Source: a virus. From it: a DNA stretch of 64,000 nt. The notes beneath the pieces are model-generated. The model had not been told where the DNA came from. It searched no databases and saw nothing but the letters and a program-made list of their open reading frames with translations. Position numbers and translations under genes: made by a program. Within the stretch, counting starts at the first letter, position 1; every line of letters begins with the position of its first letter. Of the stretch, positions 1 to 64,000 are shown in pieces. The stretch lies in the IMG/VR virus record IMGVR_UViG_3300042304_001125, positions 38,160 through 102,159 of that record. One strand, given 5' to 3'.

Positions 1-943
1 CTGCTACAAGCTCGTTATTATCATTATACATACCTACTGTTGTGATGTAGCTCTGCGGAGTATCTAACATACTGCTAATTCTAAGATCCCCGGATCCTGT
101 AATGTAAGAAGGGTTAGTAGAGTAGTTGAACTCGCTGTTTCTTACTCTAGCAAAAACAAACTGAGAAGTTACTGTTTCTTTGTAATTAAGTTGGAATGAG
201 CTACCTGAGTTAATTAGTTGGAAAAGCTTTCCAGGATTACCTGCATTTGTAGTTCCTCTAGTAGTACCAAGTGCTACGCCTTCCGCAGTACCGCTGATAT
301 CAAGTGCTGCTCCGTTTAGTAGGATCACTCCGACGTCTGGAAGGAATAGTCCGTAAGATCCTGAAGTACCTGTATATCCATTTGCATTAACTCCGGTGTA
401 GGGAGTGCCGTTAGATCCACTGACCACTTGGTAGACTCTACCTGCATCATTGTAACTTACTGTAGTAACTGCCGCGCTATTGTCTGTTAGCTTTAAAGTT
501 TTATTGCTCGTATTCTTTAAAGTTAAATTAAAAGAAGCTGGCAGTAGAGATTCTTTGAATCTGTCTCTATCAATAGCAATAGCGTAAAAATATTCTTGAT
601 TTACTCCACCAAAGCTAAATGAGGTTTCTTCGTCTCCTAACACTAATGTTCTATACTGTCCGTAGATTGTAGAAGAAGGTGATTTACCTACAACAGAAGG
701 GTTATAAGGAGCAGATCCTGAACCGTCTAAATCGCCGTAAGCAATTGAAAACTGTACTGCTGCGTTTTCTAAAGTTGAACCTGTCTGGTATACATCGTAG
801 TAAAACTTACCTGACTCTAGATTAGGTTGAGTAGAGGATGTAAAGAGAGTTGAAAGTATGGGATCTCCTGTTGACCAAACCGGGGCTGATACAGCTTCGG
901 AAGCGATTACTAAGTCTTCGGCGTCAAATCTTTTAAATGACAT
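1..943 (-). CDS. virion structural protein, partial (C-terminus outside window)
   Basis: The frame is open from an ATG at 941-943 to the left edge, giving at least 314 residues beginning MSFKRFDAEDLVIASEA. Composition is rich in Ser, Thr, Gly and Asn with no signal peptide or membrane segment, as in large phage tail or baseplate proteins. It follows the 217 aa structural gene with a 6 bp gap and is last in the left-hand late run seen here. I recognise no named domain. The structural role is inferred from position and composition. Confidence 0.8.
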   Translation of the reverse strand, partial: MSFKRFDAEDLVIASEAVSAPVWSTGDPILSTLFTSSTQPNLESGKFYYDVYQTGSTLENAAVQFSIAYGDLDGSGSAPYNPSVVGKSPSSTIYGQYRTLVLGDEETSFSFGGVNQEYFYAIAIDRDRFKESLLPASFNLTLKNTSNKTLKLTDNSAAVTTVSYNDAGRVYQVVSGSNGTPYTGVNANGYTGTSGSYGLFLPDVGVILLNGAALDISGTAEGVALGTTRGTTNAGNPGKLFQLINSGSSFQLNYKETVTSQFVFARVRNSEFNYSTNPSYITGSGDLRISSMLDTPQSYITTVGMYNDNNELVA

Positions 944-949
944 ATGCTA

Positions 950-1603
950 TTAATTTACTTTTGTAATTGTTACAGGAATGGTCACTCTAGCTCCTGAATC
1001 TCTGCCGATAATGGTTAGAGTGGTTTGTAGCTGGGTATTGGTTCCAAATAGAGTGTTTACGTTTGTAGCTGTGATGTTCAGGCTAGTTCCAATTACAGTC
1101 TTAGATACATTTGTTCCAAGAGTTGTAGTGTTATTTAGTCTATTTGCTTCTTCTGTGTTGATTCCTACTCCTTGGAATGCAGAAGCAACTCTTGCATCAG
1201 CAATTGTAAACGTATATCCGCTTGTTTCAAAAGTCTGATTGTTACCGAGGTAGTTAAGGGTCTGAGGGGTGATAGCCTCTGATTGACCTTGCTTTAATGT
1301 TACTACAGACTTGGTAGCTAGGATTGGAAGACGAGCTGTACCTCTAGGAAGAGTAGTAAGCTTGTACTTCATAATTTGAGTCTCGTCTGGGAATGCTTCA
1401 AGTAGCGGCATAGCTTCAATAGCTTCTCCATAGTAGGCAGAGCCTGAAGGGTGAGAAGTATTGTAAAGTGTGTAGTCGATTTCATCGTCAGATAGAGCGA
1501 ATTGAGTGATGCGGAAAGATCCGTCGCCTCTTGCTAGAAGCTCTCTACCTTTTTTGGTAAGGATCGCATCAACTGTTACTACTGAGTTATTTAAATATCC
1601 CAT
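950..1603 (-). CDS. putative tail/baseplate structural protein, 217 aa
   Basis: The N-terminus (MGYLNNSVVTVDAILTKKG, then a RGDGSFRITQFALSDDEIDY segment) resembles small structural proteins of T4-like environmental phages that sit next to the large baseplate-associated protein; this is from memory, not a search. The C-terminal half is Thr/Asn-rich beta-type sequence. The ATG lies about 20 bp after a CTATTTATA late-type promoter motif. Exact role unknown. Confidence 0.8.
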   Translation of the reverse strand: MGYLNNSVVTVDAILTKKGRELLARGDGSFRITQFALSDDEIDYTLYNTSHPSGSAYYGEAIEAMPLLEAFPDETQIMKYKLTTLPRGTARLPILATKSVVTLKQGQSEAITPQTLNYLGNNQTFETSGYTFTIADARVASAFQGVGINTEEANRLNNTTTLGTNVSKTVIGTSLNITATNVNTLFGTNTQLQTTLTIIGRDSGARVTIPVTITKVN

Positions 1604-1621
1604 TTCTTGTTAGATTTTAAT

Positions 1622-1630
1622 TATAAATAG
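1622..1630 (-). promoter_or_regulatory. late promoter motif CTATTTATA
   Basis: CTATTTATA on the minus strand, 19 bp upstream of the 217 aa structural gene. The same 9-mer recurs before other structural, lysis and fibre genes. Confidence 0.55.
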
Positions 1631-1650
1631 AGCCTAAGGGAGGTTTTAGA

Positions 1651-4600
1651 TTACTGTATTAATGTGAAGGCTTTGTCCGCATAACTTTCAAAGTTTGCTT
1701 GAAGATCCTGGGAGATGTATTGCGGGGTAATAGTTCCAAACTCATCGACTGTTTTTGGGTTTGAAGTATATAGGAGTACTTTTGTTGGGTCATCTACGTA
1801 CCTTCTAATTAAGATGTTAGAAAGTAAAGTGCCGCGTGGAACAGGGGGAGCTACTTTTATTACCATTCCTTTATCTGGTCTAGCTGCAAATAAATGACTA
1901 TTGTTTATTCGACTGTCCCCTTTCTCCCAGATGTCAATAACTGTATAAACTTTATTCTCGTTACCTTCTGCTCTTAATTCATCTCCTAGTTGAATTGTAA
2001 ACGGAGTTATAAATTCTTTGAACCCTAAGCTTTCATGGTTGTCAGAGGTTTGAAAAGCTCCGAAATTTTCAGTGAGACTGGAAGATACCCATATGTAGGG
2101 ATTGAAGGCAGCGCTTGTAATACTAGTACCTACACTAGAGGTAGGGTGGTATTCAGACGGAGCAAAAGGTACAACAGCTTGACTAGTTGGAAAAATAACC
2201 GATCCTTGTGGTTTAACTTCCTGATCTACTGCAAAGTTTGATTTAAGTTTTCTGTAATCTGGGGGTGTTTGAAATTTAGGTCCGTGTACAACAGTAGTGA
2301 TAGCGGGACCGAAAGATCCAAACGCACTATAATTTGTTCCTCTGTATATATTCTCTCTAGCCTTTATTGCAGGCCACCCTCCTGCTTTGTATACATCAAT
2401 ATAGTCTAGAAGGTACACATCGTCGTTCCCGGTTGTATTATTTACAACTTTTACTCTTATTTTTTGAGTAGTTAAGCTTGAACCGAAAGGTATAAACCCA
2501 GTAGACATAGTAGCTTTTACGTACACGTAAACTACGCCGGCGGTTCCAGATTCTACGTGTCCTACGATATCAATACCATCAGGCTGTTCGTGTTTGACTC
2601 CAGACCTATTCCAGGTTGGTTTAATAGTTTTAGTATCTAGAGTCGTCCAAGTACTTCCGTCGTAGTATTCTAACACTACGTCTACAGAAATACTGTCTGA
2701 CCATTTTGAGCCATCTCTATCGAATTCAAGATATACATCAGTATCGTACTTTATACTTGTGTTAGCTTGTATAGATGGGAGACTATACGCACGATCAGGT
2801 ACATCCCATCTAGCGAGGGTGTTACCGCTGCTGGCAGTTGCAAAGTACACGATTAGGGTTGAGCTATTCGTAATCTGTGTAGCTCGGTCGGTAGATCCTG
2901 AAGCTACTCCTTGCAGCCTGTATTCTCCAACGCCGGTATCTTCGCCAAAGAATATCGTATTAAAATAAGATCCTGAAGTTGTTACTAGTTTTCCGGTAGA
3001 ATTAAACGATCCACTTTGAGTAACTAGGATAGGTTCAACTCTCTTTCCTCCTTTTTTAATTCTATACTCTCCGTTAAGTGCAAGCACCTTTCTAGAACCT
3101 GATGTGTTAGTTTTAAAAAGTATGGTAGCATTTTTATTCTCTGTAAAGATAAATTGCATATCTTTAGCAGTATCGGGATTAGTATTAGAAGAATAAATGT
3201 CGCCGTTTTGAAACGTCACATAAGGAATAGTCATCTCAACAGCATTAAGTAGGTCTTGAGTTGCTGACATTTGACTGAAAGTTCCAAAATACGGCACTGT
3301 CTGCTCTATTACTGGAGTGCTTCCGTAGGATTTATCAGTTGCTCTGTTGAATACGTTAACCTGTTCTGCAAAAAGCTGTTTACCTGTATATCTGCCGCTA
3401 ACAATGCCTGCACTGTTGTAAAGGTACTCCTGTACGTCAGCTATATCTGCTGTATTGTCTCTCAAAGCTTGAATATTACTTGGAACCATAACTCCATTTG
3501 AATAATCAACCTTACGTAATTTTGCAGAATTTGCAATTGCAGTAGCGTTGTTTAGTAGAGGATTATAATCAGAGTTTTCAAAAGTAGATGGTAAATATGG
3601 CTGTAAAATTACCTGTACTGTTGTGGGAGTAGTTGGGTATGCGGCGGGGCTAAGTCCTAGGCCTGATCCTGGGTCTCCTAGTGTTAGTACGGTTGTGGAC
3701 GTAGTTACTGTTTTATTTAAGAAAGGATATTCAACTCCCGCTATCTTTATTTTTTCCAGCTCTAATACAGAGGTGTATATGTCTACCCCCCCTGTTAGTG
3801 TGTTCCTAAAGCGAATATATCTAAGGTAGTTATACCCTCCTTTGGAATTATACTCCCAGAAAAAGTGCATATTTCCTACTGATATAACCTGGGTTAGAAA
3901 ATCGTTTGCTGTTACTTCATCAAATCCTGGCGCCGGGGTAAGGGTTGATAGGTACTCTGTTAATGAGTAGTTAAGTTCCGGGTGTACTTCATGCTTGAAT
4001 GGATTTTCATCATTAAGCTCTCCTGTTACTACGTCTATAAAAGAACCTCCTAGTTCTCCGTTATATTTCTCAACTCCGGTAGTTTTAGTTTCTGTAACAG
4101 TTCCTGCAGGAGTTTTTATTTCAACTGTATTAGTTGTAGAGAGTTCATTAATCACTCCTCCATCCTGGGCTTCTAAGAAAGCTGTGTTAATAGAAGCAGA
4201 GTATTCCGGCTGGGTAAGGGATAGAGTAGGTTGTTTTATCTTACCTCTTTCTAGCAGGTGAGGCTTGATAATAATACCTGTTGTTGCACTTGCTCTTACA
4301 GGTACAAAATCTTTTACCATCTTGAAGACCTGGTTATCAAAGAACTTAATAAGTCTGACAAAGTCAAACATATCGTATCTTGATAAATTGCCAAGGCTTG
4401 AAGAGATGAAGGGCTGTAGGGTTGTGTATCTAGAATCGTGAGCTGTTCTAGGGTCTCCAATGTAGTTATCTATATTGAAGCTGCTGGTGATGTTGTCGAC
4501 TATGTACTTATCTACGTAATAGGTAGGTGAGAAGCCTACTTCTAGTGTATGAATATCTTCTGTATATTCTCCTGCAGGGTTTTGAATAGAAGTATACTGA

Positions 4601-6378
4601 GAGAGCGTATTTCCCGGTACAATGCTTCCTGTATTACTTATTCTGATTTTATCTACAGAGCCTGTTTCAGCTGCAAAGTAAATAGGAGAAGATCTACCAA
4701 CTCCACCGAATTCTTTAATTTCTAAAGACCCGCTAGGTATGCCAAAGCAGTTAATAAGCGCCCTTAAACCGCGCTCGGTTCCCTTTGTCTTAATAAGGTA
4801 AGGAAGGTTATGGTACAGTCTCTTGTAAGTTTCCTGGATGATATCTTTATCAGGGGTAGGGGAGTTTGAAGCAGTTACAAATGATGTAATTTGTTCAGAT
4901 CCGCTATCGTACCACTCTCCTAGCAGTAAGGATGAAAGGGAGGCTACTGAGAAGTTTGAGGAGTATAACTTTACTCCAAAGCTTCTAAGGGCTTCCCCGA
5001 CTAGATCTTTAGAGATTCCGTAGTCAAGTCTATTATCAGCATCATACTTATCGGTAACAGCTTTAGCATAAATCCAGATGTTGTCAAAATGCTGACCGAT
5101 CATGTTTAAAAATACCGAATACGGTGCGTTAGCATCATCCTGGCGGATAAATTCCGGAACAGTATACACTAAGTTGCTCTGATTCAGTTCGTCGTATAGA
5201 GAGGCTGATGCAAATTGAGTAGTGTACCAGTTAGTTACCGTAGCGCTTGATCCGGTAAGATTTATGTAAGGAGGTAGGTTGTTTGATTTAGGCCAAGCAA
5301 AGCTTGTACTCTCAAAGTAAAGATACTGTTCATATCCGTCAAACTTTCCAATAATACCGCTTACTAAATTATCATAATATGTACTGCTTTCACTCACTGC
5401 AGCAGAAGCGTTTACTGATAGTGTACTCTTGATAGAGATAGATTTACTCTCGTAGTACTGTACTAGACCTATTTTGTAATTAAAGTTCTCTAACCTCTCT
5501 TGGGCTGATGAGAAGTGTATGAAGTTGCTGTAGTCTGAATAATCTATACTGACCTGTATCCCGCTTTGACTGGCTTGAAGTAGTAACTTATGGTAGCTTC
5601 CTGTAACGGGATACGAGAAAAGCTCATTGTAGTTAAGGTAGCCGGTGTTGAGTACGTTTTGTTCTCTATCCTCTAATGTAAAATTCGGTCCTTTTAAAAA
5701 TACTGGTTGTTCTGGTTCTGGAGTAAACGTAGCCTCTACCTGATAAGATATACTGTCTGCTACTAGTTCTACCAGTTCGAAAGTGTTCTTTAATAGTATG
5801 TTGGCAGGAAGCGGTTCGTATAGTTTAACAAGTACGCTACCGTCTGTCTCTATATCAAGATTAACTCCAATAAACAGATCGTTATTTTTGAAATTTAACC
5901 GAAACTCTGTGAAGTATGAGTTAGCTTGTAGCTGAGTTTTGTAGTCGGTTAATATCTGCAGTAATGCAGGAGATACTTCTACTCCTCTAGTTCTAAGCTC
6001 TGTTCTGTCTGGTGATATATCAGAGATGTATAAAGAGCTTGGCAGGATAGGTCTTAAAAAATGATATAGGAGTGATACTCCACCTTGAGTGTATCCTAAA
6101 CTATTTGCATCTAAAACCGGATCAATGTATAATGTGCTAGCGCCGTCCTGACCAGCTCCTGCTGAGTTTAGAAGTTGTTTTTCATTTTGGTAATTGTAGA
6201 CTGAAGTCAGTAATTCACCTGCTGCAGAATAAGCGTGTAGTTCTATAAAATGCTCATCAACATTGTAGTTAGAGTTGATTGCGAAAGAATTCACTAATGT
6301 AGTATCAGAAGTTGAATAAGTTTCAACTCCTAGATCTGCAGTGTTAGCTGGAATTACGTTGTATTGAACTGTAGCCAT
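1651..6378 (-). CDS. very large virion structural protein, 1575 aa
   Basis: The largest gene in the window, Ser/Thr/Tyr/Asn-rich throughout, with no signal peptide. Around residues 525-560 there is a YLIKTKGTERGLRALINCFG stretch resembling the conserved core of P2 gpI-type tail proteins and of large baseplate-periphery proteins in T4-like marine phages. The rest is beta-rich and repetitive in character. Its ATG overlaps the stop of the 113 aa gene upstream by one base (TAATG), so translation is probably coupled. Likely a baseplate or tail-periphery component; which one is not clear. Confidence 0.85.
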   Translation of the reverse strand: MATVQYNVIPANTADLGVETYSTSDTTLVNSFAINSNYNVDEHFIELHAYSAAGELLTSVYNYQNEKQLLNSAGAGQDGASTLYIDPVLDANSLGYTQGGVSLLYHFLRPILPSSLYISDISPDRTELRTRGVEVSPALLQILTDYKTQLQANSYFTEFRLNFKNNDLFIGVNLDIETDGSVLVKLYEPLPANILLKNTFELVELVADSISYQVEATFTPEPEQPVFLKGPNFTLEDREQNVLNTGYLNYNELFSYPVTGSYHKLLLQASQSGIQVSIDYSDYSNFIHFSSAQERLENFNYKIGLVQYYESKSISIKSTLSVNASAAVSESSTYYDNLVSGIIGKFDGYEQYLYFESTSFAWPKSNNLPPYINLTGSSATVTNWYTTQFASASLYDELNQSNLVYTVPEFIRQDDANAPYSVFLNMIGQHFDNIWIYAKAVTDKYDADNRLDYGISKDLVGEALRSFGVKLYSSNFSVASLSSLLLGEWYDSGSEQITSFVTASNSPTPDKDIIQETYKRLYHNLPYLIKTKGTERGLRALINCFGIPSGSLEIKEFGGVGRSSPIYFAAETGSVDKIRISNTGSIVPGNTLSQYTSIQNPAGEYTEDIHTLEVGFSPTYYVDKYIVDNITSSFNIDNYIGDPRTAHDSRYTTLQPFISSSLGNLSRYDMFDFVRLIKFFDNQVFKMVKDFVPVRASATTGIIIKPHLLERGKIKQPTLSLTQPEYSASINTAFLEAQDGGVINELSTTNTVEIKTPAGTVTETKTTGVEKYNGELGGSFIDVVTGELNDENPFKHEVHPELNYSLTEYLSTLTPAPGFDEVTANDFLTQVISVGNMHFFWEYNSKGGYNYLRYIRFRNTLTGGVDIYTSVLELEKIKIAGVEYPFLNKTVTTSTTVLTLGDPGSGLGLSPAAYPTTPTTVQVILQPYLPSTFENSDYNPLLNNATAIANSAKLRKVDYSNGVMVPSNIQALRDNTADIADVQEYLYNSAGIVSGRYTGKQLFAEQVNVFNRATDKSYGSTPVIEQTVPYFGTFSQMSATQDLLNAVEMTIPYVTFQNGDIYSSNTNPDTAKDMQFIFTENKNATILFKTNTSGSRKVLALNGEYRIKKGGKRVEPILVTQSGSFNSTGKLVTTSGSYFNTIFFGEDTGVGEYRLQGVASGSTDRATQITNSSTLIVYFATASSGNTLARWDVPDRAYSLPSIQANTSIKYDTDVYLEFDRDGSKWSDSISVDVVLEYYDGSTWTTLDTKTIKPTWNRSGVKHEQPDGIDIVGHVESGTAGVVYVYVKATMSTGFIPFGSSLTTQKIRVKVVNNTTGNDDVYLLDYIDVYKAGGWPAIKARENIYRGTNYSAFGSFGPAITTVVHGPKFQTPPDYRKLKSNFAVDQEVKPQGSVIFPTSQAVVPFAPSEYHPTSSVGTSITSAAFNPYIWVSSSLTENFGAFQTSDNHESLGFKEFITPFTIQLGDELRAEGNENKVYTVIDIWEKGDSRINNSHLFAARPDKGMVIKVAPPVPRGTLLSNILIRRYVDDPTKVLLYTSNPKTVDEFGTITPQYISQDLQANFESYADKAFTLIQ

Positions 6379-6719
6379 TATTTACCCTGTTGTACTGAAA
6401 GTGCTAATATTTCCTGATTTGCTGAAAGGAGCTGTTGTCTGAGCTGTGTAATCTCGTCAAGGAGAGGTTGTACATCTACTGATTGTACTTGCTGTGAGTA
6501 GAGTTTGGAGCTTTCAGTCACTAGGTACTGGTGGGAGTTTGTATCCCCTTCTACCGGTATACGTAAGTACAGTTTATTGTATAGTCTAAAAAGCTCCTCT
6601 ACGGTATCTGTATCAACAGCAGGTACTGGTTGTGCAAATGTTTTGAAGGAAGTATCTACAACTCTTCTAAAATTAACCGGGTCGTAAACCGTTTTTTGTA
6701 ATTTAACTTCTTCAGCCAT
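6378..6719 (-). CDS. small structural-region protein, 113 aa, C-terminal coiled coil
   Basis: Begins MAEEVKLQKTVYDPVNFRRV and ends in a probable coiled coil (LLDEITQLRQQLLSANQEIL). It overlaps both neighbours by a few bases, so it belongs to the baseplate operon. It may be a chaperone-like or connecting piece for the adjacent large proteins; no family recognised. Confidence 0.75.
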   Translation of the reverse strand: MAEEVKLQKTVYDPVNFRRVVDTSFKTFAQPVPAVDTDTVEELFRLYNKLYLRIPVEGDTNSHQYLVTESSKLYSQQVQSVDVQPLLDEITQLRQQLLSANQEILALSVQQGK

Positions 6720-7851
6720 TTCTTACGACTTTAAAAGTTACTCCGTTGTCAAGTACTGATGTTGATCCGTCGATGGTAGTTTTAATTAGAAGTCTATAAT
6801 GTCTTTCGGGCTGTAAACCGTTCATATACACATCGAAGTAGTTGCTAGTGTTATCACTACTAATCTTTGTGTAAGTTGTATCAAAATCTACAACCATTTC
6901 TTCTGTATTCTCATCTCTAAGTCCCCAGTACGATGTTGTGGGTAAGTAGTGTTGAGTGATGTAGTTTGAAGAGGTTACAAAAGTTCTGGCTGGGTATTTA
7001 GGTCTTACGTTTAAGCGGAAGCGGTACTTACCTTCATCAGTGTAACGGTCTTTAGCGTTTTTAATACCTACAATACAGGTAGGGTCTGTTACCGCTCGAG
7101 TTGCAACCAAACTACTTGTTACAAAATCATTCCACTTAAACTCCAGACACGGAGGGTAAATGGTATGAGTGTTACTAGAGAAGTACTTTAAGAAGGTGAG
7201 ACTCCCTGTTTGAAATTCATTAACACTGTTTAACTTTAAAATGAATCCGTTGTTAGTAATACCTGTTAACCCTTGGGACTGTGAATAATGTAGTTTTACA
7301 GAAGGTGTTACATCTAGATCAATATCGTGAGTAGATACTGTGGAATGTGATTGGAAGTGTACTAGATTAATTCCGTAAGAGCCGGTGTACCAAACACCTC
7401 CAATAGCTACGCTTCCAGAATTATAATAAGCTGCTGTATTAGCGGGGGTAGGGTTAGTCCAACGTGTCCCTGGTTTTGTGTAAAACCAGCTTACTCCTGT
7501 TTTATTAATTGGGTTGTCTCCGTATTTTCCAGTTCCTGTATCCCAAGAATCATACAGAGGGGAAGCTTCAATAGCGTATCCGGTAGGTACTTCCTCTCCT
7601 TCTGCTAAGTATAGTTTAATAGATGCAGAAAACTCCATCTGTCCTCCTGCAATAACAGTCGGGGATATTTTACTCTCTATAACATCCTCAATTTCTGAGT
7701 TGTTAAACTGAATTACGGTTCTGTTAGCAAAGCTACTACTTCCTAAGTAGAATGAACTAATCTCAAGGATTTCGTCTAATCCGGTATTAGAAGCTTCATA
7801 CCTAGAGTATAAGGTTGCGTCCTTCTCAGGAAAAATTCTGTAGATTGCCAT
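6712..7851 (-). CDS. virion structural protein with DNRLRE-like N-terminus, 379 aa
   Basis: The N-terminal half (YRIFPEKDATLYSRYEA, later GYAIEASPLYDSWDTGTGKY) resembles DNRLRE-type beta-sandwich repeats, in which a charged, tyrosine-containing strand is followed by an aligned-value motif. The C-terminal part (about 270-379) resembles a fibronectin-like extension. Lies between the gp6-like wedge and the 1575 aa protein, so a baseplate or fibre-attachment role is plausible. The domain match is by eye and moderate. Confidence 0.75.
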   Translation of the reverse strand: MAIYRIFPEKDATLYSRYEASNTGLDEILEISSFYLGSSSFANRTVIQFNNSEIEDVIESKISPTVIAGGQMEFSASIKLYLAEGEEVPTGYAIEASPLYDSWDTGTGKYGDNPINKTGVSWFYTKPGTRWTNPTPANTAAYYNSGSVAIGGVWYTGSYGINLVHFQSHSTVSTHDIDLDVTPSVKLHYSQSQGLTGITNNGFILKLNSVNEFQTGSLTFLKYFSSNTHTIYPPCLEFKWNDFVTSSLVATRAVTDPTCIVGIKNAKDRYTDEGKYRFRLNVRPKYPARTFVTSSNYITQHYLPTTSYWGLRDENTEEMVVDFDTTYTKISSDNTSNYFDVYMNGLQPERHYRLLIKTTIDGSTSVLDNGVTFKVVRNG

Positions 7852-7867
7852 CTTTTATAATAAATAT

Positions 7868-9697
7868 TTACAATGAAGTTACGCGACCGGTAATGTCTGT
7901 GTCTGGGAATTTTACTTCAAAGATACAAGGATCGTAGGAAGGGTATACAATATTATTCTTAGTAGCTCCTTTCACATCGTAGGCATACTGTGAGTATGCT
8001 CCTCCTACTTTGTTTTCTACTTCAATATTTTGAACTGTTTGAACTCCTTTAACTCTATCAAGTAGGGTATACAGGGTAGATAGATTTATAGGCTGGTTAA
8101 TTGACCACTTTTCTACTGAGAAGTATTCTTTTAATACTTGAGTGCATGCTAGAAGAACATCTCTACCTGTGTAGTTAGGTAATACCAAAATATCATACTT
8201 TACCCCAATATTAACTACAAATGCATCTTTGATATTGATAGCATCTGTTAATAACCTGTACTGGGAGAGATATGTTTTTAGATTATTTCGGAGAGTATTA
8301 GAAGCTGTAGTAAGTTTCTTATTATTATCGTAAGCTAGTACATATAGAGATAAGGATAAGGGGTTACTGTCTACTATATTATCTGTAGTTGACTTAGTAG
8401 AGCTTAGCTGATCTTGAACTATATACGCTTTTGCTACAGATCCAAACTTAGAAGGTAGTGATAGGGTACGAATTATGTAGTCTTCTTTTGTTACAGCTCT
8501 CAGCTGTTCTGCATAAGCTTTTAAACTATTTTCACGTAACTCGTCAGAAGTATCTCCATCTTTTCCTCCAACTGCTGCAGCGGGATTATTGAATGCTACT
8601 GTGTTTTCATACCCTGCTAAAGTAGCAGTTCTAGTGGATGATAGGATAGTAGTTACGGTATCGGAGGGTACGTTTGCTTCAACTCCGCCGCCGGCTAGGT
8701 AGCGGATCGTCAATACTGTGTTAGCAGGAGCTAGACCATATGTTCCTGTAAACATAAAATTTGAAGGGTCGTAGGCCTTATCTATTTTAGATACCCCTAT
8801 AATTTGATCTCCTAAACCTACATTAGTAGGATCTGGTGTGAATACAGTATCGGATCCTCCTACTGTTCCTGCTCCAAATTGAATTTCTAAATTACCTGCT
8901 GAGTTAAATCTTGATACGAATCTTCTAGGTACTTTTTGAAGCTGTAGGGTATAGGGTACTAAGCTAGAATCTGCTGCATTATTTGACTGATCTAAAAAGA
9001 TACTGTCTTGTGCCAGGTAAGGTACTTCGTACCACCTATTACTACTTGCATCTGTAATATCTAATACACCTAGTATATCGGTATCCTCTACTACAACAGT
9101 TCTAAATTTTTCCGGAGCTGTTACTGTGATTGTGGTAGTTTTTACCTCGGCAGAAATAGCTTTAGTTTTTTTCTTTAATAGAAATAAGGTGGGTTTAACC
9201 CCGTCATCTGCATAAACTGATACATCTGTAGGATCGTAAGAGCTTGAGAAGGTAAAATTAATCTTATTATCTATAAGAAACTTTACAGGAGGATTAGTAG
9301 TAGACTGTAGTTGTGAATTTTCACTAATAGTGACTGCGTAATCGTAATCTGGTATCCATTGTCCACTTACTAGCTTGGAAGGTACTCTTTGGTAGATGTC
9401 TAAGTCTACCGTTGCAGCTGCGCTTATTTTAGGACGGTAACCCATCATGTAAGCTAATGTATACAGATTACCTGGTTCTTTAGCGTACTGTAGGAAGGTT
9501 TCTTGAAGCTGTACGTCTTGGTAGAATGAGAGTACATCTCCTACGTAAGCTGCCATCTCCATAAACATCATACCTGGTGATGTTGGAGAAAAGTCGTTGT
9601 AGGTGTCTGGGAAGTAGTTTTTAGCGTAGTCTACTAACTGTTGACGAAAATCGCTAAAAGACTTTCCTACATATTTTATATCTCTTTCCTGTGCCAT
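7868..9697 (-). CDS. baseplate wedge protein, T4 gp6-like (Baseplate_J family)
   Basis: 609 aa, close to T4 gp6 (660 aa). The N-terminus (KSFSDFRQQLVDYAKNYFPD, then SPGMMFMEMAAYVGDVLSFY) is the characteristic gp6/Baseplate_J start in T4-like phages. A central segment around residue 375 (GGKDGDTSDELRENSLKAYA, then a Leu/Thr-rich strand) matches the Baseplate_J core. In T4 this protein forms the inner wedge ring around the hub. The ATG overlaps the TAA of the gp25-like gene by one base. The gp6-gp25 adjacency supports both calls. Confidence 0.9.
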   Translation of the reverse strand: MAQERDIKYVGKSFSDFRQQLVDYAKNYFPDTYNDFSPTSPGMMFMEMAAYVGDVLSFYQDVQLQETFLQYAKEPGNLYTLAYMMGYRPKISAAATVDLDIYQRVPSKLVSGQWIPDYDYAVTISENSQLQSTTNPPVKFLIDNKINFTFSSSYDPTDVSVYADDGVKPTLFLLKKKTKAISAEVKTTTITVTAPEKFRTVVVEDTDILGVLDITDASSNRWYEVPYLAQDSIFLDQSNNAADSSLVPYTLQLQKVPRRFVSRFNSAGNLEIQFGAGTVGGSDTVFTPDPTNVGLGDQIIGVSKIDKAYDPSNFMFTGTYGLAPANTVLTIRYLAGGGVEANVPSDTVTTILSSTRTATLAGYENTVAFNNPAAAVGGKDGDTSDELRENSLKAYAEQLRAVTKEDYIIRTLSLPSKFGSVAKAYIVQDQLSSTKSTTDNIVDSNPLSLSLYVLAYDNNKKLTTASNTLRNNLKTYLSQYRLLTDAINIKDAFVVNIGVKYDILVLPNYTGRDVLLACTQVLKEYFSVEKWSINQPINLSTLYTLLDRVKGVQTVQNIEVENKVGGAYSQYAYDVKGATKNNIVYPSYDPCIFEVKFPDTDITGRVTSL

Positions 9698-10107
9698 TAT
9701 TGCTCAAAGTTAATTACAATCTCATCTGTAATGTTGGTTTCTCTAACAGAGTATTTTAATTCAAAAGAGATTAAGTTTTGGTCCGGTTCTGGTGTAAGTT
9801 TTAAAGTCTTAACCTGAACTTGTGGAAAGTATAGTTTTAGTGAGGTCTCTATACGTTCTGTGATCTCTTCAACGCTATCTTGGGTAATAGCTTCAAATAC
9901 AAAATTTCGAAGACCTGCTCCAAAATCTACATTGAAAACTCTTTCATTCTGTCCGGTGAGAAAGAAATTGATAAGATTAGCTTTAGTAGCGTCTTTGGTA
10001 GTATACGTAGAATTAAAAACAGCTCTACCTTGGAAAGGTAAAGCAACCCCTACAGCTTTTCTAGGCTGAAGGTCTAATGGGTTAATTCTCTGTACGTTAT
10101 ACGCCAT
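9697..10107 (-). CDS. baseplate wedge protein, T4 gp25-like (GPW/gp25 family)
   Basis: 136 aa, the usual size of T4 gp25 (132 aa). It has the family layout: an N-terminal LPFQGRAVFNSTYTTKDATK stretch, then FLTGQNERVFNVDFGAGLR with the conserved G-x-R-x-F/Y element, followed by an FEAITQDSVEEITERIETSL helix and beta strands. gp25 joins the wedge to the sheath-proximal baseplate. It overlaps the genes on both sides. Confidence 0.92.
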   Translation of the reverse strand: MAYNVQRINPLDLQPRKAVGVALPFQGRAVFNSTYTTKDATKANLINFFLTGQNERVFNVDFGAGLRNFVFEAITQDSVEEITERIETSLKLYFPQVQVKTLKLTPEPDQNLISFELKYSVRETNITDEIVINFEQ

Positions 10108-10522
10108 ATGGATCTCTCTTCTTATTTGCTTGCTTTACAATTGCTGCTGCTTTATTAACAAAGCTCAACTGGGATAGATCTAGCCCTACTTTTGGGGCGG
10201 CGGCTACAGCTTGAGCTACTGCTCTAGGATCTTCAGAGACTGGTTTGAAGGCCTGCCTGGGCGTGAATGCGCCTCTATCAAACATTTCAGCCATATTAGC
10301 TGTTGCTGTTCCCATGCTGCGGTAATCTTCCGAAGTCATAGAACGGCTAGTCATATTAAGGGCTTCCATAAGAGGATTTCCTCCTGAGAATTGTAATGGC
10401 TTAGGTGCAGGTGCTGTAGCTTCAGTCTGCATAGGAGCGGGAGCTTTCATTTCAGAAAGTTCTTCTCTGATAGCTTCTCTTACAGCTTCTTTAATTAGAC
10501 TTTTAAATTCACTAGCTTTCAT
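10097..10522 (-). CDS. hypothetical structural-region protein, 141 aa
   Basis: Starts with an amphipathic, highly charged helix (KASEFKSLIKEAVREAIREE), followed by an Ala/Pro/Met-rich linker and a short C-terminal region ending KKRDPYGV. This composition suits a scaffold- or linker-type virion protein. It overlaps gp25 by 11 bp. A CTATTTATT late-motif variant lies directly upstream (10526-10534). Confidence 0.7.
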   Translation of the reverse strand: MKASEFKSLIKEAVREAIREELSEMKAPAPMQTEATAPAPKPLQFSGGNPLMEALNMTSRSMTSEDYRSMGTATANMAEMFDRGAFTPRQAFKPVSEDPRAVAQAVAAAPKVGLDLSQLSFVNKAAAIVKQANKKRDPYGV

Positions 10523-10525
10523 AAT

Positions 10526-10534
10526 AATAAATAG
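10526..10534 (-). promoter_or_regulatory. late promoter motif variant CTATTTATT
   Basis: One mismatch from CTATTTATA, only 4 bp upstream of the 141 aa gene. The spacing is tight, so it may instead serve gp25 and genes further downstream. Confidence 0.35.
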
Positions 10535-10536
10535 AT

Positions 10537-11739
10537 TTAATTAACTAGTCGATCAATGGCTAGCTTAAGCTCTTCTATAAGAAGTTCGTTAGAGCTAGAG
10601 AAGGACTTGTTACCTTCTAGCACGACTGCTCCAATAGAGTCAATAGCTACTGCGTAACGCCTAGGAGCGACTGGTGGTGAGTTTGGGTCAATACGAACTT
10701 CAATCCTGTAACCTTGATATGTACCTAGGTTATTTTCCCCGCTCTGTGAAAGTTGTACTGGTATAAAGTTACCTGTGTCTATTTGATCTTTACTGCAGGA
10801 TTGTAGTAGCGTATCAATGATTGTGATAATAGCTTGAACGGTGTTTACTTGAATTGTAATATATGTAACTGTTTTAGCTGCTTGACAGGCTATCCCGTCT
10901 AATCCTTTCTCTCCGTAGCGGTTACTGGGACCTTGAATATCAGGCCTGATGCGATCTGCTAGTCTATAAACTCTAGCAGTAAGTAGGGCGAACACTCCGG
11001 ATGCACCGCTTGGGGTAGCGGCGGAAGCAAAAGTACTTGCTTCAGAAGCTTTAGCAGCTTCTTCTAATGCAGTAAGGGTTAAGCTTATTGCATTGATAGC
11101 AGATGAAGTTAGATTTACAACCTGTGTAAGAGTTTGTAGCTTTGTTGCAAGACTGTTTACAAACTTCTTAATGGTTCTAACTACGTTAATTAGTGTTTGA
11201 AGTGTTTGACCGGTTGGACATTGAATCTTTTGAGTAACCTGAGAGAGTATGATGGGGGTCAGAAAGCTTAGAGTGTAGGCTGTCCCTCTATCTTGGAACC
11301 ATTGGTTGAACTCTTTCCTCTCTTGTTCTGAAAGTTTATTTAACCCAGTTTTGATTCCTCCTTCAGCTTGTATAATTTTAGCAGTGTAAGGAGGTAAAGA
11401 GACTCCAGAAGCTTCTATATATAGTACTACATCTGCCTGCTCTTGCGGGGTAAGTTTATCAAACCCTTGAATCAATAGTTTAAGAGTGTGTGGGGGTAGG
11501 TTTAGTCCAGAAAGTAGTAAGTTGATTGCTTCGTCGGTTTGATTATTTGCAATCAGTCTGAGAAATCTCTCGCTTACAAGATCACATGGCTTAACATCTT
11601 CTATTCCGAATTCAGTCAAGATCTGGGCTAGTTCATCACAGGATTTTTGCTTGGCTTGAGCTAAGGCTTTTAAAAGCTCATCGCTAAGCTTTTGTATGAG
11701 ATGCCTGCCGTCGCAGGGCTGTAGATCAAACTCGCTCAT
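10537..11739 (-). CDS. hypothetical baseplate-region protein, 400 aa, largely helical
   Basis: Cys-containing N-terminus (FDLQPCDGRHLIQKLSDELL), a long helical middle rich in Leu/Thr/Ala with a hydrophobic patch near residues 195-240, and a C-terminal beta segment (about 345-400, GYRIEVRIDPNSPPVAPRRY). It starts 4 bp inside the end of the gp5-like gene. Position between the gp5-like hub gene and gp25 suggests a hub or central-spike accessory protein. No family recognised. Confidence 0.75.
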   Translation of the reverse strand: MSEFDLQPCDGRHLIQKLSDELLKALAQAKQKSCDELAQILTEFGIEDVKPCDLVSERFLRLIANNQTDEAINLLLSGLNLPPHTLKLLIQGFDKLTPQEQADVVLYIEASGVSLPPYTAKIIQAEGGIKTGLNKLSEQERKEFNQWFQDRGTAYTLSFLTPIILSQVTQKIQCPTGQTLQTLINVVRTIKKFVNSLATKLQTLTQVVNLTSSAINAISLTLTALEEAAKASEASTFASAATPSGASGVFALLTARVYRLADRIRPDIQGPSNRYGEKGLDGIACQAAKTVTYITIQVNTVQAIITIIDTLLQSCSKDQIDTGNFIPVQLSQSGENNLGTYQGYRIEVRIDPNSPPVAPRRYAVAIDSIGAVVLEGNKSFSSSNELLIEELKLAIDRLVN

Positions 11740-12797
11740 TTCTGGATAAGTACTTTGTTTGATTTCATTTGCTCTACCTCTAATATGAACCTTGTTGCTC
11801 GCTCGGTAAATGAAGCGGCAGGTGCTGTAAGGGGAGCTATACCTAGTGATCCGAGTGCAGCAGTTACCTTAGTAAGTTCAATTAAAACCGCTGATAGATC
11901 TGCTAACATTCTATCTCCTAATATTGCTTTTTGATCTGCCTGTTCTCCTAGTTTGATTTGAGGAGCTTCACTAGTTATAGTGTCTTCTGCTTTGATGTTT
12001 ACAACTCTTCCTGAAGCTTCTAAAGCAGCGGGAGTAGATAAGATCAGGTTGTTGTCTCGAGCGTTAAGTACTACTCTGCCGCTAGTTAAGATAGCTTGAG
12101 GCTGGTCGTACTCGTTTAGTGGTTGGGTAAGCTTGTTACCTGGGGTTAGTGGGAGTTTTTGAGTAGAAGTTAGATATAAAGAAGCGTAATCTTCATTTAC
12201 ATCTTCTTTTATGTATTCAAATCCATTATTAACTGTAACTTGACCATTACTCAGAACCATAATAGGTTCTCCTAAAGGACCATTCCAGGGAGTCTTATTA
12301 GGAATACTTTGTGAAAATCTAAGACTCTGCCCTTGCCTTCCTTCAAATAGAACATCCCCAGCGTAAGGAGTAAGCGGGTTAATATCGCTCCTCTCTGTAA
12401 AATCCTTGACAGTCGTTACATTATCTTCATTACCTATAGGAGTCTGCCCGTGTTGAGGATGTTTCCATAAGTTAAGAGGTTCTAAGTAGTAAGAGTTTTC
12501 TAGAGGTGTAGAAGTTTTACCTTGACTCTTTATCTGTGTACGTATGACTAAAACTACCTCTCCCGGTAGGGGTGGTTTTTTATAAGCGCTACTATATGGA
12601 AGCGCTGTACTATATGCTGTACTATCTCTCGATACTGGGTTATCTAGGTCCTTAGTGTACTTAATCTTAAAAGTACTCTCAGGATCTACTGTTGAAAGAT
12701 CTGTGGAGATTACCTTAGCAAGGAATATATCGTAGACCTGCTTTAAGGAACTACCATATTTCCTGTCTTTTTTAGACGGGCCGTATTCGTATGCCAT
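11736..12797 (-). CDS. baseplate hub/spike protein, T4 gp5-like OB-fold
   Basis: 353 aa. The N-terminal domain (QVYDIFLAKVISTDLSTVDP, then LPGEVVLVIRTQ near residue 80) looks like the OB-fold of gp5/VgrG-type hubs, with a KHPQHGQTPIGNE segment as in T4-like homologues. The middle (about 215-280) has short repeats of the kind that form a beta-helix spike. No lysozyme domain is visible between them, unlike T4 gp5. A short C-terminal helix follows. It overlaps the next gene by 4 bp. Confidence 0.75.
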   Translation of the reverse strand: MAYEYGPSKKDRKYGSSLKQVYDIFLAKVISTDLSTVDPESTFKIKYTKDLDNPVSRDSTAYSTALPYSSAYKKPPLPGEVVLVIRTQIKSQGKTSTPLENSYYLEPLNLWKHPQHGQTPIGNEDNVTTVKDFTERSDINPLTPYAGDVLFEGRQGQSLRFSQSIPNKTPWNGPLGEPIMVLSNGQVTVNNGFEYIKEDVNEDYASLYLTSTQKLPLTPGNKLTQPLNEYDQPQAILTSGRVVLNARDNNLILSTPAALEASGRVVNIKAEDTITSEAPQIKLGEQADQKAILGDRMLADLSAVLIELTKVTAALGSLGIAPLTAPAASFTERATRFILEVEQMKSNKVLIQK

Positions 12798-13135
12798 TAT
12801 TTTTGCTCTCCTAATGCATTGGCTTGTTCTAGGATCTGGGCTAGTTCTTCTGCTCCTAGTTCAAATCCTGCTGTATCACCAGATGTCCTAGCATTATCCA
12901 TTCTCTGGACGATGGTGAGCATTTTTACGAGCATCTCATCGTTCTTAACTCCGATCTCTAGGTAGTTAGCGATCATGGGGACTACTAGGGTAGCGTCCCC
13001 GATATTTTCAATAAGAGGCTTAAGCTCTCCGATGAGAGCATTGATCTGTTTATCTTTTTTCTTAGAGTTGTTATAAATCTCCTCTAGTACGTTAGAAACA
13101 GTCTTGCCGTTAAATAGCTCCTTATCCAGTGCCAT
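12797..13135 (-). CDS. conserved phage protein of baseplate operon, 112 aa
   Basis: Begins MALDKELFNGKTVSNVLEEI and is predicted all-helical. Similar short proteins accompany hub genes in T4-like environmental phages (recollection only). The ATG is 11 bp after a CTATTTATA motif, making it the first gene of a late transcription unit running through the hub and wedge genes. Confidence 0.75.
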   Translation of the reverse strand: MALDKELFNGKTVSNVLEEIYNNSKKKDKQINALIGELKPLIENIGDATLVVPMIANYLEIGVKNDEMLVKMLTIVQRMDNARTSGDTAGFELGAEELAQILEQANALGEQK

Positions 13136-13145
13136 ACTCTTTCTT

Positions 13146-13154
13146 TATAAATAG
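13146..13154 (-). promoter_or_regulatory. late promoter motif CTATTTATA
   Basis: Lies between the sigma-factor gene's own stop region and the 112 aa gene. It would start the baseplate operon directly downstream of the gene for its presumed sigma factor. Confidence 0.55.
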
Positions 13155-13159
13155 AAAGG

Positions 13160-13861
13160 TTAGTTTTTTAGGTCAATTAAACCTTCCTGCTCTAATCCAT
13201 TATATAAAGTATAGAACTCTTCTTTCAATACGTTGATAACTTTAGTAAGGTACGGAGTTTCAGTACCGGTAATCTCTCGTATATAGATGTATAACGCTTT
13301 CTTCTTAAAAATGTCGAGATCGTAACGTTTTTCAAAAAGCGTTAAAATAGCATCAGCTACCTTCTTATCTGATTCTTTAGGGAAAAGGGCGTCTAGTTTG
13401 CTATAAGTACGTTCTATATAGATATCGAAGATTTGACGTAATGTAAACGCGTACGGACGTACTTCAGATGTATCTAAATCATAGGTTCCGTTAAAGTCTT
13501 CGACAGGAGCTAATGATTTGAGGCGCTTGTAGTTCTTATTATTGTAGTTGATTAAGTGCCTTTTCACAATTGTACCGAAGTACGAGTAGGCTTTTGCACC
13601 TCTAGTAGGGTCAAACATATGAATCTTCTCCTCTATTAACAGGGAAATGACCTCGTGTTTTAAATCTTCGAGGTCATCAACGTCGGTGTAGTAGAATCTA
13701 AAGGTGTGAATGATGTTTTCTACGAGCTTGTAGAAAGGGTAGTAGATTTCATCCGTAAAAATCTTCTGTCTGAAGGTTGTATCGGTTGAGTTGTTGTAAG
13801 CTACTATTGCATTCTCGGTATCTTGTGTAAAATAGTTTGTATTACTCTTCTTTCTTCCCAT
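13160..13861 (-). CDS. late-transcription sigma factor, T4 gp55-like
   Basis: 233 aa, near the size of T4 gp55 (185 aa) and cyanophage homologues. The region about 10-110 has the sigma-2-like pattern: helices around YYPFYKLVENIIHTFRFYYT, an acidic DVDDLEDLKHEVI segment, then FDPTRGAKAYSYFGTIVKRH, which matches the sigma region 2 signature of core binding and -10 recognition (the P-x-x-x-x-x-x-Y-F-x-x-I/V pattern typical of gp55). No region 4 is evident, as in gp55. It would redirect host RNA polymerase to late promoters; the CTATTTATA sites are the candidate targets. Confidence 0.8.
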   Translation of the reverse strand: MGRKKSNTNYFTQDTENAIVAYNNSTDTTFRQKIFTDEIYYPFYKLVENIIHTFRFYYTDVDDLEDLKHEVISLLIEEKIHMFDPTRGAKAYSYFGTIVKRHLINYNNKNYKRLKSLAPVEDFNGTYDLDTSEVRPYAFTLRQIFDIYIERTYSKLDALFPKESDKKVADAILTLFEKRYDLDIFKKKALYIYIREITGTETPYLTKVINVLKEEFYTLYNGLEQEGLIDLKN

Positions 13862-13864
13862 AGG

Positions 13865-14134
13865 TTATCTTAGTCTGTAACCATCGAGAGCACTCTGTAT
13901 TTCTTTTAGGTTTTCAAAGAAGAAACCGACTTCATCATCTGCACTGAAGTGCCCTTTGTCGTCGATTTCACGTAACCTTTTGTTTGAATCCTCAATAATA
14001 TTGGAGATATTCTCAACGTATCTTTGTTGATCTTGAACGGTGTCCTCTAACTTCTCTAGTTTTCTTAGGAGATTCCATGTAGAAAACCCGAGGACTGATG
14101 CTAATATAGCTAGAAAAATGGATAGAACCAACAT
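13865..14134 (-). CDS. small membrane-anchored coiled-coil protein, 89 aa
   Basis: One N-terminal membrane helix (residues 1-20, LVLSIFLAILASVLGFSTWN) followed by a charged coiled coil of about 65 residues. Separated by only 2-3 bp from the sigma-factor and HD genes, so in the same operon. It resembles the plus-strand 92 aa protein at 17120 in layout. Function unknown. Confidence 0.7.
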   Translation of the reverse strand: MLVLSIFLAILASVLGFSTWNLLRKLEKLEDTVQDQQRYVENISNIIEDSNKRLREIDDKGHFSADDEVGFFFENLKEIQSALDGYRLR

Positions 14135-14136
14135 TT

Positions 14137-14874
14137 TTAGATGTTTTTTAATAAATTACTTAAATTTTCTGAAGATTTAACAGTTTTACCGGTAGAGGTA
14201 CCTGTTTTACTTACGTTTGGAGTGCTTTTACCTCCGTTTCCTAACCAGCGATCATACTCAATCTTAGAAGCCATGAAGTCAGCCTGGTGTAGGACAAAGA
14301 CTATATTGGTTTTGAACCTAGAATCTGGGTTATGATTGAAGAAATACGCCTTATTTGCATCATCGAAGATGCCATCATGGAGTCTGATACCTAAATACTC
14401 TTTCTGAGACATGGAAATACCGTATTTCTGAAGGAGATAAAGGGATCTATCTTGAATAAGCATAAAATCTAGGGAAGTATTAATAGAATACTCCTCTTTT
14501 AGCTTGTCTCTCCTCCAATTATCGGTTTGAGGTAGGTAACCGTCCTGTTCTCCGTCACCGATCTTACCTAGATCATGGTTTAAAGCAGCAAAAACAAGTT
14601 CTTCCTCGGTAAAATCAATATTTGCACCGGATACTGCCCAGAATTTCATAGTACGGAGTGCAAGCTCTACTACTCTATTAACATGCTCTACATATCCTCC
14701 CGGAAATGCATTGTGGTACCATGTTTTTGAGGAGGCAGGAGCAAGAACCATGTGTTCAGCAAGAGATTCGTAAGTAGCTTTAAGCTTTTCCTTACGTTCT
14801 CCGGTAATATAATCTTCAACGTATTGAAGATGACGATTCCAATTAGCTTCTACTTGTTCGGGTGTGAGCTGCAT
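14137..14874 (-). CDS. HD-domain metal-dependent phosphohydrolase
   Basis: 245 aa with the HD-superfamily metal ligands in order: H54 and H64 (YHNAFPGGYVEHVNRVVELA), H100-D101 (AALNHDLGKIGD), H166-D167 (RLHDG) and H196 with D199 (LHQADFMASK). Such enzymes hydrolyse nucleotides or cyclic nucleotides; the substrate cannot be read here. The C-terminal 30 residues are Ser/Thr/Lys-rich. In an operon with the late sigma factor; roles in nucleotide pool or signalling-nucleotide control are both possible. Confidence 0.85.
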   Translation of the reverse strand: MQLTPEQVEANWNRHLQYVEDYITGERKEKLKATYESLAEHMVLAPASSKTWYHNAFPGGYVEHVNRVVELALRTMKFWAVSGANIDFTEEELVFAALNHDLGKIGDGEQDGYLPQTDNWRRDKLKEEYSINTSLDFMLIQDRSLYLLQKYGISMSQKEYLGIRLHDGIFDDANKAYFFNHNPDSRFKTNIVFVLHQADFMASKIEYDRWLGNGGKSTPNVSKTGTSTGKTVKSSENLSNLLKNI

Positions 14875-14876
14875 AG

Positions 14877-15059
14877 TTAAGCTTTAAAGTATTCCTCTTC
14901 TCGGTTAATCATAGTTTGCATATCTCGAAGGATCTCTCGAGCTTTATCTAACTCTACATAAGCTTGATCTCTATTTAGAGTTGCAACACTGTGTTCAATC
15001 TTCTTGATTTGTGATTCAAGACGATTAATTTTTTCTTGATATAAATTTTTGTTTTTCAT
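14877..15059 (-). CDS. small coiled-coil protein, 60 aa
   Basis: Almost entirely one charged coiled coil (KINRLESQIKKIEHSVATLN onward). It is the first gene of the unit running into the HD protein, 2 bp from it. It follows an AT-rich leader and a promoter with a perfect Bacteroidota -7 box at 15151-15183. Confidence 0.65.
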   Translation of the reverse strand: MKNKNLYQEKINRLESQIKKIEHSVATLNRDQAYVELDKAREILRDMQTMINREEEYFKA

Positions 15060-15150
15060 AAGTACTTAATAATTATTAATCTTTATATATAATATACTAA
15101 TATTATCTATATAATATTTTTACTCTCCCCTTTTTTTCCTCCCCTTCGTT

Positions 15151-15183
15151 TCAAATATACGAAATAAATCAATGCGAAACAAC
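15151..15183 (-). promoter_or_regulatory. promoter, GTTG-N20-TATATTTGA
   Basis: The -7 box (15151-15159) is a perfect TAnnTTTG, the known Bacteroidota consensus; GTTG is at 15180-15183 with a 20 bp spacer. A leader of about 90 bp precedes the 60 aa gene and likely starts the HD/sigma operon. Confidence 0.75.
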
Positions 15184-15240
15184 TGTTTTATAAAAAAGTT
15201 TTCACACGCGCCGCGCCGCGCACGAAGCCGCCCCGCAAAT
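15184..15240 (-). other. GC-rich hairpin-prone segment, possible terminator
   Basis: Directly after the stop of the T5orf172-like gene the minus strand carries GCGGGGCGGC...GCGCGGCGCGGCGCG (15206-15240) and then a T-run (15191-15200). In an otherwise AT-rich genome this GC block stands out and may act as a factor-independent terminator between two units. The stem is imperfect. Confidence 0.4.
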
Positions 15241-15870
15241 CTAGTAATAGAAAGCATCTCCGATCTTCATTTGTGCACCTAACAGTTCAATAACTTCAAT
15301 AGCACGGTCTAGCGTAACCTCAAAGAATTCACGGGAAGATCCTTGATCGGTAGTCCGGCGGTGGTTAACTAAATACTCGTGAACGGAATGCTCTAACAGA
15401 TAATCATTCTCTACCGGGAGTGAATACCGAAGCTTCCATTCCGAAACAACACCAGCACCGTTAATCTGTTCAACTCTCCGCAAGGGATTAACCGCTTTAC
15501 CAATCTTGACAAATCCCGGGTAAGCCTCGTTGGTGAGGATGTAGATATAACTTCCTCTAGAATGATACTGCTTGAACTTATTAAGATCTTGAGTCAGCTT
15601 AGCAAATAAGTACTTCCAGGAATGGGTATTGGTTTCAGGCTCATAAGCCATAGGGACCTCAATACGGTAGTCACAGTTAAGCATATTAGAGACATCGGCA
15701 GGATTATGCTGACGAAACTTAAAGCGCATATCGGCGTAGTTCTGAAACCATTCCTTAGCCTTGGGGTGATAGTCTAGCTCAGAGGTATCTGGGTAGAAAT
15801 CGTAGATGGTAATGAGAGACTCAGATTCAAGTTCTAAAGCCTCTTCGAAGGATAGTTTCTTTAAAGACAT
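15241..15870 (-). CDS. T5orf172/GIY-YIG-superfamily protein, 209 aa
   Basis: The C-terminal half (about 107-200) matches the T5orf172 (Mug113-like) domain: GSYIYILTNEAYPGFVKIGK, then NPLRRVEQINGAGV, then LEHSVHEYLVNHR with a final REFFEV strand. This GIY-YIG-related fold is common in phage proteins of uncertain nuclease activity. The N-terminal 100 residues are unrecognised. It is followed by the GC-rich segment at 15206 and preceded 3 bp away by a small membrane protein gene. Confidence 0.75.
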   Translation of the reverse strand: MSLKKLSFEEALELESESLITIYDFYPDTSELDYHPKAKEWFQNYADMRFKFRQHNPADVSNMLNCDYRIEVPMAYEPETNTHSWKYLFAKLTQDLNKFKQYHSRGSYIYILTNEAYPGFVKIGKAVNPLRRVEQINGAGVVSEWKLRYSLPVENDYLLEHSVHEYLVNHRRTTDQGSSREFFEVTLDRAIEVIELLGAQMKIGDAFYY

Positions 15871-15873
15871 AAC

Positions 15874-16077
15874 TTACTCTTGATCGTTACCGAAAAATAG
15901 ATTCCTAGCTAAAATAAAGATAAAGAAGAGTATAGTTATCGGCCAGATAATAGTCACGATAATACGCTCTAACATAGTGAAACGGTTTTCCTCTTTTCGA
16001 GTCTTTGAGACAACAAAATCCCATAGGAAGTTAAAAGTAACTCCTACAATGATGTAGTAAATGATCGTACTAAGCAT
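15874..16077 (-). CDS. small membrane protein, 67 aa
   Basis: Two hydrophobic segments (about 1-20 and 38-58) separated by a charged loop with KTRKEENR. Leader ends AAAGGTTATG, shared with promoter-proximal genes of the accessory island. Own promoter at 16100-16132. Function unknown. Confidence 0.7.
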   Translation of the reverse strand: MLSTIIYYIIVGVTFNFLWDFVVSKTRKEENRFTMLERIIVTIIWPITILFFIFILARNLFFGNDQE

Positions 16078-16099
16078 AACCTTTATTTTTTATTGATAC

Positions 16100-16132
16100 T
16101 TAAAGATAGTAAGTAAATGCTTAAGAAGCAAC
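16100..16132 (-). promoter_or_regulatory. promoter, GTTG-N20-TATCTTTAA
   Basis: -33 GTTG at 16129-16132 lies inside the 3' end of the 142 aa gene; -7 TATCTTTAA at 16100-16108. Drives the 67 aa membrane protein and the T5orf172-like gene. Confidence 0.75.
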
Positions 16133-16549
16133 TTCTACTGCTAAAATATTATAAATCTTTTGGATTCGTGCACATCTTTCATACTCTTCAATACCCTCAT
16201 AGTGATCTCTTAACTCCTCCATAGCAAAGGCAATTTCCTGAGGAGTAAATTTTCTAGCCTCTACTATATGCTCATATCTACTCTCATCGAATCTTTCTAG
16301 GTAAGTGAATACTCTATCAAAGTAAGTCTTTCGCACGGTCTGCTCAATTGATTGATATCTCTCTCCGTATTTTTTACGGTACATCTCATTAATGATAAAG
16401 AAGTTCTCAACGCATTTGATCACGGTACCGAAAATGATGTACGGATGCTGGGTGTAATCGATCACCGCCTTAGTAAACCCCTCCTTACTAAGGTCATCCT
16501 GATCATCGTAATCGAAGATCGATAGAAAGGCAGGTGGTAGAGCTTTCAC
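16121..16549 (-). CDS. hypothetical protein, 142 aa, UVR-like C-terminus
   Basis: Predicted helical. The C-terminal ELRDHYEGIEEYERCARIQK resembles the UVR helical hairpin found in UvrB, but no catalytic domain accompanies it. Overlaps the 127 aa gene by an ATGA junction, so co-translated. Function unknown. Confidence 0.7.
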   Translation of the reverse strand: MKALPPAFLSIFDYDDQDDLSKEGFTKAVIDYTQHPYIIFGTVIKCVENFFIINEMYRKKYGERYQSIEQTVRKTYFDRVFTYLERFDESRYEHIVEARKFTPQEIAFAMEELRDHYEGIEEYERCARIQKIYNILAVEVAS

Positions 16550-16929
16550 GCTGATAGTTTAGTTGTAACAGCACCGTAGCGGCGAAATACCTCTACCGGG
16601 TCCGGGGAGATATTCCAAAGCTTACCTAGTTTCTCTCTTACGGCCGGGGTCTGAAGGATTGCTTTGAAGATTTTTTCATCGTAGAAAAATTCTCCCGTAG
16701 TCTCGATATACCTAAAGTGTAAATCCGAAGGCTCTTCATAAGCTATGGTTAAATCCATTTTTAGATCGGGATCGTGGCCTTTTTTGATAACTAGTCTAGG
16801 ATGAACAAATCTAGCTAAGGCCTCGTACCCTTTCTCAAACTCCATAGCCGAAGTAGCATCATCAAGGTAAGTTTTACCGTCAAAGATACCGCTTTTAGAT
16901 TCCGAAAGAAGAGCAGAGATAAGCTTCAT
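16546..16929 (-). CDS. hypothetical protein, 127 aa
   Basis: No recognised domain; contains MEFEKGYEALARFVHPRLVI and a C-terminal VFRRYGAVTTKL. First gene of a unit whose ATG is 9 bp after a CTATTTATA late-type motif, which suggests late expression together with the 142 aa gene. Confidence 0.7.
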   Translation of the reverse strand: MKLISALLSESKSGIFDGKTYLDDATSAMEFEKGYEALARFVHPRLVIKKGHDPDLKMDLTIAYEEPSDLHFRYIETTGEFFYDEKIFKAILQTPAVREKLGKLWNISPDPVEVFRRYGAVTTKLSA

Positions 16930-16938
16930 AGTTTTTTA

Positions 16939-16947
16939 TATAAATAG
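16939..16947 (-). promoter_or_regulatory. late promoter motif CTATTTATA
   Basis: Nine base pairs upstream of the 127 aa gene, in an AT-rich segment shared with the plus-strand transcription unit going the other way. Confidence 0.5.
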
Positions 16948-17037
16948 GATTCCTCCTATATTATTAAATATATAAAGATATAATTATATAGACAACTACA
17001 TATATAAAAATTTTTCCGGAAAATTTCCCCGGACATA

Positions 17038-17070
17038 GTTGGTTTTTCTACCAAAAGTTCTTATATTAAA
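17038..17070 (+). promoter_or_regulatory. plus-strand promoter, GTTG-N20-TATATTAAA
   Basis: GTTG at 17038-17041, 20 bp spacer, TATATTAAA at 17062-17070. It is the same architecture as the minus-strand set and lies 49 bp upstream of the only clear plus-strand protein gene. Confidence 0.6.
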
Positions 17071-17119
17071 ACCGTAGTAAGGGTGCTACAAGTGCTTTGA
17101 CATATATAAAATATATAAT

Positions 17120-17398
17120 ATGGAAACAATATCATTTCTTTTAGGTGTAGGTGCTGTTATTACTTCGGTAGTAGTTGCGGTTACGTTTATGAACTATGTG
17201 ACAATTAAGAGTCTTATCAAAGCAGTAGCTGATTTTGAGAAAGCTGAACAAAGGTTATACGAATTTAGTAACGAACAGGACAATGCCATAAGGCGGGACC
17301 TGGAGGCAGTCTACCGTCATATCGACAGTAGGGTGGATAAATGTGAAGAGAGAACAAAAAAGGAGTTGAAGGATCTAGCTTCAACTAAATCTAATTAA
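17120..17398 (+). CDS. small membrane-anchored coiled-coil protein, 92 aa (plus strand)
   Basis: An N-terminal membrane helix (about 5-30, FLLGVGAVITSVVVAVTFMN) followed by a coiled coil that is charged to the end. It is the only protein gene here on the plus strand that has its own promoter and no better minus-strand competitor. It resembles the 89 aa protein at 13865 in design, possibly a distant paralogue. Function unknown. Confidence 0.75.
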   Translation: METISFLLGVGAVITSVVVAVTFMNYVTIKSLIKAVADFEKAEQRLYEFSNEQDNAIRRDLEAVYRHIDSRVDKCEERTKKELKDLASTKSN

Positions 17399-17595
17399 TT
17401 AACCCGTTGAAGCGCTTGTACCCTTGCTTTCTATATATAAATATATATTAGTATACCTTAAAATTTGATCAGCGATGCATTACTAGGGTTACCTCTAGCT
17501 AACCGTCGAGAAAACCGTATAGTGAAATATACTAGCAGGTTTATAGCACCTTGCCGTCACCCCGCTCTCACCTTGACCTCCTGACGACATCAGTC
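17399..17595. other. non-coding interval between convergent genes
   Basis: About 200 bp between the plus-strand 92 aa gene and the minus-strand 75 aa gene, with no ORF that I can support. Its middle part (17470-17590) is clearly less AT-rich than flanking intergenic DNA and contains several short complementary segments, so a structured RNA is possible but not shown. Confidence 0.4.
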
Positions 17596-17625
17596 AAAAA
17601 AAAAGAGCCCCTAAGGGCCCTCTCT
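17596..17625 (-). terminator. intrinsic terminator after the 75 aa gene
   Basis: On the minus strand an imperfect GC hairpin (GAGGGCCC, TTA, GGGGCTC) is followed by a run of nine T, starting right after the stop codon at 17627. Confidence 0.7.
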
Positions 17626-17626
17626 C

Positions 17627-17854
17627 TTAATCCTGTACTGCCGGGGTATCGATTAGCTCCTGCACCCTGAACCGATGTCCGAACTCTCTCAGCATTTGAG
17701 CGGTCCAGTTAGGATGGAACATCGGGATCTTACCATCGGCCTTCATCTTGTCTAACTCCTGGATGAATGCATTCTGCCAGAGCTGTAGTGATTCTACCAA
17801 TACACCTTCTAGGACTGCGTCAAGCTGGGCTTTAGGATACTTTTTCTTGTTCAT
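17627..17854 (-). CDS. hypothetical protein, 75 aa
   Basis: Helical, begins MNKKKYPKAQLDAVLEGVLV, contains FHPNWTAQMLREFGHRFRV. Own promoter and own terminator make it a stand-alone cassette, the leftmost of the promoter-dense island. No family recognised. Confidence 0.75.
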   Translation of the reverse strand: MNKKKYPKAQLDAVLEGVLVESLQLWQNAFIQELDKMKADGKIPMFHPNWTAQMLREFGHRFRVQELIDTPAVQD

Positions 17855-17885
17855 GTCTTGCTGTTGTTAGTTGTTATTCTGTTTA

Positions 17886-17918
17886 CTAAAGATATGAAGG
17901 ATACTCTCAGGTGACAAC
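17886..17918 (-). promoter_or_regulatory. promoter, GTTG-N20-TATCTTTAG
   Basis: -33 GTTG 17915-17918, -7 TATCTTTAG 17886-17894; 75 aa gene starts 32 bp downstream. Confidence 0.8.
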
Positions 17919-17924
17919 TCTATG

Positions 17925-18191
17925 TTACTGCTTCCACACCATCATCGTACCGGCGTCATGCCACTCAAAGTACCAGCCCGACTCCTCAACCAGCTTGTTG
18001 AGTGAAGGCTTAACACCGAACGTATCAGCCCAAGCCTCAGACCAGTAGTTGAATAGGTCCGGGGTGTACTCAGCTGCTACCCAGATACCGTCGATGTGAG
18101 TCTTAGCACTGTAGAACTCTGAAGCTGTGCCGCATACCTTCACACCCTTTGCTTTGAGTGCTGACATCATTGAGGTGATTTCTTTTACCAT
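17925..18191 (-). CDS. hypothetical protein, 88 aa
   Basis: Contains a Trp-rich second half (GIWVAAEYTPDLFNYWSEAW, then GWYFEWHD). No membrane segment or known motif. Leader ends AACAACAACGGTTATG. Single-gene cassette. Confidence 0.75.
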   Translation of the reverse strand: MVKEITSMMSALKAKGVKVCGTASEFYSAKTHIDGIWVAAEYTPDLFNYWSEAWADTFGVKPSLNKLVEESGWYFEWHDAGTMMVWKQ

Positions 18192-18213
18192 AACCGTTGT
18201 TGTTTTTATTTAA

Positions 18214-18246
18214 CTAAAGATAAGAAGAAGGCCCCGAAGGGCCAAC
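18214..18246 (-). promoter_or_regulatory. promoter with hairpin in the spacer
   Basis: -33 GTTG 18243-18246, -7 TATCTTTAG 18214-18222. The spacer holds a GGCCC-TTCG-GGGCC hairpin (18230-18243) that can terminate the gene upstream. Confidence 0.8.
18230..18243 (-). terminator. terminator-like hairpin inside promoter spacer
   Basis: GGCCC/GGGCC stem with a TTCG loop and TTCTTCTT after it, directly downstream of the 60 aa gene's stop. Confidence 0.55.
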
Positions 18247-18252
18247 TCTTAT

Positions 18253-18435
18253 TTAGGCATTAGCGATTGCTTCATCAGCCTCTTTCAAAGCTTTCTTCAT
18301 CATCTCGATCTTCTCTTCTTCAGTGTAAGAAGCTACATGATCGATCAGGACATTCATAGTGCCTGAGAGGATGCCTACTGCATGAGCGTAAGCATAAGCG
18401 ACTTCCATTAGCGCTTCTTCTTTGATGTTTGACAT
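18253..18435 (-). CDS. hypothetical protein, 60 aa
   Basis: Helical with Ala-rich centre (EALMEVAYAYAHAVGILSGT) and acidic C-terminus. Own promoter; leader AAAGGTTATG. Function unknown. Confidence 0.7.
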   Translation of the reverse strand: MSNIKEEALMEVAYAYAHAVGILSGTMNVLIDHVASYTEEEKIEMMKKALKEADEAIANA

Positions 18436-18460
18436 AACCTTTATTTGTTTTTAATTATAC

Positions 18461-18493
18461 CTAAATATACGAACTAAACTCTCTAAAGGCAAC
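18461..18493 (-). promoter_or_regulatory. promoter, GTTG-N20-TATATTTAG
   Basis: -33 GTTG 18490-18493, -7 TATATTTAG 18461-18469; serves the 60 aa gene. Confidence 0.8.
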
Positions 18494-18582
18494 TATTGTA
18501 ACCAGGAAGAGATCCCGAAGGATCCCAACCCAGACAAACAACAACCCTGGTGTATATGCGCCCAACCAGGAGGCTAAATATC

Positions 18583-18750
18583 TTAGTCGACGTAATAGGT
18601 TATAATATCCCATCCGTCCGAATCCTGTACTGCAGTGAAGTACCTAGGACCTTTCTTCCTCTCGATGGAGTAGGACCCTAGCGAACTAGGATCCCACCTC
18701 CGTAGCGTCTTAGCAATCTCTTCAGAGACTCTGATCAGCTTACTCCTCAT
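18583..18750 (-). CDS. hypothetical protein, 55 aa
   Basis: MRSKLIRVSEEIAKTLRRWD start; compact basic N-terminus and an aromatic C-terminus (DGWDIITYYVD). Overlaps the 250 aa gene through ATGA, so translation is coupled. A GGATCC-TTC-GGGATC hairpin lies downstream near 18510-18527. Confidence 0.65.
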   Translation of the reverse strand: MRSKLIRVSEEIAKTLRRWDPSSLGSYSIERKKGPRYFTAVQDSDGWDIITYYVD

Positions 18751-19499
18751 TGACCGAGGTACTGAGCCAATTCTTCAGCACTCTTACCAGTAGTCGTTAC
18801 ATCGATAAAGCGATAAACTGACTCCTCATCATTCTTAAATCCGGGCTTAACAACTAACAGATTACCATTCTCAAACTTTACAGTCACAGTATCGAAGGAG
18901 TAGTAATCACGGCCTCTAGACGTACCATCACGACCCACCACCACTTCAGCCCCAGGAGCAAGCTTCTGATACTTCTCAGCAGTATAGCTGAGTACTGACT
19001 TCCTATTACGAGTAGATATCATCTCCCATTCAGCAGCAGAATTCTTATCAGCCAACTTCTCTTTTAGCGTACGGAAGGTAACCCACCGGCCATTATTATT
19101 GATAGTATAACACTCTACTTTATTTTGCTCGATACTAAAGCCAGCCGTCGACTGAACAATCGTATCAGAAGTAACTTCATATCGATCGTAGAGTAATGCA
19201 CACTGCCCCTTGACGTGCAGAATATCCACAGTAACGATTAATTCAGCATCATTCCAGCCATTAGCATTAACATCTACGTTTTCATTTACCTCCTCCATAG
19301 AGAAGCTAAAATCCTTACCTTCGACAAAGCCATTTTCTAACAGTAGAGCTTGCTTACGGAGCAAAGAAGCTTTCAGATTCTTATTACTCTTATCCAATCG
19401 CTCTTTAAATGCTTCCACTCGCTCTATCTGATCGACAGTCAATACTTGGCTTTCAATACCGAGAGTAAGCTGATTGGGATCTTGAATTTCATTCATCAT
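18747..19499 (-). CDS. hypothetical protein, 250 aa
   Basis: An N-terminal helical region (LTVDQIERVEAFKERLDKSN) followed by beta-rich sequence. Two adjacent ATGs follow the leader, so the start may be one codon later. Largest gene of this part of the island; no domain recognised. Co-transcribed with the 55 aa gene. Confidence 0.75.
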   Translation of the reverse strand: MMNEIQDPNQLTLGIESQVLTVDQIERVEAFKERLDKSNKNLKASLLRKQALLLENGFVEGKDFSFSMEEVNENVDVNANGWNDAELIVTVDILHVKGQCALLYDRYEVTSDTIVQSTAGFSIEQNKVECYTINNNGRWVTFRTLKEKLADKNSAAEWEMISTRNRKSVLSYTAEKYQKLAPGAEVVVGRDGTSRGRDYYSFDTVTVKFENGNLLVVKPGFKNDEESVYRFIDVTTTGKSAEELAQYLGQ

Positions 19500-19524
19500 A
19501 ACCGTTGTTTGTTTTTAATTATAC

Positions 19525-19557
19525 CTAAAGATACGAACTATACTCTTAGGAGGCAAC
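19525..19557 (-). promoter_or_regulatory. promoter, GTTG-N20-TATCTTTAG
   Basis: -33 GTTG 19554-19557 overlaps the TAG stop of the 158 aa gene; -7 at 19525-19533; serves the 250 aa gene. Confidence 0.8.
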
Positions 19558-20033
19558 TATTTTTCTAAAAGTGCTCCGTAGATTTGAGCATCGATGAAGT
19601 TGATGATATCTGCTCTATCAAATCCTTCTTCCTGCAAATCAAAAGCCAAACTCTTAACCACAGATTTCAAAATCGCAACATCAGCAATTCGAACCAATCC
19701 ATCCATTCGTTCATATGTGTCATCTACACCATTGAACCCTTTTAACTCAATGATATAGCGTGGGTAATTATAACCCTGTGTATCTACTAGAAACGTTCTA
19801 CCTTCACTTTCAAATAAGTAAAACTGTTGGTCACCATCTAGGACTTCAATATCCATTAGATCTGCATACCAATCTATTTGGAGAATAGGAAAAGATAAAA
19901 TTGTATCTTTTATTTCACCATCCAACTCACACCACTCAGTTTCATTTGTTTTATACAAATAATTTTCTTTGCGGCTGTAGTCTAGATTAACCAATTTCTT
20001 GTAAATTCCTTCATTCAATTCTTTTACTTTCAT
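19557..20033 (-). CDS. hypothetical protein, 158 aa
   Basis: Mixed alpha/beta with acidic, aromatic character; MKVKELNEGIYKKLVNLDYS start and a C-terminal amphipathic helix. No signal peptide. Stand-alone cassette whose stop codon forms part of the next promoter. Unrecognised. Confidence 0.7.
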   Translation of the reverse strand: MKVKELNEGIYKKLVNLDYSRKENYLYKTNETEWCELDGEIKDTILSFPILQIDWYADLMDIEVLDGDQQFYLFESEGRTFLVDTQGYNYPRYIIELKGFNGVDDTYERMDGLVRIADVAILKSVVKSLAFDLQEEGFDRADIINFIDAQIYGALLEK

Positions 20034-20040
20034 AACCGTT

Positions 20041-20092
20041 GTTGTTTTTATTTATCTAAAGATAGTAACTAGACTAATACCAACCAACTATT
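20041..20092. repeat. 52 bp promoter-leader repeat, copy 1 (copy 2 at 20531-20582)
   Basis: The promoter and leader block here matches 20531-20582 with a single mismatch (20055 against 20545), spanning leader, -7 box, spacer and -33 box. It suggests recent duplication of a regulatory cassette. Confidence 0.85.
20056..20088 (-). promoter_or_regulatory. promoter, GTTG-N20-TATCTTTAG
   Basis: -33 GTTG 20085-20088 shared with the TAG stop of the 41 aa gene; -7 20056-20064; serves the 158 aa gene. Confidence 0.8.
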
Positions 20093-20213
20093 TTCCAGAA
20101 CTAAATTCCTCCGTTAGAGCTATTTTCAAAACTCCATTAGCTTTATTTGCTTCACCTTTATCTAAAAGCGAAATAGCTATCTGCATTACTACAATCAAAT
20201 CATTCTTTTTCAT
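20088..20213 (-). CDS. hypothetical protein, 41 aa
   Basis: Begins MKKNDLIVVMQIAISLLDKG and is helical throughout. Supported by the GGTTATG leader, an upstream -7 box and a stop that abuts the next promoter exactly as for its neighbours. Function unknown. Confidence 0.6.
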   Translation of the reverse strand: MKKNDLIVVMQIAISLLDKGEANKANGVLKIALTEEFSSGK

Positions 20214-20238
20214 AACCTTTATTTATTTCTTATTATAC

Positions 20239-20271
20239 CTAAATATACGAACAAGATCTGGGTTAAACTAG
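20239..20271 (-). promoter_or_regulatory. promoter with good -7 but poor -33 box
   Basis: -7 TATATTTAG at 20239-20247. The expected -33 position reads CTAG instead of GTTG, with a GTTT three bases away. Probably weaker than its neighbours. Confidence 0.5.
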
Positions 20272-20282
20272 ACCCTTTATAA

Positions 20283-20522
20283 TTAGGTATTTTCTGGAAC
20301 TATAAAATAAACATATTGACTTTTATTTTTTTTATGTTTAACTCTATAATATAAACCTTTACGTAAACCCCTTCTTAATAAGTCAGCAAATTTCTTATTT
20401 GCTAACCTAGTTTCATTTCTAAAATAACCCCAAACATTTTCTTGAATTTCAGATTCTGTTTGAAAATTATGCTTTTTCAAATATTCTACTACTTGATTAA
20501 CTGAATTTCTAGGATAACCCAT
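20283..20522 (-). CDS. hypothetical protein, 79 aa, winged-helix-like
   Basis: GYPRNSVNQVVEYLKKHNFQ, a second helix, KKFADLLRRGLRKG and a terminal beta pair (YYRVKHKKNKSQYVYFIV) look like a small winged-helix fold, so DNA binding is possible. The start is taken at the ATG that follows GGTT, two codons inside a longer reading frame. Low certainty on function. Confidence 0.65.
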   Translation of the reverse strand: MGYPRNSVNQVVEYLKKHNFQTESEIQENVWGYFRNETRLANKKFADLLRRGLRKGLYYRVKHKKNKSQYVYFIVPENT

Positions 20523-20545
20523 AACCATTTGTTGTTTTTATTTAC

Positions 20546-20578
20546 CTAAAGATAGTAACTAGACTAATACCAACCAAC
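20546..20578 (-). promoter_or_regulatory. promoter, GTTG-N20-TATCTTTAG (near-identical to 20056-20088)
   Basis: -33 GTTG 20575-20578, -7 20546-20554; serves the 79 aa gene. Confidence 0.8.
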
Positions 20579-20580
20579 TA

Positions 20581-20691
20581 TTAGTTAAGGGAATTATCAA
20601 GTTCATCATTCACCCACTCCTTCTCATTTGGACCTAATTGATTATAATCCATTCCAAATTCCTTTTGAGCAAGTACATCACGTACATCCAT
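20581..20691 (-). CDS. hypothetical acidic protein, 36 aa
   Basis: MDVRDVLAQKEFGMDYNQLG start, acidic, ends with TAA TAG double stop. Called because it has the standard leader and promoter and fills the cassette spacing. Function unknown. Confidence 0.55.
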   Translation of the reverse strand: MDVRDVLAQKEFGMDYNQLGPNEKEWVNDELDNSLN

Positions 20692-20713
20692 AACCGTTGT
20701 TGTTTTTATTTAC

Positions 20714-20746
20714 CTAAAGATAAGAACGAAATTTCAATTGAGCAAC
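20714..20746 (-). promoter_or_regulatory. promoter, GTTG-N20-TATCTTTAG
   Basis: -33 GTTG 20743-20746, -7 20714-20722; serves the 36 aa gene. Confidence 0.8.
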
Positions 20747-20753
20747 TATTTTT

Positions 20754-20954
20754 TTAAAGCTTTGGCTGATTGTCAGCAAAAAATTCCATCACTGCTTCAT
20801 ACTCATCATCATCTGTGACTGGCAAACCAGTTGAAACTTCAGTCAATTCCTCTGAATAAGACATCAAATCTTCATAATAGAAGAGGTTGTAAATATTACC
20901 ACCGAATTTGATAGTATAATTGATAGTCTGATTTTTTACTTCTACTAATTCCAT
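20754..20954 (-). CDS. hypothetical acidic protein, 66 aa
   Basis: Start chosen at MELVEVKNQTINYTIKFGGN, right after the leader; a longer frame upstream would run through the promoter and is unlikely. Short beta strands then an acidic helix (DDDEYEAVMEFFADN). Shares the ending style with the 80 aa neighbour (AVMEFF versus EVMEFL), so the two may be paralogues. Confidence 0.7.
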   Translation of the reverse strand: MELVEVKNQTINYTIKFGGNIYNLFYYEDLMSYSEELTEVSTGLPVTDDDEYEAVMEFFADNQPKL

Positions 20955-20976
20955 AACCGTTTTTTTTATTTGTTTA

Positions 20977-21009
20977 CTAAAGATACGAAGAAGGGTTGGA
21001 TAAACCAAC
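20977..21009 (-). promoter_or_regulatory. promoter with inverted repeat in spacer
   Basis: -33 GTTG 21006-21009 lies in one arm of a GGGTTGG/CCAACCC hairpin (20993-21011); -7 TATCTTTAG 20977-20985. Confidence 0.8.
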
Positions 21010-21011
21010 CC
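20993..21011 (-). terminator. terminator-like hairpin GGGTTGG-TTTAT-CCAACCC overlapping a -33 box
   Basis: Seven-base stem with a five-base loop directly after the stop of the 80 aa gene; related versions at 21302-21320 (one mismatch) and 21543-21559. It could terminate upstream transcription or be an operator. Confidence 0.5.
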
Positions 21012-21015
21012 CCTC

Positions 21016-21258
21016 CTAAAGAAATTCCATTACTTCAGCTAATCCCATCTCCTCTAATTCATCTTGGTTTTCGATATCATCACCAAATACTAAACTGATA
21101 TCTGAGTTATATATAATCAATGATACATCATCTCCCATGACACGACCTATCAACTGGACCTCTTTTGAAGTAAGCTCTTCAGTAAACACTTCTCCTACTT
21201 CACCAGTTTCGAAGTTCCAAGTAAATCCGAAAACTCTTTCTTTCAATTTCAATTCCAT
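21016..21258 (-). CDS. hypothetical acidic protein, 80 aa
   Basis: MELKLKERVFGFTWNFETGE start; beta-rich with an acidic C-terminal helix ending AEVMEFL, like the 66 aa downstream product. Own promoter. Function unknown. Confidence 0.7.
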   Translation of the reverse strand: MELKLKERVFGFTWNFETGEVGEVFTEELTSKEVQLIGRVMGDDVSLIIYNSDISLVFGDDIENQDELEEMGLAEVMEFL

Positions 21259-21285
21259 AACTGTTGTGTTTGTTGTTATTAATAC

Positions 21286-21318
21286 CTAAAGATAAGAAAG
21301 AGGGTCGGTAAAACCAAC
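21286..21318 (-). promoter_or_regulatory. promoter, GTTG-N20-TATCTTTAG
   Basis: -33 GTTG 21315-21318, -7 21286-21294; spacer carries an imperfect copy of the GGTTGG hairpin (21302-21320). Confidence 0.8.
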
Positions 21319-21349
21319 CCCCTCCTAAACTTTTTTGAAATTATCTTAC

Positions 21350-21502
21350 CTAAATTGGTAAATATTTTGACAAATACCGAAGTAGTGCCTCTTTTGCAAA
21401 AGGCTTATCCTCAGCTTTTAGCTCATCAAATAATGCTATTACAACTGATTCGTCTAATGCTTCTGCAAATTCAACCACCAATTCTTTAATGTTTTCATTC
21501 AT
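21350..21502 (-). CDS. hypothetical protein, 50 aa
   Basis: MNENIKELVVEFAEALDESV start, amphipathic helices, acidic. The shorter start is chosen because the upstream extension crosses the promoter. Function unknown. Confidence 0.65.
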   Translation of the reverse strand: MNENIKELVVEFAEALDESVVIALFDELKAEDKPFAKEALLRYLSKYLPI

Positions 21503-21525
21503 AACCTTTATTTTTTTGTTTGTAC

Positions 21526-21558
21526 CTAAATATACGAAGGAAGGTTGGATAAACCAAC
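21526..21558 (-). promoter_or_regulatory. promoter, GTTG-N20-TATATTTAG
   Basis: -33 GTTG 21555-21558 inside a GGTTGG/CCAACC hairpin (21543-21559); -7 21526-21534; serves the 50 aa gene. Confidence 0.8.
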
Positions 21559-21578
21559 CCCCTCCCAAAACTTTTTTC

Positions 21579-21911
21579 CTAGAAGTTATAATCGTGATGC
21601 TTCATCGGGCAGTTAGCAAACTGCAAGAAGCTTCTCTTCATAGAGCTCCTACTGAGAGAAAGCTCAAAGGGCTGCCCTTCATCGTAGAAGTCATAGTCCT
21701 GCTGGTAGTTGTTGACACAATGACCTGCAAAGCCTCCGGGCACAAACTCCATCTTGACCTTATTCTCTCCTGCTTTCACTCTCTGGACTAGTACCTTGGT
21801 CTTACTCTTGATAGATACTATCCTACCTAAGGGCATAATATCCGACCATAGCACCCGGTTGATATAAGTACCAACCATCTCCTCATTCAATATTAACTTT
21901 TCTTTTTTCAT
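21579..21911 (-). CDS. hypothetical protein, 110 aa
   Basis: Start at MKKEKLILNEEMVGTYINRV. Beta-rich, SH3-like pattern in the middle (GRIVSIKSKTKVLVQRVKAG) suggests a small barrel that might bind nucleic acid or protein. C-terminus contains Cys and His (CPMKHHDYNF). Own promoter. Function unknown. Confidence 0.7.
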   Translation of the reverse strand: MKKEKLILNEEMVGTYINRVLWSDIMPLGRIVSIKSKTKVLVQRVKAGENKVKMEFVPGGFAGHCVNNYQQDYDFYDEGQPFELSLSRSSMKRSFLQFANCPMKHHDYNF

Positions 21912-21933
21912 AACCGTTGTTTTTATTTGTTTA

Positions 21934-21966
21934 CTAAAGATAGGAACTATATTTAAAATAGTCAAC
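21934..21966 (-). promoter_or_regulatory. promoter, GTTG-N20-TATCTTTAG
   Basis: -33 GTTG 21963-21966 overlaps the TAG stop of the 81 aa gene; -7 21934-21942. Confidence 0.8.
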
Positions 21967-22211
21967 TATCGACCCATTTCTTTTTCCCATTCTTTATCAT
22001 CGATAAACATTCCGGGTTTATCTAACTCTTCATTCAAATCTAACTCTTCATTCAGTTCCTCAATCTCATTAAGCTGCTCCTTAAGGAAACGAATCATTCG
22101 AACACGATACCTTTCATCTCTTTCGTTTTCAGCTTCATTCCAGATATTCTCAAAACAATCTAAAAGATCGTTATACGTATTCTCAAATCGACAGTAGCTC
22201 ATGTTTGCCAT
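21966..22211 (-). CDS. conserved small phage protein, 81 aa (MSYCRFENT type)
   Basis: The start MANMSYCRFENTYNDLLDCF is a pattern I know from hypothetical proteins of many phages and bacteria: an MSYCRFxNT opening followed by a helix with D/E-C. The C-terminal half is a long acidic helix with an ELDLNEELD repeat. Function not established in the family. Confidence 0.75.
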   Translation of the reverse strand: MANMSYCRFENTYNDLLDCFENIWNEAENERDERYRVRMIRFLKEQLNEIEELNEELDLNEELDKPGMFIDDKEWEKEMGR

Positions 22212-22235
22212 AACAGTTGTTGTTTTTAATTGTAC

Positions 22236-22268
22236 CTAAAGATAGGCACAAACTTTTTTCAATCCAAC
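22236..22268 (-). promoter_or_regulatory. promoter, GTTG-N20-TATCTTTAG
   Basis: -33 GTTG 22265-22268, -7 22236-22244; back to back with a plus-strand promoter at 22278-22310. Confidence 0.8.
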
Positions 22269-22277
22269 TTTTTTTTA

Positions 22278-22310
22278 GTTGGTCACAAACTTTTTTTTTC
22301 GTACATTTAG
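22278..22310 (+). promoter_or_regulatory. plus-strand promoter, GTTG-N20-TACATTTAG
   Basis: GTTG 22278-22281, 20 bp spacer with a T-run, TACATTTAG 22302-22310. Divergent from the promoter at 22236-22268. It would transcribe towards the minus-strand gene at 22417-22761. Confidence 0.55.
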
Positions 22311-22416
22311 GATGGTTGACGGGCCTGCCCTTGGAAGAGAGGCGGAAGAGTAGACGGGCCGGTACCTTATACTCTAGACTTAAAGCTTTACTTTAACTTA
22401 AAGCTTTGCTTGAAGG
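22311..22416 (+). ncRNA. possible antisense or leader RNA, or 13-codon ORF
   Basis: Downstream of the plus promoter an ATG at 22312 opens a 13-codon frame (MVDGPALGREAEE), followed by two GACGGGCC copies and AAAGCTTT-type palindromes. No larger plus-strand gene follows, so a short RNA reading into the opposing gene is the more likely product. Inference only. Confidence 0.3.
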
Positions 22417-22761
22417 TTATTTCATCCACTGATGCACTACTGCCAGGCGGTCTGGAGTCAGAACTCTCAACTCAGTTACTCCCTTCACCTGCTCCTGTAT
22501 ACTAAGGTCCTTGCTGCCTAACTCCTGCAGTAGGGCTTGCTCATACCCTAGAGCCTCTACCTTGGTCCTAAATTTTTTCTGCCCTAGTACTTCTATTTTT
22601 TTAAAAAGCGCTCGATAGGAATTTCTACCTTCGTAGCGCTCATTAGCGTCTAGGCGGTACTCCGCATCATGCATCGACACTCCTACCTTAAGAATAACCT
22701 GAGAGGGAGAGAGGCGGACACCTACATAGTCATCCAGCCTCAGAGCATACACCACGTACAT
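22417..22761 (-). CDS. GIY-YIG/T5orf172-like protein, 114 aa
   Basis: Starts MYVVYALRLDDYVG; VILKVGVSMHDAEYRLDANE and YRALFKKIEVLGQKKFRTKV followed by an A-L-x-x-E-Q helix resemble the GIY-YIG superfamily order (Y-x-Y, K-x-G, R, long helix with E). It differs from the other two copies in this window and is short. Nuclease activity is not assured. Flanked on both sides by AAAGCTTT repeats and without an island-type promoter. Confidence 0.55.
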   Translation of the reverse strand: MYVVYALRLDDYVGVRLSPSQVILKVGVSMHDAEYRLDANERYEGRNSYRALFKKIEVLGQKKFRTKVEALGYEQALLQELGSKDLSIQEQVKGVTELRVLTPDRLAVVHQWMK

Positions 22762-22766
22762 CCGAC

Positions 22767-22994
22767 TTAAAGCTCTGCTTTAACTTCAAGCTTTGATTTA
22801 ACTGTCCCAGTCTCTAGATCGATCACTAGACGGACGGTTGGCTGGACGGTTCCCTCCCTACGGTTTCCTCCTACGGTTTTCTGGACGGTTGTCTCCCTAC
22901 GGTTACCTGGGACGGTTTCCTGGCTACGGTTACCTAGTAGGTACGGTTTTCTGTACGTTAAGGCACTGATGATTGTAAGGAGGATTATCTGCAT
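22767..22994 (-). CDS. possible small protein spanning the CGGTT repeat array, 75 aa
   Basis: The frame is MQIILLTIISALTYRKPYLL followed by repeat-derived GNRRETTVQ-like units. The hydrophobic N-terminus could be a signal, but most of the protein is a read-through of the 13 bp repeats, so coding status is doubtful. Confidence 0.3.
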   Translation of the reverse strand: MQIILLTIISALTYRKPYLLGNRSQETVPGNRRETTVQKTVGGNRREGTVQPTVRLVIDLETGTVKSKLEVKAEL

Positions 22995-23030
22995 ACGGTT
23001 TTCTGGGTTACGGTTTTTTCTACGGTTTAC
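22834..23030. repeat. iteron-like array of TACGGTTTYCT units
   Basis: ACGGTT occurs at about 22834, 22846, 22860, 22873, 22885, 22899, 22912, 22926, 22942, 22994, 23009 and 23022, and once more near 23217. Most units are spaced 12-14 bp. Such spacing is typical of protein-binding iterons. Confidence 0.75.
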
Positions 23031-23056
23031 TGAATACTTAAAGCTTTACTTTAAGG

Positions 23057-23234
23057 TTGAAAATTTAATAAATTCTATAGAGAAAAAAGTTGCAAGAGGG
23101 GTAGGCAGGTACTAGCTATTGAATCTTTACTTTAACTTCACTCTCTGCTTTAAGTCTACACACAATTTATATCTCCATATCTCTATATCACTCTATACAA
23201 ATATCTTTATATACGCTACGGTTTCCTCTAAACA
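23057..23234. other. non-coding AT-rich interval
   Basis: Between the repeat array and the 87 aa gene: T-rich on the minus strand, with short ATATCTC / CTATATC alternations near 23170-23200 and a single CTACGGTTTCC unit at 23214. No ORF or clear promoter. Confidence 0.4.
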
Positions 23235-23498
23235 TCATCCCTTCTTAATCAACTTACGTTTTATCTTAATGAGAGAAAGGAGATCATTAACAGTCCCTTT
23301 AGCAATTTGACGTCCTTGTAGGGAGGTAGGACCAAAGTCTAGCACAAGTCTCTCATAATTTTCTACCATCCTCAGACATGCCTCCAGATGTTCCTCCCCA
23401 GTACTTGTCCAGATTGTATTCCTAGTTTTAGAGTATGCCTCTGTCCAGTGGTAGCCGAGTAACTCTGCCTTATGTGTTGATTTTATCTTATTCATCAT
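23235..23498 (-). CDS. hypothetical basic protein, 87 aa
   Basis: MMNKIKSTHKAELLGYHWTE start, helical, ending in a Lys-rich tail (KIKRKLIKKG). Overlaps the upstream 36 aa gene through a shared ATGATGAATAAG junction. Last gene of a coupled four-gene run that begins at 23973. Function unknown. Confidence 0.65.
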   Translation of the reverse strand: MMNKIKSTHKAELLGYHWTEAYSKTRNTIWTSTGEEHLEACLRMVENYERLVLDFGPTSLQGRQIAKGTVNDLLSLIKIKRKLIKKG

Positions 23499-23598
23499 CT
23501 TCTAAAGATTCACTGAAGGTTGTCTTTTTTCTTTTGTATGCTGAGAAGATATCTACTCCATCTTCATAGCCATTCTCTTCTCTTTCTTCACTCTTCAT
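23488..23598 (-). CDS. hypothetical acidic protein, 36 aa
   Basis: MKSEEREENGYEDGVDIFSA start, ending SESLEDDE. Overlaps both neighbours, so part of the coupled run; a second ATG immediately upstream (23599-23601) may be used. Function unknown. Confidence 0.5.
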   Translation of the reverse strand: MKSEEREENGYEDGVDIFSAYKRKKTTFSESLEDDE

Positions 23599-23722
23599 CA
23601 TCACTCCACTCCTCATCCTCTAGTCCGTCTTGTAATGTATTATCCCATTCCTGGATTGAAGGAAGGTCCCAATTTAGGTCCCGAAAGGCCGGGTCCTGGT
23701 CTAGAGGTATTCTCTTGGTCAT
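23588..23722 (-). CDS. hypothetical acidic protein, 44 aa
   Basis: MTKRIPLDQDPAFRDLNWDL start, strongly acidic C-terminus. Starts with an ATGA overlap with the 84 aa gene and overlaps the next gene by 11 bp. Function unknown. Confidence 0.55.
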   Translation of the reverse strand: MTKRIPLDQDPAFRDLNWDLPSIQEWDNTLQDGLEDEEWSDDEE

Positions 23723-23973
23723 AGCTTTCTGATTAGATGTTCGACTTCATTCCACCACACCTCCTGTTCGTAGGAGTATAACTGAAGATAGTACCGCTCG
23801 GTCATTGAGACAACTGTTAGGAACTGCATGTTATGGACAGCCGTCCCTTCTTCGGACTTCTTCCATATCATCATATCTTCGAAGTTGTCAAATCTTACAA
23901 CCTCTACTGTCCTCTTCTTTTCATCCTTAAGCACTACTACCCAAGGTTCCCATTTAATACTTCCGTACGCCAT
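23719..23973 (-). CDS. hypothetical protein, 84 aa
   Basis: Start at MAYGSIKWEPWVVVLKDEKK; a longer frame would read through the GC-rich hairpins upstream. Mixed beta/alpha with several Trp and Tyr (YYLQLYSYEQEVWWNEVEHL). First of the coupled run. Function unknown. Confidence 0.65.
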   Translation of the reverse strand: MAYGSIKWEPWVVVLKDEKKRTVEVVRFDNFEDMMIWKKSEEGTAVHNMQFLTVVSMTERYYLQLYSYEQEVWWNEVEHLIRKL

Positions 23974-24078
23974 TGTTAAGTTTTGATTACAAGCCCTGCG
24001 GGCTTTTGATGAGAATGCGCGTGGCACCTTCGGTGCGAGAGAGGGAAACGCCCCCTGCTCGCCCCTCGGCCTCCCTGC
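23974..24078. other. GC-rich intergenic segment with two hairpins
   Basis: Contains AAGCCC-TGC-GGGCTT (23991-24005) and GCACC-TTC-GGTGC (near 24028-24040). Composition is much richer in GC than neighbours. On the plus strand the first hairpin is followed by TTTT; on the minus strand the U-tract is weak. Probably a boundary between transcription units. Confidence 0.45.
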
Positions 24079-24522
24079 TTACCGGACCCTGCTGTTCCAC
24101 TTTGGACTGTATTTGTTAATCAAAGCGTATTCCAAGCTCCTGCTTAGTGAGAGAATAACACCATGCCAGAATAATTTATCCCCCTTTGTGGAATATATCT
24201 CAAGCATGTGATCGTTCTCAATCATCTTCTTAAAGATCTTCTTGTTAGTTCCGCCCATCTTTGCAAAGCGGCCTTTGTCGTATCCTTCAAAGCGTTGCTG
24301 TAGAGAGTTAGCTGTATACCCGATGTAAAGAATCTCTTCTCCATCGCACATCATATACACTACATCTTCTTCTTTGGCTAGGTCTGGGTTGAAGTTAAAG
24401 ATAAGTCTTTTACTTGGGTTAACCTTTCTACCTCTCTTACCTTCTTCACCACCCTTCATCCCGGTAGCCATCGTGCCTACCAGTTTAAACTTCTGATCGA
24501 TAATTGCTTTAATCTTAGACAT
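24079..24522 (-). CDS. GIY-YIG-domain protein, 147 aa
   Basis: The C-terminal two thirds carries a GIY-YIG arrangement: VVYMMCDGEEILYIGYTANS, then LQQRFEGYDKGRF, and a helix LEYALINKYSPKWN supplying the conserved Glu and Asn. Start taken at MSKIKAIIDQKFKLVG, which overlaps the preceding gene by 8 bp. A KRGRKVNPSK basic patch sits in front of the domain. Could be a homing-type or restriction-type nuclease; no adjacent intron is visible. Confidence 0.75.
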   Translation of the reverse strand: MSKIKAIIDQKFKLVGTMATGMKGGEEGKRGRKVNPSKRLIFNFNPDLAKEEDVVYMMCDGEEILYIGYTANSLQQRFEGYDKGRFAKMGGTNKKIFKKMIENDHMLEIYSTKGDKLFWHGVILSLSRSLEYALINKYSPKWNSRVR

Positions 24523-24679
24523 GCTCATAGAATCTTTCAACAACACCGAACGCATAACCTTTCTTACACAACCTCACAGCGTACGCCATTTGAGAAGTCT
24601 TGTGAACTACCTCCCACAGCTGCCCGTCTCTTTCGAAACGGACAGGTGGGGTAGCTTTCTTATCTCTGATCTTACGCAT
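24515..24679 (-). CDS. hypothetical basic protein, 54 aa
   Basis: MRKIRDKKATPPVRFERDGQ start, then LWEVVHKTSQMAYAVRLCKK. Overlaps by 8 bp with genes on both sides, consistent with coupled translation. Function unknown. Confidence 0.6.
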   Translation of the reverse strand: MRKIRDKKATPPVRFERDGQLWEVVHKTSQMAYAVRLCKKGYAFGVVERFYEHV

Positions 24680-25493
24680 ACTGCAGAGCAAGTTCGAATA
24701 GGTCTTGATTGATCTTCAAGTCTTTCTCGAATGAACGAATCTTACGTACCTGGCGTACCTTAGCTCCATTCAATGCTCCTTTGAAGCCTCCTTGGGTGAT
24801 AGCTTCCTGTACTCGGTTGAAAGTCAACCACAAATCATTTCCTTCGTCTTGCTTACGGCGGCTAGAAAGAATACCTTCCAACACCTCATCTTCTACTTTA
24901 ACCTCATCGGTTAGTTCGATACCACGACGTAGTAGGTAAGCCTTCAAAGCAAAGTCTTTCTGCTGCTCTTCCGTCATCACAACCTCTTTCATCTTGTTGA
25001 TAACCTCAACCTTCTTAGGTAGCTCCTGCACTGCAGTCTCAATAAGCTTCTGCAGATCCTCAAACGAGTAACCCATGTGGCGGATCTTAAAGTTAGCAAA
25101 CTGCTCATCAGCTACTACCAATCCATTGCTGCACACCAGACGATACAGCCCCATCATAAACTTGAATGATTGAGTACCATCGTGAGAGTTAGTCAGAATG
25201 ATCTGAGGAAATACATCATCACCTTCTGCACCTTTGATAAGGAGGTTAGGGTTCTGAAACTTAATCATGTGCTTAGAGAAGATAGAAGTCTTACCTGCAC
25301 GACCTCGGCGTTGAGCAGCTTGAACTGGCTCCCATCCCATCGTCGTTAAGTCTTCAATTACTCGGCTAGTAGGTACGTGAACGTACTTGTCTGATACCTG
25401 TCGAGTAGGCTTGTCGATGAAGGCAAAAGGAACTACCTTCTTCAACTCTTCGATTGTCATTACGCGGTCTGCATTGCTGTTTGAAATCATCAT
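24672..25493 (-). CDS. DUF932-family protein, 273 aa
   Basis: Matches the DUF932 (phage/plasmid-like TIGR03299) pattern: an N-terminal YVHVPTSRVIEDLTTMGWEP, central FPQIILTNSHDGTQSFKFMM, GLYRLVCSNGLVV and a C-terminal helical bundle with FNRVQEAITQGG. The family is frequent on phages and plasmids and has no settled function. Start is at the ATG after GGTT; an in-frame GTT-ATG upstream is ignored. Own promoter at 25517. Confidence 0.85.
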   Translation of the reverse strand: MMISNSNADRVMTIEELKKVVPFAFIDKPTRQVSDKYVHVPTSRVIEDLTTMGWEPVQAAQRRGRAGKTSIFSKHMIKFQNPNLLIKGAEGDDVFPQIILTNSHDGTQSFKFMMGLYRLVCSNGLVVADEQFANFKIRHMGYSFEDLQKLIETAVQELPKKVEVINKMKEVVMTEEQQKDFALKAYLLRRGIELTDEVKVEDEVLEGILSSRRKQDEGNDLWLTFNRVQEAITQGGFKGALNGAKVRQVRKIRSFEKDLKINQDLFELALQYA

Positions 25494-25516
25494 AACCATT
25501 TTGTTTTTAATTATAC

Positions 25517-25549
25517 TTAAAGATAGGAACTAACTTCGTTGGTTCCAAC
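25517..25549 (-). promoter_or_regulatory. promoter, GTTG-N20-TATCTTTAA
   Basis: -33 GTTG 25546-25549, -7 TATCTTTAA 25517-25525; serves the DUF932 gene and the two genes after it. Confidence 0.75.
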
Positions 25550-25553
25550 TCTT

Positions 25554-25787
25554 CTAAGTAATAATTCCTAACTTTTTTGCAGTAAGATATCCTACCACCT
25601 TACCTTCATCAGTCATGTACTGGTGTTTGGTCTTAGGTAGTCCTTTATTCTTCTCTTCTAACTCTTCATAGAGACTCTTATGACCCTTACTGTAAGAGGT
25701 TTCAGATGTTATAACCCTTCCATTTTCAGACATAAAGTACCTAATGGTAGTTCCGTCTGAGTGAGTCTTAGATAAGATCTCTTGCAT
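25554..25787 (-). CDS. hypothetical protein, 77 aa
   Basis: MQEILSKTHSDGTTIRYFMS start; strand-turn-strand pattern repeated (RYFMSENGRVI and HQYMTDEGKVVGYLT look like an internal duplication). Overlaps the 102 aa gene by 20 bp. Function unknown. Confidence 0.65.
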   Translation of the reverse strand: MQEILSKTHSDGTTIRYFMSENGRVITSETSYSKGHKSLYEELEEKNKGLPKTKHQYMTDEGKVVGYLTAKKLGIIT

Positions 25788-26076
25788 CTGAAATCTGTTT
25801 GATTAACTGATAGGTATCGATTGCATCATCGTACATCTCTTTCTGCTCATAGATCTCCAGGCATTTAGATAATGCTTGAGGCCACTCCATAGACGGAAGG
25901 CTGATATCAAATGCAGTATCTCCTCCTTCAAAGCTAACTTCAAATAGGTCGGCATGCCTCTTCTTAGCTTGCACAGCCAGTCGAATACCCTCAGTGATTG
26001 CTTCTGTTACTTTGAGATTCTCTCCGGTAAAGAAAGCATCAAACTCTTGCGGAGATTCAAATACAAATTGTTTCAT
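25768..26076 (-). CDS. hypothetical acidic protein, 102 aa
   Basis: MKQFVFESPQEFDAFFTGEN start; the C-terminal helix (LEIYEQKEMYDDAIDTYQLI) has UVR/TPR-like spacing. Starts with an ATGA overlap to the 91 aa gene. Function unknown. Confidence 0.65.
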   Translation of the reverse strand: MKQFVFESPQEFDAFFTGENLKVTEAITEGIRLAVQAKKRHADLFEVSFEGGDTAFDISLPSMEWPQALSKCLEIYEQKEMYDDAIDTYQLIKQISDARDLI

Positions 26077-26348
26077 AGCTGTCGGGTAGTATAGTTATTC
26101 TGCTTGGTAGCTTGCTTATTAGAGCCGTAGTAATATACCGGTCCTTCGTATACATAGGTATGCATAGGTACCCAGGGGTTACCTCGTTCAGTAAACTGAG
26201 GCTCGGTAATGCGGCGAGGTCCGTCGTAAGCACGGAAAGTAGCAGCAGTAACTCGGTACCAGGTTTCGTTATGAAGTTGAATCTCTAATACACCTGCGGT
26301 ATTGAAGTCAAATCTGATCTTCTCCGTCTGTCCTCTCTTCTCGCTCAT
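26073..26348 (-). CDS. hypothetical protein, 91 aa
   Basis: Start at MSEKRGQTEKIRFDFNTAGV, directly after the leader; the longer frame crosses the promoter. Aromatic, beta-rich (WVPMHTYVYEGPVYYYG). Opens a three-gene coupled unit. Function unknown. Confidence 0.65.
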   Translation of the reverse strand: MSEKRGQTEKIRFDFNTAGVLEIQLHNETWYRVTAATFRAYDGPRRITEPQFTERGNPWVPMHTYVYEGPVYYYGSNKQATKQNNYTTRQL

Positions 26349-26529
26349 AACCTTTATTTGTTTCTTCTTCACTAAAGATAGTAAAGATGTCTCGATTGAG
26401 CAACTTTTCCGACAGCTTTTTATTTTTTTGGTCCTGTTCAAGAAGTTTATCAGCGTGCTTCTTTAGTAGGAACTGTTTATTCTTCTCTGAATCTAGCTGA
26501 GGTCTTTGTCGCTTCTTAGGTACTTTCAT
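26308..26529 (-). CDS. hypothetical highly charged protein, 73 aa
   Basis: Lys/Glu-rich (KKRQRPQLDSEKNKQFLLKK), starts with an ATGA overlap to the HNH-like gene. Its 3' end runs through the promoter and first codons of the 91 aa gene, which is unusual and lowers confidence. Confidence 0.5.
   Translation of the reverse strand: MKVPKKRQRPQLDSEKNKQFLLKKHADKLLEQDQKNKKLSEKLLNRDIFTIFSEEETNKGYEREERTDGEDQI
26372..26404 (-). promoter_or_regulatory. promoter, GTTG-N20-TATCTTTAG, inside coding sequence
   Basis: -33 GTTG 26401-26404, -7 26372-26380; lies within the end of the 73 aa gene and serves the 91 aa gene. Confidence 0.75.
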
Positions 26530-27173
26530 TGCCGAGATATAAATTCCTCACCAGGTTTTTTATTATCTTCCCACAGTCCTAACTCCTTTAGGTGATCGAT
26601 ATGTGCTTGATCGATCTCCCAATCATAGTCTTTTACTTGCAGCTCTACATAATCCTCCATCTGTTCTACCTGATCATCGGAAATAGGAGAAGCAGCATAG
26701 AGAAAGGAGCAGTTATAACAAAGTAGCTCGATGTTATCTCGATGGTAGTTATGTTTATTCTTATCTTTGAAAGTAAGAATGAGAGGTACTTTACCGTCAA
26801 GCAATCTAGCTTCTCCAAAGTCACATCTATTACACTGCTCGGCTAGGTACCCTTCTGAAATTAGAGCTGCCTTGATCTTAGCTGGCTTAAAATGTTCTAC
26901 TGGGAACGTTCCGTCTAAGATCTCTTTCAAAGGAGCTTGTTTAGCTCTTCCTGTTAGAAACTTGGGAACTCCTTTACCGGCTTGATTGAGATGTGTCTCA
27001 AAAAGCGTCCTTCCATCTTCTGCCTTGAAGAGGTTGGCGTACTTTTTGTAATGAGGAAAGGAGCAGTGAAGGTATCGAGCGGCAGCCTTATTGGATTTAG
27101 TCATCCGGATTGCACGCTCGATATCCTCTCTGAGGAGTATCTTACTCGGTCTCCCTCTCTTTCTTTCCTCCAC
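26526..27173 (-). CDS. HNH-like zinc protein with N-terminal DNA-binding region, 215 aa
   Basis: An AT-hook-like KRGRPSK at residues 4-10 and a helix-turn-helix-like NKAAARYLHCSFPHYKKYAN begin the protein. Around residues 113-160 a C-x2-C pair (CNRC), a LILTFKDKNKHNYHRDNIEL core and a second pair (LLCYNCSFLY) form the beta-beta-alpha metal site of HNH endonucleases, with H and N in the expected places. Could be a homing-type nuclease or a phage regulator. Overlaps both neighbours. Confidence 0.75.
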   Translation of the reverse strand: MEERKRGRPSKILLREDIERAIRMTKSNKAAARYLHCSFPHYKKYANLFKAEDGRTLFETHLNQAGKGVPKFLTGRAKQAPLKEILDGTFPVEHFKPAKIKAALISEGYLAEQCNRCDFGEARLLDGKVPLILTFKDKNKHNYHRDNIELLCYNCSFLYAASPISDDQVEQMEDYVELQVKDYDWEIDQAHIDHLKELGLWEDNKKPGEEFISRQ

Positions 27174-27565
27174 TATTCTTCCTCCTCTTCTTCTTCTGAG
27201 TCTTCAATTACTTCATCTGGATCTTCTAGAAGTTTTACATCTTCTTCATCATCCAAAAACTTCTCTGCTTTCTCTTTCAATGCACGAGTATCATCAGCAA
27301 CCAGAGTTTGATCGTAGTTTTGAATCTCAGGCATCTCTTCTGCTAGACGATCCACACCTAACTCTATAGCTACTACCTTGCGGTAGGTTTCTTCGTCAAG
27401 AATTTCAATCTCATTGTAAGTATGATCTCCTTCTCCTAAAGTGAGAATACGACCTCGTTTCGCTCCTACAGTAGAGTGATTAATACAAGTCTTAGTTTCA
27501 GGCAGAGCCTTAACACGCAAGGGATTAATCTCATCCCCACACACAGTACAGAACCTTTTATCCAT
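27173..27565 (-). CDS. DksA/TraR-type C4 zinc-finger protein with acidic tail, 130 aa
   Basis: The N-terminus (RFCTVCGDEINPLRVKALPE, then TKTCINHS) is the DksA/TraR zinc-finger pattern, with the fourth Cys apparently replaced by His. It lacks the N-terminal coiled coil of DksA. The C-terminus is a long acidic stretch (EDSEEEEEEE). DksA-type proteins bind the RNA polymerase secondary channel; an acidic tail might mimic nucleic acid. Own promoter, so probably early. Transcription role is inferred. Confidence 0.7.
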   Translation of the reverse strand: MDKRFCTVCGDEINPLRVKALPETKTCINHSTVGAKRGRILTLGEGDHTYNEIEILDEETYRKVVAIELGVDRLAEEMPEIQNYDQTLVADDTRALKEKAEKFLDDEEDVKLLEDPDEVIEDSEEEEEEE

Positions 27566-27581
27566 GTTTTTATTTATTTAC

Positions 27582-27614
27582 CTAAAGATAGCAAGAAGTT
27601 GGTTAGGATCCAAC
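27582..27614 (-). promoter_or_regulatory. promoter, GTTG-N20-TATCTTTAG
   Basis: -33 GTTG 27611-27614, -7 27582-27590; serves the DksA-type and HNH-like genes. Confidence 0.8.
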
Positions 27615-27616
27615 TT

Positions 27617-28021
27617 TTATTTAAATTTCTGAATAGCTTCCCAAACATCTTCTGGGGTGCGGAATGCAATCTTCTGCTCTTTTTTACCAACAGTTACTGA
27701 GATGCATCCATCCCATTCTTCTTTTTCGTTGTAGTCGATTTCATTCAAGTACAGCTCGATTAGAAAAACTTGTTCCCTGTTAAAGGTCATTCTCATTAAG
27801 TTGTGGATAACTCTAAAGAACTTATCTTCGTAAGCTGCAATATCCATTCCAATTTCGGAAGCTACAAAGTCTGTTCGATCGTCGATTTCTTTTAACAGCT
27901 TAAGTATTTCTATAAATAATTCTTTATGCATAGCTTCTTTATTTCGAGGTACCTCTTTTATTCGGTACTTCAAAGGTAACTGTTCTTTTAGTATTCGTCT
28001 AAGTATTTCCTTAGGATTCAT
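27617..28021 (-). CDS. hypothetical protein, 134 aa
   Basis: Helical N-terminal half (MNPKEILRRILKEQLPLKYR) and a beta/alpha C-terminal part (CISVTVGKKEQKIAFRTPED). Coupled to the 51 aa gene by ATGA. Function unknown. Confidence 0.65.
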   Translation of the reverse strand: MNPKEILRRILKEQLPLKYRIKEVPRNKEAMHKELFIEILKLLKEIDDRTDFVASEIGMDIAAYEDKFFRVIHNLMRMTFNREQVFLIELYLNEIDYNEKEEWDGCISVTVGKKEQKIAFRTPEDVWEAIQKFK

Positions 28022-28173
28022 CTAGTGACTTTAAATAGGCTTAAGAAGCTCTTAAGCGGTAAATGTTTTCTTTCTGCAAAGTACCTAGCAGCAGCAAGGC
28101 GGTTAAATGTAAAAGTAGATCCAATAGCCTCCTGGCTACTATCTGTTCGACTGTAGAAAGAGAATCTTTTCAT
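28018..28173 (-). CDS. hypothetical protein, 51 aa
   Basis: MKRFSFYSRTDSSQEAIGST start, basic, with RLAAARYFAERKHLPLKSFL forming one helix. Overlaps the 134 aa gene start by 4 bp. Function unknown. Confidence 0.65.
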   Translation of the reverse strand: MKRFSFYSRTDSSQEAIGSTFTFNRLAAARYFAERKHLPLKSFLSLFKVTR

Positions 28174-28187
28174 AAAAGTAAGTTAGG

Positions 28188-28529
28188 TTAAGCTCCAGTT
28201 CCTAATGCTTGACGGATAATTTTATCTACATATTCGATGTAGATGAAGAAGCCTACGATTGATTTGTCTTTAAGCTCTCTGTCTCTCTCTACTTGCATAC
28301 CGTACTGCTTAAGACCTGTATCAAGCTTTTCAGCTAATGCCATTGCAATTTCATTCTGCTCGGTAGGATTGATAGGAGACATATCAGCAGGAATGAATTG
28401 TACTTTGATTCCTTTTTTGTTTGGATCTTCGTTAACACCCACCTTAAGTACAAACTGCTTACCCTTAAAGTTTACTTTAGTGGCTTCAGCAATTACGTTT
28501 TGGATTTCTTTTAAGAGTAGCTCTTTCAT
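28188..28529 (-). CDS. hypothetical protein, 113 aa
   Basis: MKELLLKEIQNVIAEATKVN start, alpha/beta with two beta-rich segments (QFVLKVGVNEDPNKKGIKVQ, SIVGFFIYIEYVD). Begins a unit with the 51 and 134 aa genes. Has its own promoter at 28533-28565, and a CTATTTATA late motif further upstream at 28582. Confidence 0.7.
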   Translation of the reverse strand: MKELLLKEIQNVIAEATKVNFKGKQFVLKVGVNEDPNKKGIKVQFIPADMSPINPTEQNEIAMALAEKLDTGLKQYGMQVERDRELKDKSIVGFFIYIEYVDKIIRQALGTGA

Positions 28530-28532
28530 GCT

Positions 28533-28565
28533 TTAAATATAAGAAGAAGTTAGTTTCGATCCAAC
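28533..28565 (-). promoter_or_regulatory. promoter, GTTG-N20-TATATTTAA
   Basis: -33 GTTG 28562-28565 inside the 44 aa gene; -7 TATATTTAA 28533-28541, only 3 bp from the ATG of the 113 aa gene, so that mRNA may be nearly leaderless. Confidence 0.7.
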
Positions 28566-28684
28566 TGATCGTCGTCCTTTTTATAAATAGGACCTACTTT
28601 TTTCTTCTTATTTGTCTTGATCGGCTGGTAAGGACGTGCTTCTTCCTGGTAGCGGTCTAGATCTTGCAAATGAATCTTGCCCAT
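28550..28684 (-). CDS. hypothetical basic protein, 44 aa
   Basis: MGKIHLQDLDRYQEEARPYQ start, then a Lys-rich stretch (IKTNKKKKVGPIYKK). Follows the first glycosyltransferase gene by 4 bp, so it may belong to that transcript. Contains CTATTTATA (28582-28590). Function unknown. Confidence 0.55.
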   Translation of the reverse strand: MGKIHLQDLDRYQEEARPYQPIKTNKKKKVGPIYKKDDDQLDRN

Positions 28685-28688
28685 TTGT

Positions 28689-29867
28689 CTATAAGTTAAT
28701 TAAACTATTCTGATATTCGTTCATCTTACTAATTTCTAAAGACATACTACTTACGGTATATGTACCTGGGTTTCCATTCATTTGGATAATCTCCGGTAAC
28801 TGTTGCAGTACTTGAAAGTCATATTCAGTAAAAGTATTTTTATCCACAGTTAGTATGATTTCATTTTGTAAGGTATCGAACGGAGTTGTTTTGATTTTCT
28901 CTGCAAGATTATATTGAGTGTTATGCTGTTCTTTATCCAAGTAGTGAGTAGTTAGTACCTGCATCTCATCATCGATCAGAATTGTTGAACACCAGGGTTC
29001 AAGAAGCTCTAATAATTCACTGGTACAATTTGTGACTTTAATACCAATGTCGTACTTAGGAGATACAATTGGTTTCATCATACTATCATGTTTTACAAAA
29101 TGTCCCCACTTCCGAATAAAATTACGAGTAGATCTCATATTTTGAGCTTCCCACTCGCTACTATTTTTACCTGGAGTTGTCAAGGTAGGATTAAACCTAG
29201 ACCCTCTGCAGGTCATATGGTATACGTGTCCTTCCCAAGTCTGCACAAATTTAACTCCGTCTAGGTGAAAGCGGTTAAAAATATCGGAGTCTTCTTTTGA
29301 TTGCGGAGCATATAAAGGGTCGTGTCCTCCAATCTTCTGGAAGTCTTTGCGGTAGAAAGCCCAGGGAGCAAAAACACCTTCTGTAGCTTGCTGCACCTCT
29401 AGCTTACTATACCAGTTTAAGAAAGCCTCTTCGTTAAACTCTTCAGGCTCAGTACCAAAGTTAGCTAAAACCTTTTCTGGTCCTGGAGGGTGTAGTGGTG
29501 GCTCAATTCGAGTTAGAGATACAATTACACCTGGCTTAATATGTTTCTCAATAGCAGAAATAGCACCTGGACATAAGTACATATCAGCATGGTAGATCAT
29601 CGCTACATCTGCAGTTGCTACATTATTAATTAAACGGTCGTATAAAATAGTATGCCCTAATCTTTCCGGACCTTGGTTACGAATCCATTTAAAGTTAGGA
29701 TCTTTTTTCTCCGTCTCTACACACCATGCCCACGTTCCGTCTGTACTAGCATCGTCAGCTACACAAATTTCAATCTCGTGCTCTCCTTGATTTTTTCTAA
29801 TTGATTCATAAGACCACTTAAGGTACTTAAGATTATTACGGCTTGGCTGTATTAAGCTAATTTTCAT
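28689..29867 (-). CDS. family 2 (GT-A) glycosyltransferase, 392 aa
   Basis: MKISLIQPSRNNLKYLKWSY start, then ICVADDASTDGTWAW (nucleotide-binding DDxS), AMIYHADMYL as the DxD-type metal site (HAD), and a downstream GGHDPLYAPQSKEDSDIFNR acceptor segment with ED. Strongly similar in layout to the 301 aa protein at 33260, so the two are paralogues. The C-terminal 130 residues are an extra domain. Donor and acceptor unknown. Coupled by ATGA to the epimerase gene upstream. Confidence 0.88.
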   Translation of the reverse strand: MKISLIQPSRNNLKYLKWSYESIRKNQGEHEIEICVADDASTDGTWAWCVETEKKDPNFKWIRNQGPERLGHTILYDRLINNVATADVAMIYHADMYLCPGAISAIEKHIKPGVIVSLTRIEPPLHPPGPEKVLANFGTEPEEFNEEAFLNWYSKLEVQQATEGVFAPWAFYRKDFQKIGGHDPLYAPQSKEDSDIFNRFHLDGVKFVQTWEGHVYHMTCRGSRFNPTLTTPGKNSSEWEAQNMRSTRNFIRKWGHFVKHDSMMKPIVSPKYDIGIKVTNCTSELLELLEPWCSTILIDDEMQVLTTHYLDKEQHNTQYNLAEKIKTTPFDTLQNEIILTVDKNTFTEYDFQVLQQLPEIIQMNGNPGTYTVSSMSLEISKMNEYQNSLINL

Positions 29868-30703
29868 TTAATAACTTCTTTTAGGTAATCTGTAAGGTTG
29901 CGGGTAGGTTTCCATCCTAGAACTTCTCTAGCAGTATTATCTGTATTCAGGGTAGTTAAGGCTTCGCCTGGGCGTGCTGGGAAATACTCGGCAGTCTGTT
30001 GGAACATTTGTAGTACTTCGTTTACAGAGTAATTTTTACCTCTTCCCAGCTCAAATTCGTATCCGTAAGTCTGCTTGTACATAACTAGTGTTAGAGCATC
30101 AACAATATCATCGACGTGTGTGAAGTCTCTGCGTTGTTCTCCATCGCCATAAATTACGAACTTCTCTTGCTTGTACCAACTATTAATCCATCTACCAATT
30201 AAAGTTGTATAACCTCCTTCTGTTAATTGATTAGGTCCGTAAACGTTGTAAAACCTCGCAATTGAAGCTTTTAGTTGGTAGTGTTGCTGGTATAGTTTGA
30301 TTATATCTTCTCCTAAATCTTTTGAAAAAGTGTAAGGATTTTTGTACCTTCCACTATGCTTAGAAGATGAACCTGCATACACAACGGGTACTCCTGATTT
30401 AGCACACCAATCTACTAACCTCATTGTACCTAGTGCATTAACTTCAAAATAGTCTTGAGGCTTTTCAAATGAAGGTTGAATACGAGCAATGGCAGCCATA
30501 TGGAAAACAAACTCAGGCTTGATCCAATCGTAGCTGGTGATATTTCTGATATCATAGTTCAGGTACTCTGCTCCGTCTTGGTGATTGCTCTCCAGGCCAG
30601 TGCTGTAATTATCAATAGAAACTACTTCATGACCTTCTTCAAGAAGTCTCTTGATTAAATTTGTACCAACAAATCCTGCTCCTCCTGTTACTAAAACTTT
30701 CAT
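29864..30703 (-). CDS. NAD-dependent nucleotide-sugar epimerase, 279 aa
   Basis: Extended short-chain dehydrogenase: GxxGxxG at GGAGFVGTNL (7-16), conserved YDIRN, SSS followed by catalytic Y-x3-K (NPYTFSKDLGE), RFYNVYGPNQ and GDGEQRRDFTHVDD. These are features of UDP-glucose 4-epimerase-like enzymes. Shorter than bacterial GalE (about 338 aa). Supplies an activated sugar for the surrounding transferases; exact substrate not readable. Confidence 0.88.
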   Translation of the reverse strand: MKVLVTGGAGFVGTNLIKRLLEEGHEVVSIDNYSTGLESNHQDGAEYLNYDIRNITSYDWIKPEFVFHMAAIARIQPSFEKPQDYFEVNALGTMRLVDWCAKSGVPVVYAGSSSKHSGRYKNPYTFSKDLGEDIIKLYQQHYQLKASIARFYNVYGPNQLTEGGYTTLIGRWINSWYKQEKFVIYGDGEQRRDFTHVDDIVDALTLVMYKQTYGYEFELGRGKNYSVNEVLQMFQQTAEYFPARPGEALTTLNTDNTAREVLGWKPTRNLTDYLKEVIK

Positions 30704-31635
30704 TACAATACTTCTTTAATAGATTCAAATACCTTAGAGTAATCTCGATAACCTCTCTTAACTATTTCGTCTAAGGTATCAACTACAGGTACTACCTTTG
30801 CTTTAGATAATTTATTGAAGTAAGATTCTCCTTCAAAATAACCCGGTCTAATATCTTTAGAAGTGTTAACGTAAATAATAACAGGTTTGTTAAAGTAGCT
30901 GCAAAGTATGCTTGAGCCTCCACCCATAGATATAAATCCTTCGGCACTAGAGTATATTGCTAACTGAGCTTCATTGTATGTACCTCCTACCTGGTTAACA
31001 ATATCATCGAATAGGTATACATTTTCAAAGTATTCAGTAAGCTGATAATCAGTAATTACTCCTTGACCTTCTACATTAGCTAAGATATCTCTATTCTGTA
31101 GCTCATTAGGATCGGTAGCAAACTCTGTATTACGAGGTCGTTTATAGATAATGTTATAACCTTTCTCAGTTAAAAGATTAAACATTATATACAGACTCTC
31201 TATATCAAAGTACCCAATAGGTGTCTGCCCGTGTTCTAAGTTAAACCTATTTGAGATAATAACATAGTTACTCAAAGCAGGTGTATCTTTCTTGTAATAC
31301 TTCTCAGCATAAGGAGGTGCTACCCATTGAGAGTAATCTAACCATCCGTTGGCTTGCTTCTGTTCTTCTTCAGTAAGTAGGCTATAGTCTTTCCCGAAAA
31401 TAGCTAGAGCATTATGATGTATCCAGCTGTTAGGTAGATTCTGTACTCCGTTAGAGGAATTATCTACAGACCTAGTTGTATACTTCTCTTCTACTTCGTC
31501 ACAAAACCAGTAGAAAGGTTTCATTCCTTTGCTTGTTATTACCTTAACATACTCTCCTTGCTCTTTAAGCCAGTACGCATAAGGAGCTGCACATACAAGT
31601 TCATAGCCAAACTCTGGGTTTAGGTCAACTATCAT
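30703..31635 (-). CDS. probable GT-B-type glycosyltransferase, 310 aa
   Basis: Begins MIVDLNPEFGYELVCAAPYA, like glycosyltransferases that start with a GFGDEL-type loop. The second half has NYVIISNRFNLEH, NIIYKRPRN and AIYSSAEGFISMGGGSSILC, where GGGSS and the following PVIIYV resemble the donor-binding end of GT-B proteins. Assignment is structural by eye. TAATG junction with the epimerase. Confidence 0.65.
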   Translation of the reverse strand: MIVDLNPEFGYELVCAAPYAYWLKEQGEYVKVITSKGMKPFYWFCDEVEEKYTTRSVDNSSNGVQNLPNSWIHHNALAIFGKDYSLLTEEEQKQANGWLDYSQWVAPPYAEKYYKKDTPALSNYVIISNRFNLEHGQTPIGYFDIESLYIMFNLLTEKGYNIIYKRPRNTEFATDPNELQNRDILANVEGQGVITDYQLTEYFENVYLFDDIVNQVGGTYNEAQLAIYSSAEGFISMGGGSSILCSYFNKPVIIYVNTSKDIRPGYFEGESYFNKLSKAKVVPVVDTLDEIVKRGYRDYSKVFESIKEVL

Positions 31636-32344
31636 AATAGTATTCTTTTAGCTCAATGAGCTGCTCTTTAATTGATTTTGTTTTTATCTCTCCTACGAGG
31701 CATTTATTTACTTCTACTGAAGAGTTTGGTACGATTTCAATATCTTTACTAAATACTTCTTTAATCAAAGATAGTAAATCAAATTTAGAGAGGCAAGTAC
31801 TTTCAATAGTATTTTCTACTTTGTAGCTATCCCAATCCTGCATTAGTTTATAACATTGTTTAGCCCATTCTAAAGTTGTAATGCCGCTCCACATAGCTTT
31901 GGTGTAGCCTCCTACTGAGTTCTCGCTATTTAAAAACCATTCAAGTAAACTAACTTTAGAGTCTAATTCAGGTCCTATGATAGATGTTTTGAGTATCTTA
32001 GTACGTGTTCCTTTTTCAATAATAAAGTCTCTAGCTTTTCTTTTAGATACGCCGTAAACATCTTCGTCTACTTCACAATCAGTTCCAGGGTGTATAACTC
32101 TAGTATTTGCTAGAATATCTAACCAGGTAGGAAGATCTTCGTTGATAGAAAAGTCTTTAGTCCGTTGAGGAATAGCTCCAATACAGTTAATAATATACTC
32201 TCCTTTAAAGGAAGTTACTGCATCAGCAAAATCAGGAGTTAAGTAGCGGAAAGGAGTAACAGTAACTGTAACTCCATTATTAGAGAGGTACTCGGAAACC
32301 ATATGTCCAAGCATGCCTTTATGCCCTAGCACTAAAACGTTCAT
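31625..32344 (-). CDS. RmlD/FnlB-type NAD(P)-dependent reductase, 239 aa
   Basis: GHKGMLGHMVSEYL (Rossmann GxxGxxG), YIINCIGAIPQRT, catalytic VYGVSKRKAR (Y-x3-K) and TSIIGPELD are typical of dTDP-4-dehydrorhamnose reductase-like enzymes. Shorter than RmlD (about 300 aa). Directly follows a CapD/FnlA-type dehydratase gene, a pairing seen in synthesis of 6-deoxy-HexNAc sugars (UDP-L-PneNAc, UDP-L-FucNAc). A reductase step on its product is inferred. Confidence 0.8.
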   Translation of the reverse strand: MNVLVLGHKGMLGHMVSEYLSNNGVTVTVTPFRYLTPDFADAVTSFKGEYIINCIGAIPQRTKDFSINEDLPTWLDILANTRVIHPGTDCEVDEDVYGVSKRKARDFIIEKGTRTKILKTSIIGPELDSKVSLLEWFLNSENSVGGYTKAMWSGITTLEWAKQCYKLMQDWDSYKVENTIESTCLSKFDLLSLIKEVFSKDIEIVPNSSVEVNKCLVGEIKTKSIKEQLIELKEYYYDS

Positions 32345-33270
32345 TGAAAGTAATTATAGTGTTGTAGAATATCTTCAAGTTCCTGCTTACTTACTGCTAC
32401 TTGATCGCTTGTAAATTCTTCCCAGCTTACTTGTCTGTCTGAGATGTCTTTGTAGTGCATGTAGTAAGTATCGTTGTCCTTGTTGTAGAACGTACGAGGT
32501 CTTTCCTCCTTAGATACCATCATTTCATGTAGCTTCTCTGAGATGCGTGGTGTGCCGAGTTTATATTCTAATCCAAACTTTTCAGCATAAATTTCAAATA
32601 GATCTCTTACCTTAAAAGCCTTTAAATTAGGTATAACATTATAACCAGTTTCCTGTAGTCCTGCTTCTATAAGGTCGATAGCTTGCTCGATATCGATCAT
32701 AAAGCGAGTCATCTCAGGAGAGTACAGAGTAAGTTTATAACCTTTCTTAATTGCATCCCACATCAAAGGAATAATCGAACCGGTTGAGTTTAGTACGTTA
32801 CCATAGATAGCAGTTGAAAGCTTAACGTTAGACTTCTCTGCGTTTACAATAAAAGCTTCTCCTGCTACAAACTTCATAGCACCGTACAGGGTTGTAGCTG
32901 CTCTAGATTTATCTGAAGAGATAAAGCAAGCTGCTTTAAAGTTATTCTCTTCTGCTACTCTTCTAGAATTAATAGCTCCATCTACAATCACTCGTACTCC
33001 TTCTTCTACATTCTGATCTACAGCTTCAATCTGTTTTAAAGATGCAGCAAAAATCCCAATAGTATGTCCGGCGGAAGCTCTTCTAAGCAAGTCGTAGTTG
33101 CGAACGTCTCCTACGACGCAATTAATGTTTGGGAACTCTTTTTTAAGGTAGTAGTGCTTTGCTTCGTCTCTAGAGTACACTGTTATTTCATTATCAGTGT
33201 AATACCTCTCGACAAGATTTCGGCCCAGGTACCCTGCTCCGCCGGTGATAAAAATTTTTTCACCTTTCAT
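32341..33270 (-). CDS. UDP-HexNAc 4,6-dehydratase-like (CapD/FnlA type), 309 aa
   Basis: GGAGYLGRNLVERY nucleotide-binding loop, VVGDVRNYDLLRRASAGHTI, AASLKQIEAVDQNVEEGVRV and CFISSDKSRAATTLYGAMKF match polysaccharide biosynthesis dehydratases (FlaA1/CapD/FnlA), including the Y-x3-K pair in YGAMK. Start chosen at the ATG after GGTT; a TTG-initiated longer frame is less likely. Coupled by ATGA to the reductase. Confidence 0.87.
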   Translation of the reverse strand: MKGEKIFITGGAGYLGRNLVERYYTDNEITVYSRDEAKHYYLKKEFPNINCVVGDVRNYDLLRRASAGHTIGIFAASLKQIEAVDQNVEEGVRVIVDGAINSRRVAEENNFKAACFISSDKSRAATTLYGAMKFVAGEAFIVNAEKSNVKLSTAIYGNVLNSTGSIIPLMWDAIKKGYKLTLYSPEMTRFMIDIEQAIDLIEAGLQETGYNVIPNLKAFKVRDLFEIYAEKFGLEYKLGTPRISEKLHEMMVSKEERPRTFYNKDNDTYYMHYKDISDRQVSWEEFTSDQVAVSKQELEDILQHYNYFQ

Positions 33271-34165
33271 AACCTTCAAAATATTTTAGATTTTCTGTAA
33301 AAGACATAACAGGATTTACTCCACTATTATAAATAGGTTTAACAAATGTCTGTTCATCGTGATCAGGAAGACGGCCCCACTTGCTGTTAAATTTGTTGAT
33401 GTTTGCTTGCTCTGCTAGCTGCTGTCTATCTGATTTAACTGCTAGGTTATCGTCCTTAAAGTGACTTCCTCTAGCAGAAAAATGGTATAGTACCGAAGTA
33501 GCTACCATTCTGAATTCAAAGCCTTCTAGCTGCATTCTTACAAACAGGTCCATATCCTCCCAACTAGAGGGAGCAAAGAGAGGATCGTTTCCTCCTATGT
33601 GGGTAAAGTCTTCTTTGCGGCAGAAGAAGCCAGCTCCTCCTCCTTTTCGAACTTCCGTACCTTTGTTAAGTTCGGAGAACTCTGAGGCAAACTGATCGAA
33701 TAACTCTGTATTAAAGTTGTAATGGTACTCCCCAAAAACTTCTGATGGGAAGAAAACTGTACCGGGTCTGTAGTCCGGATCAGCTGGGAAGATTTTAGGT
33801 TGAATTCTAAACGAAGATGCGATCAGCCTGCTGTTATTATTTTCAAATAGCTTTAATAACTCTAGGTCTTGATTAGGACCGATCCACATATCTGAGTGGA
33901 TAATATTTACGAATTCAGTTTGAGCTTTGTCTACACAGAAGTTCATCCCACCGCCAATACCTTTAGGTTTGGTGTTGTGATCTATGTAGTACTCAATACC
34001 TACCTCACCTGCTTGAGCTTTCAACCATTCGTCTGTACCGTCTGTGCAATTTTCAGCATGTACAATAATAGGTTGATCCTTATAGTATGCATTCTTTCTT
34101 ACAGAAGCAACTGCTAGCTTAAGGTAGTTTAAGTTGTTGTTAGTGGAGATGCACGTGGTAATCAT
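33260..34165 (-). CDS. family 2 (GT-A) glycosyltransferase, 301 aa
   Basis: MITTCISTNNNLNYLKLAVA start, VHAENCTDGTDEW, FVNIIHSDMWIG (DxD-type SDM), GGGAGFFCRKEDFTHIGGND and SWEDMDLFVR (catalytic ED). Paralogous to the protein at 28689. A CTATTTATA motif lies inside its 3' end (33328-33336), possibly for the next gene. Overlaps the neighbouring gene by 26 bp. Confidence 0.88.
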   Translation of the reverse strand: MITTCISTNNNLNYLKLAVASVRKNAYYKDQPIIVHAENCTDGTDEWLKAQAGEVGIEYYIDHNTKPKGIGGGMNFCVDKAQTEFVNIIHSDMWIGPNQDLELLKLFENNNSRLIASSFRIQPKIFPADPDYRPGTVFFPSEVFGEYHYNFNTELFDQFASEFSELNKGTEVRKGGGAGFFCRKEDFTHIGGNDPLFAPSSWEDMDLFVRMQLEGFEFRMVATSVLYHFSARGSHFKDDNLAVKSDRQQLAEQANINKFNSKWGRLPDHDEQTFVKPIYNSGVNPVMSFTENLKYFEGYER

Positions 34166-34886
34166 CGACTTCGTTTTCCCAGTTGATTAAAGGAGACATA
34201 AAATAAGTCTCTCCATGAGTTGAGTACCCGGGTATCGGGCTTATTAATACACGCTTGCGAGCGTTTAATTCCAAAAACATAGAGAAGTCATAAGGATGGC
34301 CTGTAACTTTTCCACTCTCTGGATGTATGCCGTTTGTATACTTCCGTAGGATGTCTTCGTCTGCTTTTAATGTCTTTGCTTTAGCAGCAAAGGTCATAGT
34401 AGTTGAATTAGTAACCTTCCAGTGAGAGTAGCGAGATACAAATACACGAGTAATCTCAGGACCATCTTTACATAGTTTGTTTCCTCCATGTTCTGCTAGT
34501 ACGTACTTATCTGGATGATCGTAAAGAGTAATGTACTGTACTCCTGTCTGAAAGATTTCTTCTAGAGCTTGTCTAGCTCCTGCTCTATGCAGGTAGTCAT
34601 TTTCTACGAAGTATACTGTAGTGTCATCTTCTAGCTGAAGGGCTTGATCTAAAGCAAGATTGAATGTACCTGCTCCATTACCTACAGAATGTCTTTGAAT
34701 ATTTTCAGCCGGTACATACTTGCAGATCATTTCAAAAGTCTCCTCTCCTATATTATCCGCAATTACAGTAATAGAGCTAGGATCGAAATGCTTTACAAAG
34801 TTTCGCAGGCAATTCTCATTATTAATATAAGGTGGTTTAATCTTATTATAACCTGCCTCAGATATTCTGTAGTATATTTTAAGCAT
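34140..34886 (-). CDS. glycosyltransferase-like protein, 248 aa
   Basis: MLKIYYRISEAGYNKIKPPY, then ITVIADNIGEETFEMICKYV, NGAGTFNLALDQALQLEDDT and VYFVENDYLHRAG, which resembles a GT-A core with an acidic metal motif (END). The FSMFLELNARKRVLISPIPG and GYSTHGETYF end suggests an acceptor pocket. Family not named; call rests on motif order and cluster context. Confidence 0.65.
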   Translation of the reverse strand: MLKIYYRISEAGYNKIKPPYINNENCLRNFVKHFDPSSITVIADNIGEETFEMICKYVPAENIQRHSVGNGAGTFNLALDQALQLEDDTTVYFVENDYLHRAGARQALEEIFQTGVQYITLYDHPDKYVLAEHGGNKLCKDGPEITRVFVSRYSHWKVTNSTTMTFAAKAKTLKADEDILRKYTNGIHPESGKVTGHPYDFSMFLELNARKRVLISPIPGYSTHGETYFMSPLINWENEVDDYHVHLH

Positions 34887-35841
34887 CTTTAAAAACGTCC
34901 TGCCAGGTGTAGGACTTGTAGTTAGGGTTGAATAAATTGTTGGTATTGGTTCTGCAATATTCGTTAGCTAATTTATACCAGTTATGAGATTTTCTCTTAT
35001 TATCGATATCCACGCTTTCAAAAGATTGCTCTCCGGCAATGTAGTTTCTCTTCTGAGGATGTTTTCTATTGTGTACTACTAGCAAATTCCTAAAATGGTA
35101 TTGAGGAGTAGTAGGGAGTAACTGATGCAGTACGTGCATGAACGCTGTATCTTCGTGAATAAAGAAAACAGAGGAAGGAATGTTAACTCCTGCTTTAATA
35201 ACTTCTGAAGATATTACTAATCCGCATCCGTTAAATTTGTGCGGACTAATAGTAGATACTTGTAGTTCTTCAATGTTGTTAAAGCTATTCATTTCCTCTT
35301 CTGACATAGTATAAGGAATGCTCCACCAATTTTCTGTATCTCCTTCTATAAAAGGTTTATTTGTAAATTCTGGATGCTCTAGTGGTTCCCAGCTTTTATC
35401 CCACATTTTACAAATACCGAATGTTGCAATGTACTTAGGAGTATGTTTTACATTCTGGTGTAGGTGATCTGTGACTACAAATGCCTGCTTTGGGACTAAC
35501 ATATCTGATTCACCCCACACCAGTACATCAACCATAGTACAGTACTTGGCATTAAACTCTCTTCGATAATCTGCTATAGTTATAAGAGTTTCATCAATAT
35601 AAACATTTGCTGAGTATTCATTAAGTCTTTCCACTTGCTTCTCAAACTGAGATAGAATATAAGCTAACCTGTCTGGATTATCTAATTGTTCTAGTTCTTG
35701 GTTAGTGGTGAGCTTAATATCGATAAGTACTTGGTCTTTATCGTATATGTCAACAGCTGCTAAAAGAGTATCAATATACTCTGGAAGCATTTCAATTTCG
35801 TACCATTGTACTAGACAGCCAATTGCAAATTTAGTTTTCAT
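34879..35841 (-). CDS. glycosyltransferase-like protein, 320 aa
   Basis: MKTKFAIGCLVQWYEIEMLP start, CTMVDVLVWGESDMLVPKQA (GESDM as possible DxD-type metal site), GCGLVISSEVIKAGVNIPSS and a C-terminal HNRKHPQKRNYIAGE. Looks like a GT-A protein adapted for a specific acceptor, similar in length to the other transferases. Function inferred. Confidence 0.6.
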   Translation of the reverse strand: MKTKFAIGCLVQWYEIEMLPEYIDTLLAAVDIYDKDQVLIDIKLTTNQELEQLDNPDRLAYILSQFEKQVERLNEYSANVYIDETLITIADYRREFNAKYCTMVDVLVWGESDMLVPKQAFVVTDHLHQNVKHTPKYIATFGICKMWDKSWEPLEHPEFTNKPFIEGDTENWWSIPYTMSEEEMNSFNNIEELQVSTISPHKFNGCGLVISSEVIKAGVNIPSSVFFIHEDTAFMHVLHQLLPTTPQYHFRNLLVVHNRKHPQKRNYIAGEQSFESVDIDNKRKSHNWYKLANEYCRTNTNNLFNPNYKSYTWQDVFKDA

Positions 35842-36568
35842 ATTGATCTCTGTATTTGCTCCAGGTCTGACTCATAAAATGAACACGGTGCTCTTTATCA
35901 AAGCCGTTAAAATGCCATACGTAACCGCAATCTACAAACATAAAATCGTTAAGAAGTTCTTTGCGATTTAAGTGAGTGAGATTCCATCTCTTATTAAGTA
36001 GAGTTACATCGTAGTCTAACTGCCGTGTAAGGTAGTTAACAGGTGTTTGATCTGTACCTTTGCGCAAAGTTGTCTGCAGGTTTGTTAACGTTTCTGCGTT
36101 ATTATGCCAGAAATCTGTAATAGCAGTGCACAATTCTTTATGCTGTTTGTTTATTACAACAAATCCGCAGTTGTAATAGTTGACCCAATCCAGCTTTACT
36201 TCTGGAAATAAGTGTTGGTAGCCTTCCAAGCTCTGCCATACCCAACCTACATTATCGTTATCGACACAGGCTGCTAGGTTGTGCTTAGTTTCATTAAAGA
36301 AATTAGGAGCATCCCAGTGTATCATCGTATCAATATCCACTAATGCTACTTGATCGTATTCAATATTATTTGTCTCTAGTATGTCTAAGACGTACCACCT
36401 CTGCCAGGTAGCTTTCATCTCAGTAGGATCTACTAGAGGTTGATCTAATACGATAAGTTCTACATCGTGTCGCTTACACCAGTGCTGCCAGGTAGCTAAG
36501 CAGAACTGAGAATAGTTAACAGTGTCGTAATTAGTGTTAAGGTTTGTGATAAAAACAACGTTACGCAT
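35831..36568 (-). CDS. family 8-like glycosyltransferase, 245 aa
   Basis: Start at MRNVVFITNLNTNYDTVNYS, overlapping the previous gene by 8 bp; a longer frame begins 11 codons earlier. It has QVALVDIDTMIHWDAPNFFN (DxD, VDID), YYNCGFVVINKQHK, KGTDQTPVNYL and a late RWNLTHL, in the order of glycogenin/LgtC-type (GT8) enzymes. Donor unknown. Confidence 0.75.
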   Translation of the reverse strand: MRNVVFITNLNTNYDTVNYSQFCLATWQHWCKRHDVELIVLDQPLVDPTEMKATWQRWYVLDILETNNIEYDQVALVDIDTMIHWDAPNFFNETKHNLAACVDNDNVGWVWQSLEGYQHLFPEVKLDWVNYYNCGFVVINKQHKELCTAITDFWHNNAETLTNLQTTLRKGTDQTPVNYLTRQLDYDVTLLNKRWNLTHLNRKELLNDFMFVDCGYVWHFNGFDKEHRVHFMSQTWSKYRDQYEN

Positions 36569-37295
36569 ATGTGTAGTTTGCAGAGAGAGTTCTGTATTCA
36601 TTGAATATACGAACTAAATCGTTATCTTCAAAGAACTTGAACATATTTCCTTCAGCATTACGGCAATATTCATTAAGAGATAAGTCACTCTTTTCCTGCT
36701 TGTAGGTCTGAGCAGAGTAATGTATGACTGGACACCAGTCAACAACTCCTACTTTCCAGTTGTTCTGTTCACAAACAATACCTGAGTATACATCCTGTCC
36801 CCAGCCGTAGATCAGCTGATTAGAAAACTGACTAATCTTCTCAACTAAGTCTCTATGCATTAAAGGTGCTTGAAAGTCTACCCACTTAACATCACGTACT
36901 TCGGTAGCAGACCAGCAATGAACATACTTCCATTTGCACTGGTTCTTTTGAGGCTGTAGTACACAAGGAGAAACAATTTTGTAATCTTTTTCGAACATAG
37001 CTTTGCGAAGAGATTTAACAAAGTTACCTCCATGTAGAATTAAATCGTTATTGAGAGAAAGCAGACTGTCGTATTCTTTGTTCTCTAAAAACAATTGCAT
37101 AGCAAGGTTTAAAGCTCCCCCAAAGTAAACATTCTGTCCTGTCTCGTGAGTAGTGTATTTGCTTTTACCTTCCGGTGTAGAACCGTTATCTATAATGATT
37201 AGGTCATAAGAATCATCTCTATGTGCTTCTAGAGATTCAAAAAGCTGATCGGTTAGATCAGGAAGATTGTGGTTGTAAATAACTGCTAGTGTCAT
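36561..37295 (-). CDS. family 2 glycosyltransferase, 244 aa
   Basis: MTLAVIYNHNLPDLTDQLFE, LIIIDNGSTPEGKSKY (DNGS), ALNLAMQLFLENKEYDSLLS, SLNNDLILHG (NND metal site) and GWGQDVYSGIVCEQNNWKVG. Typical GT2 with a rhamnosyltransferase-like pattern. Overlaps the 245 aa gene and its upstream neighbour by short ATGA-type junctions. Confidence 0.85.
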   Translation of the reverse strand: MTLAVIYNHNLPDLTDQLFESLEAHRDDSYDLIIIDNGSTPEGKSKYTTHETGQNVYFGGALNLAMQLFLENKEYDSLLSLNNDLILHGGNFVKSLRKAMFEKDYKIVSPCVLQPQKNQCKWKYVHCWSATEVRDVKWVDFQAPLMHRDLVEKISQFSNQLIYGWGQDVYSGIVCEQNNWKVGVVDWCPVIHYSAQTYKQEKSDLSLNEYCRNAEGNMFKFFEDNDLVRIFNEYRTLSANYTYA

Positions 37296-38176
37296 AATGC
37301 TTTAATATAGTTAGGATGAGTATAGATCTCCAACGGGTGATCTATATTAATTCGAGTTATATAACGTAGAGGATCAGCTTCTAATCTATCCGGCCTGATA
37401 ATAATATTGTCCTGGTTGTTATGCTTAGCCTGCTCTAATGCAGACTTAAAAGCATTTCTGTAAGCTTCTGGGCGTATGAGTTGTCTAAATCTAAGATCTT
37501 TATACTTACCGGGTCTCCACCAGGCATAGTGAAATACGTATCTTGGAAAGATTGTTAGTTGAGGGTATTTCTGACTTGTGAAGTTCTTTACAACCTCTCT
37601 GTAGTATTCCCAGGTTCCAAACTTAATAACAATTCTTCTTTTATGAATGCGGGAAGGATCTAAACTTTCTGCCTCTATGTAGTATTGATTCTCCATAAAG
37701 TCTAAGTACGGAGCTTGAAGACCTTCATCAGGATTTAAATTGGAGATAAGTTCTTCTAGTAAGTCGGTATCATTTTTGTGAAAGAATACATCTCCTTCGA
37801 GAGGAAATATCAAATCTCCTTCTTGTACAACTACACCTAATTCTTCAAAGTTACTAACTGAATGTACGTAGCAGTCGTTAGCATCTATGGCTGAGTAGTC
37901 TACTGCATTCCAGGTAATTTGTATCTCGGGGTACTTTATTTGAGCTTCTTTTACAGCTGCTTGTACTACTTGCGTATCCCAGGCTAGGTTAGTATCCTCG
38001 AAACAGAACTCTTTACGAAAGCTTTCATCTACTCCTCCTTTATTTTCAGGTCCTTTTGGGAATAGTCCTTCATTGTAAATAATGTGAGTAGGCTTTATAG
38101 TGTTTACAAGATTTTCAATCTGTAAGGCAGTAAAGTGCCCTTCACCAAAGCAAGGAATTATAACAATCCGCTTCAT
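37292..38176 (-). CDS. glycosyltransferase-associated protein, 294 aa
   Basis: Start at MKRIVIIPCFGEGHFTALQI; the longer frame upstream overlaps the epimerase gene and is rejected. EGDLIFPLEGDVFFHKND may be an acidic metal site, and RYVFHYAWWRPGKYKDLRFR is a Trp/Arg-rich acceptor-like segment. The fold could be GT-A; no family named. Confidence 0.6.
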   Translation of the reverse strand: MKRIVIIPCFGEGHFTALQIENLVNTIKPTHIIYNEGLFPKGPENKGGVDESFRKEFCFEDTNLAWDTQVVQAAVKEAQIKYPEIQITWNAVDYSAIDANDCYVHSVSNFEELGVVVQEGDLIFPLEGDVFFHKNDTDLLEELISNLNPDEGLQAPYLDFMENQYYIEAESLDPSRIHKRRIVIKFGTWEYYREVVKNFTSQKYPQLTIFPRYVFHYAWWRPGKYKDLRFRQLIRPEAYRNAFKSALEQAKHNNQDNIIIRPDRLEADPLRYITRINIDHPLEIYTHPNYIKAL

Positions 38177-38178
38177 GT

Positions 38179-39177
38179 TTATTTTTTCCAGAACGAATAA
38201 ATTCCTTTTTCTATTTCGTAATTCTCCCAAACAAATCTCTCTCGTTTAGGTTGGTGCTGAGCCCATTCCCACATCTTAGTCAAACCTTCTTTAAGATCTG
38301 TTTTGTGCTGGAATCCTAGTAGCTCGATAGACTTGTCGTAGGTTGGGATAGCGTAATGTACCTCGTGGCGTTTCTCTAAATAAACTCTTTCAGCACCTCC
38401 AACAACTTCAGTTAGAATATCAGCTGCTTCGTTGATAGAATACTCTTGAATACCTCCTAGGTTAATAATCTGCTTGGAAGCTTCAGGGCGTACTGCAGCA
38501 TTCCATAGAGGCTCTAAAGAATCATCGATGTAACTAAATGCTCTCTTTTGAGTACCGTCTCCAAAAATAGTTACCGGCTGACCTTCCATATGATAGTACA
38601 TCCAGATTCCAAGAACGTTGCGGTACTTATCCCAGATGTTTTGGTTAGCACCGTAGACGTTATGAGGTCTGATAATACAGTAGTCAAGTCCGTGCTGTTC
38701 GTTTGCAATTTCAATATCATGCTCACAAGCTGCTTTAGCTACTCCGTAAGGATCGATAGGAGCTCGTCTCATATCTTCGTGGAAGATTCCTCCTTCCCCA
38801 AAGCCGTAAACTGCCATGGTGGAAGTGAATACTAGTCGCTCTACATCGTGCTTGATACATTCATTAACGATCCGAGCTGTAGCTACGAGATTGTTCTTGT
38901 AATTGTAAGTCCGAATAAAAGGAGAGAGACCTTCTGCGGCATAGGCTGCAAAGTGAAAAACGTAGTCTGGTTTATGAACTTCAAAGCAATTTTCGATAGG
39001 ATGATTGACTAAATCCATCTGCCAGAACTCAACTTCTGGGTTAACGTTTTCTTTATATCCGCCGCTAAGATCGTCAATACCTACTACCCTGTAGCCGGGT
39101 TTATTTTTTATAATCCAATCTGCTAGTCTAGATCCTAGTAGGCCAGCTACACCTGTAATTAAAACAGTCTTGTTCAT
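38179..39177 (-). CDS. UDP-glucose 4-epimerase-like enzyme (GalE type), 332 aa
   Basis: Full length for GalE. GVAGLLGSRLADWI (GxxGxxG), YVFHFAAYAAEG, FTSTMAVYGFGEG (Ser of triad) and PYGVAKAACEHD (Y-x3-K), RPHNVYGANQ and GDGTQKRAFSYIDD. Second epimerase of the cluster, distinct from 29864. Interconverts C4 of a UDP-sugar or related epimerisation. Confidence 0.9.
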   Translation of the reverse strand: MNKTVLITGVAGLLGSRLADWIIKNKPGYRVVGIDDLSGGYKENVNPEVEFWQMDLVNHPIENCFEVHKPDYVFHFAAYAAEGLSPFIRTYNYKNNLVATARIVNECIKHDVERLVFTSTMAVYGFGEGGIFHEDMRRAPIDPYGVAKAACEHDIEIANEQHGLDYCIIRPHNVYGANQNIWDKYRNVLGIWMYYHMEGQPVTIFGDGTQKRAFSYIDDSLEPLWNAAVRPEASKQIINLGGIQEYSINEAADILTEVVGGAERVYLEKRHEVHYAIPTYDKSIELLGFQHKTDLKEGLTKMWEWAQHQPKRERFVWENYEIEKGIYSFWKK

Positions 39178-39602
39178 TTTTCAGCTATGCGTTTAAATAT
39201 TTTATCGATATTGTTTTTGTTGGCTGCTCTACCTTCGTTAGCTTTGCGAAGCCTTTTTTCGTTAACAACCATTCTTTCAAGATTAGGTTTGCTTTTTTTA
39301 GTCTCTTCTAATCTAGCTCGATCGGCTTCTCCTATGTTGATATCGTTTCGGATAAGCTCCTCTAGCTGTTCAACAATAGAATTTTCGTCAAAGGTACGAT
39401 GCTCTTCTAAATAAATATAAGACCTATTTTCTAGAGAGTCAACTAGTAGTTCGGTTATTTTTCCTTTTACTTCTTTAATTAAAAGCTTCTGGTGGCTAGC
39501 TTTTTCATCTAGGTTATCTTTCTCAAAGAAGTATAGCTTAATATTTTCAGTGATCAACCTATCCAAGTACGCACTCAGCGTATCTATATTAGTTATTCTC
39601 AT
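39174..39602 (-). CDS. hypothetical coiled-coil protein, 142 aa
   Basis: MRITNIDTLSAYLDRLITEN start, nearly all helical and charged with a basic tail (KNNIDKIFKRIAEK). Sits inside the glycosyltransferase run, coupled to the epimerase by ATGA. Possibly a small regulatory or scaffold protein; no family recognised. Confidence 0.65.
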   Translation of the reverse strand: MRITNIDTLSAYLDRLITENIKLYFFEKDNLDEKASHQKLLIKEVKGKITELLVDSLENRSYIYLEEHRTFDENSIVEQLEELIRNDINIGEADRARLEETKKSKPNLERMVVNEKRLRKANEGRAANKNNIDKIFKRIAEK

Positions 39603-40614
39603 ACCCTATCCCCTCTACTGTTGATAACTGTTTGTAAAAATATTCTACTAAGCTCTGATTAGAGTACTGAGTAGTGTAAGCTCTTCGCATATTCTCTACT
39701 AAGTAGGGTTGAAGTTCTTTATAGTTCCTGAAGATGTGTTCGATCTTTTCTTCTACATCCGACCAATCGTACTTACAGGCAATATAGGTTTCATTATCCT
39801 GGTAGATAAACGGATAAGAATCTAGATGAGACATATCAGGTTTAAGAAGAATACTTCCAAAGCTTGCTGCTTCAATATCCCGTACTGCCATCTCTCCATA
39901 TCCGATAGGAGCTGTTACAATCTTAGAGTTGTACATATTCTGGTAGAATTGCTCTTGAGGAATTTTTACTCCTTTTTCTCTCCTTGCAACCTTATAAGAA
40001 GTACCTTCTAACTTCTCTAGTAACTCTTTGCGGTGGGTGTCGTAGTAAGGAGAAGTTAAATTTGTATACTCATAATTTAAATTATCCCCCCAGCTAAACA
40101 TACACGACACATCGTAAGGCTTGTCTGAAGAGTAATTATACCAGGTTGGGGTGATTGTAGAGAGCCAGTTTGTACCGCTTAGCTTAATCCTGTCCTTAAC
40201 TTGATTAATAAAAGGTACTTTGTAATCTCCAGCACCCCAGTATGTTCTTCCATTAACCCAGCCCTGTTCGTATAGCGAGAGATCTTTGAGTAAAGTATTC
40301 TTAAATAAAACTTTTACCTCGGTTGCTTGGAGTACTTCAACTGTTCCTATTAGGGAATGTGAATCTTGTCCATCAAGCAGTAGAACATCCTTACCAAACT
40401 TTGATACAAACTCAATACCTTTCTCAACCGATTCGGCTAAGCTTGCTTGCTTATCTATGAAGCTTGCTTGAGCAATAAAAGCAAAATCGTATGAACTATC
40501 CTCGGTTGTAAACTCTATACCTACCTCTTTGAATAAGTCTTTAGCTCTCCAATATGGACGGAAAGCAATCTCATTGCGGTGTAGGTCAGGTTGTACTAAC
40601 CGAATCTTTATCAT
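39589..40614 (-). CDS. GT-B-like glycosyltransferase, 341 aa
   Basis: The second half has SKIVTAPIGYGEMAVRDIEA, SFGSILLKPDMSHLDSYPFI and a C-terminal VEEKIEHIFRNYKELQPYLV. This resembles the donor-site end of exostosin/GT-B proteins, where an E replaces the last acidic residue of an EAA-like motif. The N-terminal half is unassigned. Overlaps its neighbours on both sides. Confidence 0.65.
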   Translation of the reverse strand: MIKIRLVQPDLHRNEIAFRPYWRAKDLFKEVGIEFTTEDSSYDFAFIAQASFIDKQASLAESVEKGIEFVSKFGKDVLLLDGQDSHSLIGTVEVLQATEVKVLFKNTLLKDLSLYEQGWVNGRTYWGAGDYKVPFINQVKDRIKLSGTNWLSTITPTWYNYSSDKPYDVSCMFSWGDNLNYEYTNLTSPYYDTHRKELLEKLEGTSYKVARREKGVKIPQEQFYQNMYNSKIVTAPIGYGEMAVRDIEAASFGSILLKPDMSHLDSYPFIYQDNETYIACKYDWSDVEEKIEHIFRNYKELQPYLVENMRRAYTTQYSNQSLVEYFYKQLSTVEGIGYENN

Positions 40615-41237
40615 AAAGTATCGTAGTAAGCGTTTTGTTTTTCTTGACGCTGGATTGTTTTAGGATGGAACAAGCACCATTCTTCCTGAGGGGGAAGCGG
40701 GGAAGCGGTTTTAAATCCTTCTAGGTATTCATGTACCTTGCTTACCCATTTAATATCTGAAGATCTTTTATAGATCCTCCATTGATAGTCTGGAAAGTTT
40801 ACCCAGTCTTTTTCGTTAATAGCCCAGTTCCACTTCTGTACATGCTCTAGGGTTAGTCCTTCTACTGTGTTGATTCGAGGTACTAGTATAACATCTACCT
40901 GATTCATTTCAAGTAGAGCAGGGAGATGCTGCATTAGAAAACTGCTAGGCATCTCATCAGCATCAATCTGAAAGATATAATCTCCCAAGCAAGCTTCAGT
41001 CAAAGCATTCTTCATGTTAGCAAAGTGCCCGTCGAAGTGGTAACTAATGTACCGAAATGGAGCAAATGTATTCGTAGATAGACTTCTTAGATACTCATCT
41101 ACTGCCTTAGTTCCATTATTGGAATCGTAAAAGATAATGATCTCATCCTCCTGCCTCTTGTTCTGAATTAGGAAAGGAAGCAGTCGTTGTATCTCTACAA
41201 GCTCATTACAAACCGTTACTGCGTAACTAATTTTCAT
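40611..41237 (-). CDS. family 2 glycosyltransferase, 208 aa
   Basis: MKISYAVTVCNELVEIQRLL, IIIFYDSNNGTKAVDEYLRS, then DYIFQIDADEMPSSFLMQHL where DADE is the metal motif of WaaE/KdtX-like GT2 enzymes. Short but complete catalytic core; acceptor-side region is reduced. Overlaps adjacent genes by 1-4 bp. Confidence 0.85.
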   Translation of the reverse strand: MKISYAVTVCNELVEIQRLLPFLIQNKRQEDEIIIFYDSNNGTKAVDEYLRSLSTNTFAPFRYISYHFDGHFANMKNALTEACLGDYIFQIDADEMPSSFLMQHLPALLEMNQVDVILVPRINTVEGLTLEHVQKWNWAINEKDWVNFPDYQWRIYKRSSDIKWVSKVHEYLEGFKTASPLPPQEEWCLFHPKTIQRQEKQNAYYDTL

Positions 41238-41674
41238 TACATTTCGTAAAAGCCAATTACTTGTAATGCGTCCATAAAGTCTCTCTGTTCGAAGTTTTGA
41301 GCTCCTTTCATATCCATTTTATGAGTCTGCCCTTCAGGGTACTTGTGCTGTTCTTCTTTAAGAATCTCAACAGCTTTAACGGCTGCCCATCTCCAATTCT
41401 CTTTAGTACTGCCGTCGATAAACACCATTCCTTTACCAGGCAGTGTTACCGTAGCAGGCATCCATATATGATCGTCTTGATCTTTATGAAGAAGGTCTTT
41501 GTAGAGTTCTGGAGAGGATTCTAAGGCTTGAGTGACTGGCTGGCTTCCTTCTGTCATAACAGTAGAGGTTGTAAAGCCACATCCCATACATAACCAGGTT
41601 GTTAGCTGTTCGTTGATGTGCTGTTCGTAGCAGGCATTAGAGCCGCATCTTTTACAATCGGTTAACTTATCCAT
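41237..41674 (-). CDS. zinc-ribbon protein inside the glycan cluster, 145 aa
   Basis: N-terminal C-x2-C ... C-x2-C (CKRCGSNACYEQH and WLCMGCGFTTSTV), then an alpha/beta region with GKGMVFIDGSTKENWRWAAV and a final DFMDALQVIGFYEM. No enzymatic motif recognised. Might regulate or accompany the cluster; function unknown. Confidence 0.65.
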   Translation of the reverse strand: MDKLTDCKRCGSNACYEQHINEQLTTWLCMGCGFTTSTVMTEGSQPVTQALESSPELYKDLLHKDQDDHIWMPATVTLPGKGMVFIDGSTKENWRWAAVKAVEILKEEQHKYPEGQTHKMDMKGAQNFEQRDFMDALQVIGFYEM

Positions 41675-42938
41675 TTATTTTCTGTAGTTTAGGTAGCTGT
41701 AATGTTGGTAGTTTAAGTTCAACTTGCTTAGGGAACTCAGGAAGATTACTTGAGAGAATTTGATCTAATTGCTCTGCCATCTTCTCCCAGCTAAAGTTTG
41801 TACGAGACTTATATCCCTGTCTCTTAGCTAGCTCTGCATACTTCTTATAGTTGTCAAATACCATACGCAAAGCAGTTCCTGTCTGTGCATCGTCTGGTGT
41901 AAACCATTGAGCTTCTTTTAATAGCATTTTATCTATTGCAGCACTCTTATGTACGTTAGTCAGAGTACCGGCAACAAGGTAAGTAAATTCCTTATCTAAG
42001 AAGTCGATATGCCCTGACCATCCTGAAGCTATGATAGGTTTATTCACAGCTGAGAATTCTAGAAGAGGTCTGCCAAATCCTTCTCCTTTAGTAAAGCTAA
42101 CCATTGCTTTGACTTTAGGATGATTGTATAACATATTAACTTCTTCATCAGACATCTCTCCGTGAAGTAGGTAGATGTTAGGTAAAGTACCTTTAATACT
42201 CTTTCTAATATCGTCAATCTTTTTTAGTACTTGGTTTCTATCCAAGATAGAAGCGTTAGCAGATTGAGTCTTTAAGATTAAAGCAGGAGCGTCTTTCTTA
42301 TTCTTAAAACTTTCTAAGAAAGCTTTTACAAGGTATCCTACATTTTTTCTATCCTGTCCAAAGTCTCCTTGCAGCCAATGTCCTACAAAGAGGTAAGCAA
42401 AAGATTCTTCTACTGCAGAGAGGTTAAAAGTACTACTAGTAACAGGTTTATATTTTTCAATATCCAATCCTTCAAATAATACTTCAATAGGCTTCTGCAG
42501 TTCAATTGTACCTGTAGTCTTACCCTTATCTTGCACTTCAAACTTACTTCTCTCAAAAGTTTCTTTAGCATGCTGAGAGGATACTAGTGTGAGGTTCATT
42601 CTATTACAGCCTTCAATCCAACTTGGATCACAGATTGTAGTTTCGATACCGGCTGTAACTCCTATGTTATACTTTCCAATAGGTTGGAACTCATTAGGTA
42701 CTGTAATTTGAATCCAGATATCAGGTTGACCTGTAACGTTTGGTACAATCTTTGAAGCTAGATCATGCTCTGAATGGTCTTTTAGATATCCAAACCGAGT
42801 ATTCCCCCAGCGTTGAGATAGAATATAGACATTATATTTACCTGTACTAATTAAGGCTTTAACAAAATCTCTAGAACGGCCTCCGTATCCAGAGTACGTA
42901 TCAATTGGACAACTAACTAAAACTGTTGGCTTACTCAT
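41667..42938 (-). CDS. family 4 (GT-B) glycosyltransferase, 423 aa
   Basis: YSGYGGRSRDFVKAL loop at the N-terminus, later YLFVGHWLQGDFGQDRKNVG, LLHGEMSDEEVNMLYNHPKV, SFTKGEGFGRPLLEFSAVNK (the EGFGRPLLE metal-free GT4 motif) and PIIASGWSGHIDFL. Standard GT4 architecture. Overlaps the next GT4 gene by 8 bp. Confidence 0.92.
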   Translation of the reverse strand: MSKPTVLVSCPIDTYSGYGGRSRDFVKALISTGKYNVYILSQRWGNTRFGYLKDHSEHDLASKIVPNVTGQPDIWIQITVPNEFQPIGKYNIGVTAGIETTICDPSWIEGCNRMNLTLVSSQHAKETFERSKFEVQDKGKTTGTIELQKPIEVLFEGLDIEKYKPVTSSTFNLSAVEESFAYLFVGHWLQGDFGQDRKNVGYLVKAFLESFKNKKDAPALILKTQSANASILDRNQVLKKIDDIRKSIKGTLPNIYLLHGEMSDEEVNMLYNHPKVKAMVSFTKGEGFGRPLLEFSAVNKPIIASGWSGHIDFLDKEFTYLVAGTLTNVHKSAAIDKMLLKEAQWFTPDDAQTGTALRMVFDNYKKYAELAKRQGYKSRTNFSWEKMAEQLDQILSSNLPEFPKQVELKLPTLQLPKLQKING

Positions 42939-44379
42939 ATACCATTGGGTGTTTTACATATTTAGTAGGAAGATCTTCAACCTTAATCACATCGTATCGG
43001 CTACGAGGTGTAAAGTTTTCAAATGTTTGATCGATAGATAGAATCACATTCTTGGACATATTCTTAGCAGACATCATTGCTTCGTCTGATGTTACCCATT
43101 CACGTCCGGCAAGTCCTTTCTGCTTTCTTTCTTCGGGAGACAATATGTAGATTCTTTCAAGGACATCAGCTACATCTCTGAAGTCGCATCTGTCATCGTG
43201 GATGTACGGAGTAGGTACCGAACCTACTAGTGAGATGTTGGAAGGGTAGACAGGCATAGCCCACTCTCCATGCTCTAGATAAGTACCCATGTGGTTGGAA
43301 GGTATTTCAAGCGAAGGAGTATACCACTGACCTTTATCATCTACAAATCTCATCTGGTCTTGCATACCACCGGTAACGTTACCAATGATCATAGTACCTG
43401 CCATCATAGATTCAGTCAAGCTTAAGCCCCATCCTTCATTAGAAGAGATGAGCATAGTAACATCTGCGAGGTTGTACAGCCAGTTCATCTGCTCGTGACC
43501 TAATCTGTCCTGAGAGAAGAATACATTAACGTAGCTCGGATCGCAAATAGCTTCTCTAACTGCGTAAAGATCTGTTCCGTTTTCATCTACAGGCTGGGTG
43601 TGCATAATTAGAGCACATTTCTTTGCTTTCTCTGGACCTACTTGATCACAGAACTGTCTATAGGCTAGAATAACATCACCCGGTGATTTACGTCGGATGT
43701 TTCTAGAGTTCCAGAACGCTACAAACTCAATATCTTTTCCTTCAAAGATGCTCTTTTTGAACTCCTGGTACTTGTCGTAATTCTTAGACTCAGGTGTAAT
43801 AGGGAAGAAGTGCTCTTCGTTAATACCGTGAGGTACATAAGTAAGTACCTTACCTTTAGCAGCATCTTCTAGCACAAGCTCGTTAATATTCTTAGTCTGT
43901 TTTGAAATAGACATAAGAAGATCACAGCACTCGTAATAAGCTTTATTGTAAAGAGGGGTAGGGTAATCGTCCCAAATGTTTAAGTACAGGAGAGGCATTG
44001 TTGTTCTAAGCTCTCTTTCGATATCAAACAACCAAGCCCAGTATCTAGGATCGGTAAAGAGCATGATAGCGTCAGGCTTTTCAACTCTTAGAAGCTCTCT
44101 TATAACCTCAATAGTGCCGTAGCCTGATGTTGCATATAGCTTCACTGAAGCATCTGTTATACCGGTCTGCTTGTTAACATCTTCTGAGAGATCAAAGGCT
44201 TTCTTTTCATCGGGATGCTTCATAGCACCTCCTAAGTTTACCCAATTGAAGTGATGTGATGTGCCTACTACAATCTCTCTTGCCATAGTAGCGACTCCGG
44301 AATGGAGTCTTATATCATCACACAGCAGAAGAATCTTTTTTCGATCTTTCTGCTCAACATAACGAAATTTGTCTTGCAT
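42931..44379 (-). CDS. family 4 (GT-B) glycosyltransferase, 482 aa
   Basis: DDIRLHSGVATMAREIVVGT start, DLLMSISKQTKNINELVLED, VAFWNSRNIRRKSPGDVILA and SSNEGWGLSLTESMMAGTMI (E-G-W-G-L-S-L-T-E motif of GT4), followed by MIIGNVTGGMQDQMRF. First gene of the glycan run next to the small DNA-binding protein. Related to the previous GT4 but longer. Confidence 0.92.
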   Translation of the reverse strand: MQDKFRYVEQKDRKKILLLCDDIRLHSGVATMAREIVVGTSHHFNWVNLGGAMKHPDEKKAFDLSEDVNKQTGITDASVKLYATSGYGTIEVIRELLRVEKPDAIMLFTDPRYWAWLFDIERELRTTMPLLYLNIWDDYPTPLYNKAYYECCDLLMSISKQTKNINELVLEDAAKGKVLTYVPHGINEEHFFPITPESKNYDKYQEFKKSIFEGKDIEFVAFWNSRNIRRKSPGDVILAYRQFCDQVGPEKAKKCALIMHTQPVDENGTDLYAVREAICDPSYVNVFFSQDRLGHEQMNWLYNLADVTMLISSNEGWGLSLTESMMAGTMIIGNVTGGMQDQMRFVDDKGQWYTPSLEIPSNHMGTYLEHGEWAMPVYPSNISLVGSVPTPYIHDDRCDFRDVADVLERIYILSPEERKQKGLAGREWVTSDEAMMSAKNMSKNVILSIDQTFENFTPRSRYDVIKVEDLPTKYVKHPMVYE

Positions 44380-44561
44380 TATTTTAAGTTTATATCGTTC
44401 TGATTATGTACCTTGTCTCTAAACGTATCGTCTGTAAGATAGAAAAAAATAGCTCTATCTGCCAACTTTTGAAAAGAAAATTTATAGCGTACGCATTGAA
44501 CTTTAAACTCGTCGAATAACTGCTGTTCTACTCTAACGCTTGTCAGCTTTTTGTTGTCCAT
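44379..44561 (-). CDS. small ribbon-helix-helix-like DNA-binding protein, 60 aa
   Basis: Start at MDNKKLTSVRVEQQLFDEFK, which is the strand then helix of an RHH/Arc fold, followed by FSFQKLADRAIFFYLTDDTF as the second helix. A longer frame upstream crosses a CTATTTATA motif and overlaps the nuclease gene, so it is rejected. May autoregulate the glycan cluster it leads; inferred. Confidence 0.7.
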   Translation of the reverse strand: MDNKKLTSVRVEQQLFDEFKVQCVRYKFSFQKLADRAIFFYLTDDTFRDKVHNQNDINLK

Positions 44562-44585
44562 AGCCTTTATATGTTTATATACATA

Positions 44586-44594
44586 TATAAATAG
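44586..44594 (-). promoter_or_regulatory. late promoter motif CTATTTATA before the glycan cluster
   Basis: 24 bp upstream of the RHH-like gene, inside an AT-rich gap. It suggests the whole 44.5 to 28.7 kb glycan run can be transcribed late. Confidence 0.5.
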
Positions 44595-44601
44595 CTTGGA
44601 A

Positions 44602-45540
44602 TTATAAAATAGCTGCGCTACAGAGAGGGCTTTTGTTAAACGGACAGAATCTACAGTTGTTTTTAGATGCATTCTTATTATAGTCTTTCTCAAGATATTC
44701 TCCTGTATCCGAAAATGCTTCTTCTACAAATCTATTTAAGCCGGACATCGCCTGACCTCGCTTAATCTTTCCTGAAGCAGGTCTGAATTGCTGTACTCTT
44801 TTGGGTACAAACTCTCCTCCTTCGTAAATCTTTCTACGTACGATAAAGAATTCTACATCGATGTTCTCTACATCGGTATTGAATTGCTTGGCAAAGAACT
44901 CTTTGTAGAATAGTACCTGAGAGATCTTAGTATCGCTTTTCTTTTCGTAATCACTCCAACCCTTAGTCGAAGTCTTGATATCTAAGATCAAATACTTTCC
45001 TGTAACTTCATTGTAGAAGACCAGATCAAGATAGGCTTTGAAGTACAATCCAGTCTTAAGCTGCTGTACCAGCGGCACCTCTACTCCTACCAGGTAAGTT
45101 CCTTTTGTGCTAAAGTATATCGAACGTTTCTTTTTTAGGTAGTCCATTATGGCTACTCCGTCGTTGTGAAACTCTTGAAGCTCCTGAGGAGTTGTAAAGT
45201 CTTTGTGTCCGTTATTAAATCTTTCTTTCTTGTAAGTCTTCTTCATTCGGTCAATCAGATACTCTGATAGATCGATTTCAGTAGCAGCCTTTACCGATTG
45301 GTTGTAAAGTACATCCAACCAGTTCTGAGCTGTCTCGTGTAGAGCAGTTCCAAAGACTGTATGAATGCTAGGAGTATAAGGTGCTAGCTTTTTCGGATAC
45401 GAAAGATACCACTGATGTGGACAAGTACTGTAGATTGAGTATTGACTGTAGGAGATGTTTTTGTTCTCCTTTGTGTCGTACTTCTCTACTTTGTATTCAC
45501 GAACCAGGCTTACCTCCTTAGGGAGTTTCTTCTTAGCCAT
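44602..45540 (-). CDS. Cas4/RecB-type PD-(D/E)XK nuclease with Fe-S cysteines, 312 aa
   Basis: H68 (FGTALHET), D172 (KAYLDLVFY), D187 and K189 (YLILDIKTS) plus QVLFYKEFF form the RecB-family catalytic core. Four cysteines, C40 (STCPHQWY) and three near the C-terminus (CRFCPFNKSPLC), are placed as in Cas4/AddB 4Fe-4S nucleases. Such enzymes trim DNA ends; phage versions act in replication or recombination. No Cas genes nearby. Confidence 0.87.
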   Translation of the reverse strand: MAKKKLPKEVSLVREYKVEKYDTKENKNISYSQYSIYSTCPHQWYLSYPKKLAPYTPSIHTVFGTALHETAQNWLDVLYNQSVKAATEIDLSEYLIDRMKKTYKKERFNNGHKDFTTPQELQEFHNDGVAIMDYLKKKRSIYFSTKGTYLVGVEVPLVQQLKTGLYFKAYLDLVFYNEVTGKYLILDIKTSTKGWSDYEKKSDTKISQVLFYKEFFAKQFNTDVENIDVEFFIVRRKIYEGGEFVPKRVQQFRPASGKIKRGQAMSGLNRFVEEAFSDTGEYLEKDYNKNASKNNCRFCPFNKSPLCSAAIL

Positions 45541-45541
45541 T

Positions 45542-45901
45542 TTACTTCTTCCACATACCTCGAGCCACTAACTGAGCAATGATGCCGTAGTTAGCCAGGT
45601 CTTGATAAGTATCCATTAAGGATTCATTCTGTACACTACGTCGATTAATCAGCAGATTCTTCCAGCGGTTAACCTTATCTGAGATTCGGTACCAGAGTCC
45701 GGTCAATGCAAAGCCAATCTCATCTTCGTTAGCAAGTTGAGTACCTGCAGTGATGTTATGCATTCCGTAATCTAAATGCTTCTTTGCAAAGAGCTCTAAC
45801 TGCTCTGCTTGAATCTGAATGTAGCCGTAGTAGATAGTCGGGTATTCTTCCTTGAGGATCTCGACTGCGCCTCTTTCGTATATATTTTTATCTTCGCTCA
45901 T
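45542..45901 (-). CDS. DUF1599-type (nucleotide modification associated domain 1) protein, 119 aa
   Basis: AKKHLDYGMHNITAGTQL, then IGFALTGLWYRISDKVNRWK and SLMDTYQDLANYGIIAQL follow the DUF1599/Nmad1 pattern (KxxDYG ... R..DK..R ... ES..D...DLANY). The domain is found with base-modification genes, but its activity is unproven. Adjacent to the nuclease gene with 1 bp between. Confidence 0.75.
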   Translation of the reverse strand: MSEDKNIYERGAVEILKEEYPTIYYGYIQIQAEQLELFAKKHLDYGMHNITAGTQLANEDEIGFALTGLWYRISDKVNRWKNLLINRRSVQNESLMDTYQDLANYGIIAQLVARGMWKK

Positions 45902-45904
45902 AAC

Positions 45905-45937
45905 CTTAATATACGAAAAAAGCCCCTGCGAAGCAAG
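45905..45937 (-). promoter_or_regulatory. promoter, CTTG-N20-TATATTAAG
   Basis: -33 CTTG 45934-45937, -7 TATATTAAG 45905-45913. The spacer is the 3' half of a strong terminator hairpin. Serves the DUF1599 and nuclease genes. Confidence 0.6.
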
Positions 45938-45941
45938 GGCT
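45915..45941 (-). terminator. intrinsic terminator after the holin gene
   Basis: AGCCCTTGC-TTC-GCAGGGGCT nine-pair stem (45921-45941) followed by TTTTTT; nested in the next promoter's spacer. Confidence 0.85.
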
Positions 45942-45952
45942 CTTTAAACTTT

Positions 45953-46369
45953 TTATTCTTTTCTTTCTCCTTTGTGAGGATCTATTCGATCTAAGATCTT
46001 ATTTAAGTCCCCTATATGGATAAAGCCAGACATCGAAGCGTTCTTAAGAGCACTTATAAGCTGAAGTAGAATGAAAGGTACGATAATGGTTTCAGATAAC
46101 CAACTAGTTCCTGCAAAGCCTCTTTCGACCATCAGGATAACAGTTAGGAACATTACCCATACTATTGTTCTTTGTAGTACTCTAACAGCTTTAAAGGTCT
46201 TAAAACCTTCTCTCTTGATTCCAGCAATGATGCCAAAAAATCCATCTACAAACACCACAGCAATTAGAGCAAGGTACTGCTCAAAGTTACCCATTGTCAG
46301 CTCTAGAAAATAAGAGCATCCGAATGAAAGTGTGGTGGCGATAGACAAAAATATGGCTGTTGGTTTCAT
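45953..46369 (-). CDS. phage holin-like membrane protein, 138 aa
   Basis: Four hydrophobic segments (about 5-25, 33-50, 68-85, 92-108). LALIAVVFVDGFFGIIAGIK and the LISALKNASMSG end match holins of Bacteroidota phages (Phage_holin_4 class). The stop of the endolysin gene overlaps its ATG by one base (TAATG), the usual holin/endolysin linkage. It would form the inner-membrane hole for release of lysozyme. Confidence 0.8.
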   Translation of the reverse strand: MKPTAIFLSIATTLSFGCSYFLELTMGNFEQYLALIAVVFVDGFFGIIAGIKREGFKTFKAVRVLQRTIVWVMFLTVILMVERGFAGTSWLSETIIVPFILLQLISALKNASMSGFIHIGDLNKILDRIDPHKGERKE

Positions 46370-46980
46370 TACTTCACGTATTCGTAGTACTTCTTAGTCT
46401 TGGCATTTCTGTCTTCAAGTCCGTGAGTACCGCCGTTGATGCGCTTGGTCAGTTCCAGGATAGCTGCATCGTTGATGCCCTTATCACAGATAGTCCATAG
46501 CTTATTTCTTTCAAAGAAAAACATAGCTGATTCAAAAGCGTATTTAGTAGCAACCGTATCAGGGTTAGTCAAGACCTCGTCATTGCCTAAGTACTTTGCA
46601 AATGCTTCGTAGTTGGCTTTACCAGTCAACTGAAGAGCTCCTCTGCCTCTGAACTTGTATCCATCCCCTGATGCTTCGGCTCCGTTGCCCATCCTGTCGG
46701 CGTAGACTCGGTTTGCAATCTTTTCAGGCTGGCGGGCGTAAGACTCTTCGAGGTTACCGGGGAAGTACTTGCCGAAGATACCTTGCAGGCCTTGGGCGGA
46801 GTAGTTTAGGTTCTCTGAAAATGCTTTAAAGCCTCCTGTTTCGTGGGCTGTTTGAGCGAAGAAGTGTGCAGCTCTAACTGGAGTCAACTTATAAAACTCC
46901 ATTGCCTTCTTCATTGTTCCGGGACCAAAAGCGCCATCAGCGGCTATGCCCATCTTCTCTTGTAAACTTTTTAAGCTCAT
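46369..46980 (-). CDS. endolysin, GH19 chitinase-like lysozyme with N-terminal PG-binding start, 203 aa
   Basis: Residues 1-30 look like a short peptidoglycan-binding-type repeat (LQEKMGIAADGAFGPGTMKK). The rest is a GH19 fold: AHETGGFKAFSENLNY gives the catalytic glutamates E47 and E56, followed by YADRMGNG and YKFRGRGALQLTGKANYEAF. No signal peptide, so it depends on a holin. Cleaves the glycan chain of peptidoglycan. Confidence 0.9.
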   Translation of the reverse strand: MSLKSLQEKMGIAADGAFGPGTMKKAMEFYKLTPVRAAHFFAQTAHETGGFKAFSENLNYSAQGLQGIFGKYFPGNLEESYARQPEKIANRVYADRMGNGAEASGDGYKFRGRGALQLTGKANYEAFAKYLGNDEVLTNPDTVATKYAFESAMFFFERNKLWTICDKGINDAAILELTKRINGGTHGLEDRNAKTKKYYEYVK

Positions 46981-46990
46981 AGTTTAATTT

Positions 46991-47233
46991 TTAATCGTTA
47001 TTTTCTTCTTTCTTTCCTCCGAAGATCTTTCCTGCTTCGGCGATACCAAATGCACCTAGAGTGATCATTACAAATGAATTGAAGATAGTATCACTGATTA
47101 CCAGTTGGTTACCTAAAATACCTGTAACGATGTCAGCTCCAGCGAAGATAGCCATCACCGAGAATGATAAAAAGCCAACGATTGTTTTCTCGTTGAAGTC
47201 ATTTTTATCTTTAAAAATGTCCCAAAATGCCAT
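46991..47233 (-). CDS. small membrane protein, 80 aa, second holin candidate
   Basis: Two hydrophobic helices (about 18-38 and 48-68) with a charged C-terminus (GKKEENND). Upstream of and adjacent to the endolysin; it could be a second holin or antiholin. Leader carries a CTATTTATA motif 70 bp upstream. Confidence 0.7.
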   Translation of the reverse strand: MAFWDIFKDKNDFNEKTIVGFLSFSVMAIFAGADIVTGILGNQLVISDTIFNSFVMITLGAFGIAEAGKIFGGKKEENND

Positions 47234-47299
47234 AAATTGTTATTTAAAAAGTTTAACTTATAGAACTGATTAAGAAAACAATTGACGGCAACCCTTTGG

Positions 47300-47308
47300 T
47301 ATAAATAG
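47300..47308 (-). promoter_or_regulatory. late promoter motif CTATTTATA before the lysis genes
   Basis: Sits between the 140 aa envelope gene and the 80 aa membrane protein; likely starts the lysis unit. Confidence 0.55.
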
Positions 47309-47310
47309 AC

Positions 47311-47733
47311 CTAGTCTAGGGCATCCACAATAGCTTTTTTAACAGCTACTGAAAATTCTGTTCTTTCGAAAGGAAGATTTTCATCTTGCAGCTGCATTAA
47401 TGTAGCAGCAACGTTTGTATTAGCTTTTCCTACTCCGTGATAGACTGATGAACCGATTGCAATATCTACCTCAACGATTGTTTTCTTTTGTTTGAATTCA
47501 AAAGGTCCGATTCTAATTCCTTGAGTAGGAGCTTTAATTTCAGTTACTGTAACGTAGATCGGACTTGCATTAAGATCGCTTTCCGGGCATAAAGGATTTC
47601 CTCTTTCATTGAGAACGTCCTCGGTGATTTGTCTTAGTCCGAAAGTAAATTTTTGATTGTCGATACCGGCAAGGTTGGCATTTGAAGTCACCGTAGCGAC
47701 GTAAAAGCACATAGTAAGGATTGGATTGATCAT
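47311..47733 (-). CDS. exported protein of the envelope module, 140 aa
   Basis: Short hydrophobic start (MINPILTMCFYVATVTSNAN) suggests export. Then two strand-rich segments (IYVTVTEIKAPTQGIRIGPF, KKTIVEVDIAIGSSVYHGVG), a pattern of small beta-rich outer-membrane accessory proteins. Last gene of the module that begins at 54140. Family not recognised. Confidence 0.6.
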   Translation of the reverse strand: MINPILTMCFYVATVTSNANLAGIDNQKFTFGLRQITEDVLNERGNPLCPESDLNASPIYVTVTEIKAPTQGIRIGPFEFKQKKTIVEVDIAIGSSVYHGVGKANTNVAATLMQLQDENLPFERTEFSVAVKKAIVDALD

Positions 47734-47742
47734 GATATTGAC

Positions 47743-48738
47743 TTAGTATTGTAACGTGGCTTGGTTAGAGTATCCAGGCGATAATAAATAGAAGTTGCTT
47801 ATACCTCCTGAAGTAGGAGTAAAGGTAAAGTTAGATTGCAAGCCAGGTATTGAACCCATTAGGTTTGAAGAACCGCTATTAAGGCTAGTCCATTGAGCAT
47901 TTGTAAAAAGCAATGTGCTTTTAGTAAAAGGTGCTCCGTTAATTCTATCAGCTATAATGCAAATATCGGCAGTAGTAATCTTTCCTTCAAGGTTTAAATC
48001 GTACTTGTGATAGTGGAAGGGTCTTAAGGTAACTTTCTGAGTTACAACATCACCCACTCCTTCAAAATCTGCAGAAGTAAGATTAGAAGTTACAGTAGGA
48101 ACTACTACTTCGATATACCACTCAACGGAAGGATTGGTGGGTTGGGAGAAAGAATACTGCCCATTTAAATTAGTGACTGATGTGGCTTGAATAGTCCAGG
48201 CAGTAGTAGTAACTATGTATTCAAACTCTAAAACATAGGGCAAGTTTACATTGTTAGGTAGGTCATTCCATTTTCCATTACCGACAAACTGAACGTAGTC
48301 TTCATTACCTGCGTTGTTTGGCTCTCCAGGGTTCCAAGAAGTGTAAGAGTAAGCTTCACCGGTAACCCATCTCCATACTCCTTCATTTACTTCATCGGTT
48401 AATCCTATCCAACCCGATGGCCATAACCCAAATATAAAGTTATTTTCAGCCTGCGTGGTGACTGTTACTAGATGTCCACCCATGTTGTCACAGGCAGCTT
48501 TGGCTGCTGACCAAAATGCTGAACCTGTTGACCTGTAGTAGGAATGACCGTTGTAGTTCTGCTGATTTGTAAAACCTGTAATGACTGGGGTGACTCTTTT
48601 ATAAAGGTTGACTGTTACTCCTGGAACTCCTATATTGCCTTCGGTCCTTATAGCACCCGAGTGAGTAAAGGTCTGAGAGAGACCTAGTAACTGTACCAGG
48701 AATACAAAAGCTGAAGTGATAAGAACCTTAGAAGTCAT
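47743..48738 (-). CDS. secreted C-type lectin protein with dockerin-like element, 331 aa
   Basis: Signal peptide (residues about 1-22). Around 60-175 there is a C-type lectin domain: WSAAKAACDNMGGHLVTVTT, SGWIGLTDEVNEGVWRWVTG, then EPNNAGNED with the EPN motif (139-141) and WND (157-159), which in animal lectins bind calcium and mannose-type sugars. A dockerin-like segment (DLNLEGKITTADICIIADRI) lies near 252-272. A short N-terminal beta domain (EGNIGVPGVTVNLYKR) precedes the lectin. Phage origin and surface role are inferred. Confidence 0.85.
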   Translation of the reverse strand: MTSKVLITSAFVFLVQLLGLSQTFTHSGAIRTEGNIGVPGVTVNLYKRVTPVITGFTNQQNYNGHSYYRSTGSAFWSAAKAACDNMGGHLVTVTTQAENNFIFGLWPSGWIGLTDEVNEGVWRWVTGEAYSYTSWNPGEPNNAGNEDYVQFVGNGKWNDLPNNVNLPYVLEFEYIVTTTAWTIQATSVTNLNGQYSFSQPTNPSVEWYIEVVVPTVTSNLTSADFEGVGDVVTQKVTLRPFHYHKYDLNLEGKITTADICIIADRINGAPFTKSTLLFTNAQWTSLNSGSSNLMGSIPGLQSNFTFTPTSGGISNFYLLSPGYSNQATLQY

Positions 48739-49546
48739 AATTAGCGCCTATTGAAACGATATAAGGCGTGGTTTTGCTGTATCCATTCTCTATATCAGAT
48801 ATATCATAAGTATAACTAGTTCTAAACTTCGTAGCAAATGCAAATACATCAGTAACATTGTATTGAATAGTAGTACCGAAGTAAGTAGTCAAGTTAGTTC
48901 TATTCCAAAACCAGATATCTAAATAATCTTCCGAGTCCTCTAAATGTTTAAAGTGGGTTCTAAGAGATGACAACATAAAGATCTCAGGTCTTGCCACCCA
49001 TCTTCCTGCTTGAAACTCTTTCATTCCTAAGAGCATGACACTGAACTTAGTCTGGAAGCCTGCCGGGATGTAAGTATCAAGGAATTGAAACCCGTCCCAG
49101 CTATTATCCTTCACAAACAAAGTGTACCCTAGCTTGTAGCTACTCTTCTGGTAAGTCTGATTAAGGAAAGGAGTAACTGAAATTGTATTCACTCCTACAT
49201 CACTCCCTCCTATCGTGAGGCTGTATGTGTTGGTTCTAAGCAGGCCGTTAGGGAATTCTTTCTCTCTGATGTAGTTGTAGCCGAACTTAGTAAAATTAAA
49301 TGAAGGAGTCCTTGAAAGGAAGAACCCGTTGGTGTGATTCTTATTCTTAAGCTGGTAGGCGAGATTATAGCTGAAGATACTAAACTGACCTAGGAACCCG
49401 AAGGATAGGCTTGAACTACTAATGATGTCGTTATCAAGATCAACGTACTGAATTGAAGTCCACTCCGAGACTGATTCAGAGCCCTCTTGGGTAGTCTGGG
49501 CAAAGACATTGAAAGGTATTAAGATGAGTAGTAAAAATTTTTTCAT
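48728..49546 (-). CDS. probable outer-membrane beta-barrel protein, 272 aa
   Basis: Clear signal peptide (MKKFLLLILIPFNVFAQ), alternating aromatic/hydrophobic strands throughout, and a C-terminal aromatic residue (GANYDF) typical of barrels inserted by BamA. No annotated family. Overlaps the lectin gene by 11 bp and the 515 aa gene by 4 bp, so made together with them. Confidence 0.8.
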   Translation of the reverse strand: MKKFLLLILIPFNVFAQTTQEGSESVSEWTSIQYVDLDNDIISSSSLSFGFLGQFSIFSYNLAYQLKNKNHTNGFFLSRTPSFNFTKFGYNYIREKEFPNGLLRTNTYSLTIGGSDVGVNTISVTPFLNQTYQKSSYKLGYTLFVKDNSWDGFQFLDTYIPAGFQTKFSVMLLGMKEFQAGRWVARPEIFMLSSLRTHFKHLEDSEDYLDIWFWNRTNLTTYFGTTIQYNVTDVFAFATKFRTSYTYDISDIENGYSKTTPYIVSIGANYDF

Positions 49547-51090
49547 AACAGTATTTTTGTTCCTGTTGATATCTGGTAATTAAGTATTTCTGCATTCCAT
49601 TGATAAGCTCCTGAGAATGAAATACTCCATTTGAACTTATCAGTTAATTTAAAATCTATGTTAGCTAGAGGTACTAGTAGCATTCCTGAACTGTACCACT
49701 GACCTTGGTAGTAGAAGATATAAGGTGAATATACGCCCAACAGCATTACGTTTCCACCTATTGATTTTCCTCCTTTAAAGTTTGTAAATCCTCCTCCGAC
49801 TATGGACCAGTTCCGGAACCAGCTCTTCCCCAGCTGCCCGGCAGTAAAATTAGTACCCAACATCATTGTAGCAGGTCCTGCTTTTTGAGCTGCTAGAGCT
49901 GTGGTTGTATTAAACCAATCGGTCTTAAAGTTAGTCATCACCGAATTGGAGAATACCCCCATAAACCCTTTAGCTTTATAAGAACCATATAGAGTAGTAT
50001 TCAGAACATTCTCACCGGTAGTGTAATTCAGATTAACTCCTTTGATAAAGTTTTGCTTGGTATTGACATGGGTGATGGAGGAGTTGAACCTAAAATTATC
50101 CTGACCCGTGTCCCTGATGTTGCCGGAGTTTCTGATGGCGACAAAGTCACCGGAGCCTATGAGAGCTCCTCTACCTACTTTCTCTTGCCTGCTTTTTTGC
50201 TTTTGACCTCCGCCGCCGCTTTTACCACCACCATTGCCATTTGACGAGCTTTCAGACTCCCCACCTGATGCTGAGGTTGTGTTTTCTTGCCCACCGACTG
50301 CTCCTGATTCCGTACCACCGCCCTCAGTCGAGCCTCCTCCTCCTGAAGATGGAATAGATCCTCCTCCGCCTTCACCCTGACCGGAGGAAGGTTGACCTGA
50401 TCCCGAACCACCCGATCCCGAACCGCCTGAGCCTGAGCCGCCTGAAGAACCAGAGCCTCCAGTTCCTGAACCTCCTCCGGAACCTCCGCCAGAACCCGAG
50501 CCAGAGCCACCGCCACCAGTACTACCGCTACCGCCACTCCCACCAGTGCTCCCTCCACTGCCTGTAGAGCCTGTTCCGGAGCTACCGGAGCTAGACCCAG
50601 AACTACTACCGCCATTCCCAGAACTACTAGAGCTGCTACCAGAAGAATTCGAACCATTGTCATTATTATTTGTATTTGAAGTTCCACCACCTGCTACACC
50701 TCCGCCCGGAATAGCGGATGATCCTATGTTCCCGCCTAGACTGGCGGCGATACTAACTATGCCTGATACGTTATTGACCGTATTAGTGCCAATAGCTGCA
50801 TTTGATCCTGTTGTGATAGTACCCCCGCCTCCAGCGCAGGGGTTACTTCCTGCAGGCACACTTGCATTAACACTTTGTACCCAAAGCTCGAAGGCTCCGG
50901 CCTGTAGCTGGGCTGCTGTAAAAGTATTGTATTGTCCGGCATAAAAGAGCGTTACAGAGCCTGATGGCTGGGTAATGGTAACAGAGTTAAGTATTCCTGT
51001 GCAAGGATCGGTGTAGGTATAGATATACTGACTATACCCTTTGAACCATGCAATTAGAAATATTAACGCTATTTTCCATTTACCATCCAT
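49543..51090 (-). CDS. surface/outer-membrane protein with long Ser/Gly linker, 515 aa
   Basis: Signal peptide (IALIFLIAWFKGYSQ), an N-terminal part with one disulphide-like Cys pair, then a Ser/Gly-rich linker of about 150 residues (about 135-300). The last 200 residues resemble a beta-barrel (alternating strands ending in STGTKILL). The linker is GC-rich and repeats GGSG-like units. Layout suggests an exposed stalk in front of an outer-membrane anchor. No known family. Confidence 0.75.
   Translation of the reverse strand: MDGKWKIALIFLIAWFKGYSQYIYTYTDPCTGILNSVTITQPSGSVTLFYAGQYNTFTAAQLQAGAFELWVQSVNASVPAGSNPCAGGGGTITTGSNAAIGTNTVNNVSGIVSIAASLGGNIGSSAIPGGGVAGGGTSNTNNNDNGSNSSGSSSSSSGNGGSSSGSSSGSSGTGSTGSGGSTGGSGGSGSTGGGGSGSGSGGGSGGGSGTGGSGSSGGSGSGGSGSGGSGSGQPSSGQGEGGGGSIPSSGGGGSTEGGGTESGAVGGQENTTSASGGESESSSNGNGGGKSGGGGQKQKSRQEKVGRGALIGSGDFVAIRNSGNIRDTGQDNFRFNSSITHVNTKQNFIKGVNLNYTTGENVLNTTLYGSYKAKGFMGVFSNSVMTNFKTDWFNTTTALAAQKAGPATMMLGTNFTAGQLGKSWFRNWSIVGGGFTNFKGGKSIGGNVMLLGVYSPYIFYYQGQWYSSGMLLVPLANIDFKLTDKFKWSISFSGAYQWNAEILNYQISTGTKILL
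50165..50690. repeat. low-complexity Ser/Gly-coding repeat
   Basis: Imperfect CCACCGCC/GAACCTCC-type repeats encode the Ser/Gly linker of the 515 aa protein. Its GC content is higher than flanking DNA. Overlapping frames on both strands are artefacts of this composition. Confidence 0.7.
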
Positions 51091-51820
51091 ACTGCTCCAT
51101 GCGCTTGACGAGGTTTACAGTCGCAACCTCTAACGCACGTTGTGTAGCAACGCCAACTGTTGAACCATCAAACCCCATCTGAGGATTCTTAAAGAAGCCC
51201 TCACCAACTTGGGTTGAAGTTCCTTGACCTGAAGCCACAATATACTGTCCGTTATCCACATTTACCATTCGGATCTGAATGCCGATGATAGTAGTATTGG
51301 TCTTATTTGTTTTACCTTTATCGTAAGTCTCAGCATATGATACAGAGAAGTCATAGATCTCAGCATACACAACATACTTAGGAACGGCAATGCCTTCCAT
51401 TGTAAGTTGAGTCTTGCCATTTGAAAGTCCGTTTAGTTCAGTCTCCCAAGCATCAAGCATCTGATTCTGAATTGCTTCTTTCTCTTCAGCGTAAGTAAAG
51501 CGACCGGTCTGTTCGAAGTTCTCAATGATTCTATTCGATACACCCATACCCACTCTCTTGTCTCTTAACTCAGGGAACATATCCCAAAGCTCTTTATTGA
51601 CATTAAGCTTAGATAGCTGCACTACCTGCTTCTGACCGGTAAAGGCTGGAAGAGTATTTAGAGCTTCTGCTTTCTCAAACTCGGCTGTATACTGTTGTAC
51701 ACCTACAGAAGATTTACATGAGGTCGCTAACGTACCTACAACTAACATTCCACCTACAACCAGAAGTACCCCTATAGGAGCGAAAATCTTTTCCATAATC
51801 TCGTCTCTTCTAGTTCTCAT
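51080..51820 (-). CDS. CsgG-like outer-membrane lipoprotein, 246 aa
   Basis: N-terminal signal with lipobox ending LATSC (Cys at about residue 35 from this ATG, nearer from a second start at MEKIFAPIGV). The body resembles CsgG/HfaB: VGMGVSNRIIENFEQTGRFT, VVYAEIYDFSVSY, IGIQIRMVNVDNGQYIVASG and GVATQRALEVATVNLVKRME. In bacteria CsgG is the outer-membrane export channel for curli. Here no CsgA/B is seen; a host-derived export role is inferred. Starts overlapping the previous stop. Confidence 0.75.
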   Translation of the reverse strand: MRTRRDEIMEKIFAPIGVLLVVGGMLVVGTLATSCKSSVGVQQYTAEFEKAEALNTLPAFTGQKQVVQLSKLNVNKELWDMFPELRDKRVGMGVSNRIIENFEQTGRFTYAEEKEAIQNQMLDAWETELNGLSNGKTQLTMEGIAVPKYVVYAEIYDFSVSYAETYDKGKTNKTNTTIIGIQIRMVNVDNGQYIVASGQGTSTQVGEGFFKNPQMGFDGSTVGVATQRALEVATVNLVKRMEQYGW

Positions 51821-52200
51821 TACTTACCGGCGTTCTGGTCTTCTCTCTGCTTTTTAAGGCGAGCCATTCTTTCGGCTGGAGTTTCTTTCTTCTCTTCAGC
51901 TGGAGCTGCTGGAGCTGGTGCTGCTGCTTGAGCTGGTACTTCACGAACAGTCTCTTTGATGATAGTAGTACCACCACCGGAGTTGTTCTGCTGCTGGGTA
52001 TTGTTGTTCTCAAGGTTAACGATAACTGGAGCCGGGGCAGGAGCTACCTGCTCAGTTTTAGTCTCCTCTTCATCCTCAATACCTAACAAGCTATTAATGT
52101 GAGTAGTAGCCCAGATACCAATACCTGTTACAGCTGTACCTAATACTCCTAGGACTGTCTTCTTTACGCTAGACATTCCGCCTTCTTGTTCTTCACTCAT
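51820..52200 (-). CDS. membrane-anchored Pro/Ala-rich protein, 126 aa
   Basis: One membrane helix near residues 18-36 (GVLGTAVTGIGIWATTHINS) followed by a disordered Pro/Ala/Gln region (VAPAPAPVIVNLENNNTQ, AAAPAPAAPAEEKKE). The shape resembles TonB-type periplasm-spanning proteins without the C-terminal fold. It might bridge inner and outer membrane for the CsgG partner. Function inferred from layout. Confidence 0.65.
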   Translation of the reverse strand: MSEEQEGGMSSVKKTVLGVLGTAVTGIGIWATTHINSLLGIEDEEETKTEQVAPAPAPVIVNLENNNTQQQNNSGGGTTIIKETVREVPAQAAAPAPAAPAEEKKETPAERMARLKKQREDQNAGK

Positions 52201-52205
52201 GACTT

Positions 52206-54140
52206 TTAGAATTTAATTAATTTGTAAACTTTATCTCTGTCGTTCATAACCAGTCTTACGAAGTAAGTACCTTTTGGTAAATCACCCAGGTAGATTCCTT
52301 TGTATTGGAAGCCTAGATCTGTTTGATTAATTTTTTCAGCCTTTAGGATTTGACCTTGCATGTTTGCAATCACCATAGTTAGAGGCTGCTTATCTTCTGT
52401 GTAGAATTCTGCTATAGCCCATCCACCGGTCATATCCGATACTGGGTTAGGGTATACGTGGAAGCCGTAGATCTTCTCCGTTGTAATAGGATCTAGAGTA
52501 GCTCTTCCGTTGATGATCGAACCATCGTTAAGAGAAGGCTTAACTGATAGGTCATCTGCTTTTTCGTTACCAGCTGCTTTGTCGAAGATTCTTAGAGGAG
52601 CTGAAGTCCATCCTAGGATTGATTTAACTCTAAAGCGGAATGTAAATGCATTGCTCATTGCTTCTAGCACTGCAGGGTTCATCTTATCTTCGTGACCGGC
52701 CCAGAACACTCTGCCTTTCTCTACACTAATAAGACTGGTCCATTTAGCTGCTACTGGTCCTGCTTCGATTGAGATGAACTCAAAGATGTTGGTGTCGTAT
52801 TCAAAGCCCATCTGAGCTGCTCCAATCTTGTTACCGAATGTGTACATAGTAACTGGAACGTCAACGAAGTTGTCTGCAGTAAGTACTAGCTTAGGGAATC
52901 TAAACTGAACTGTGTCAGGCTTGTTTGACATATAGACTGCTGGGTCTAGAACGTATTCTGTGATACCGCCTCCGGCTGGGTTGATCTTAGCAAGGATTGT
53001 TGCTGGATTGTTGTAGCCGGTTGTTGTAGCGTCACCAACTACGTAGATGTAAGGATTGATTGAGTCTAGACTATTAACAATAGTATCGATTGCGTATCTT
53101 CTAGGAGTAGTAGCCCAGTTAGGAGCTCCGGTAGCTAGAGTTGCAGGATCGTACTCACCAGGCCATAATGTTGCAACGTTGTTTACTCCTGTAAATAATC
53201 CACTCCAGGTAGTTGACTGAAGAGCTAATCTATTGAATACGGCAAAGCCGTCAGAGATAGTTACTGTCTGTGATTGGTTGATATCACCTTCGTACCACTC
53301 TATACCTGCTAAAGTATCTTGGCCGGTAACGTGGTTGGCTAATTTATAGGCGTCTGTGATTGAGATTGCACCACCGTCAGACATTGAGTCAGTCTGAGCA
53401 GCGATCTTAAGATGCCAGTAGTTTGTATCAAGAGGGTGAGTAAACTCTACTAGACCTGCTGCATTAGTTGAATCAGAAGAGATTGGCTGCCAAGTTGCAA
53501 GAGGAGTTGACTTGAGTCTCTTTGCAGCTGAGAACCAAACTCCTTGAGCTGGTGATCCGTCTGCGTTCTTAGCTCTGACTGGGAAAGTCATCGGAGTCAT
53601 TTGGAATGCACCTCCGTAGTTGAATAAGGTTAGAGTAACGTCGGTACCGCTACCAACTGTTGCAAGGTTGGTGTAGGAGCTGGCTCCTGTGATGGCCATT
53701 GAGTTAGTAACTCCTTTGTAGTTAGATCCGTGATTAAGTCTTAACTTAAACATCGCACCATCATTCCAGTCATAGGAAGTATTGGTACCGGTGTAAGTTG
53801 CTACAACGTTGATATACCCGCTAGCATTTACATCGAAGTAAGATCCGTACTTATCTGATACCGACTGTGCTGTTGGACCCCAGAACATGGTAGCTCCAGA
53901 GAATTTAGTATTGTCGTAAAACAATCTAAACTGGACAGCTTTAACTGGTGTTGCAGTTGGGTTAGCAAAGTGTACGTAGATATCGGTGTAGGTGGCCGGG
54001 TGATTAGCCAGAGTAAACAAAGTATCTACTAGAATGTAAGGAGTAGATGAGTTAGGAGCTGGTAGGATCTCATTAGCACCATTCTGTGCTTGAGCTGTTA
54101 ATCCTAAAATTGCAGCGAGTACTACAAAGATTTTTTTCAT
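52206..54140 (-). CDS. T9SS-sorted protein with cohesin- and dockerin-like domains, 644 aa
   Basis: Signal peptide at MKKIFVVLAAILGLTAQA (start at 54140). Two cohesin-type beta domains (about 30-170 and 420-530; VQFRLFYDNTKFSGA and QMGFEYDTNIFEFISI). Between them a dockerin-like GDINQSQTVTISDGFAVFNR. The C-terminus (about 560-644) is a T9SS type A sorting domain: HVYPNPVSD, VIANMQGQIL, LPKGTYFVRLVMNDRDKVYK. So it should be exported through the outer membrane and anchored. Start of the envelope run. Confidence 0.85.
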   Translation of the reverse strand: MKKIFVVLAAILGLTAQAQNGANEILPAPNSSTPYILVDTLFTLANHPATYTDIYVHFANPTATPVKAVQFRLFYDNTKFSGATMFWGPTAQSVSDKYGSYFDVNASGYINVVATYTGTNTSYDWNDGAMFKLRLNHGSNYKGVTNSMAITGASSYTNLATVGSGTDVTLTLFNYGGAFQMTPMTFPVRAKNADGSPAQGVWFSAAKRLKSTPLATWQPISSDSTNAAGLVEFTHPLDTNYWHLKIAAQTDSMSDGGAISITDAYKLANHVTGQDTLAGIEWYEGDINQSQTVTISDGFAVFNRLALQSTTWSGLFTGVNNVATLWPGEYDPATLATGAPNWATTPRRYAIDTIVNSLDSINPYIYVVGDATTTGYNNPATILAKINPAGGGITEYVLDPAVYMSNKPDTVQFRFPKLVLTADNFVDVPVTMYTFGNKIGAAQMGFEYDTNIFEFISIEAGPVAAKWTSLISVEKGRVFWAGHEDKMNPAVLEAMSNAFTFRFRVKSILGWTSAPLRIFDKAAGNEKADDLSVKPSLNDGSIINGRATLDPITTEKIYGFHVYPNPVSDMTGGWAIAEFYTEDKQPLTMVIANMQGQILKAEKINQTDLGFQYKGIYLGDLPKGTYFVRLVMNDRDKVYKLIKF

Positions 54141-54195
54141 AGAGGGTCGTAAGTTATGTTTAAATTCCAAAAACAATTACCTACAACAATTCCAT

Positions 54196-54204
54196 TATAA
54201 ATAT
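54196..54204 (-). promoter_or_regulatory. late promoter motif variant ATATTTATA
   Basis: 55 bp upstream of the T9SS protein start. Directly follows a terminator-like hairpin (54215-54231). Confidence 0.45.
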
Positions 54205-54214
54205 AAACAGGAAG

Positions 54215-54231
54215 AGGGACCAGAAGTCCCT
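54215..54231 (-). terminator. terminator-like hairpin AGGGAC-TTCTG-GTCCCT
   Basis: Six-pair stem after the 33 aa gene, followed by CTTCCTGTTT; separates it from the envelope unit. Confidence 0.5.
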
Positions 54232-54256
54232 TTCCTAATTAAAGTATACCTTACGC

Positions 54257-54358
54257 TTACTCTTCTTCTTCAGAGTGGTCGTTGTAGATGGATTCTTGCA
54301 TTCCATCGTACATCCATACCGGCTCGTTGAAGTGAACGCTAATCTGTACTGCTTTCAT
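54257..54358 (-). CDS. hypothetical acidic peptide, 33 aa
   Basis: MKAVQISVHFNEPVWMYDGM start, ends in EEEE. Overlaps the zinc-ribbon gene by 20 bp and has a GGGGGGAG purine stretch just upstream of ATG, an unusually strong ribosome site for this genome. Confidence 0.5.
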   Translation of the reverse strand: MKAVQISVHFNEPVWMYDGMQESIYNDHSEEEE

Positions 54359-54581
54359 CTCCCCCCAGGTCTTTTAGTTCTTTAGGCAAGAACTCTGTAT
54401 TGACGTGTCCGCATGACTTGCATGCAAAGACTGGGATTGGGAGGTAGGATGTTTGACCTGTGCCGGTTAGTAGCCCTGATACCTTGCGGATGTGTAGTGC
54501 CTGCTCGAAGTAAATACCTCCGCACTTCTCACACTCTACCGGAAGGGTTTGATCCAGACTTACATTTAAGTTCTGATTCAC
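54339..54581 (-). CDS. zinc-ribbon protein, 80 aa
   Basis: CEKCGGIYFEQALHIRKVSG and PVFACKSCGHVNTEFL give a C-x2-C ... C-x2-C site. Small phage zinc-ribbon proteins of this type accompany virion genes in T4-like phages (recollection). ATG overlaps the previous stop by one base. Role unknown. Confidence 0.7.
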   Translation of the reverse strand: MNQNLNVSLDQTLPVECEKCGGIYFEQALHIRKVSGLLTGTGQTSYLPIPVFACKSCGHVNTEFLPKELKDLGGDESSTD

Positions 54582-54877
54582 TACTTACTAGCTTTGCGAC
54601 CTTTAGTAGCAGTTCTCTTAGGAGCAGGCTTAGCTACAGCTGCAGTCTCTGCAGGAGCATTTTTTTTTGCAACTGGTTTACGACCACGGCGTGGCTTACC
54701 TGCAGCAGCTTCAGCAACGTCAGAAGCTTGTTTAGCTACCTCTTTTGCAGCGGCAACTACATCTTTTACTTCTTCCTTTACTCTTTCAACTCTCTCTTGA
54801 ACTTGCTCGACTTTCTCAACAATCTTCTCGTCAATAGTAGTCTTACCTAACAACCAATTCCAAAAACGTTTTAACAT
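54581..54877 (-). CDS. basic, histone-H1-like protein with coiled-coil start, 98 aa
   Basis: N-terminal helix (VEQVQERVERVKEEVKDVVA) followed by a Lys/Ala/Pro-rich tail with AT-hook-like RRGRKPVAKK and KRTATKGRKASK. It may bind DNA non-specifically during packaging or act as a virion-associated protein. A late-motif variant lies upstream. Confidence 0.7.
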   Translation of the reverse strand: MLKRFWNWLLGKTTIDEKIVEKVEQVQERVERVKEEVKDVVAAAKEVAKQASDVAEAAAGKPRRGRKPVAKKNAPAETAAVAKPAPKRTATKGRKASK

Positions 54878-54897
54878 AGTTTTGACTTTTTATTTTA

Positions 54898-54906
54898 TAT
54901 AAATAT
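54898..54906 (-). promoter_or_regulatory. late promoter motif variant ATATTTATA
   Basis: 20 bp upstream of the basic 98 aa protein, in an AT-rich gap after the tail-fibre gene. Confidence 0.45.
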
Positions 54907-54937
54907 ATAAAGATTTACTTTTCGTTCAAACTTTTTT

Positions 54938-56728
54938 TTAAAGAGCATACCAAGTAGTTCCATCCCACATATAAGGTCTAGGAGGAACACTGCTGGATAC
55001 TGCAAATGAGCCTACAGGTGCTCCTATCGGAAGTACAGAAGTTGGCTGAAGTGTAAGTACCTTTCCTAAGGTTATGAATATATCAGTTGCAAAGCTAGCA
55101 CTATCCGGGCTATTAACTCTAAGCGATCCAGCTCCGTTAACAACTACTTCGTAGATAAATGGTCCACCTGAAGGACCGTCTGAGATTCTAAACTCACTTG
55201 CACCTGTTCCAGGCTGTATTCTAAGCTCATTATTAGCTCCGAGTGTGATAACTCTATCTCCTGTTAATGTTCCGTTTGAATTGTAGAGGTTAGGAGCATG
55301 TGAAGCACTAGCTACTGTAAGTTTTGAAGCAGTTACGTAACCTAATAGACCTTGTGTGCCTGAAATACCGGTTAAGTCATACCCTGCAACATACCCATAA
55401 TTAGCTTCACTGAGGTTATTAAAAGTTACTCTATCAGATCCACTAACAGTAAAGAAAGCGTTAGTATTATTAAATTTTAGAGCATTAGTACTAAGGTTAA
55501 CTTCTCTTGCTGCTGTTAAAGTACCGTCTGAATTATATAAATTAGGAGCAAACGAAGCACTAGGTACAGATACTAGAGTAATACTTTCTGTAGTTCCGTC
55601 TCCTTGGTTGAAAGTAATGACGTTGCTGCTTATTGAAGACGAGTAGTAGAATGAACCTGTCCTAGCATTTGTAACGTAAGAACCTGTAGCAGCTTCTAAG
55701 CTACCAAGTCTAGTGTTGGCTGAGCCTGAGAAGCTATTTAATGCATTAATACTTATTTGAGCTGAGCCTGAGAAAATATTTAATCCGGTAATGCTTGTTT
55801 GAGCTGAGCCTGAGAAAGTACTTAATCCGGTAATGCTTGTTTGAGCTGAGCCTGTAAAGTTGTTAAGAGCTGTAATGTCTGTTGTTGATGCAGATCCTGT
55901 ATTGATTGTAACAGTTACGGCTGATCCTACGTTAGTAGCAGTAACAGCATTACCTACGAAATCAAAGGTTCTTGCATTCTCAGTTAACACAGTACCTTCA
56001 TTAGATGCTGTGATAGCGAAACCACCACCACCACCTCCGGCAAGTCCGGATAGGTCTAGGTTGTAGGTATTGGTACTACTATGTAATGTTAATGCGGAAG
56101 TTGTACTGTTGTAAGAACCGCTGTATAGGAATGAACCTGTTTGGGTAGCATAAACGTAGGAATCTCTAGTTAAATCTAATGTTATACAGTAGTCATCAGA
56201 CGCAGTAGTTCCAATAACTGCGTTAACCAATACGTTAATTGAACCTACTCCAAAGCCTCCTGGAACTTGGTTAACTGTACCCTTAATATAGTTTTTATCA
56301 TCTACGTAGACTATCATTTTATCTCCAACTTTGTAGGCTAGATTTTCACCGAACAGGCCATTTAAAGTACTGCCTGTAGGAACAAATTGGAGATTAAGAA
56401 TACCTGCGTTGTATCCATCGTACGTAAAGCCGTTAACAATACATCTATCAAATAAATGATTTACAGTAGTGCCGCCACCGCTTCCACTTCCAAACTCTAT
56501 CCAGTTAGAACCAGTATTCCAGTTAGATACACTGCTTCCTTTAAACCCGTAAAACTTACCGGATCCAGAATCAAATACTATCGTACCCACATTCCTCTTA
56601 TCGGAAGGTATACTTCCAGTATTGTTAATAGAAGCTAGAGGGTATGCAGTTCCTTTTAAAGAAGTAGCATCAACTAACGGGTAGTTAGTGTTGTTATTTT
56701 CTAGAATGTCAGGAAAAAATATAGCCAT
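54938..56728 (-). CDS. tail-fibre-like structural protein, 596 aa
   Basis: MAIFFPDILENNNTNYPLVD start, Gly/Ser/Thr/Asn-rich with phage-fibre type strands, and repeated SGSAQTSITGLNIF-like units near residues 285-330 (DNA repeat at 55724-55862). The C-terminus (RPYMWDGTTWYAL) is an ending seen in phage tail fibres. Probably the receptor-binding or distal fibre subunit. 4 bp from the gene at 56733. Confidence 0.8.
   Translation of the reverse strand: MAIFFPDILENNNTNYPLVDATSLKGTAYPLASINNTGSIPSDKRNVGTIVFDSGSGKFYGFKGSSVSNWNTGSNWIEFGSGSGGGTTVNHLFDRCIVNGFTYDGYNAGILNLQFVPTGSTLNGLFGENLAYKVGDKMIVYVDDKNYIKGTVNQVPGGFGVGSINVLVNAVIGTTASDDYCITLDLTRDSYVYATQTGSFLYSGSYNSTTSALTLHSSTNTYNLDLSGLAGGGGGGFAITASNEGTVLTENARTFDFVGNAVTATNVGSAVTVTINTGSASTTDITALNNFTGSAQTSITGLSTFSGSAQTSITGLNIFSGSAQISINALNSFSGSANTRLGSLEAATGSYVTNARTGSFYYSSSISSNVITFNQGDGTTESITLVSVPSASFAPNLYNSDGTLTAAREVNLSTNALKFNNTNAFFTVSGSDRVTFNNLSEANYGYVAGYDLTGISGTQGLLGYVTASKLTVASASHAPNLYNSNGTLTGDRVITLGANNELRIQPGTGASEFRISDGPSGGPFIYEVVVNGAGSLRVNSPDSASFATDIFITLGKVLTLQPTSVLPIGAPVGSFAVSSSVPPRPYMWDGTTWYAL
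55724..55862. repeat. three to four imperfect 48-bp direct repeats in the fibre gene
   Basis: Blocks of GTTTGAGCTGAGCCTGAGAA with conserved flanks (AATCCGGTAATGCTT) encode the SGSAQTSITGLN repeats. Repeat-number change could alter fibre length. Confidence 0.7.
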
Positions 56729-56732
56729 GATC

Positions 56733-57755
56733 TTAAGATATTGTTAATGTTACTCCTGAACCAAATGCACCTTTTTGTTTTGATTGATATACTCTAAATG
56801 AAGTTGAGGAACTATAAGCGTTTGCCACGGTAAAGTCTCCTACTTTATCGAATGCTGTTATTACCGATAATGCCCCATCTTTAATTACATTTGATAAATC
56901 ACCATAAGACGCTGGGTAGATTATGTAAGTGTATTTAGTAGGGTCGTTATTATTAGCATCACAGGTTGGAGTCCAGGCTTTAGTTGTGGTGAGGGTACTA
57001 GTCACAGTATCAGAGTTGATAACACTCTGAGCTGAGGCGTTATCTGTAATTGGAGTAGAGCTAGCAGCTAAATAGTTTCTCCAGTAGAAAGCAAAGCCTG
57101 TATTTGTAGATTGAGTATCGGCAGTAGTCTGACTCTTAGTATTGACAATAAACGTAACATTGCCCGCTGTAGTTGCTCTATTAATCGTCAGAGCAGATCC
57201 TAATGTAAAGGCGTTAGTTCCTGAAAGAGTGTTAGAAAAATACGCCTGGAGTAGTCCTGAATCTGCTCCAGAACCTGTAATGCTAGCAGATACTGGATAG
57301 TTTCCATCTGGGCTATCCACGGTTGCTAGGAATGAAGCTGAGTTACAGGTAAAAGAGTTACCTACATCTCTAGTGGCTGTTGATCTAGTAGTACCGTCAA
57401 GTTTAATCAGTAAGCTACTAATAGTAGGCTCTATGTAAGTTATCAGCATTGATCTTAGTAGAGCTTCAATAGTGGAGCCGGCAGTAAATAAGTCACCTGG
57501 GGAGACCCCTCCTACTGTCTGGTTTGAAGTTAAATTTTGAACTAGAGTAGTTCCACCACCGACGCCACCGCCTGAACCTGTATTGACGGTTAAGTTAAAT
57601 GTGCTACCATCCCCCTTAGTAAACGTAAGCACGTTACTGGAGACGGAACCTGTTGCTATAAGTGAGTTAAGGCTGCTGGACAGGTATGTAAAGTTGCCAT
57701 CAAGTTCTGAGTAGGTTAGTTCAGAACCTTTAACAAGTCTTAGAGTTAGTGGCAT
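56733..57755 (-). CDS. tail-fibre/adhesin-type structural protein, 340 aa
   Basis: MPLTLRLVKGSELTYSELDG NFTYL opening is the conserved N-terminal attachment segment of many phage fibre proteins (short anchor then Ser-rich strands). The start at 57755 follows a CTATTTATA motif; a longer frame upstream overlaps this site. The rest is Thr/Ser-rich beta sequence. First gene of a two-gene fibre unit. Confidence 0.8.
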   Translation of the reverse strand: MPLTLRLVKGSELTYSELDGNFTYLSSSLNSLIATGSVSSNVLTFTKGDGSTFNLTVNTGSGGGVGGGTTLVQNLTSNQTVGGVSPGDLFTAGSTIEALLRSMLITYIEPTISSLLIKLDGTTRSTATRDVGNSFTCNSASFLATVDSPDGNYPVSASITGSGADSGLLQAYFSNTLSGTNAFTLGSALTINRATTAGNVTFIVNTKSQTTADTQSTNTGFAFYWRNYLAASSTPITDNASAQSVINSDTVTSTLTTTKAWTPTCDANNNDPTKYTYIIYPASYGDLSNVIKDGALSVITAFDKVGDFTVANAYSSSTSFRVYQSKQKGAFGSGVTLTIS

Positions 57756-57773
57756 ACTACGAGAGGTTTTACA

Positions 57774-57782
57774 TATAAATAG
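57774..57782 (-). promoter_or_regulatory. late promoter motif CTATTTATA before fibre genes
   Basis: 18 bp upstream of the fibre gene start. Confidence 0.6.
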
Positions 57783-57801
57783 CACCTTCGTAGCAGAGTA
57801 C

Positions 57802-58305
57802 CTATTTGAACTTAGGAACGCTTACTTGCTTGTACCCGTACTTCTTTTCAAGTACTAGGTAAAGCTCCTTTACACTATCGCCATCCAGGTTCATAATCTC
57901 TTCTTCTACTTTTTCTCGAGATAAGCCGTAGTTCTTTTTACACTCCTTATATATACCTTCCAACCGCTTGGCTTCTTCTTTAGTATGATCTTCAAGCAGG
58001 CGTTTCCACCGAGCCATATTCAGACTCTGAGATTCATTAAATCCAACGATATCAACTTTATTTATATAGGCATGACGGAGTTTATGCTCTACTAACTCGG
58101 CCTCGTACTTATAATGAGGAAAGTCAAAGTCACCGTTCATAACCTTCTCCTTGAAATGAGCTTGAGGAAACAAAGGCTTCTTCTTAGCTACATAACCTCT
58201 CCACCACATAAAACGATCGTAAGGCTTCTTGTAGCAGTTCTCAGCAAAGTAACTCTCCAACCACTCTACCGAGTGAACGGGCTTAAACGGACATAGATCT
58301 AACAT
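57802..58305 (-). CDS. hypothetical protein, 167 aa, candidate leaderless gene
   Basis: MLDLCPFKPVHSVEWLESYF start, helical and basic with Trp-rich FMWWRGYVAKKKPLFPQAHF. The -7 box (58308-58316) is immediately followed by the ATG, so the transcript probably begins at or near the start codon. No domain recognised. Confidence 0.7.
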   Translation of the reverse strand: MLDLCPFKPVHSVEWLESYFAENCYKKPYDRFMWWRGYVAKKKPLFPQAHFKEKVMNGDFDFPHYKYEAELVEHKLRHAYINKVDIVGFNESQSLNMARWKRLLEDHTKEEAKRLEGIYKECKKNYGLSREKVEEEIMNLDGDSVKELYLVLEKKYGYKQVSVPKFK

Positions 58306-58307
58306 AC

Positions 58308-58340
58308 CTAAAGATAGTAACTTTTATTTAAAAAAGCAAC
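58308..58340 (-). promoter_or_regulatory. promoter, GTTG-N20-TATCTTTAG, abutting a start codon
   Basis: -33 GTTG 58337-58340, -7 58308-58316, ATG at 58303-58305. The GTTG abuts the stop of the T9SS type B protein gene (58341). Confidence 0.75.
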
Positions 58341-59906
58341 TTATCTTAGGACTGTAACTGTAAAGCTGTAAGACTGATCTGGGGTGTCTAATACTCCAAA
58401 ATAAACTCCATCTGCTACATTTCCTCCATCCCAATCATTCTTATAATCTGGATTGGTGTAGACTATCTGCCCCCATCTATTCATAATACTTATACTGGCA
58501 GGACTGTGATTGCTTAGGTTCTTAATTACAAACAGATCGTTTTTGTTATCTCCGTTCGGAGTTACTACGTTCGGGATAAGAATAGGTTGCGTAGGGATAA
58601 CAATAGGTTCTTCTCCGTTCCTAATATCGTCAACTGGACCGATAGGGTCTGGAGGTGGTGGAGGTGGACAAGGTCCTACCTTGATTAGGATTGTATCAAA
58701 CTCGTCCATCTCAATACCGCACTTATTCATTAAAGTATTTCCATCGTTTCCTTTCTTAGAGTAGAGGTAGTACTCTCCTGCGTAACTAAAGGGCATGAGC
58801 ATTACAATACGTACTGAGTCGGTCTCGTAATTGACATCGACATTAGACCAGATTTTTTTGATTGCAACAGGTTGGCTGGTCTGTGTCCGGGTCATTCTAA
58901 AATCAACATCGTTAATTGAATACCCATCTAAGGCAATGTGAAACTTAAGTCCAAAGGCTGTATCCCCGCATGCTACTTCTTTATATTTTAGTCCTGTAAT
59001 TGTATCAACCGGGTATTGAGTAGGGTCGTATTTTACGCCTTGCATCGCTACTGCATTGCAATTATATGCAATTGATATCATCATATCTCTTGAGGCTGAA
59101 CCTACCTTAGTCCATACTCCCCAAAGCGAATCATACCTGTATTCTTCAATCAATACCGACAGTGCATCAACCTCCTGAGTTGTAGGATAGAAAGAGATCT
59201 GCCCGGTCTGAGGATTGATATTGAAGTAGGTTGAGGATACAGGTTGATTCTTATTGAATCCAAAGTCAAACGGAATGTTAGTCTGGTTTGGGTAAGCTCC
59301 TTCCCGGCAATTGATCAGAGAGTATGCCACCGAGTCTCCATCGTACTCGACCGAGCTTTGCTTCCAGTTGAAAGGATTAGCTACACAGAATGCCCGAACA
59401 GGCTCCGATACAAAGATCGGAGATGAGTTCTGTCCATTAAGGTTATTGAGTAGAGCATCAAAGTAGAAGCCGTCGGTTCCAGTTCCATTTGAGTTTGAGA
59501 TATTAGTTACTCCAGGAGGACGGCAGCAATTTGAATACCAGAATACAAAGTCACCGCAGTTGCCCGGCAGTACTACATACCCGGTGTACCGGTAAACTTC
59601 CAGAGTCTTCACACCAGGTCCCGGGTTTACGCAATCAAATAGGGTTGGGGATACAACCCCGCTTCCGGCTGTTAGGTTGACAGTAACGTTGGTGTTAGAA
59701 TAACATCCTGAGGATATTGTTACTGTCTCAGTAGTGGGCATTGCTATACCGGTAACATCTCTATAGACTCTCAGAATGATTTTATAATGACGGGCGATTC
59801 CGGTAGAATCTCCAATGTAGCGGTATTGTATATCACCACCCGCTAAGTGCGATGCTGTTGAGACAAAGCTCATCAACAACGCTAAAACAACGTACAACTT
59901 TTTCAT
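58341..59906 (-). CDS. T9SS type B (gliding_CTERM) sorted protein, 521 aa
   Basis: Signal peptide (MKKLYVVLALLMSFVSTAS). N-terminal HLAGGDIQYRYIGDSTG then YKIILRVYRDVTG and Cys-rich stretches are typical of large gliding-motility-associated surface proteins of Bacteroidota. The C-terminus (about 440-521) has VVTPNGDNKNDLFVIKN, SISIMNRWGQIVYTNPDY and WDGGNVADGVYF, the type B sorting domain. Probably host-derived, exported through T9SS. Start at 59906 rather than a longer frame crossing a terminator. Confidence 0.88.
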   Translation of the reverse strand: MKKLYVVLALLMSFVSTASHLAGGDIQYRYIGDSTGIARHYKIILRVYRDVTGIAMPTTETVTISSGCYSNTNVTVNLTAGSGVVSPTLFDCVNPGPGVKTLEVYRYTGYVVLPGNCGDFVFWYSNCCRPPGVTNISNSNGTGTDGFYFDALLNNLNGQNSSPIFVSEPVRAFCVANPFNWKQSSVEYDGDSVAYSLINCREGAYPNQTNIPFDFGFNKNQPVSSTYFNINPQTGQISFYPTTQEVDALSVLIEEYRYDSLWGVWTKVGSASRDMMISIAYNCNAVAMQGVKYDPTQYPVDTITGLKYKEVACGDTAFGLKFHIALDGYSINDVDFRMTRTQTSQPVAIKKIWSNVDVNYETDSVRIVMLMPFSYAGEYYLYSKKGNDGNTLMNKCGIEMDEFDTILIKVGPCPPPPPPDPIGPVDDIRNGEEPIVIPTQPILIPNVVTPNGDNKNDLFVIKNLSNHSPASISIMNRWGQIVYTNPDYKNDWDGGNVADGVYFGVLDTPDQSYSFTVTVLR

Positions 59907-59910
59907 AGTA

Positions 59911-59943
59911 ATAAATATAAGAAGCCCCTTTCGGGGCTCCAAA
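59911..59943 (-). promoter_or_regulatory. promoter, TTTG-N20-TATATTTAT
   Basis: -33 TTTG 59940-59943, -7 TATATTTAT 59911-59919, with the upstream gene's terminator in the spacer. The segment AATAAATAT here also resembles the late motif. Confidence 0.5.
59921..59940 (-). terminator. intrinsic terminator after the 516 aa gene
   Basis: GGAGCCCC-GAAA-GGGGCTTC stem (seven pairs) with a short U-rich tail; nested between -33 and -7 boxes of the next gene. Confidence 0.65.
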
Positions 59944-59962
59944 CATTTACTCAGAAATTTTA

Positions 59963-61513
59963 CTATTGTTTAATAACTCTTATATTTTTAACTGTATAAA
60001 CTCCCTTAGGAAGGTATCCTAAATCGTTCCAGCCTTTTTCAAGCTTGCCAACTACTCTACCGGTGTTGTCAAAGATCAGAGCTTGCTCTTGAGAGTAGAG
60101 CTGATCAGCAACCGGGTTAGGGTATAGGCTGATTGGTGAGTTAAATTCTGCAACTGAGATAGTATTGCCGATTAGGTTTGTGTCGTTAAAGCTAGCTCCT
60201 GTGTCTAGTCCGCTAGTAGCTGATGGACGATAGTCAGGCTGTAGGTAGCTGTAAGGAGTGGTAAACAATCCAGTAGAAGCTGCTAGAGTATCATTGGAAG
60301 TAAAATACCAAGCACCGGCATTAAAAGAAGGATTAGTTCCTCTGAGGATGAATTTGCCGCTGCAGCCAGCAATCAGATTATTTTGGAATACTAACCTATT
60401 CTGTAGTGCATTTGTTTCTGTAGAAGTTCCGTCAATATGAATACCGTCTTTAAAGTCTGTAAAGACTGAGTTGAAGATTTTCATTTCACTGTTCCGGCGA
60501 AGTCTCAAAGCTCTTCTAAACTTAGGATCGACTGTAGCCTGTAGGTTACCTCTTAGTGGTCCGATAGCAGTTACGTTAGAGAATGTGGCAGCTGTCTTAG
60601 GTCCGTTGTTAGAACCGGCGCCGTCATTATCACATTCAAACCCTTCTGAGGTTGAGCCTGATGACTGGTCAGCAATAAAAGGATCTCTAACAATTAAAGC
60701 AAATTGAACTTTACCTCGGTATCCAAAATCGCAGTCCATGTCATCATCCAGGTTGCGGTACGATACCAAGTGCTTACAATTCACAGTACCACCAAACCAT
60801 TCAAAAGCGTCATCATTAGTAAATGAAACTTGAACATAATCAACTACTGTCTTACTTCCTACTGAACCGAAAGTTAATCCATTAATCTCTTTGTCAGGCA
60901 TGTAAGCATATCCGCCGAACTCGATTCTAACGTATTTTAAAACACCTGAGCTATCCTGGTCGTTATTACCTCCATACTCAGTATTAGCTGAAGTAGGTAA
61001 GCCTTCGATGTTACCGATGCCTGCATTAGATCCTGCTGCTGTGTTGGGTGGGATGTTATTAACAGCCTCTCCTAGAATAACAATTCCTCCCCAGTCACCG
61101 ATTGTTCGTTGGCCAGGAACTGCACTAGAAGTAAATACGATTGGTTGAGTAGCTGTACCTTCAGCATATAATGTTCCCTGCTTAGTTACAATCAGAGCCG
61201 ATCCTGCAGTGTTCTTATCAAAAAGAATTACTGTACCGGGTTGGATAGTAAGCGAGCTCTTCAAGTATACCGGACCTTGAACTAAGTAAACATTGCTGCT
61301 TGTCCAAGTTAGACTACTAAGTAGTTCTCCTGAAACTGTCTGGGTGTGGATCGGGTAGACTGTGTTTTGAGCATCCCAGTTAGTCCATCCGTCAGTCCAT
61401 TGGGTGGTAGGAGCTGGTGCAAAAGCACCTCTATAACTTGTTGGGGTCCAGAAAGAGGTCTGGCCGAATAACGTAACTGCCGAAAGAGCTACAAGGGTAA
61501 ATAAGTGTTTCAT
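59963..61513 (-). CDS. T9SS type A sorted beta-helix protein, 516 aa
   Basis: Signal peptide (MKHLFTLVALSAVTLFGQT). The central part (about 90-400) is a right-handed beta-helix family common in Bacteroidota: RTIGDWGGIVILGEAVN, LKYVRIEFGGYAYMPDKEIN, NDDAFEWFGGTVNCKHLVSY, DDDMDCDFGYRGKVQFALI. The C-terminus has SLYPNPVADQL, ALIFDNTGRVVGKL and LPKGVYTVKN, a T9SS type A sorting domain. In bacteria such proteins often pair with TonB-dependent receptors; none is seen here. Confidence 0.88.
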   Translation of the reverse strand: MKHLFTLVALSAVTLFGQTSFWTPTSYRGAFAPAPTTQWTDGWTNWDAQNTVYPIHTQTVSGELLSSLTWTSSNVYLVQGPVYLKSSLTIQPGTVILFDKNTAGSALIVTKQGTLYAEGTATQPIVFTSSAVPGQRTIGDWGGIVILGEAVNNIPPNTAAGSNAGIGNIEGLPTSANTEYGGNNDQDSSGVLKYVRIEFGGYAYMPDKEINGLTFGSVGSKTVVDYVQVSFTNDDAFEWFGGTVNCKHLVSYRNLDDDMDCDFGYRGKVQFALIVRDPFIADQSSGSTSEGFECDNDGAGSNNGPKTAATFSNVTAIGPLRGNLQATVDPKFRRALRLRRNSEMKIFNSVFTDFKDGIHIDGTSTETNALQNRLVFQNNLIAGCSGKFILRGTNPSFNAGAWYFTSNDTLAASTGLFTTPYSYLQPDYRPSATSGLDTGASFNDTNLIGNTISVAEFNSPISLYPNPVADQLYSQEQALIFDNTGRVVGKLEKGWNDLGYLPKGVYTVKNIRVIKQ

Positions 61514-61602
61514 AAATGTAAACGTAATTGTTTATTAATAACTACGTTTAAGATAGGCTACCGAGTTTAGATCAGTATTAAGCCTTTATTAAGAAACCTA
61601 AG

Positions 61603-61676
61603 TGGGCCTGCCAGGGCTCGAACCTGGGACCTGGGGATTATGAGTCCCTCGCTCTAACCGACTGAGCTACAGGCCC
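61603..61676 (-). tRNA. tRNA-Met or tRNA-Ile2 (anticodon CAT)
   Basis: Acceptor GGGCCTG/CAGGCCC, complete cloverleaf with loop CTCATAA. CAT could be methionine (elongator or initiator) or, if modified, isoleucine; sequence does not decide. Confidence 0.92.
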
Positions 61677-61681
61677 GATGG

Positions 61682-61766
61682 CGGAGGCTCAGGGATTCGA
61701 ACCCCGGGACCTGTTACAGTCAATAGTTTTCAAGACTACCGCAATCGACCACTCTGCCAAACCTCC
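61682..61766 (-). tRNA. tRNA-Ser (anticodon TGA)
   Basis: Class II with long variable arm; anticodon loop CTTGAAA. Acceptor GGAGGTT pairs with AGCCTCC. Confidence 0.92.
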
Positions 61767-61902
61767 ATTGTAAAAGAAACAGGAACAACTTTATCAGGAA
61801 TCTAACAAATGCTTAACACACCAATAAGAGAGCTACTAAGTGTGTACCCTTGCGTCGCTGCTCTCCCAGCTAGTTGTTCTACGCTTCCTCTGTTTCTGTA
61901 GT

Positions 61903-61983
61903 TGGAAGGAACAGATTCGAACTGCTGTACCCGTAAGGGAGCAGATTTACAGTCTGCCGGTTTTAACCACTCACCCACCTTCC
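61903..61983 (-). tRNA. tRNA-Tyr (anticodon GTA)
   Basis: Class II bacterial Tyr; anticodon loop CTGTAAA, long variable arm CTCCCTTACGGGTACA. Confidence 0.92.
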
Positions 61984-61989
61984 AGTATG

Positions 61990-62112
61990 TAGTCAGGGCT
62001 GGATTTGAACCAGCAATACTCAGTTATTAAAACTGCTGCACTGTATAATCAAATTAGTAAGTATTTCACGCAGTAACCTAATTTGATGCGTCTACTATTC
62101 CGCCACCTGACT
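61990..62112 (-). tRNA. aberrant 123-nt class-II tRNA-like gene (Leu-type D arm)
   Basis: Acceptor AGTCAGG/CCTGACT, a Leu-type D arm (GGCGGAATAGTAGACGC) and a normal T arm (GCTGG-TTCAAAT-CCAGC) are intact. Where the anticodon arm should be lies TCAAATTAG...CTAATTTGA with about 20 bases between, plus a second stem (CAGTT/AACTG) with TAA in its loop. It is about 38 nt too long. It may contain an intron, a duplication, or be degenerate. The anticodon cannot be read with confidence. Confidence 0.6.
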
Positions 62113-62203
62113 ATGTTGAGGGTAAGCATTTGCAACTACCTACCCTCGTAAAAGACTCGCCCGGGTGCGCTGATCTGACGAGAAGCGTGGCGAGTACTGT
62201 TAG
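62113..62203 (-). other. structured spacer between tRNAs
   Basis: Two possible stems on the minus strand: ACTCGCC...GGGCGAGT and GAGGGTA...TACCCTC. Function unknown; possibly a small RNA or processing element. Confidence 0.35.
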
Positions 62204-62276
62204 AGCCTCCTGTCGGACTCGAACCAACGACCTACTGATTACAAATCAGTGGCTCTACCAACTGAGCTAAGGAGGC
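62204..62276 (-). tRNA. tRNA-Thr (anticodon TGT)
   Basis: Complete cloverleaf; loop TTTGTAA; acceptor GCCTCCT/AGGAGGC. Confidence 0.93.
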
Positions 62277-62347
62277 TTACAGGGAGGTTTATTCTAAGAC
62301 GCTATCGGTTCACGTACTCCCCCTTTTAATCTTTTCCCCGAAGTCAA

Positions 62348-62373
62348 CCTGTTCGAGTGCAACAGGATTTTTT
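62348..62373 (+). terminator. plus-strand intrinsic terminator
   Basis: CCTGTT...AACAGG hairpin (62348-62366) followed by TTTTTT on the plus strand. No plus-strand gene lies upstream, so its use is unclear; it could block antisense transcription into the lipoprotein gene. Confidence 0.45.
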
Positions 62374-62387
62374 GGCTAGACTCAGTA

Positions 62388-62552
62388 TTATTCGGCTGCT
62401 GCCTCTTCGCCTTCTGCTGCTACTTCTTCAGTAACTGTGGTGTCGATAGCAGTAGAATCAACTACTACTTCCTCTACTACAGCTTCTTCAGTAGCATTGT
62501 TGCAAGCTGCTACCAAAGTAGCAAAGGCAATCATTGCAAGAATCTTCTTCAT
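62388..62552 (-). CDS. small lipoprotein, 54 aa
   Basis: Signal peptide with lipobox (MKKILAMIAFATLVAAC, Cys17), followed by an acidic Glu/Val/Thr tail (NNATEEAVVEEVV). The acidic residues after Cys resemble surface-export signals of Bacteroidota lipoproteins. Lies inside the tRNA array with its own promoter. Function unknown. Confidence 0.75.
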   Translation of the reverse strand: MKKILAMIAFATLVAACNNATEEAVVEEVVVDSTAIDTTVTEEVAAEGEEAAAE

Positions 62553-62604
62553 ATTAGAAAATTTAAATTAAACAATTAGTGTACACGCCTGGGATCGTTA
62601 TAGG

Positions 62605-62637
62605 ATAAATATACGAACTTACTTCGTATTTTCCAAC
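62605..62637 (-). promoter_or_regulatory. promoter, GTTG-N20-TATATTTAT
   Basis: -33 GTTG 62634-62637, -7 TATATTTAT 62605-62613; serves the lipoprotein gene about 50 bp downstream. Confidence 0.65.
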
Positions 62638-62810
62638 TCTTTTAGAAGGTCAATTACTTCACGTCGATGCATGAATGAAGTGTGCATCCACATTCCACCC
62701 ACAATAGTCCAAATTGCAGTTCCGTAATCATTACGGGCAATTGCAAGAATAATCCCGAGGGTAAACAGGACGTACATAACCCCATAGAGAAGTTTCTCTG
62801 CTTTTGACAT
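62619..62810 (-). CDS. small membrane protein, 63 aa
   Basis: Two hydrophobic segments (VMYVLFTLGIILAIARN and YGTAIWTIVGGMWMHTSFMH) with short charged ends. Lies between the lipoprotein gene and tRNA-Pro. Function unknown. Confidence 0.65.
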   Translation of the reverse strand: MSKAEKLLYGVMYVLFTLGIILAIARNDYGTAIWTIVGGMWMHTSFMHRREVIDLLKELENTK

Positions 62811-62832
62811 AGTTTAGATATTTAAAAGTTAG

Positions 62833-62905
62833 TAGGGAAGACAGGACTCGAACCTGCGACCCGCTGGTCCCAAACCAGCTGCGCTACCACCTGCGCTACT
62901 CCCCT
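62833..62905 (-). tRNA. tRNA-Pro (anticodon TGG)
   Basis: Complete cloverleaf; anticodon loop TTTGGGA; acceptor AGGGGAG/CTTCCCT. Confidence 0.92.
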
Positions 62906-62999
62906 AACTCGGTTGTTGTAGGACAACCGCAACCTGCCACTGTAGCTCCACTTTGTTTTTCCCTAGGAACAAAGAAACCTCGAACACTTGACTGCGTAG
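62906..62999 (-). other. spacer with two hairpins between tRNAs
   Basis: Contains GGTTGT...ACAACC (62911-62929) and CTTTGTT...AACAAAG (near 62952-62974). No ORF or promoter seen. Confidence 0.35.
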
Positions 63000-63073
63000 T
63001 GATCCGATCAGGATTCGAACCTGAGACCGTCGCATTAGAAGTGCGATGCTCTATCCAGCTGAGCTACCGGACC
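63000..63073 (-). tRNA. tRNA-Arg (anticodon TCT)
   Basis: Complete cloverleaf; loop TTCTAAT; acceptor GGTCCGG/TCGGATC. Confidence 0.93.
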
Positions 63074-63082
63074 ATATTATGG

Positions 63083-63162
63083 TACCGAGGGCGGGACTCG
63101 AACCCGCACGCGTAAAGCACTGGTTCCTAAGACCAGCGTGTCTACCATTCCACCACCTCGGC
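63083..63162 (-). tRNA. tRNA-Leu (anticodon TAG), CCA encoded
   Basis: Class II with long variable arm; loop CTTAGGA; acceptor GCCGAGG/CCTCGGT, followed by CCA at 63080-63082. Confidence 0.92.
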
Positions 63163-63206
63163 ATTCTATACCGCCAACAAGTCAAAGAACCTCTTTGTTC
63201 TATAGA

Positions 63207-63239
63207 TTAAAGATACGAATTTTTTTTCTTACCTCCAAC
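63207..63239 (-). promoter_or_regulatory. promoter, GTTG-N20-TATCTTTAA, for tRNA genes
   Basis: -33 GTTG 63236-63239, -7 TATCTTTAA 63207-63215, 45 bp before tRNA-Leu(TAG). Links the tRNA array to the same promoter class as the small-gene island. Confidence 0.7.
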
Positions 63240-63249
63240 CCTTCTTCTG

Positions 63250-63334
63250 TACACCAGGCCGGACTCGAACCGGCACGGGCATTCCTGCCCAAGGGATTTT
63301 AAGTCCCTCATGTCTACCATTTCATCACTGGTGC
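63250..63334 (-). tRNA. tRNA-Leu (anticodon TAA)
   Basis: Class II; loop CTTAAAA; acceptor GCACCAG/CTGGTGT. Confidence 0.92.
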
Positions 63335-63344
63335 GTTCCTGCTC

Positions 63345-63518
63345 CTAGACCATATCACAGTCAAAGGCTGCGCCCTGTATGGCATCCCACAGCTCGTACT
63401 CAGGAGCTTCCACAAAAATTTCATTTAATTTGTCTAGAAATTCAATCTCCAGATTCAGACTTTCAGCCTGTGCCATGTACAGACTAAACAAATAACGACA
63501 AGCATCACTATCATTCAT
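63345..63518 (-). CDS. hypothetical acidic protein, 57 aa
   Basis: MNDSDACRYLFSLYMAQAES start, helical, two Cys. Own promoter and GGTTATG leader, so a cassette of the same kind as in the 17-28 kb island. Lies 11 bp before tRNA-Leu(TAA). Confidence 0.65.
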   Translation of the reverse strand: MNDSDACRYLFSLYMAQAESLNLEIEFLDKLNEIFVEAPEYELWDAIQGAAFDCDMV

Positions 63519-63535
63519 AACCTTTTTTCTTATAC

Positions 63536-63568
63536 CTAAATATACGAACGATCTTTCGATCTAGCAAC
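63536..63568 (-). promoter_or_regulatory. promoter, GTTG-N20-TATATTTAG
   Basis: -33 GTTG 63565-63568 overlaps the TAG of the 28 aa ORF; -7 63536-63544; serves the 57 aa gene. Confidence 0.8.
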
Positions 63569-63654
63569 TATTCCTCTTCTTCTTCTCGGTAGATTGTATG
63601 CCCGTGGATAGAAGCGTCGGGTGACCAATTATCATATTCATCATTCCAACTCAT
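63568..63654 (-). CDS. possible small acidic peptide, 28 aa
   Basis: MSWNDEYDNWSPDASIHGHT start, ends EEEEE. Overlaps the 45 aa gene by 14 bp and its stop is part of the next promoter. Marginal but typical of this island. Confidence 0.4.
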   Translation of the reverse strand: MSWNDEYDNWSPDASIHGHTIYREEEEE

Positions 63655-63778
63655 AGCGCATCCAACTTTTATCGCGCCTATAGCTTGTCTTTGCCGCCCC
63701 GTGATCCCGTTGAATCATCTTCCGGCGAATAAGCTGTGCTAGAGCTCTCTCCTGCTGTGTCTCTCTTTGGCGCTTCAT
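63641..63778 (-). CDS. hypothetical basic protein, 45 aa
   Basis: MKRQRETQQERALAQLIRRK start, strongly basic helix, possible nucleic-acid binder. No promoter match directly upstream. Function unknown. Confidence 0.5.
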   Translation of the reverse strand: MKRQRETQQERALAQLIRRKMIQRDHGAAKTSYRRDKSWMRYELE

Positions 63779-63828
63779 AATTATCCCAATACAGAAATCT
63801 AAAATCATTCATCTGGTTAATTATTCTT

Positions 63829-64000
63829 TTAGCTAGCTAGCAATTTTATGTACTCGTCAACCAATCTACTAACCGCTTCGGGCTTTTCATCGGCCTTGAA
63901 CTTAACCTTTATTTTAGCTACCCCCGTTTCATTTGGATTAAACCCAGAGTCAACTTCAATACCTTTGATATTGTGCTCGTATCCTTTTTTCTTAAATAAC
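63829..64000 (-). CDS. partial gene, C-terminal 56 residues, start outside window
   Basis: Open frame from the right edge to a TAA at 63829-63831. Ends KPEAVSRLVDEYIKLLAS after a beta-rich segment (KVKFKADE). Too short to classify. Confidence 0.55.
   Translation of the reverse strand, partial: LFKKKGYEHNIKGIEVDSGFNPNETGVAKIKVKFKADEKPEAVSRLVDEYIKLLAS

Follow-up and report, generated by a model that had tools for sequence, protein, structure and literature searches.

Does a bacteriophage of Bacteroidota produce proteins that the type IX secretion system (T9SS) of its host would carry across the outer membrane? This question is raised by three minus-strand open frames (52206-54176, 58341-59942, and 59963-61513), all present in a window of 64,000 nucleotides (positions 38,160 to 102,159 of IMG/VR record IMGVR_UViG_3300042304_001125) that forms the terminal part of a 102 kb myovirus record. 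An earlier note, made from the sequence alone, had assigned a signal peptide and a T9SS sorting domain to each product, i.e., type A at 52206 (coh) and 59963 (bh) and type B at 58341 (chu). The assignment of sorting domains stands for coh and chu, which exceed curated cut-offs, whereas bh remains below them. The features of the locus are collected in Table 1.

Table 1. Genes and domains of the export block and its surroundings (window coordinates)
Feature	Position	Strand	Basis
coh, cohesin-domain protein; putative signal peptide and C-terminal T9SS type A sorting domain	52206..54140	-	PF00963, TIGR04183, PF18962
coh sorting domain, type A (listed-frame residues 574-656)	52209..52457	-	TIGR04183 match 574-655; fold like 8qb1
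chu, surface protein; putative signal peptide and C-terminal T9SS type B sorting domain	58341..59906	-	TIGR04131, PF13585; body like Flavobacteriales proteins
Type B sorting domain of chu	58344..58580	-	PF13585 match 455-522
bh, related to T9SS surface proteins of Bacteroidota; putative signal peptide, short type A-like C-terminus	59963..61513	-	
bh C-terminus, short and type A-like (residues 463-516)	59966..60127	-	TIGR04183 sub-threshold; hhalign
126 aa protein, hydrophobic N-terminal stretch	51820..52200	-	Synteny (next after coh in all coh records); hydropathy rank 13 of 100
Protein resembling CsgG; from its ATSC motif (by sight) probably an outer-membrane lipoprotein	51080..51820	-	Foldseek, synteny
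Exported protein, Gly/Ser-rich middle, strand-rich C-terminal part	49543..51090	-	Synteny; N-terminal hydropathy rank 8 of 100
Exported protein, no assigned family	48728..49546	-	Hydropathy rank 7 of 100
Exported C-type lectin protein	47743..48738	-	PF00059, 61 bits
GH19 family protein that is probably an endolysin; lies downstream of the export genes	46369..46980	-	PF00182, 36.2 bits (cut-off 25.5)
Two fibre-like genes without signal peptides, between chu and coh	54938-56728, 56733-57785		By sight

Sorting domains of coh and chu and the C-terminus of bh

The curated cut-offs are 23 (TIGR04183) and 27 (PF18962) for type A and 35 (TIGR04131) and 27 (PF13585) for type B. The C-terminus of coh passes both type A models (33.8 and 28.7 bits) and that of chu passes both type B models (40.2 and 68 bits), in agreement with the classes proposed for them; chu relatives in G008 and G010 likewise exceed the type B cut-off. 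Structure prediction, suggested in the earlier note, yielded for coh residues 570-656 a fold resembling the C-terminal domain of Tannerella forsythia mirolase (8qb1; Z 9.2, 2.2 A, 77 residues aligned in a chain of 88), which we take to be a T9SS domain. The cohesin domain of coh is also above its cut-off (PF00963, 38.9 bits vs. 24.1), and the predicted fold of residues 417-550 is cohesin-like (Z about 9). The model of the whole protein is poor (mean pLDDT 44.9), and the dockerin model reaches only a sub-threshold match in coh (PF00404, E 0.053). For both coh and chu, translation probably begins 12 codons after the listed TTG, at the internal ATG that matches the start of most aligned relatives; the starts were therefore shifted to 54140 and 59906.

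As a control for chance, the C-termini of 59 complete bacterial bh relatives were made into a model, which was compared with the 100 open frames of at least 100 aa in this record. The three proteins, represented by their last 90 residues, took ranks 1, 2, and 3 (40.1, 17.1, and 14.6 bits; bh is third), and the best other frame scored 7.6 bits. When each tail was shuffled 1000 times, no shuffled version scored as high as the original (0 of 1000 in each case). Chance look-alikes are thus rejected for coh and chu by the curated cut-offs and the shuffles, and for the bh end they appear unlikely. The N-termini of all three proteins, which the earlier note had read as signal peptides, look signal-peptide-like by sight and in a hydropathy scan (the three take hydropathy ranks 2, 6, and 10 among the 100 frames), and seven of the ten most signal-peptide-like N-termini in that set fall within 47743-61513.

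The type A label of bh can be retained only in a modified form. Its end does not reach the curated cut-offs (TIGR04183 16.5; PF18962 18.2), but the shuffles, the bacterial relatives, and a comparison with the profile of 15 bacterial relatives' C-termini (hhalign probability 87.4, E 3.7e-6) favour a short type A-like end. The best-ranked loci encode bacterial proteins that share 53-64% identity with bh across residues 1-509 or sections of that range; among phage records, it has three partial, unannotated matches. The genome titles of the bh-relative loci are depositors' labels, and two of the 78 (L071 and L075) say Actinobacteria, probably through mislabelling. In five contigs of other lineages with close bh relatives, the bh end is swapped for a different end of 50 aa. 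A C-terminus of 45-50 aa without the YPNP start is common to close relatives of bh (L007, L009, and L012) and to a 310 aa exported protein (L116:3974-4906) of G001, a longer record (173 kb) of the virus studied here. This candidate 'mini' sorting domain scores above 1000 of 1000 shuffles by a narrow margin (8.8 vs. 8.3 and 11.9 vs. 9.9 bits), and its comparison with bacterial type A ends gives an hhalign probability of 0.3. Within 296 bacterial genomes it has nine weak matches, eight of which were made into loci; by sight, five of these lie within C-terminal T9SS-like ends and three do not. We infer the name Flavobacteriales for this genome set, which is the order of G022 and includes G018 and G021 (titled Flavobacteriales, Cryomorphaceae).

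The export block in its phage lineage

The earlier note held that a chimera with a host chromosome at about 54-62 kb would refute its reading. Such a chimera is rejected. Portal, terminase, major head, protease, and baseplate genes lie in the same 102 kb record as the tagged genes, and in the 173 kb record phage replication genes follow closely on the other side, with DNA polymerase A and GroEL 4.7-10 kb upstream of bh. The genes with sorting domains are thus inside a phage genome. The gene order is kept in 16 IMG/VR contigs and in the isolate Immutovirus immuto. A near-DNA search of phage records gave no matches. That the locus as a whole is an artefact, whether a phage-host chimera or a chance resemblance to sorting domains, would be in keeping with the sub-threshold scores of bh alone in the curated models; set against the shared gene order, the upstream replication genes, and the shuffles, and being already refuted for coh and chu, it is extremely improbable.

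Of the other records in which coh was found, immuto included, 17 of 17 have its tag above the cut-off, and the three genes that come after coh are the same ones in all 17, one of them being CsgG-like. In immuto, the identity of coh falls to 29%, yet the tag is still above the cut-off (46.5 bits). For the tag, dN/dS ranges from 0 to 0.28 across the 24 of 45 pairs for which dS could be computed, and from 0 to 0.16 across the seven pairs with dS <1; in most coh pairs, dN of the tag is higher than that of the remainder. In the 296 Flavobacteriales genomes, the coh tag was matched, whereas the coh body never was. The core of the block is coh with the next three genes (the 126 aa, CsgG-like, and Gly/Ser-rich, strand-rich proteins), kept lineage-wide, while chu and bh, which are absent from many relatives, look like accessory genes captured from Flavobacteriales. 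As a query, chu had no match in phage records.

The CsgG likeness is a possible one of fold, seen in a low-confidence model (pLDDT 41.8). In Foldseek, the 12 top-ranked matches of this model are all 4uv2 (CsgG) chains (E 1.3e-3 to 8.2e-3, TM about 0.3). CsgG identity by sequence is unsupported: the protein matched no Pfam family, PF03783 being absent with E limits of 1 and 10, PDB profiles gave nothing with an E limit of 10, and the sequence search matched immuto records only. The product of the following gene (49543) might, as a guess by sight, be an outer-membrane barrel, and that of the next one (48728) has no Pfam family above cut-off.

The nearest cultured relative is immuto (NC_055915.1), whose host is Flavobacterium sp. 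LMO8. Its genes gp013-gp018, annotated merely as cohesin domain-containing or hypothetical, encode a lectin, coh, a 103 aa protein, a CsgG-like protein, and a 474 aa protein in matching order, with the lectin (gp013) immediately upstream of coh. Unlike in the present virus, coh is divided into gp014, which has no tag, and gp015, which has the cohesin domain and the tag, possesses its own signal-peptide-like N-terminus, and passes PF18962 and PF00963. As a query, the gp015 C-terminus retrieved four immuto records and seven records at E 0.4 or worse. A further difference is that there is no chu or bh within the 33 kb examined, and the whole immuto record has no PF13585 match.

No SprA translocon gene was found in the 16 phage records searched; therefore, export would need the host's T9SS, as the earlier note had proposed. 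SprA is above the cut-off in seven of seven bacterial genomes with a bh relative. The producing host itself is presumed to have a T9SS.

A possible function at the surface of the infected cell

What might a phage gain from such proteins? The best overall explanation, which we consider somewhat probable, is a phage block of exported proteins, some with a sorting domain for the host T9SS, that remodels the surface of the infected cell. In this mechanism, coh, chu, and bh would be made by the phage with Sec signal peptides, and the host T9SS would recognise their C-terminal domains, move the proteins across the outer membrane, and then cut or anchor them, so that the infected cell would carry phage-specified adhesin- or scaffold-like surface proteins. 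The steps past recognition of the sorting domain are established T9SS biology. Because the phage proteins bear the tag of the host's outer-membrane export machine, infected cells probably display them; export by T9SS appears very likely for coh and chu and fairly likely for bh. Surface remodelling as the purpose, for example by shielding receptors against other phages or by making cells stick, can be put forward only tentatively, and superinfection exclusion is perhaps the role. A more elaborate version, i.e., a dedicated surface-display module of Flavobacterium-type myoviruses in which a phage-specific coh scaffold exported by the host T9SS acts with the CsgG-like pore and the lectin to control who adsorbs or sticks, is rather doubtful. 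So is its two-part form, suggested by the division of coh in immuto, in which untagged gp014 would dock on the tagged cohesin protein gp015.

The tagged proteins might instead serve the particles, either by coating or binding released virions or as surface adhesins through which progeny and host cells stay attached to one another. The two fibre-like genes between chu and coh, which lack signal peptides, fit this idea, as does the fact that the C-type lectin and the cohesin protein are both binding modules. However, signal peptides and sorting domains would remove the proteins from the cytoplasm, where virions are assembled, and neither coh, chu, nor bh matches a PHROG family; a particle role is judged unlikely. 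It is also conceivable that the block is an egress device, in which the CsgG-like pore and its partners would breach the outer membrane at a late stage, with coh as a helper exported by T9SS. The GH19 gene lies directly downstream, and a lysis role has been proposed for the phage CsgGF of a marine methylophage (PMC9004378). Nonetheless, this reading is quite unlikely: the CsgG likeness is weak, the annotated endolysin of immuto lies about 8 kb from the block (33 kb examined), and a lysis helper has no evident need of a sorting domain.

Finally, chu and bh could be captured host genes with no phage role, so that coh alone, or not even coh, matters. The identity of bh (63-64%) and chu (up to 49%) to Flavobacteriales proteins points in this direction, as does the absence of both genes from many relatives. 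Against it, wherever dS could be computed, the bodies of bh and chu show a low dN/dS (0.11-0.20 for bh), and the coh body, which is unmatched in the 296 host-order genomes, is nevertheless kept lineage-wide. This explanation, too, is improbable, and remodelling of the infected cell's surface by exported phage proteins is preferred.

Relation to known systems

The closest bacterial counterparts are T9SS surface proteins of Flavobacteriales (L036-L041 and L125-L136), which have signal peptides, with a type A end in the bh relatives and, by sight, a type B end in the chu relatives. The bacterial chu relatives are longer (about 722-750 aa vs. 521-533 aa in phage), and the bacterial bh relatives carry full-length tags, unlike the short end of phage bh.

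To our knowledge, the hosts of pelagimyophages and of the methylophage Melnitz have no T9SS. The CsgGF pores described for these phages are likewise phage-encoded CsgG-like outer-membrane proteins, although the likeness here is by fold alone and, as far as that account goes, the partner genes differ (PMC9004378).

The idea that T9SS cargo of phages is an undescribed class proved to be wrong. Cryophage, a 76 kb circular Bacteroidetes phage reported in 2020, has three genes with type A sorting domains, and hijack of the host T9SS for competition or superinfection exclusion has already been proposed for it (PMC7468147). As described there, its cargo comprises an endoglucanase, a GH39 protein, and a PA14 protein in hypervariable islands (PMC7468147), whereas the present virus is a myovirus with a lineage-wide syntenic cohesin protein, a type B cargo, and a CsgG-like neighbour; the two are compared here by their descriptions. 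Sorting domain-containing proteins are also encoded beside BACON genes in crAss-like Bacteroidetes gut phage contigs, once on the BACON protein itself; these are tandem BACON repeats near head genes, and the portions of that paper considered here mention no cohesin or CsgG-like neighbour (PMC6949934). Thus, what appears to be new relative to earlier reports is the deep conservation, the synteny with a CsgG-like gene, the type B cargo, and a culturable system. A phage lineage can evidently retain a T9SS-tagged protein over long periods and in a constant gene context, so that such tags are not only variable passengers as in Cryophage. The question is now tied to a cultured phage and host, immuto and Flavobacterium sp. 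LMO8, and the use of T9SS by a phage to rebuild the surface of the infected cell is therefore directly testable.

Sorting domains on the three proteins

The earlier note had assigned type A T9SS (type IX secretion) sorting domains, or tags, to the cohesin-domain protein coh and to the protein bh, and a type B tag to chu. The type A assignment held for coh, which exceeds the cut-offs of both TIGR04183 and PF18962, and was not confirmed by these models for bh, which lies under both; the type B assignment of chu was borne out by TIGR04131 and PF13585, each over its cut-off. An independent tag model was built from 59 complete bacterial bh relatives (out of 78 loci), 55 of which have the motif [YFL][PS]NP within their last 82 residues. 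By this model coh, chu and bh rank 1, 2 and 3 among 100 open frames that are 100 aa or longer, and 0 of 1000 shuffles reached the score of each; the bh C-terminus gave an hhalign probability of 87.4. The structure model of coh is confident in part (block pLDDT 71-90 from residue 591 onward), and in structural alignment this part resembles the mirolase C-terminal domain, while predicted residues 417-550 resemble cohesins. Because unrelated folds reach Z 7-8 with this aligner, the Z 9 fold matches of coh are support, not proof.

Coordinates of the features (window positions unless a locus, L, or the related record G001 is named)
Feature	Position	Strand	Remarks
coh	52206	minus
chu	58341	minus
bh	59963	minus
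Block of probably exported proteins	47743-61513
tRNA genes	61602-63334	minus	n = 8, directly upstream of bh
Glycan-gene cluster	28689-44379		upstream; large for a phage
Low-G+C stretch	19001-22000		G+C ~0.33; GC skew strongly negative (to -0.29); few long open frames
Tail sheath gene	G001:18498-20000		further upstream
GroEL-like chaperonin	L116:13546-15180 (G001)		phage-encoded; PF00118, 244 bits
Collagen-like protein	L115:10256-14689 (G001)		1477 aa; GIQGTQG-type repeats; fibre-like by sight
Protein with YDWYG...LKGLYV...EKV end	L116:3974-4906 (G001:58973-59905)
gp014 + gp015	L035:11598-13422		gp015 starts one base after the gp014 stop

Conservation and origins

Relatives of coh were found at 16 loci on 16 viral contigs from 15 metagenome numbers (57-100% identity), and tblastn of phage records added four, all of the isolate phage Immutovirus immuto, at ~29% identity. 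Redundancy reduces the 17 records with coh to about 11 distinct coh sequences: the window's own record and four more represent one virus, and there are further repeats; in 17 of 17, the same three genes directly follow coh. TIGR04183 counts were limited to matches over the cut-off because, in the whole-record search, 13 of 14 named control genomes match at E <=1 (1 over cut-off); 17 of 18 phage records exceed it, the exception (G008) having chu and bh and no coh within the stretch examined. The coh tag evolves under constraint, with dN/dS of 0-0.28 in those pairs (24 of 45) for which dS could be computed, many of them near saturation; in most pairs dN is higher in the tag than in the rest of coh. 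Two genes, gp014 and gp015, make up coh in immuto. Each has a signal-peptide-like start of its own, and the tag is kept solely by gp015, the half with the cohesin domain.

Among 296 genomes from the order of the bacterial genome G022 (Flavobacteriales, judging from members' titles), coh matched 7, with all ten matches listed lying within residues 564-656, i.e., the tag, and chu matched 213, at best with 49% identity over residues 20-425. Twelve bacterial chu relatives were fetched, and the 11 complete ones all end, by sight, in a type B-like tail. Of 225 candidate stretches, 199 held bh relatives; 80 were retained and gave the 78 loci. The best are 63-64% identical and come from genomes whose titles read Flavobacteriales, Owenweeksia, Cryomorphaceae or Bacteroidetes. 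These match patterns suggest that chu and bh were captured from hosts; on sequence comparison both look host-derived, unlike coh, the body of which is known here only from phages, within the data examined.

The chu gene recurs in six other contigs as three distinct sequences, each with a type B domain over cut-off, and contig G014 has an additional type B protein (689 aa). The YPNP end of bh occurs solely in this virus, on the window's record and four near-identical contigs; close relatives in five other contigs (G003, G005-G008) have a different 50 aa end, and a lipoprotein-like relative (L018) has neither. Proteins with different bodies, namely the tabulated G001 protein and bh relatives in L007, L009 and L012, have in common a C-terminus of 45-50 aa (YDWYG...LKGLYV...EKV) that may be a shortened sorting domain.

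Genomic setting

The virus is a myovirus. Its record (102159 bases, the window covering 38160-102159) has strong PHROG matches to portal (238 bits), terminase large subunit (174), major head protein (247), head maturation protease (170) and baseplate wedge (58). In G001 (IMGVR_UViG_3300042878_001497), a 173 kb record of the same virus (block proteins 99.5-100% identical), the region upstream of bh encodes ribonucleotide reductase, thymidylate synthase and GTP cyclohydrolase and, 4.7-10 kb from bh, DNA polymerase A and GroEL. The structural-gene matches together with these upstream replication genes place the tagged genes inside a phage genome.

Seven of the top ten signal-peptide-like N-termini (100 open frames) fall within the block, which marks it as one of probably exported proteins. 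Its members include a C-type lectin and a protein that is CsgG-like by fold match alone, on a poor model: its twelve best Foldseek rows are all CsgG chains (best E 1.3e-3, none at E <=0.001), and sequence searches gave no CsgG support.

Proposed export and known systems

Phage genes for T9SS export, which the earlier note had held not to be a described class, have in fact been described: PMC7468147 and PMC6949934 report T9SS sorting domains in phage genes, and the former already proposes hijacking of the host system. Passages of PMC10013915, PMC7077304 and PMC12602537 hold nothing further on such tags in phages; the last credits the description of Immutovirus to Hoetzinger et al. 2021. Among the matches listed in the open-access literature, no report was found that Immutovirus-like phages carry T9SS tags, that any phage has a type B tag, or that phage tags are linked with a CsgG-like gene.

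The analysis shows tags and signal-peptide-like starts, together with conservation and synteny. SprA was not found in 16 phage records, in a search in which no control matched; a separate search, serving as positive control, found it in 7 of 7 bacterial genomes with bh relatives. We infer the route, as well as the role, of the tagged proteins: they would be exported by Sec, their tags would be recognised by the host's T9SS, and they would then be anchored at the surface.

Glycosyltransferases and NAD-dependent epimerases are clustered upstream (Pfam matches in 7 of 10 proteins tested), possibly as a glycan-modifying set. This cluster may be relevant to the display of the tagged proteins, because type A cargo in known T9SS is anchored to a lipopolysaccharide.
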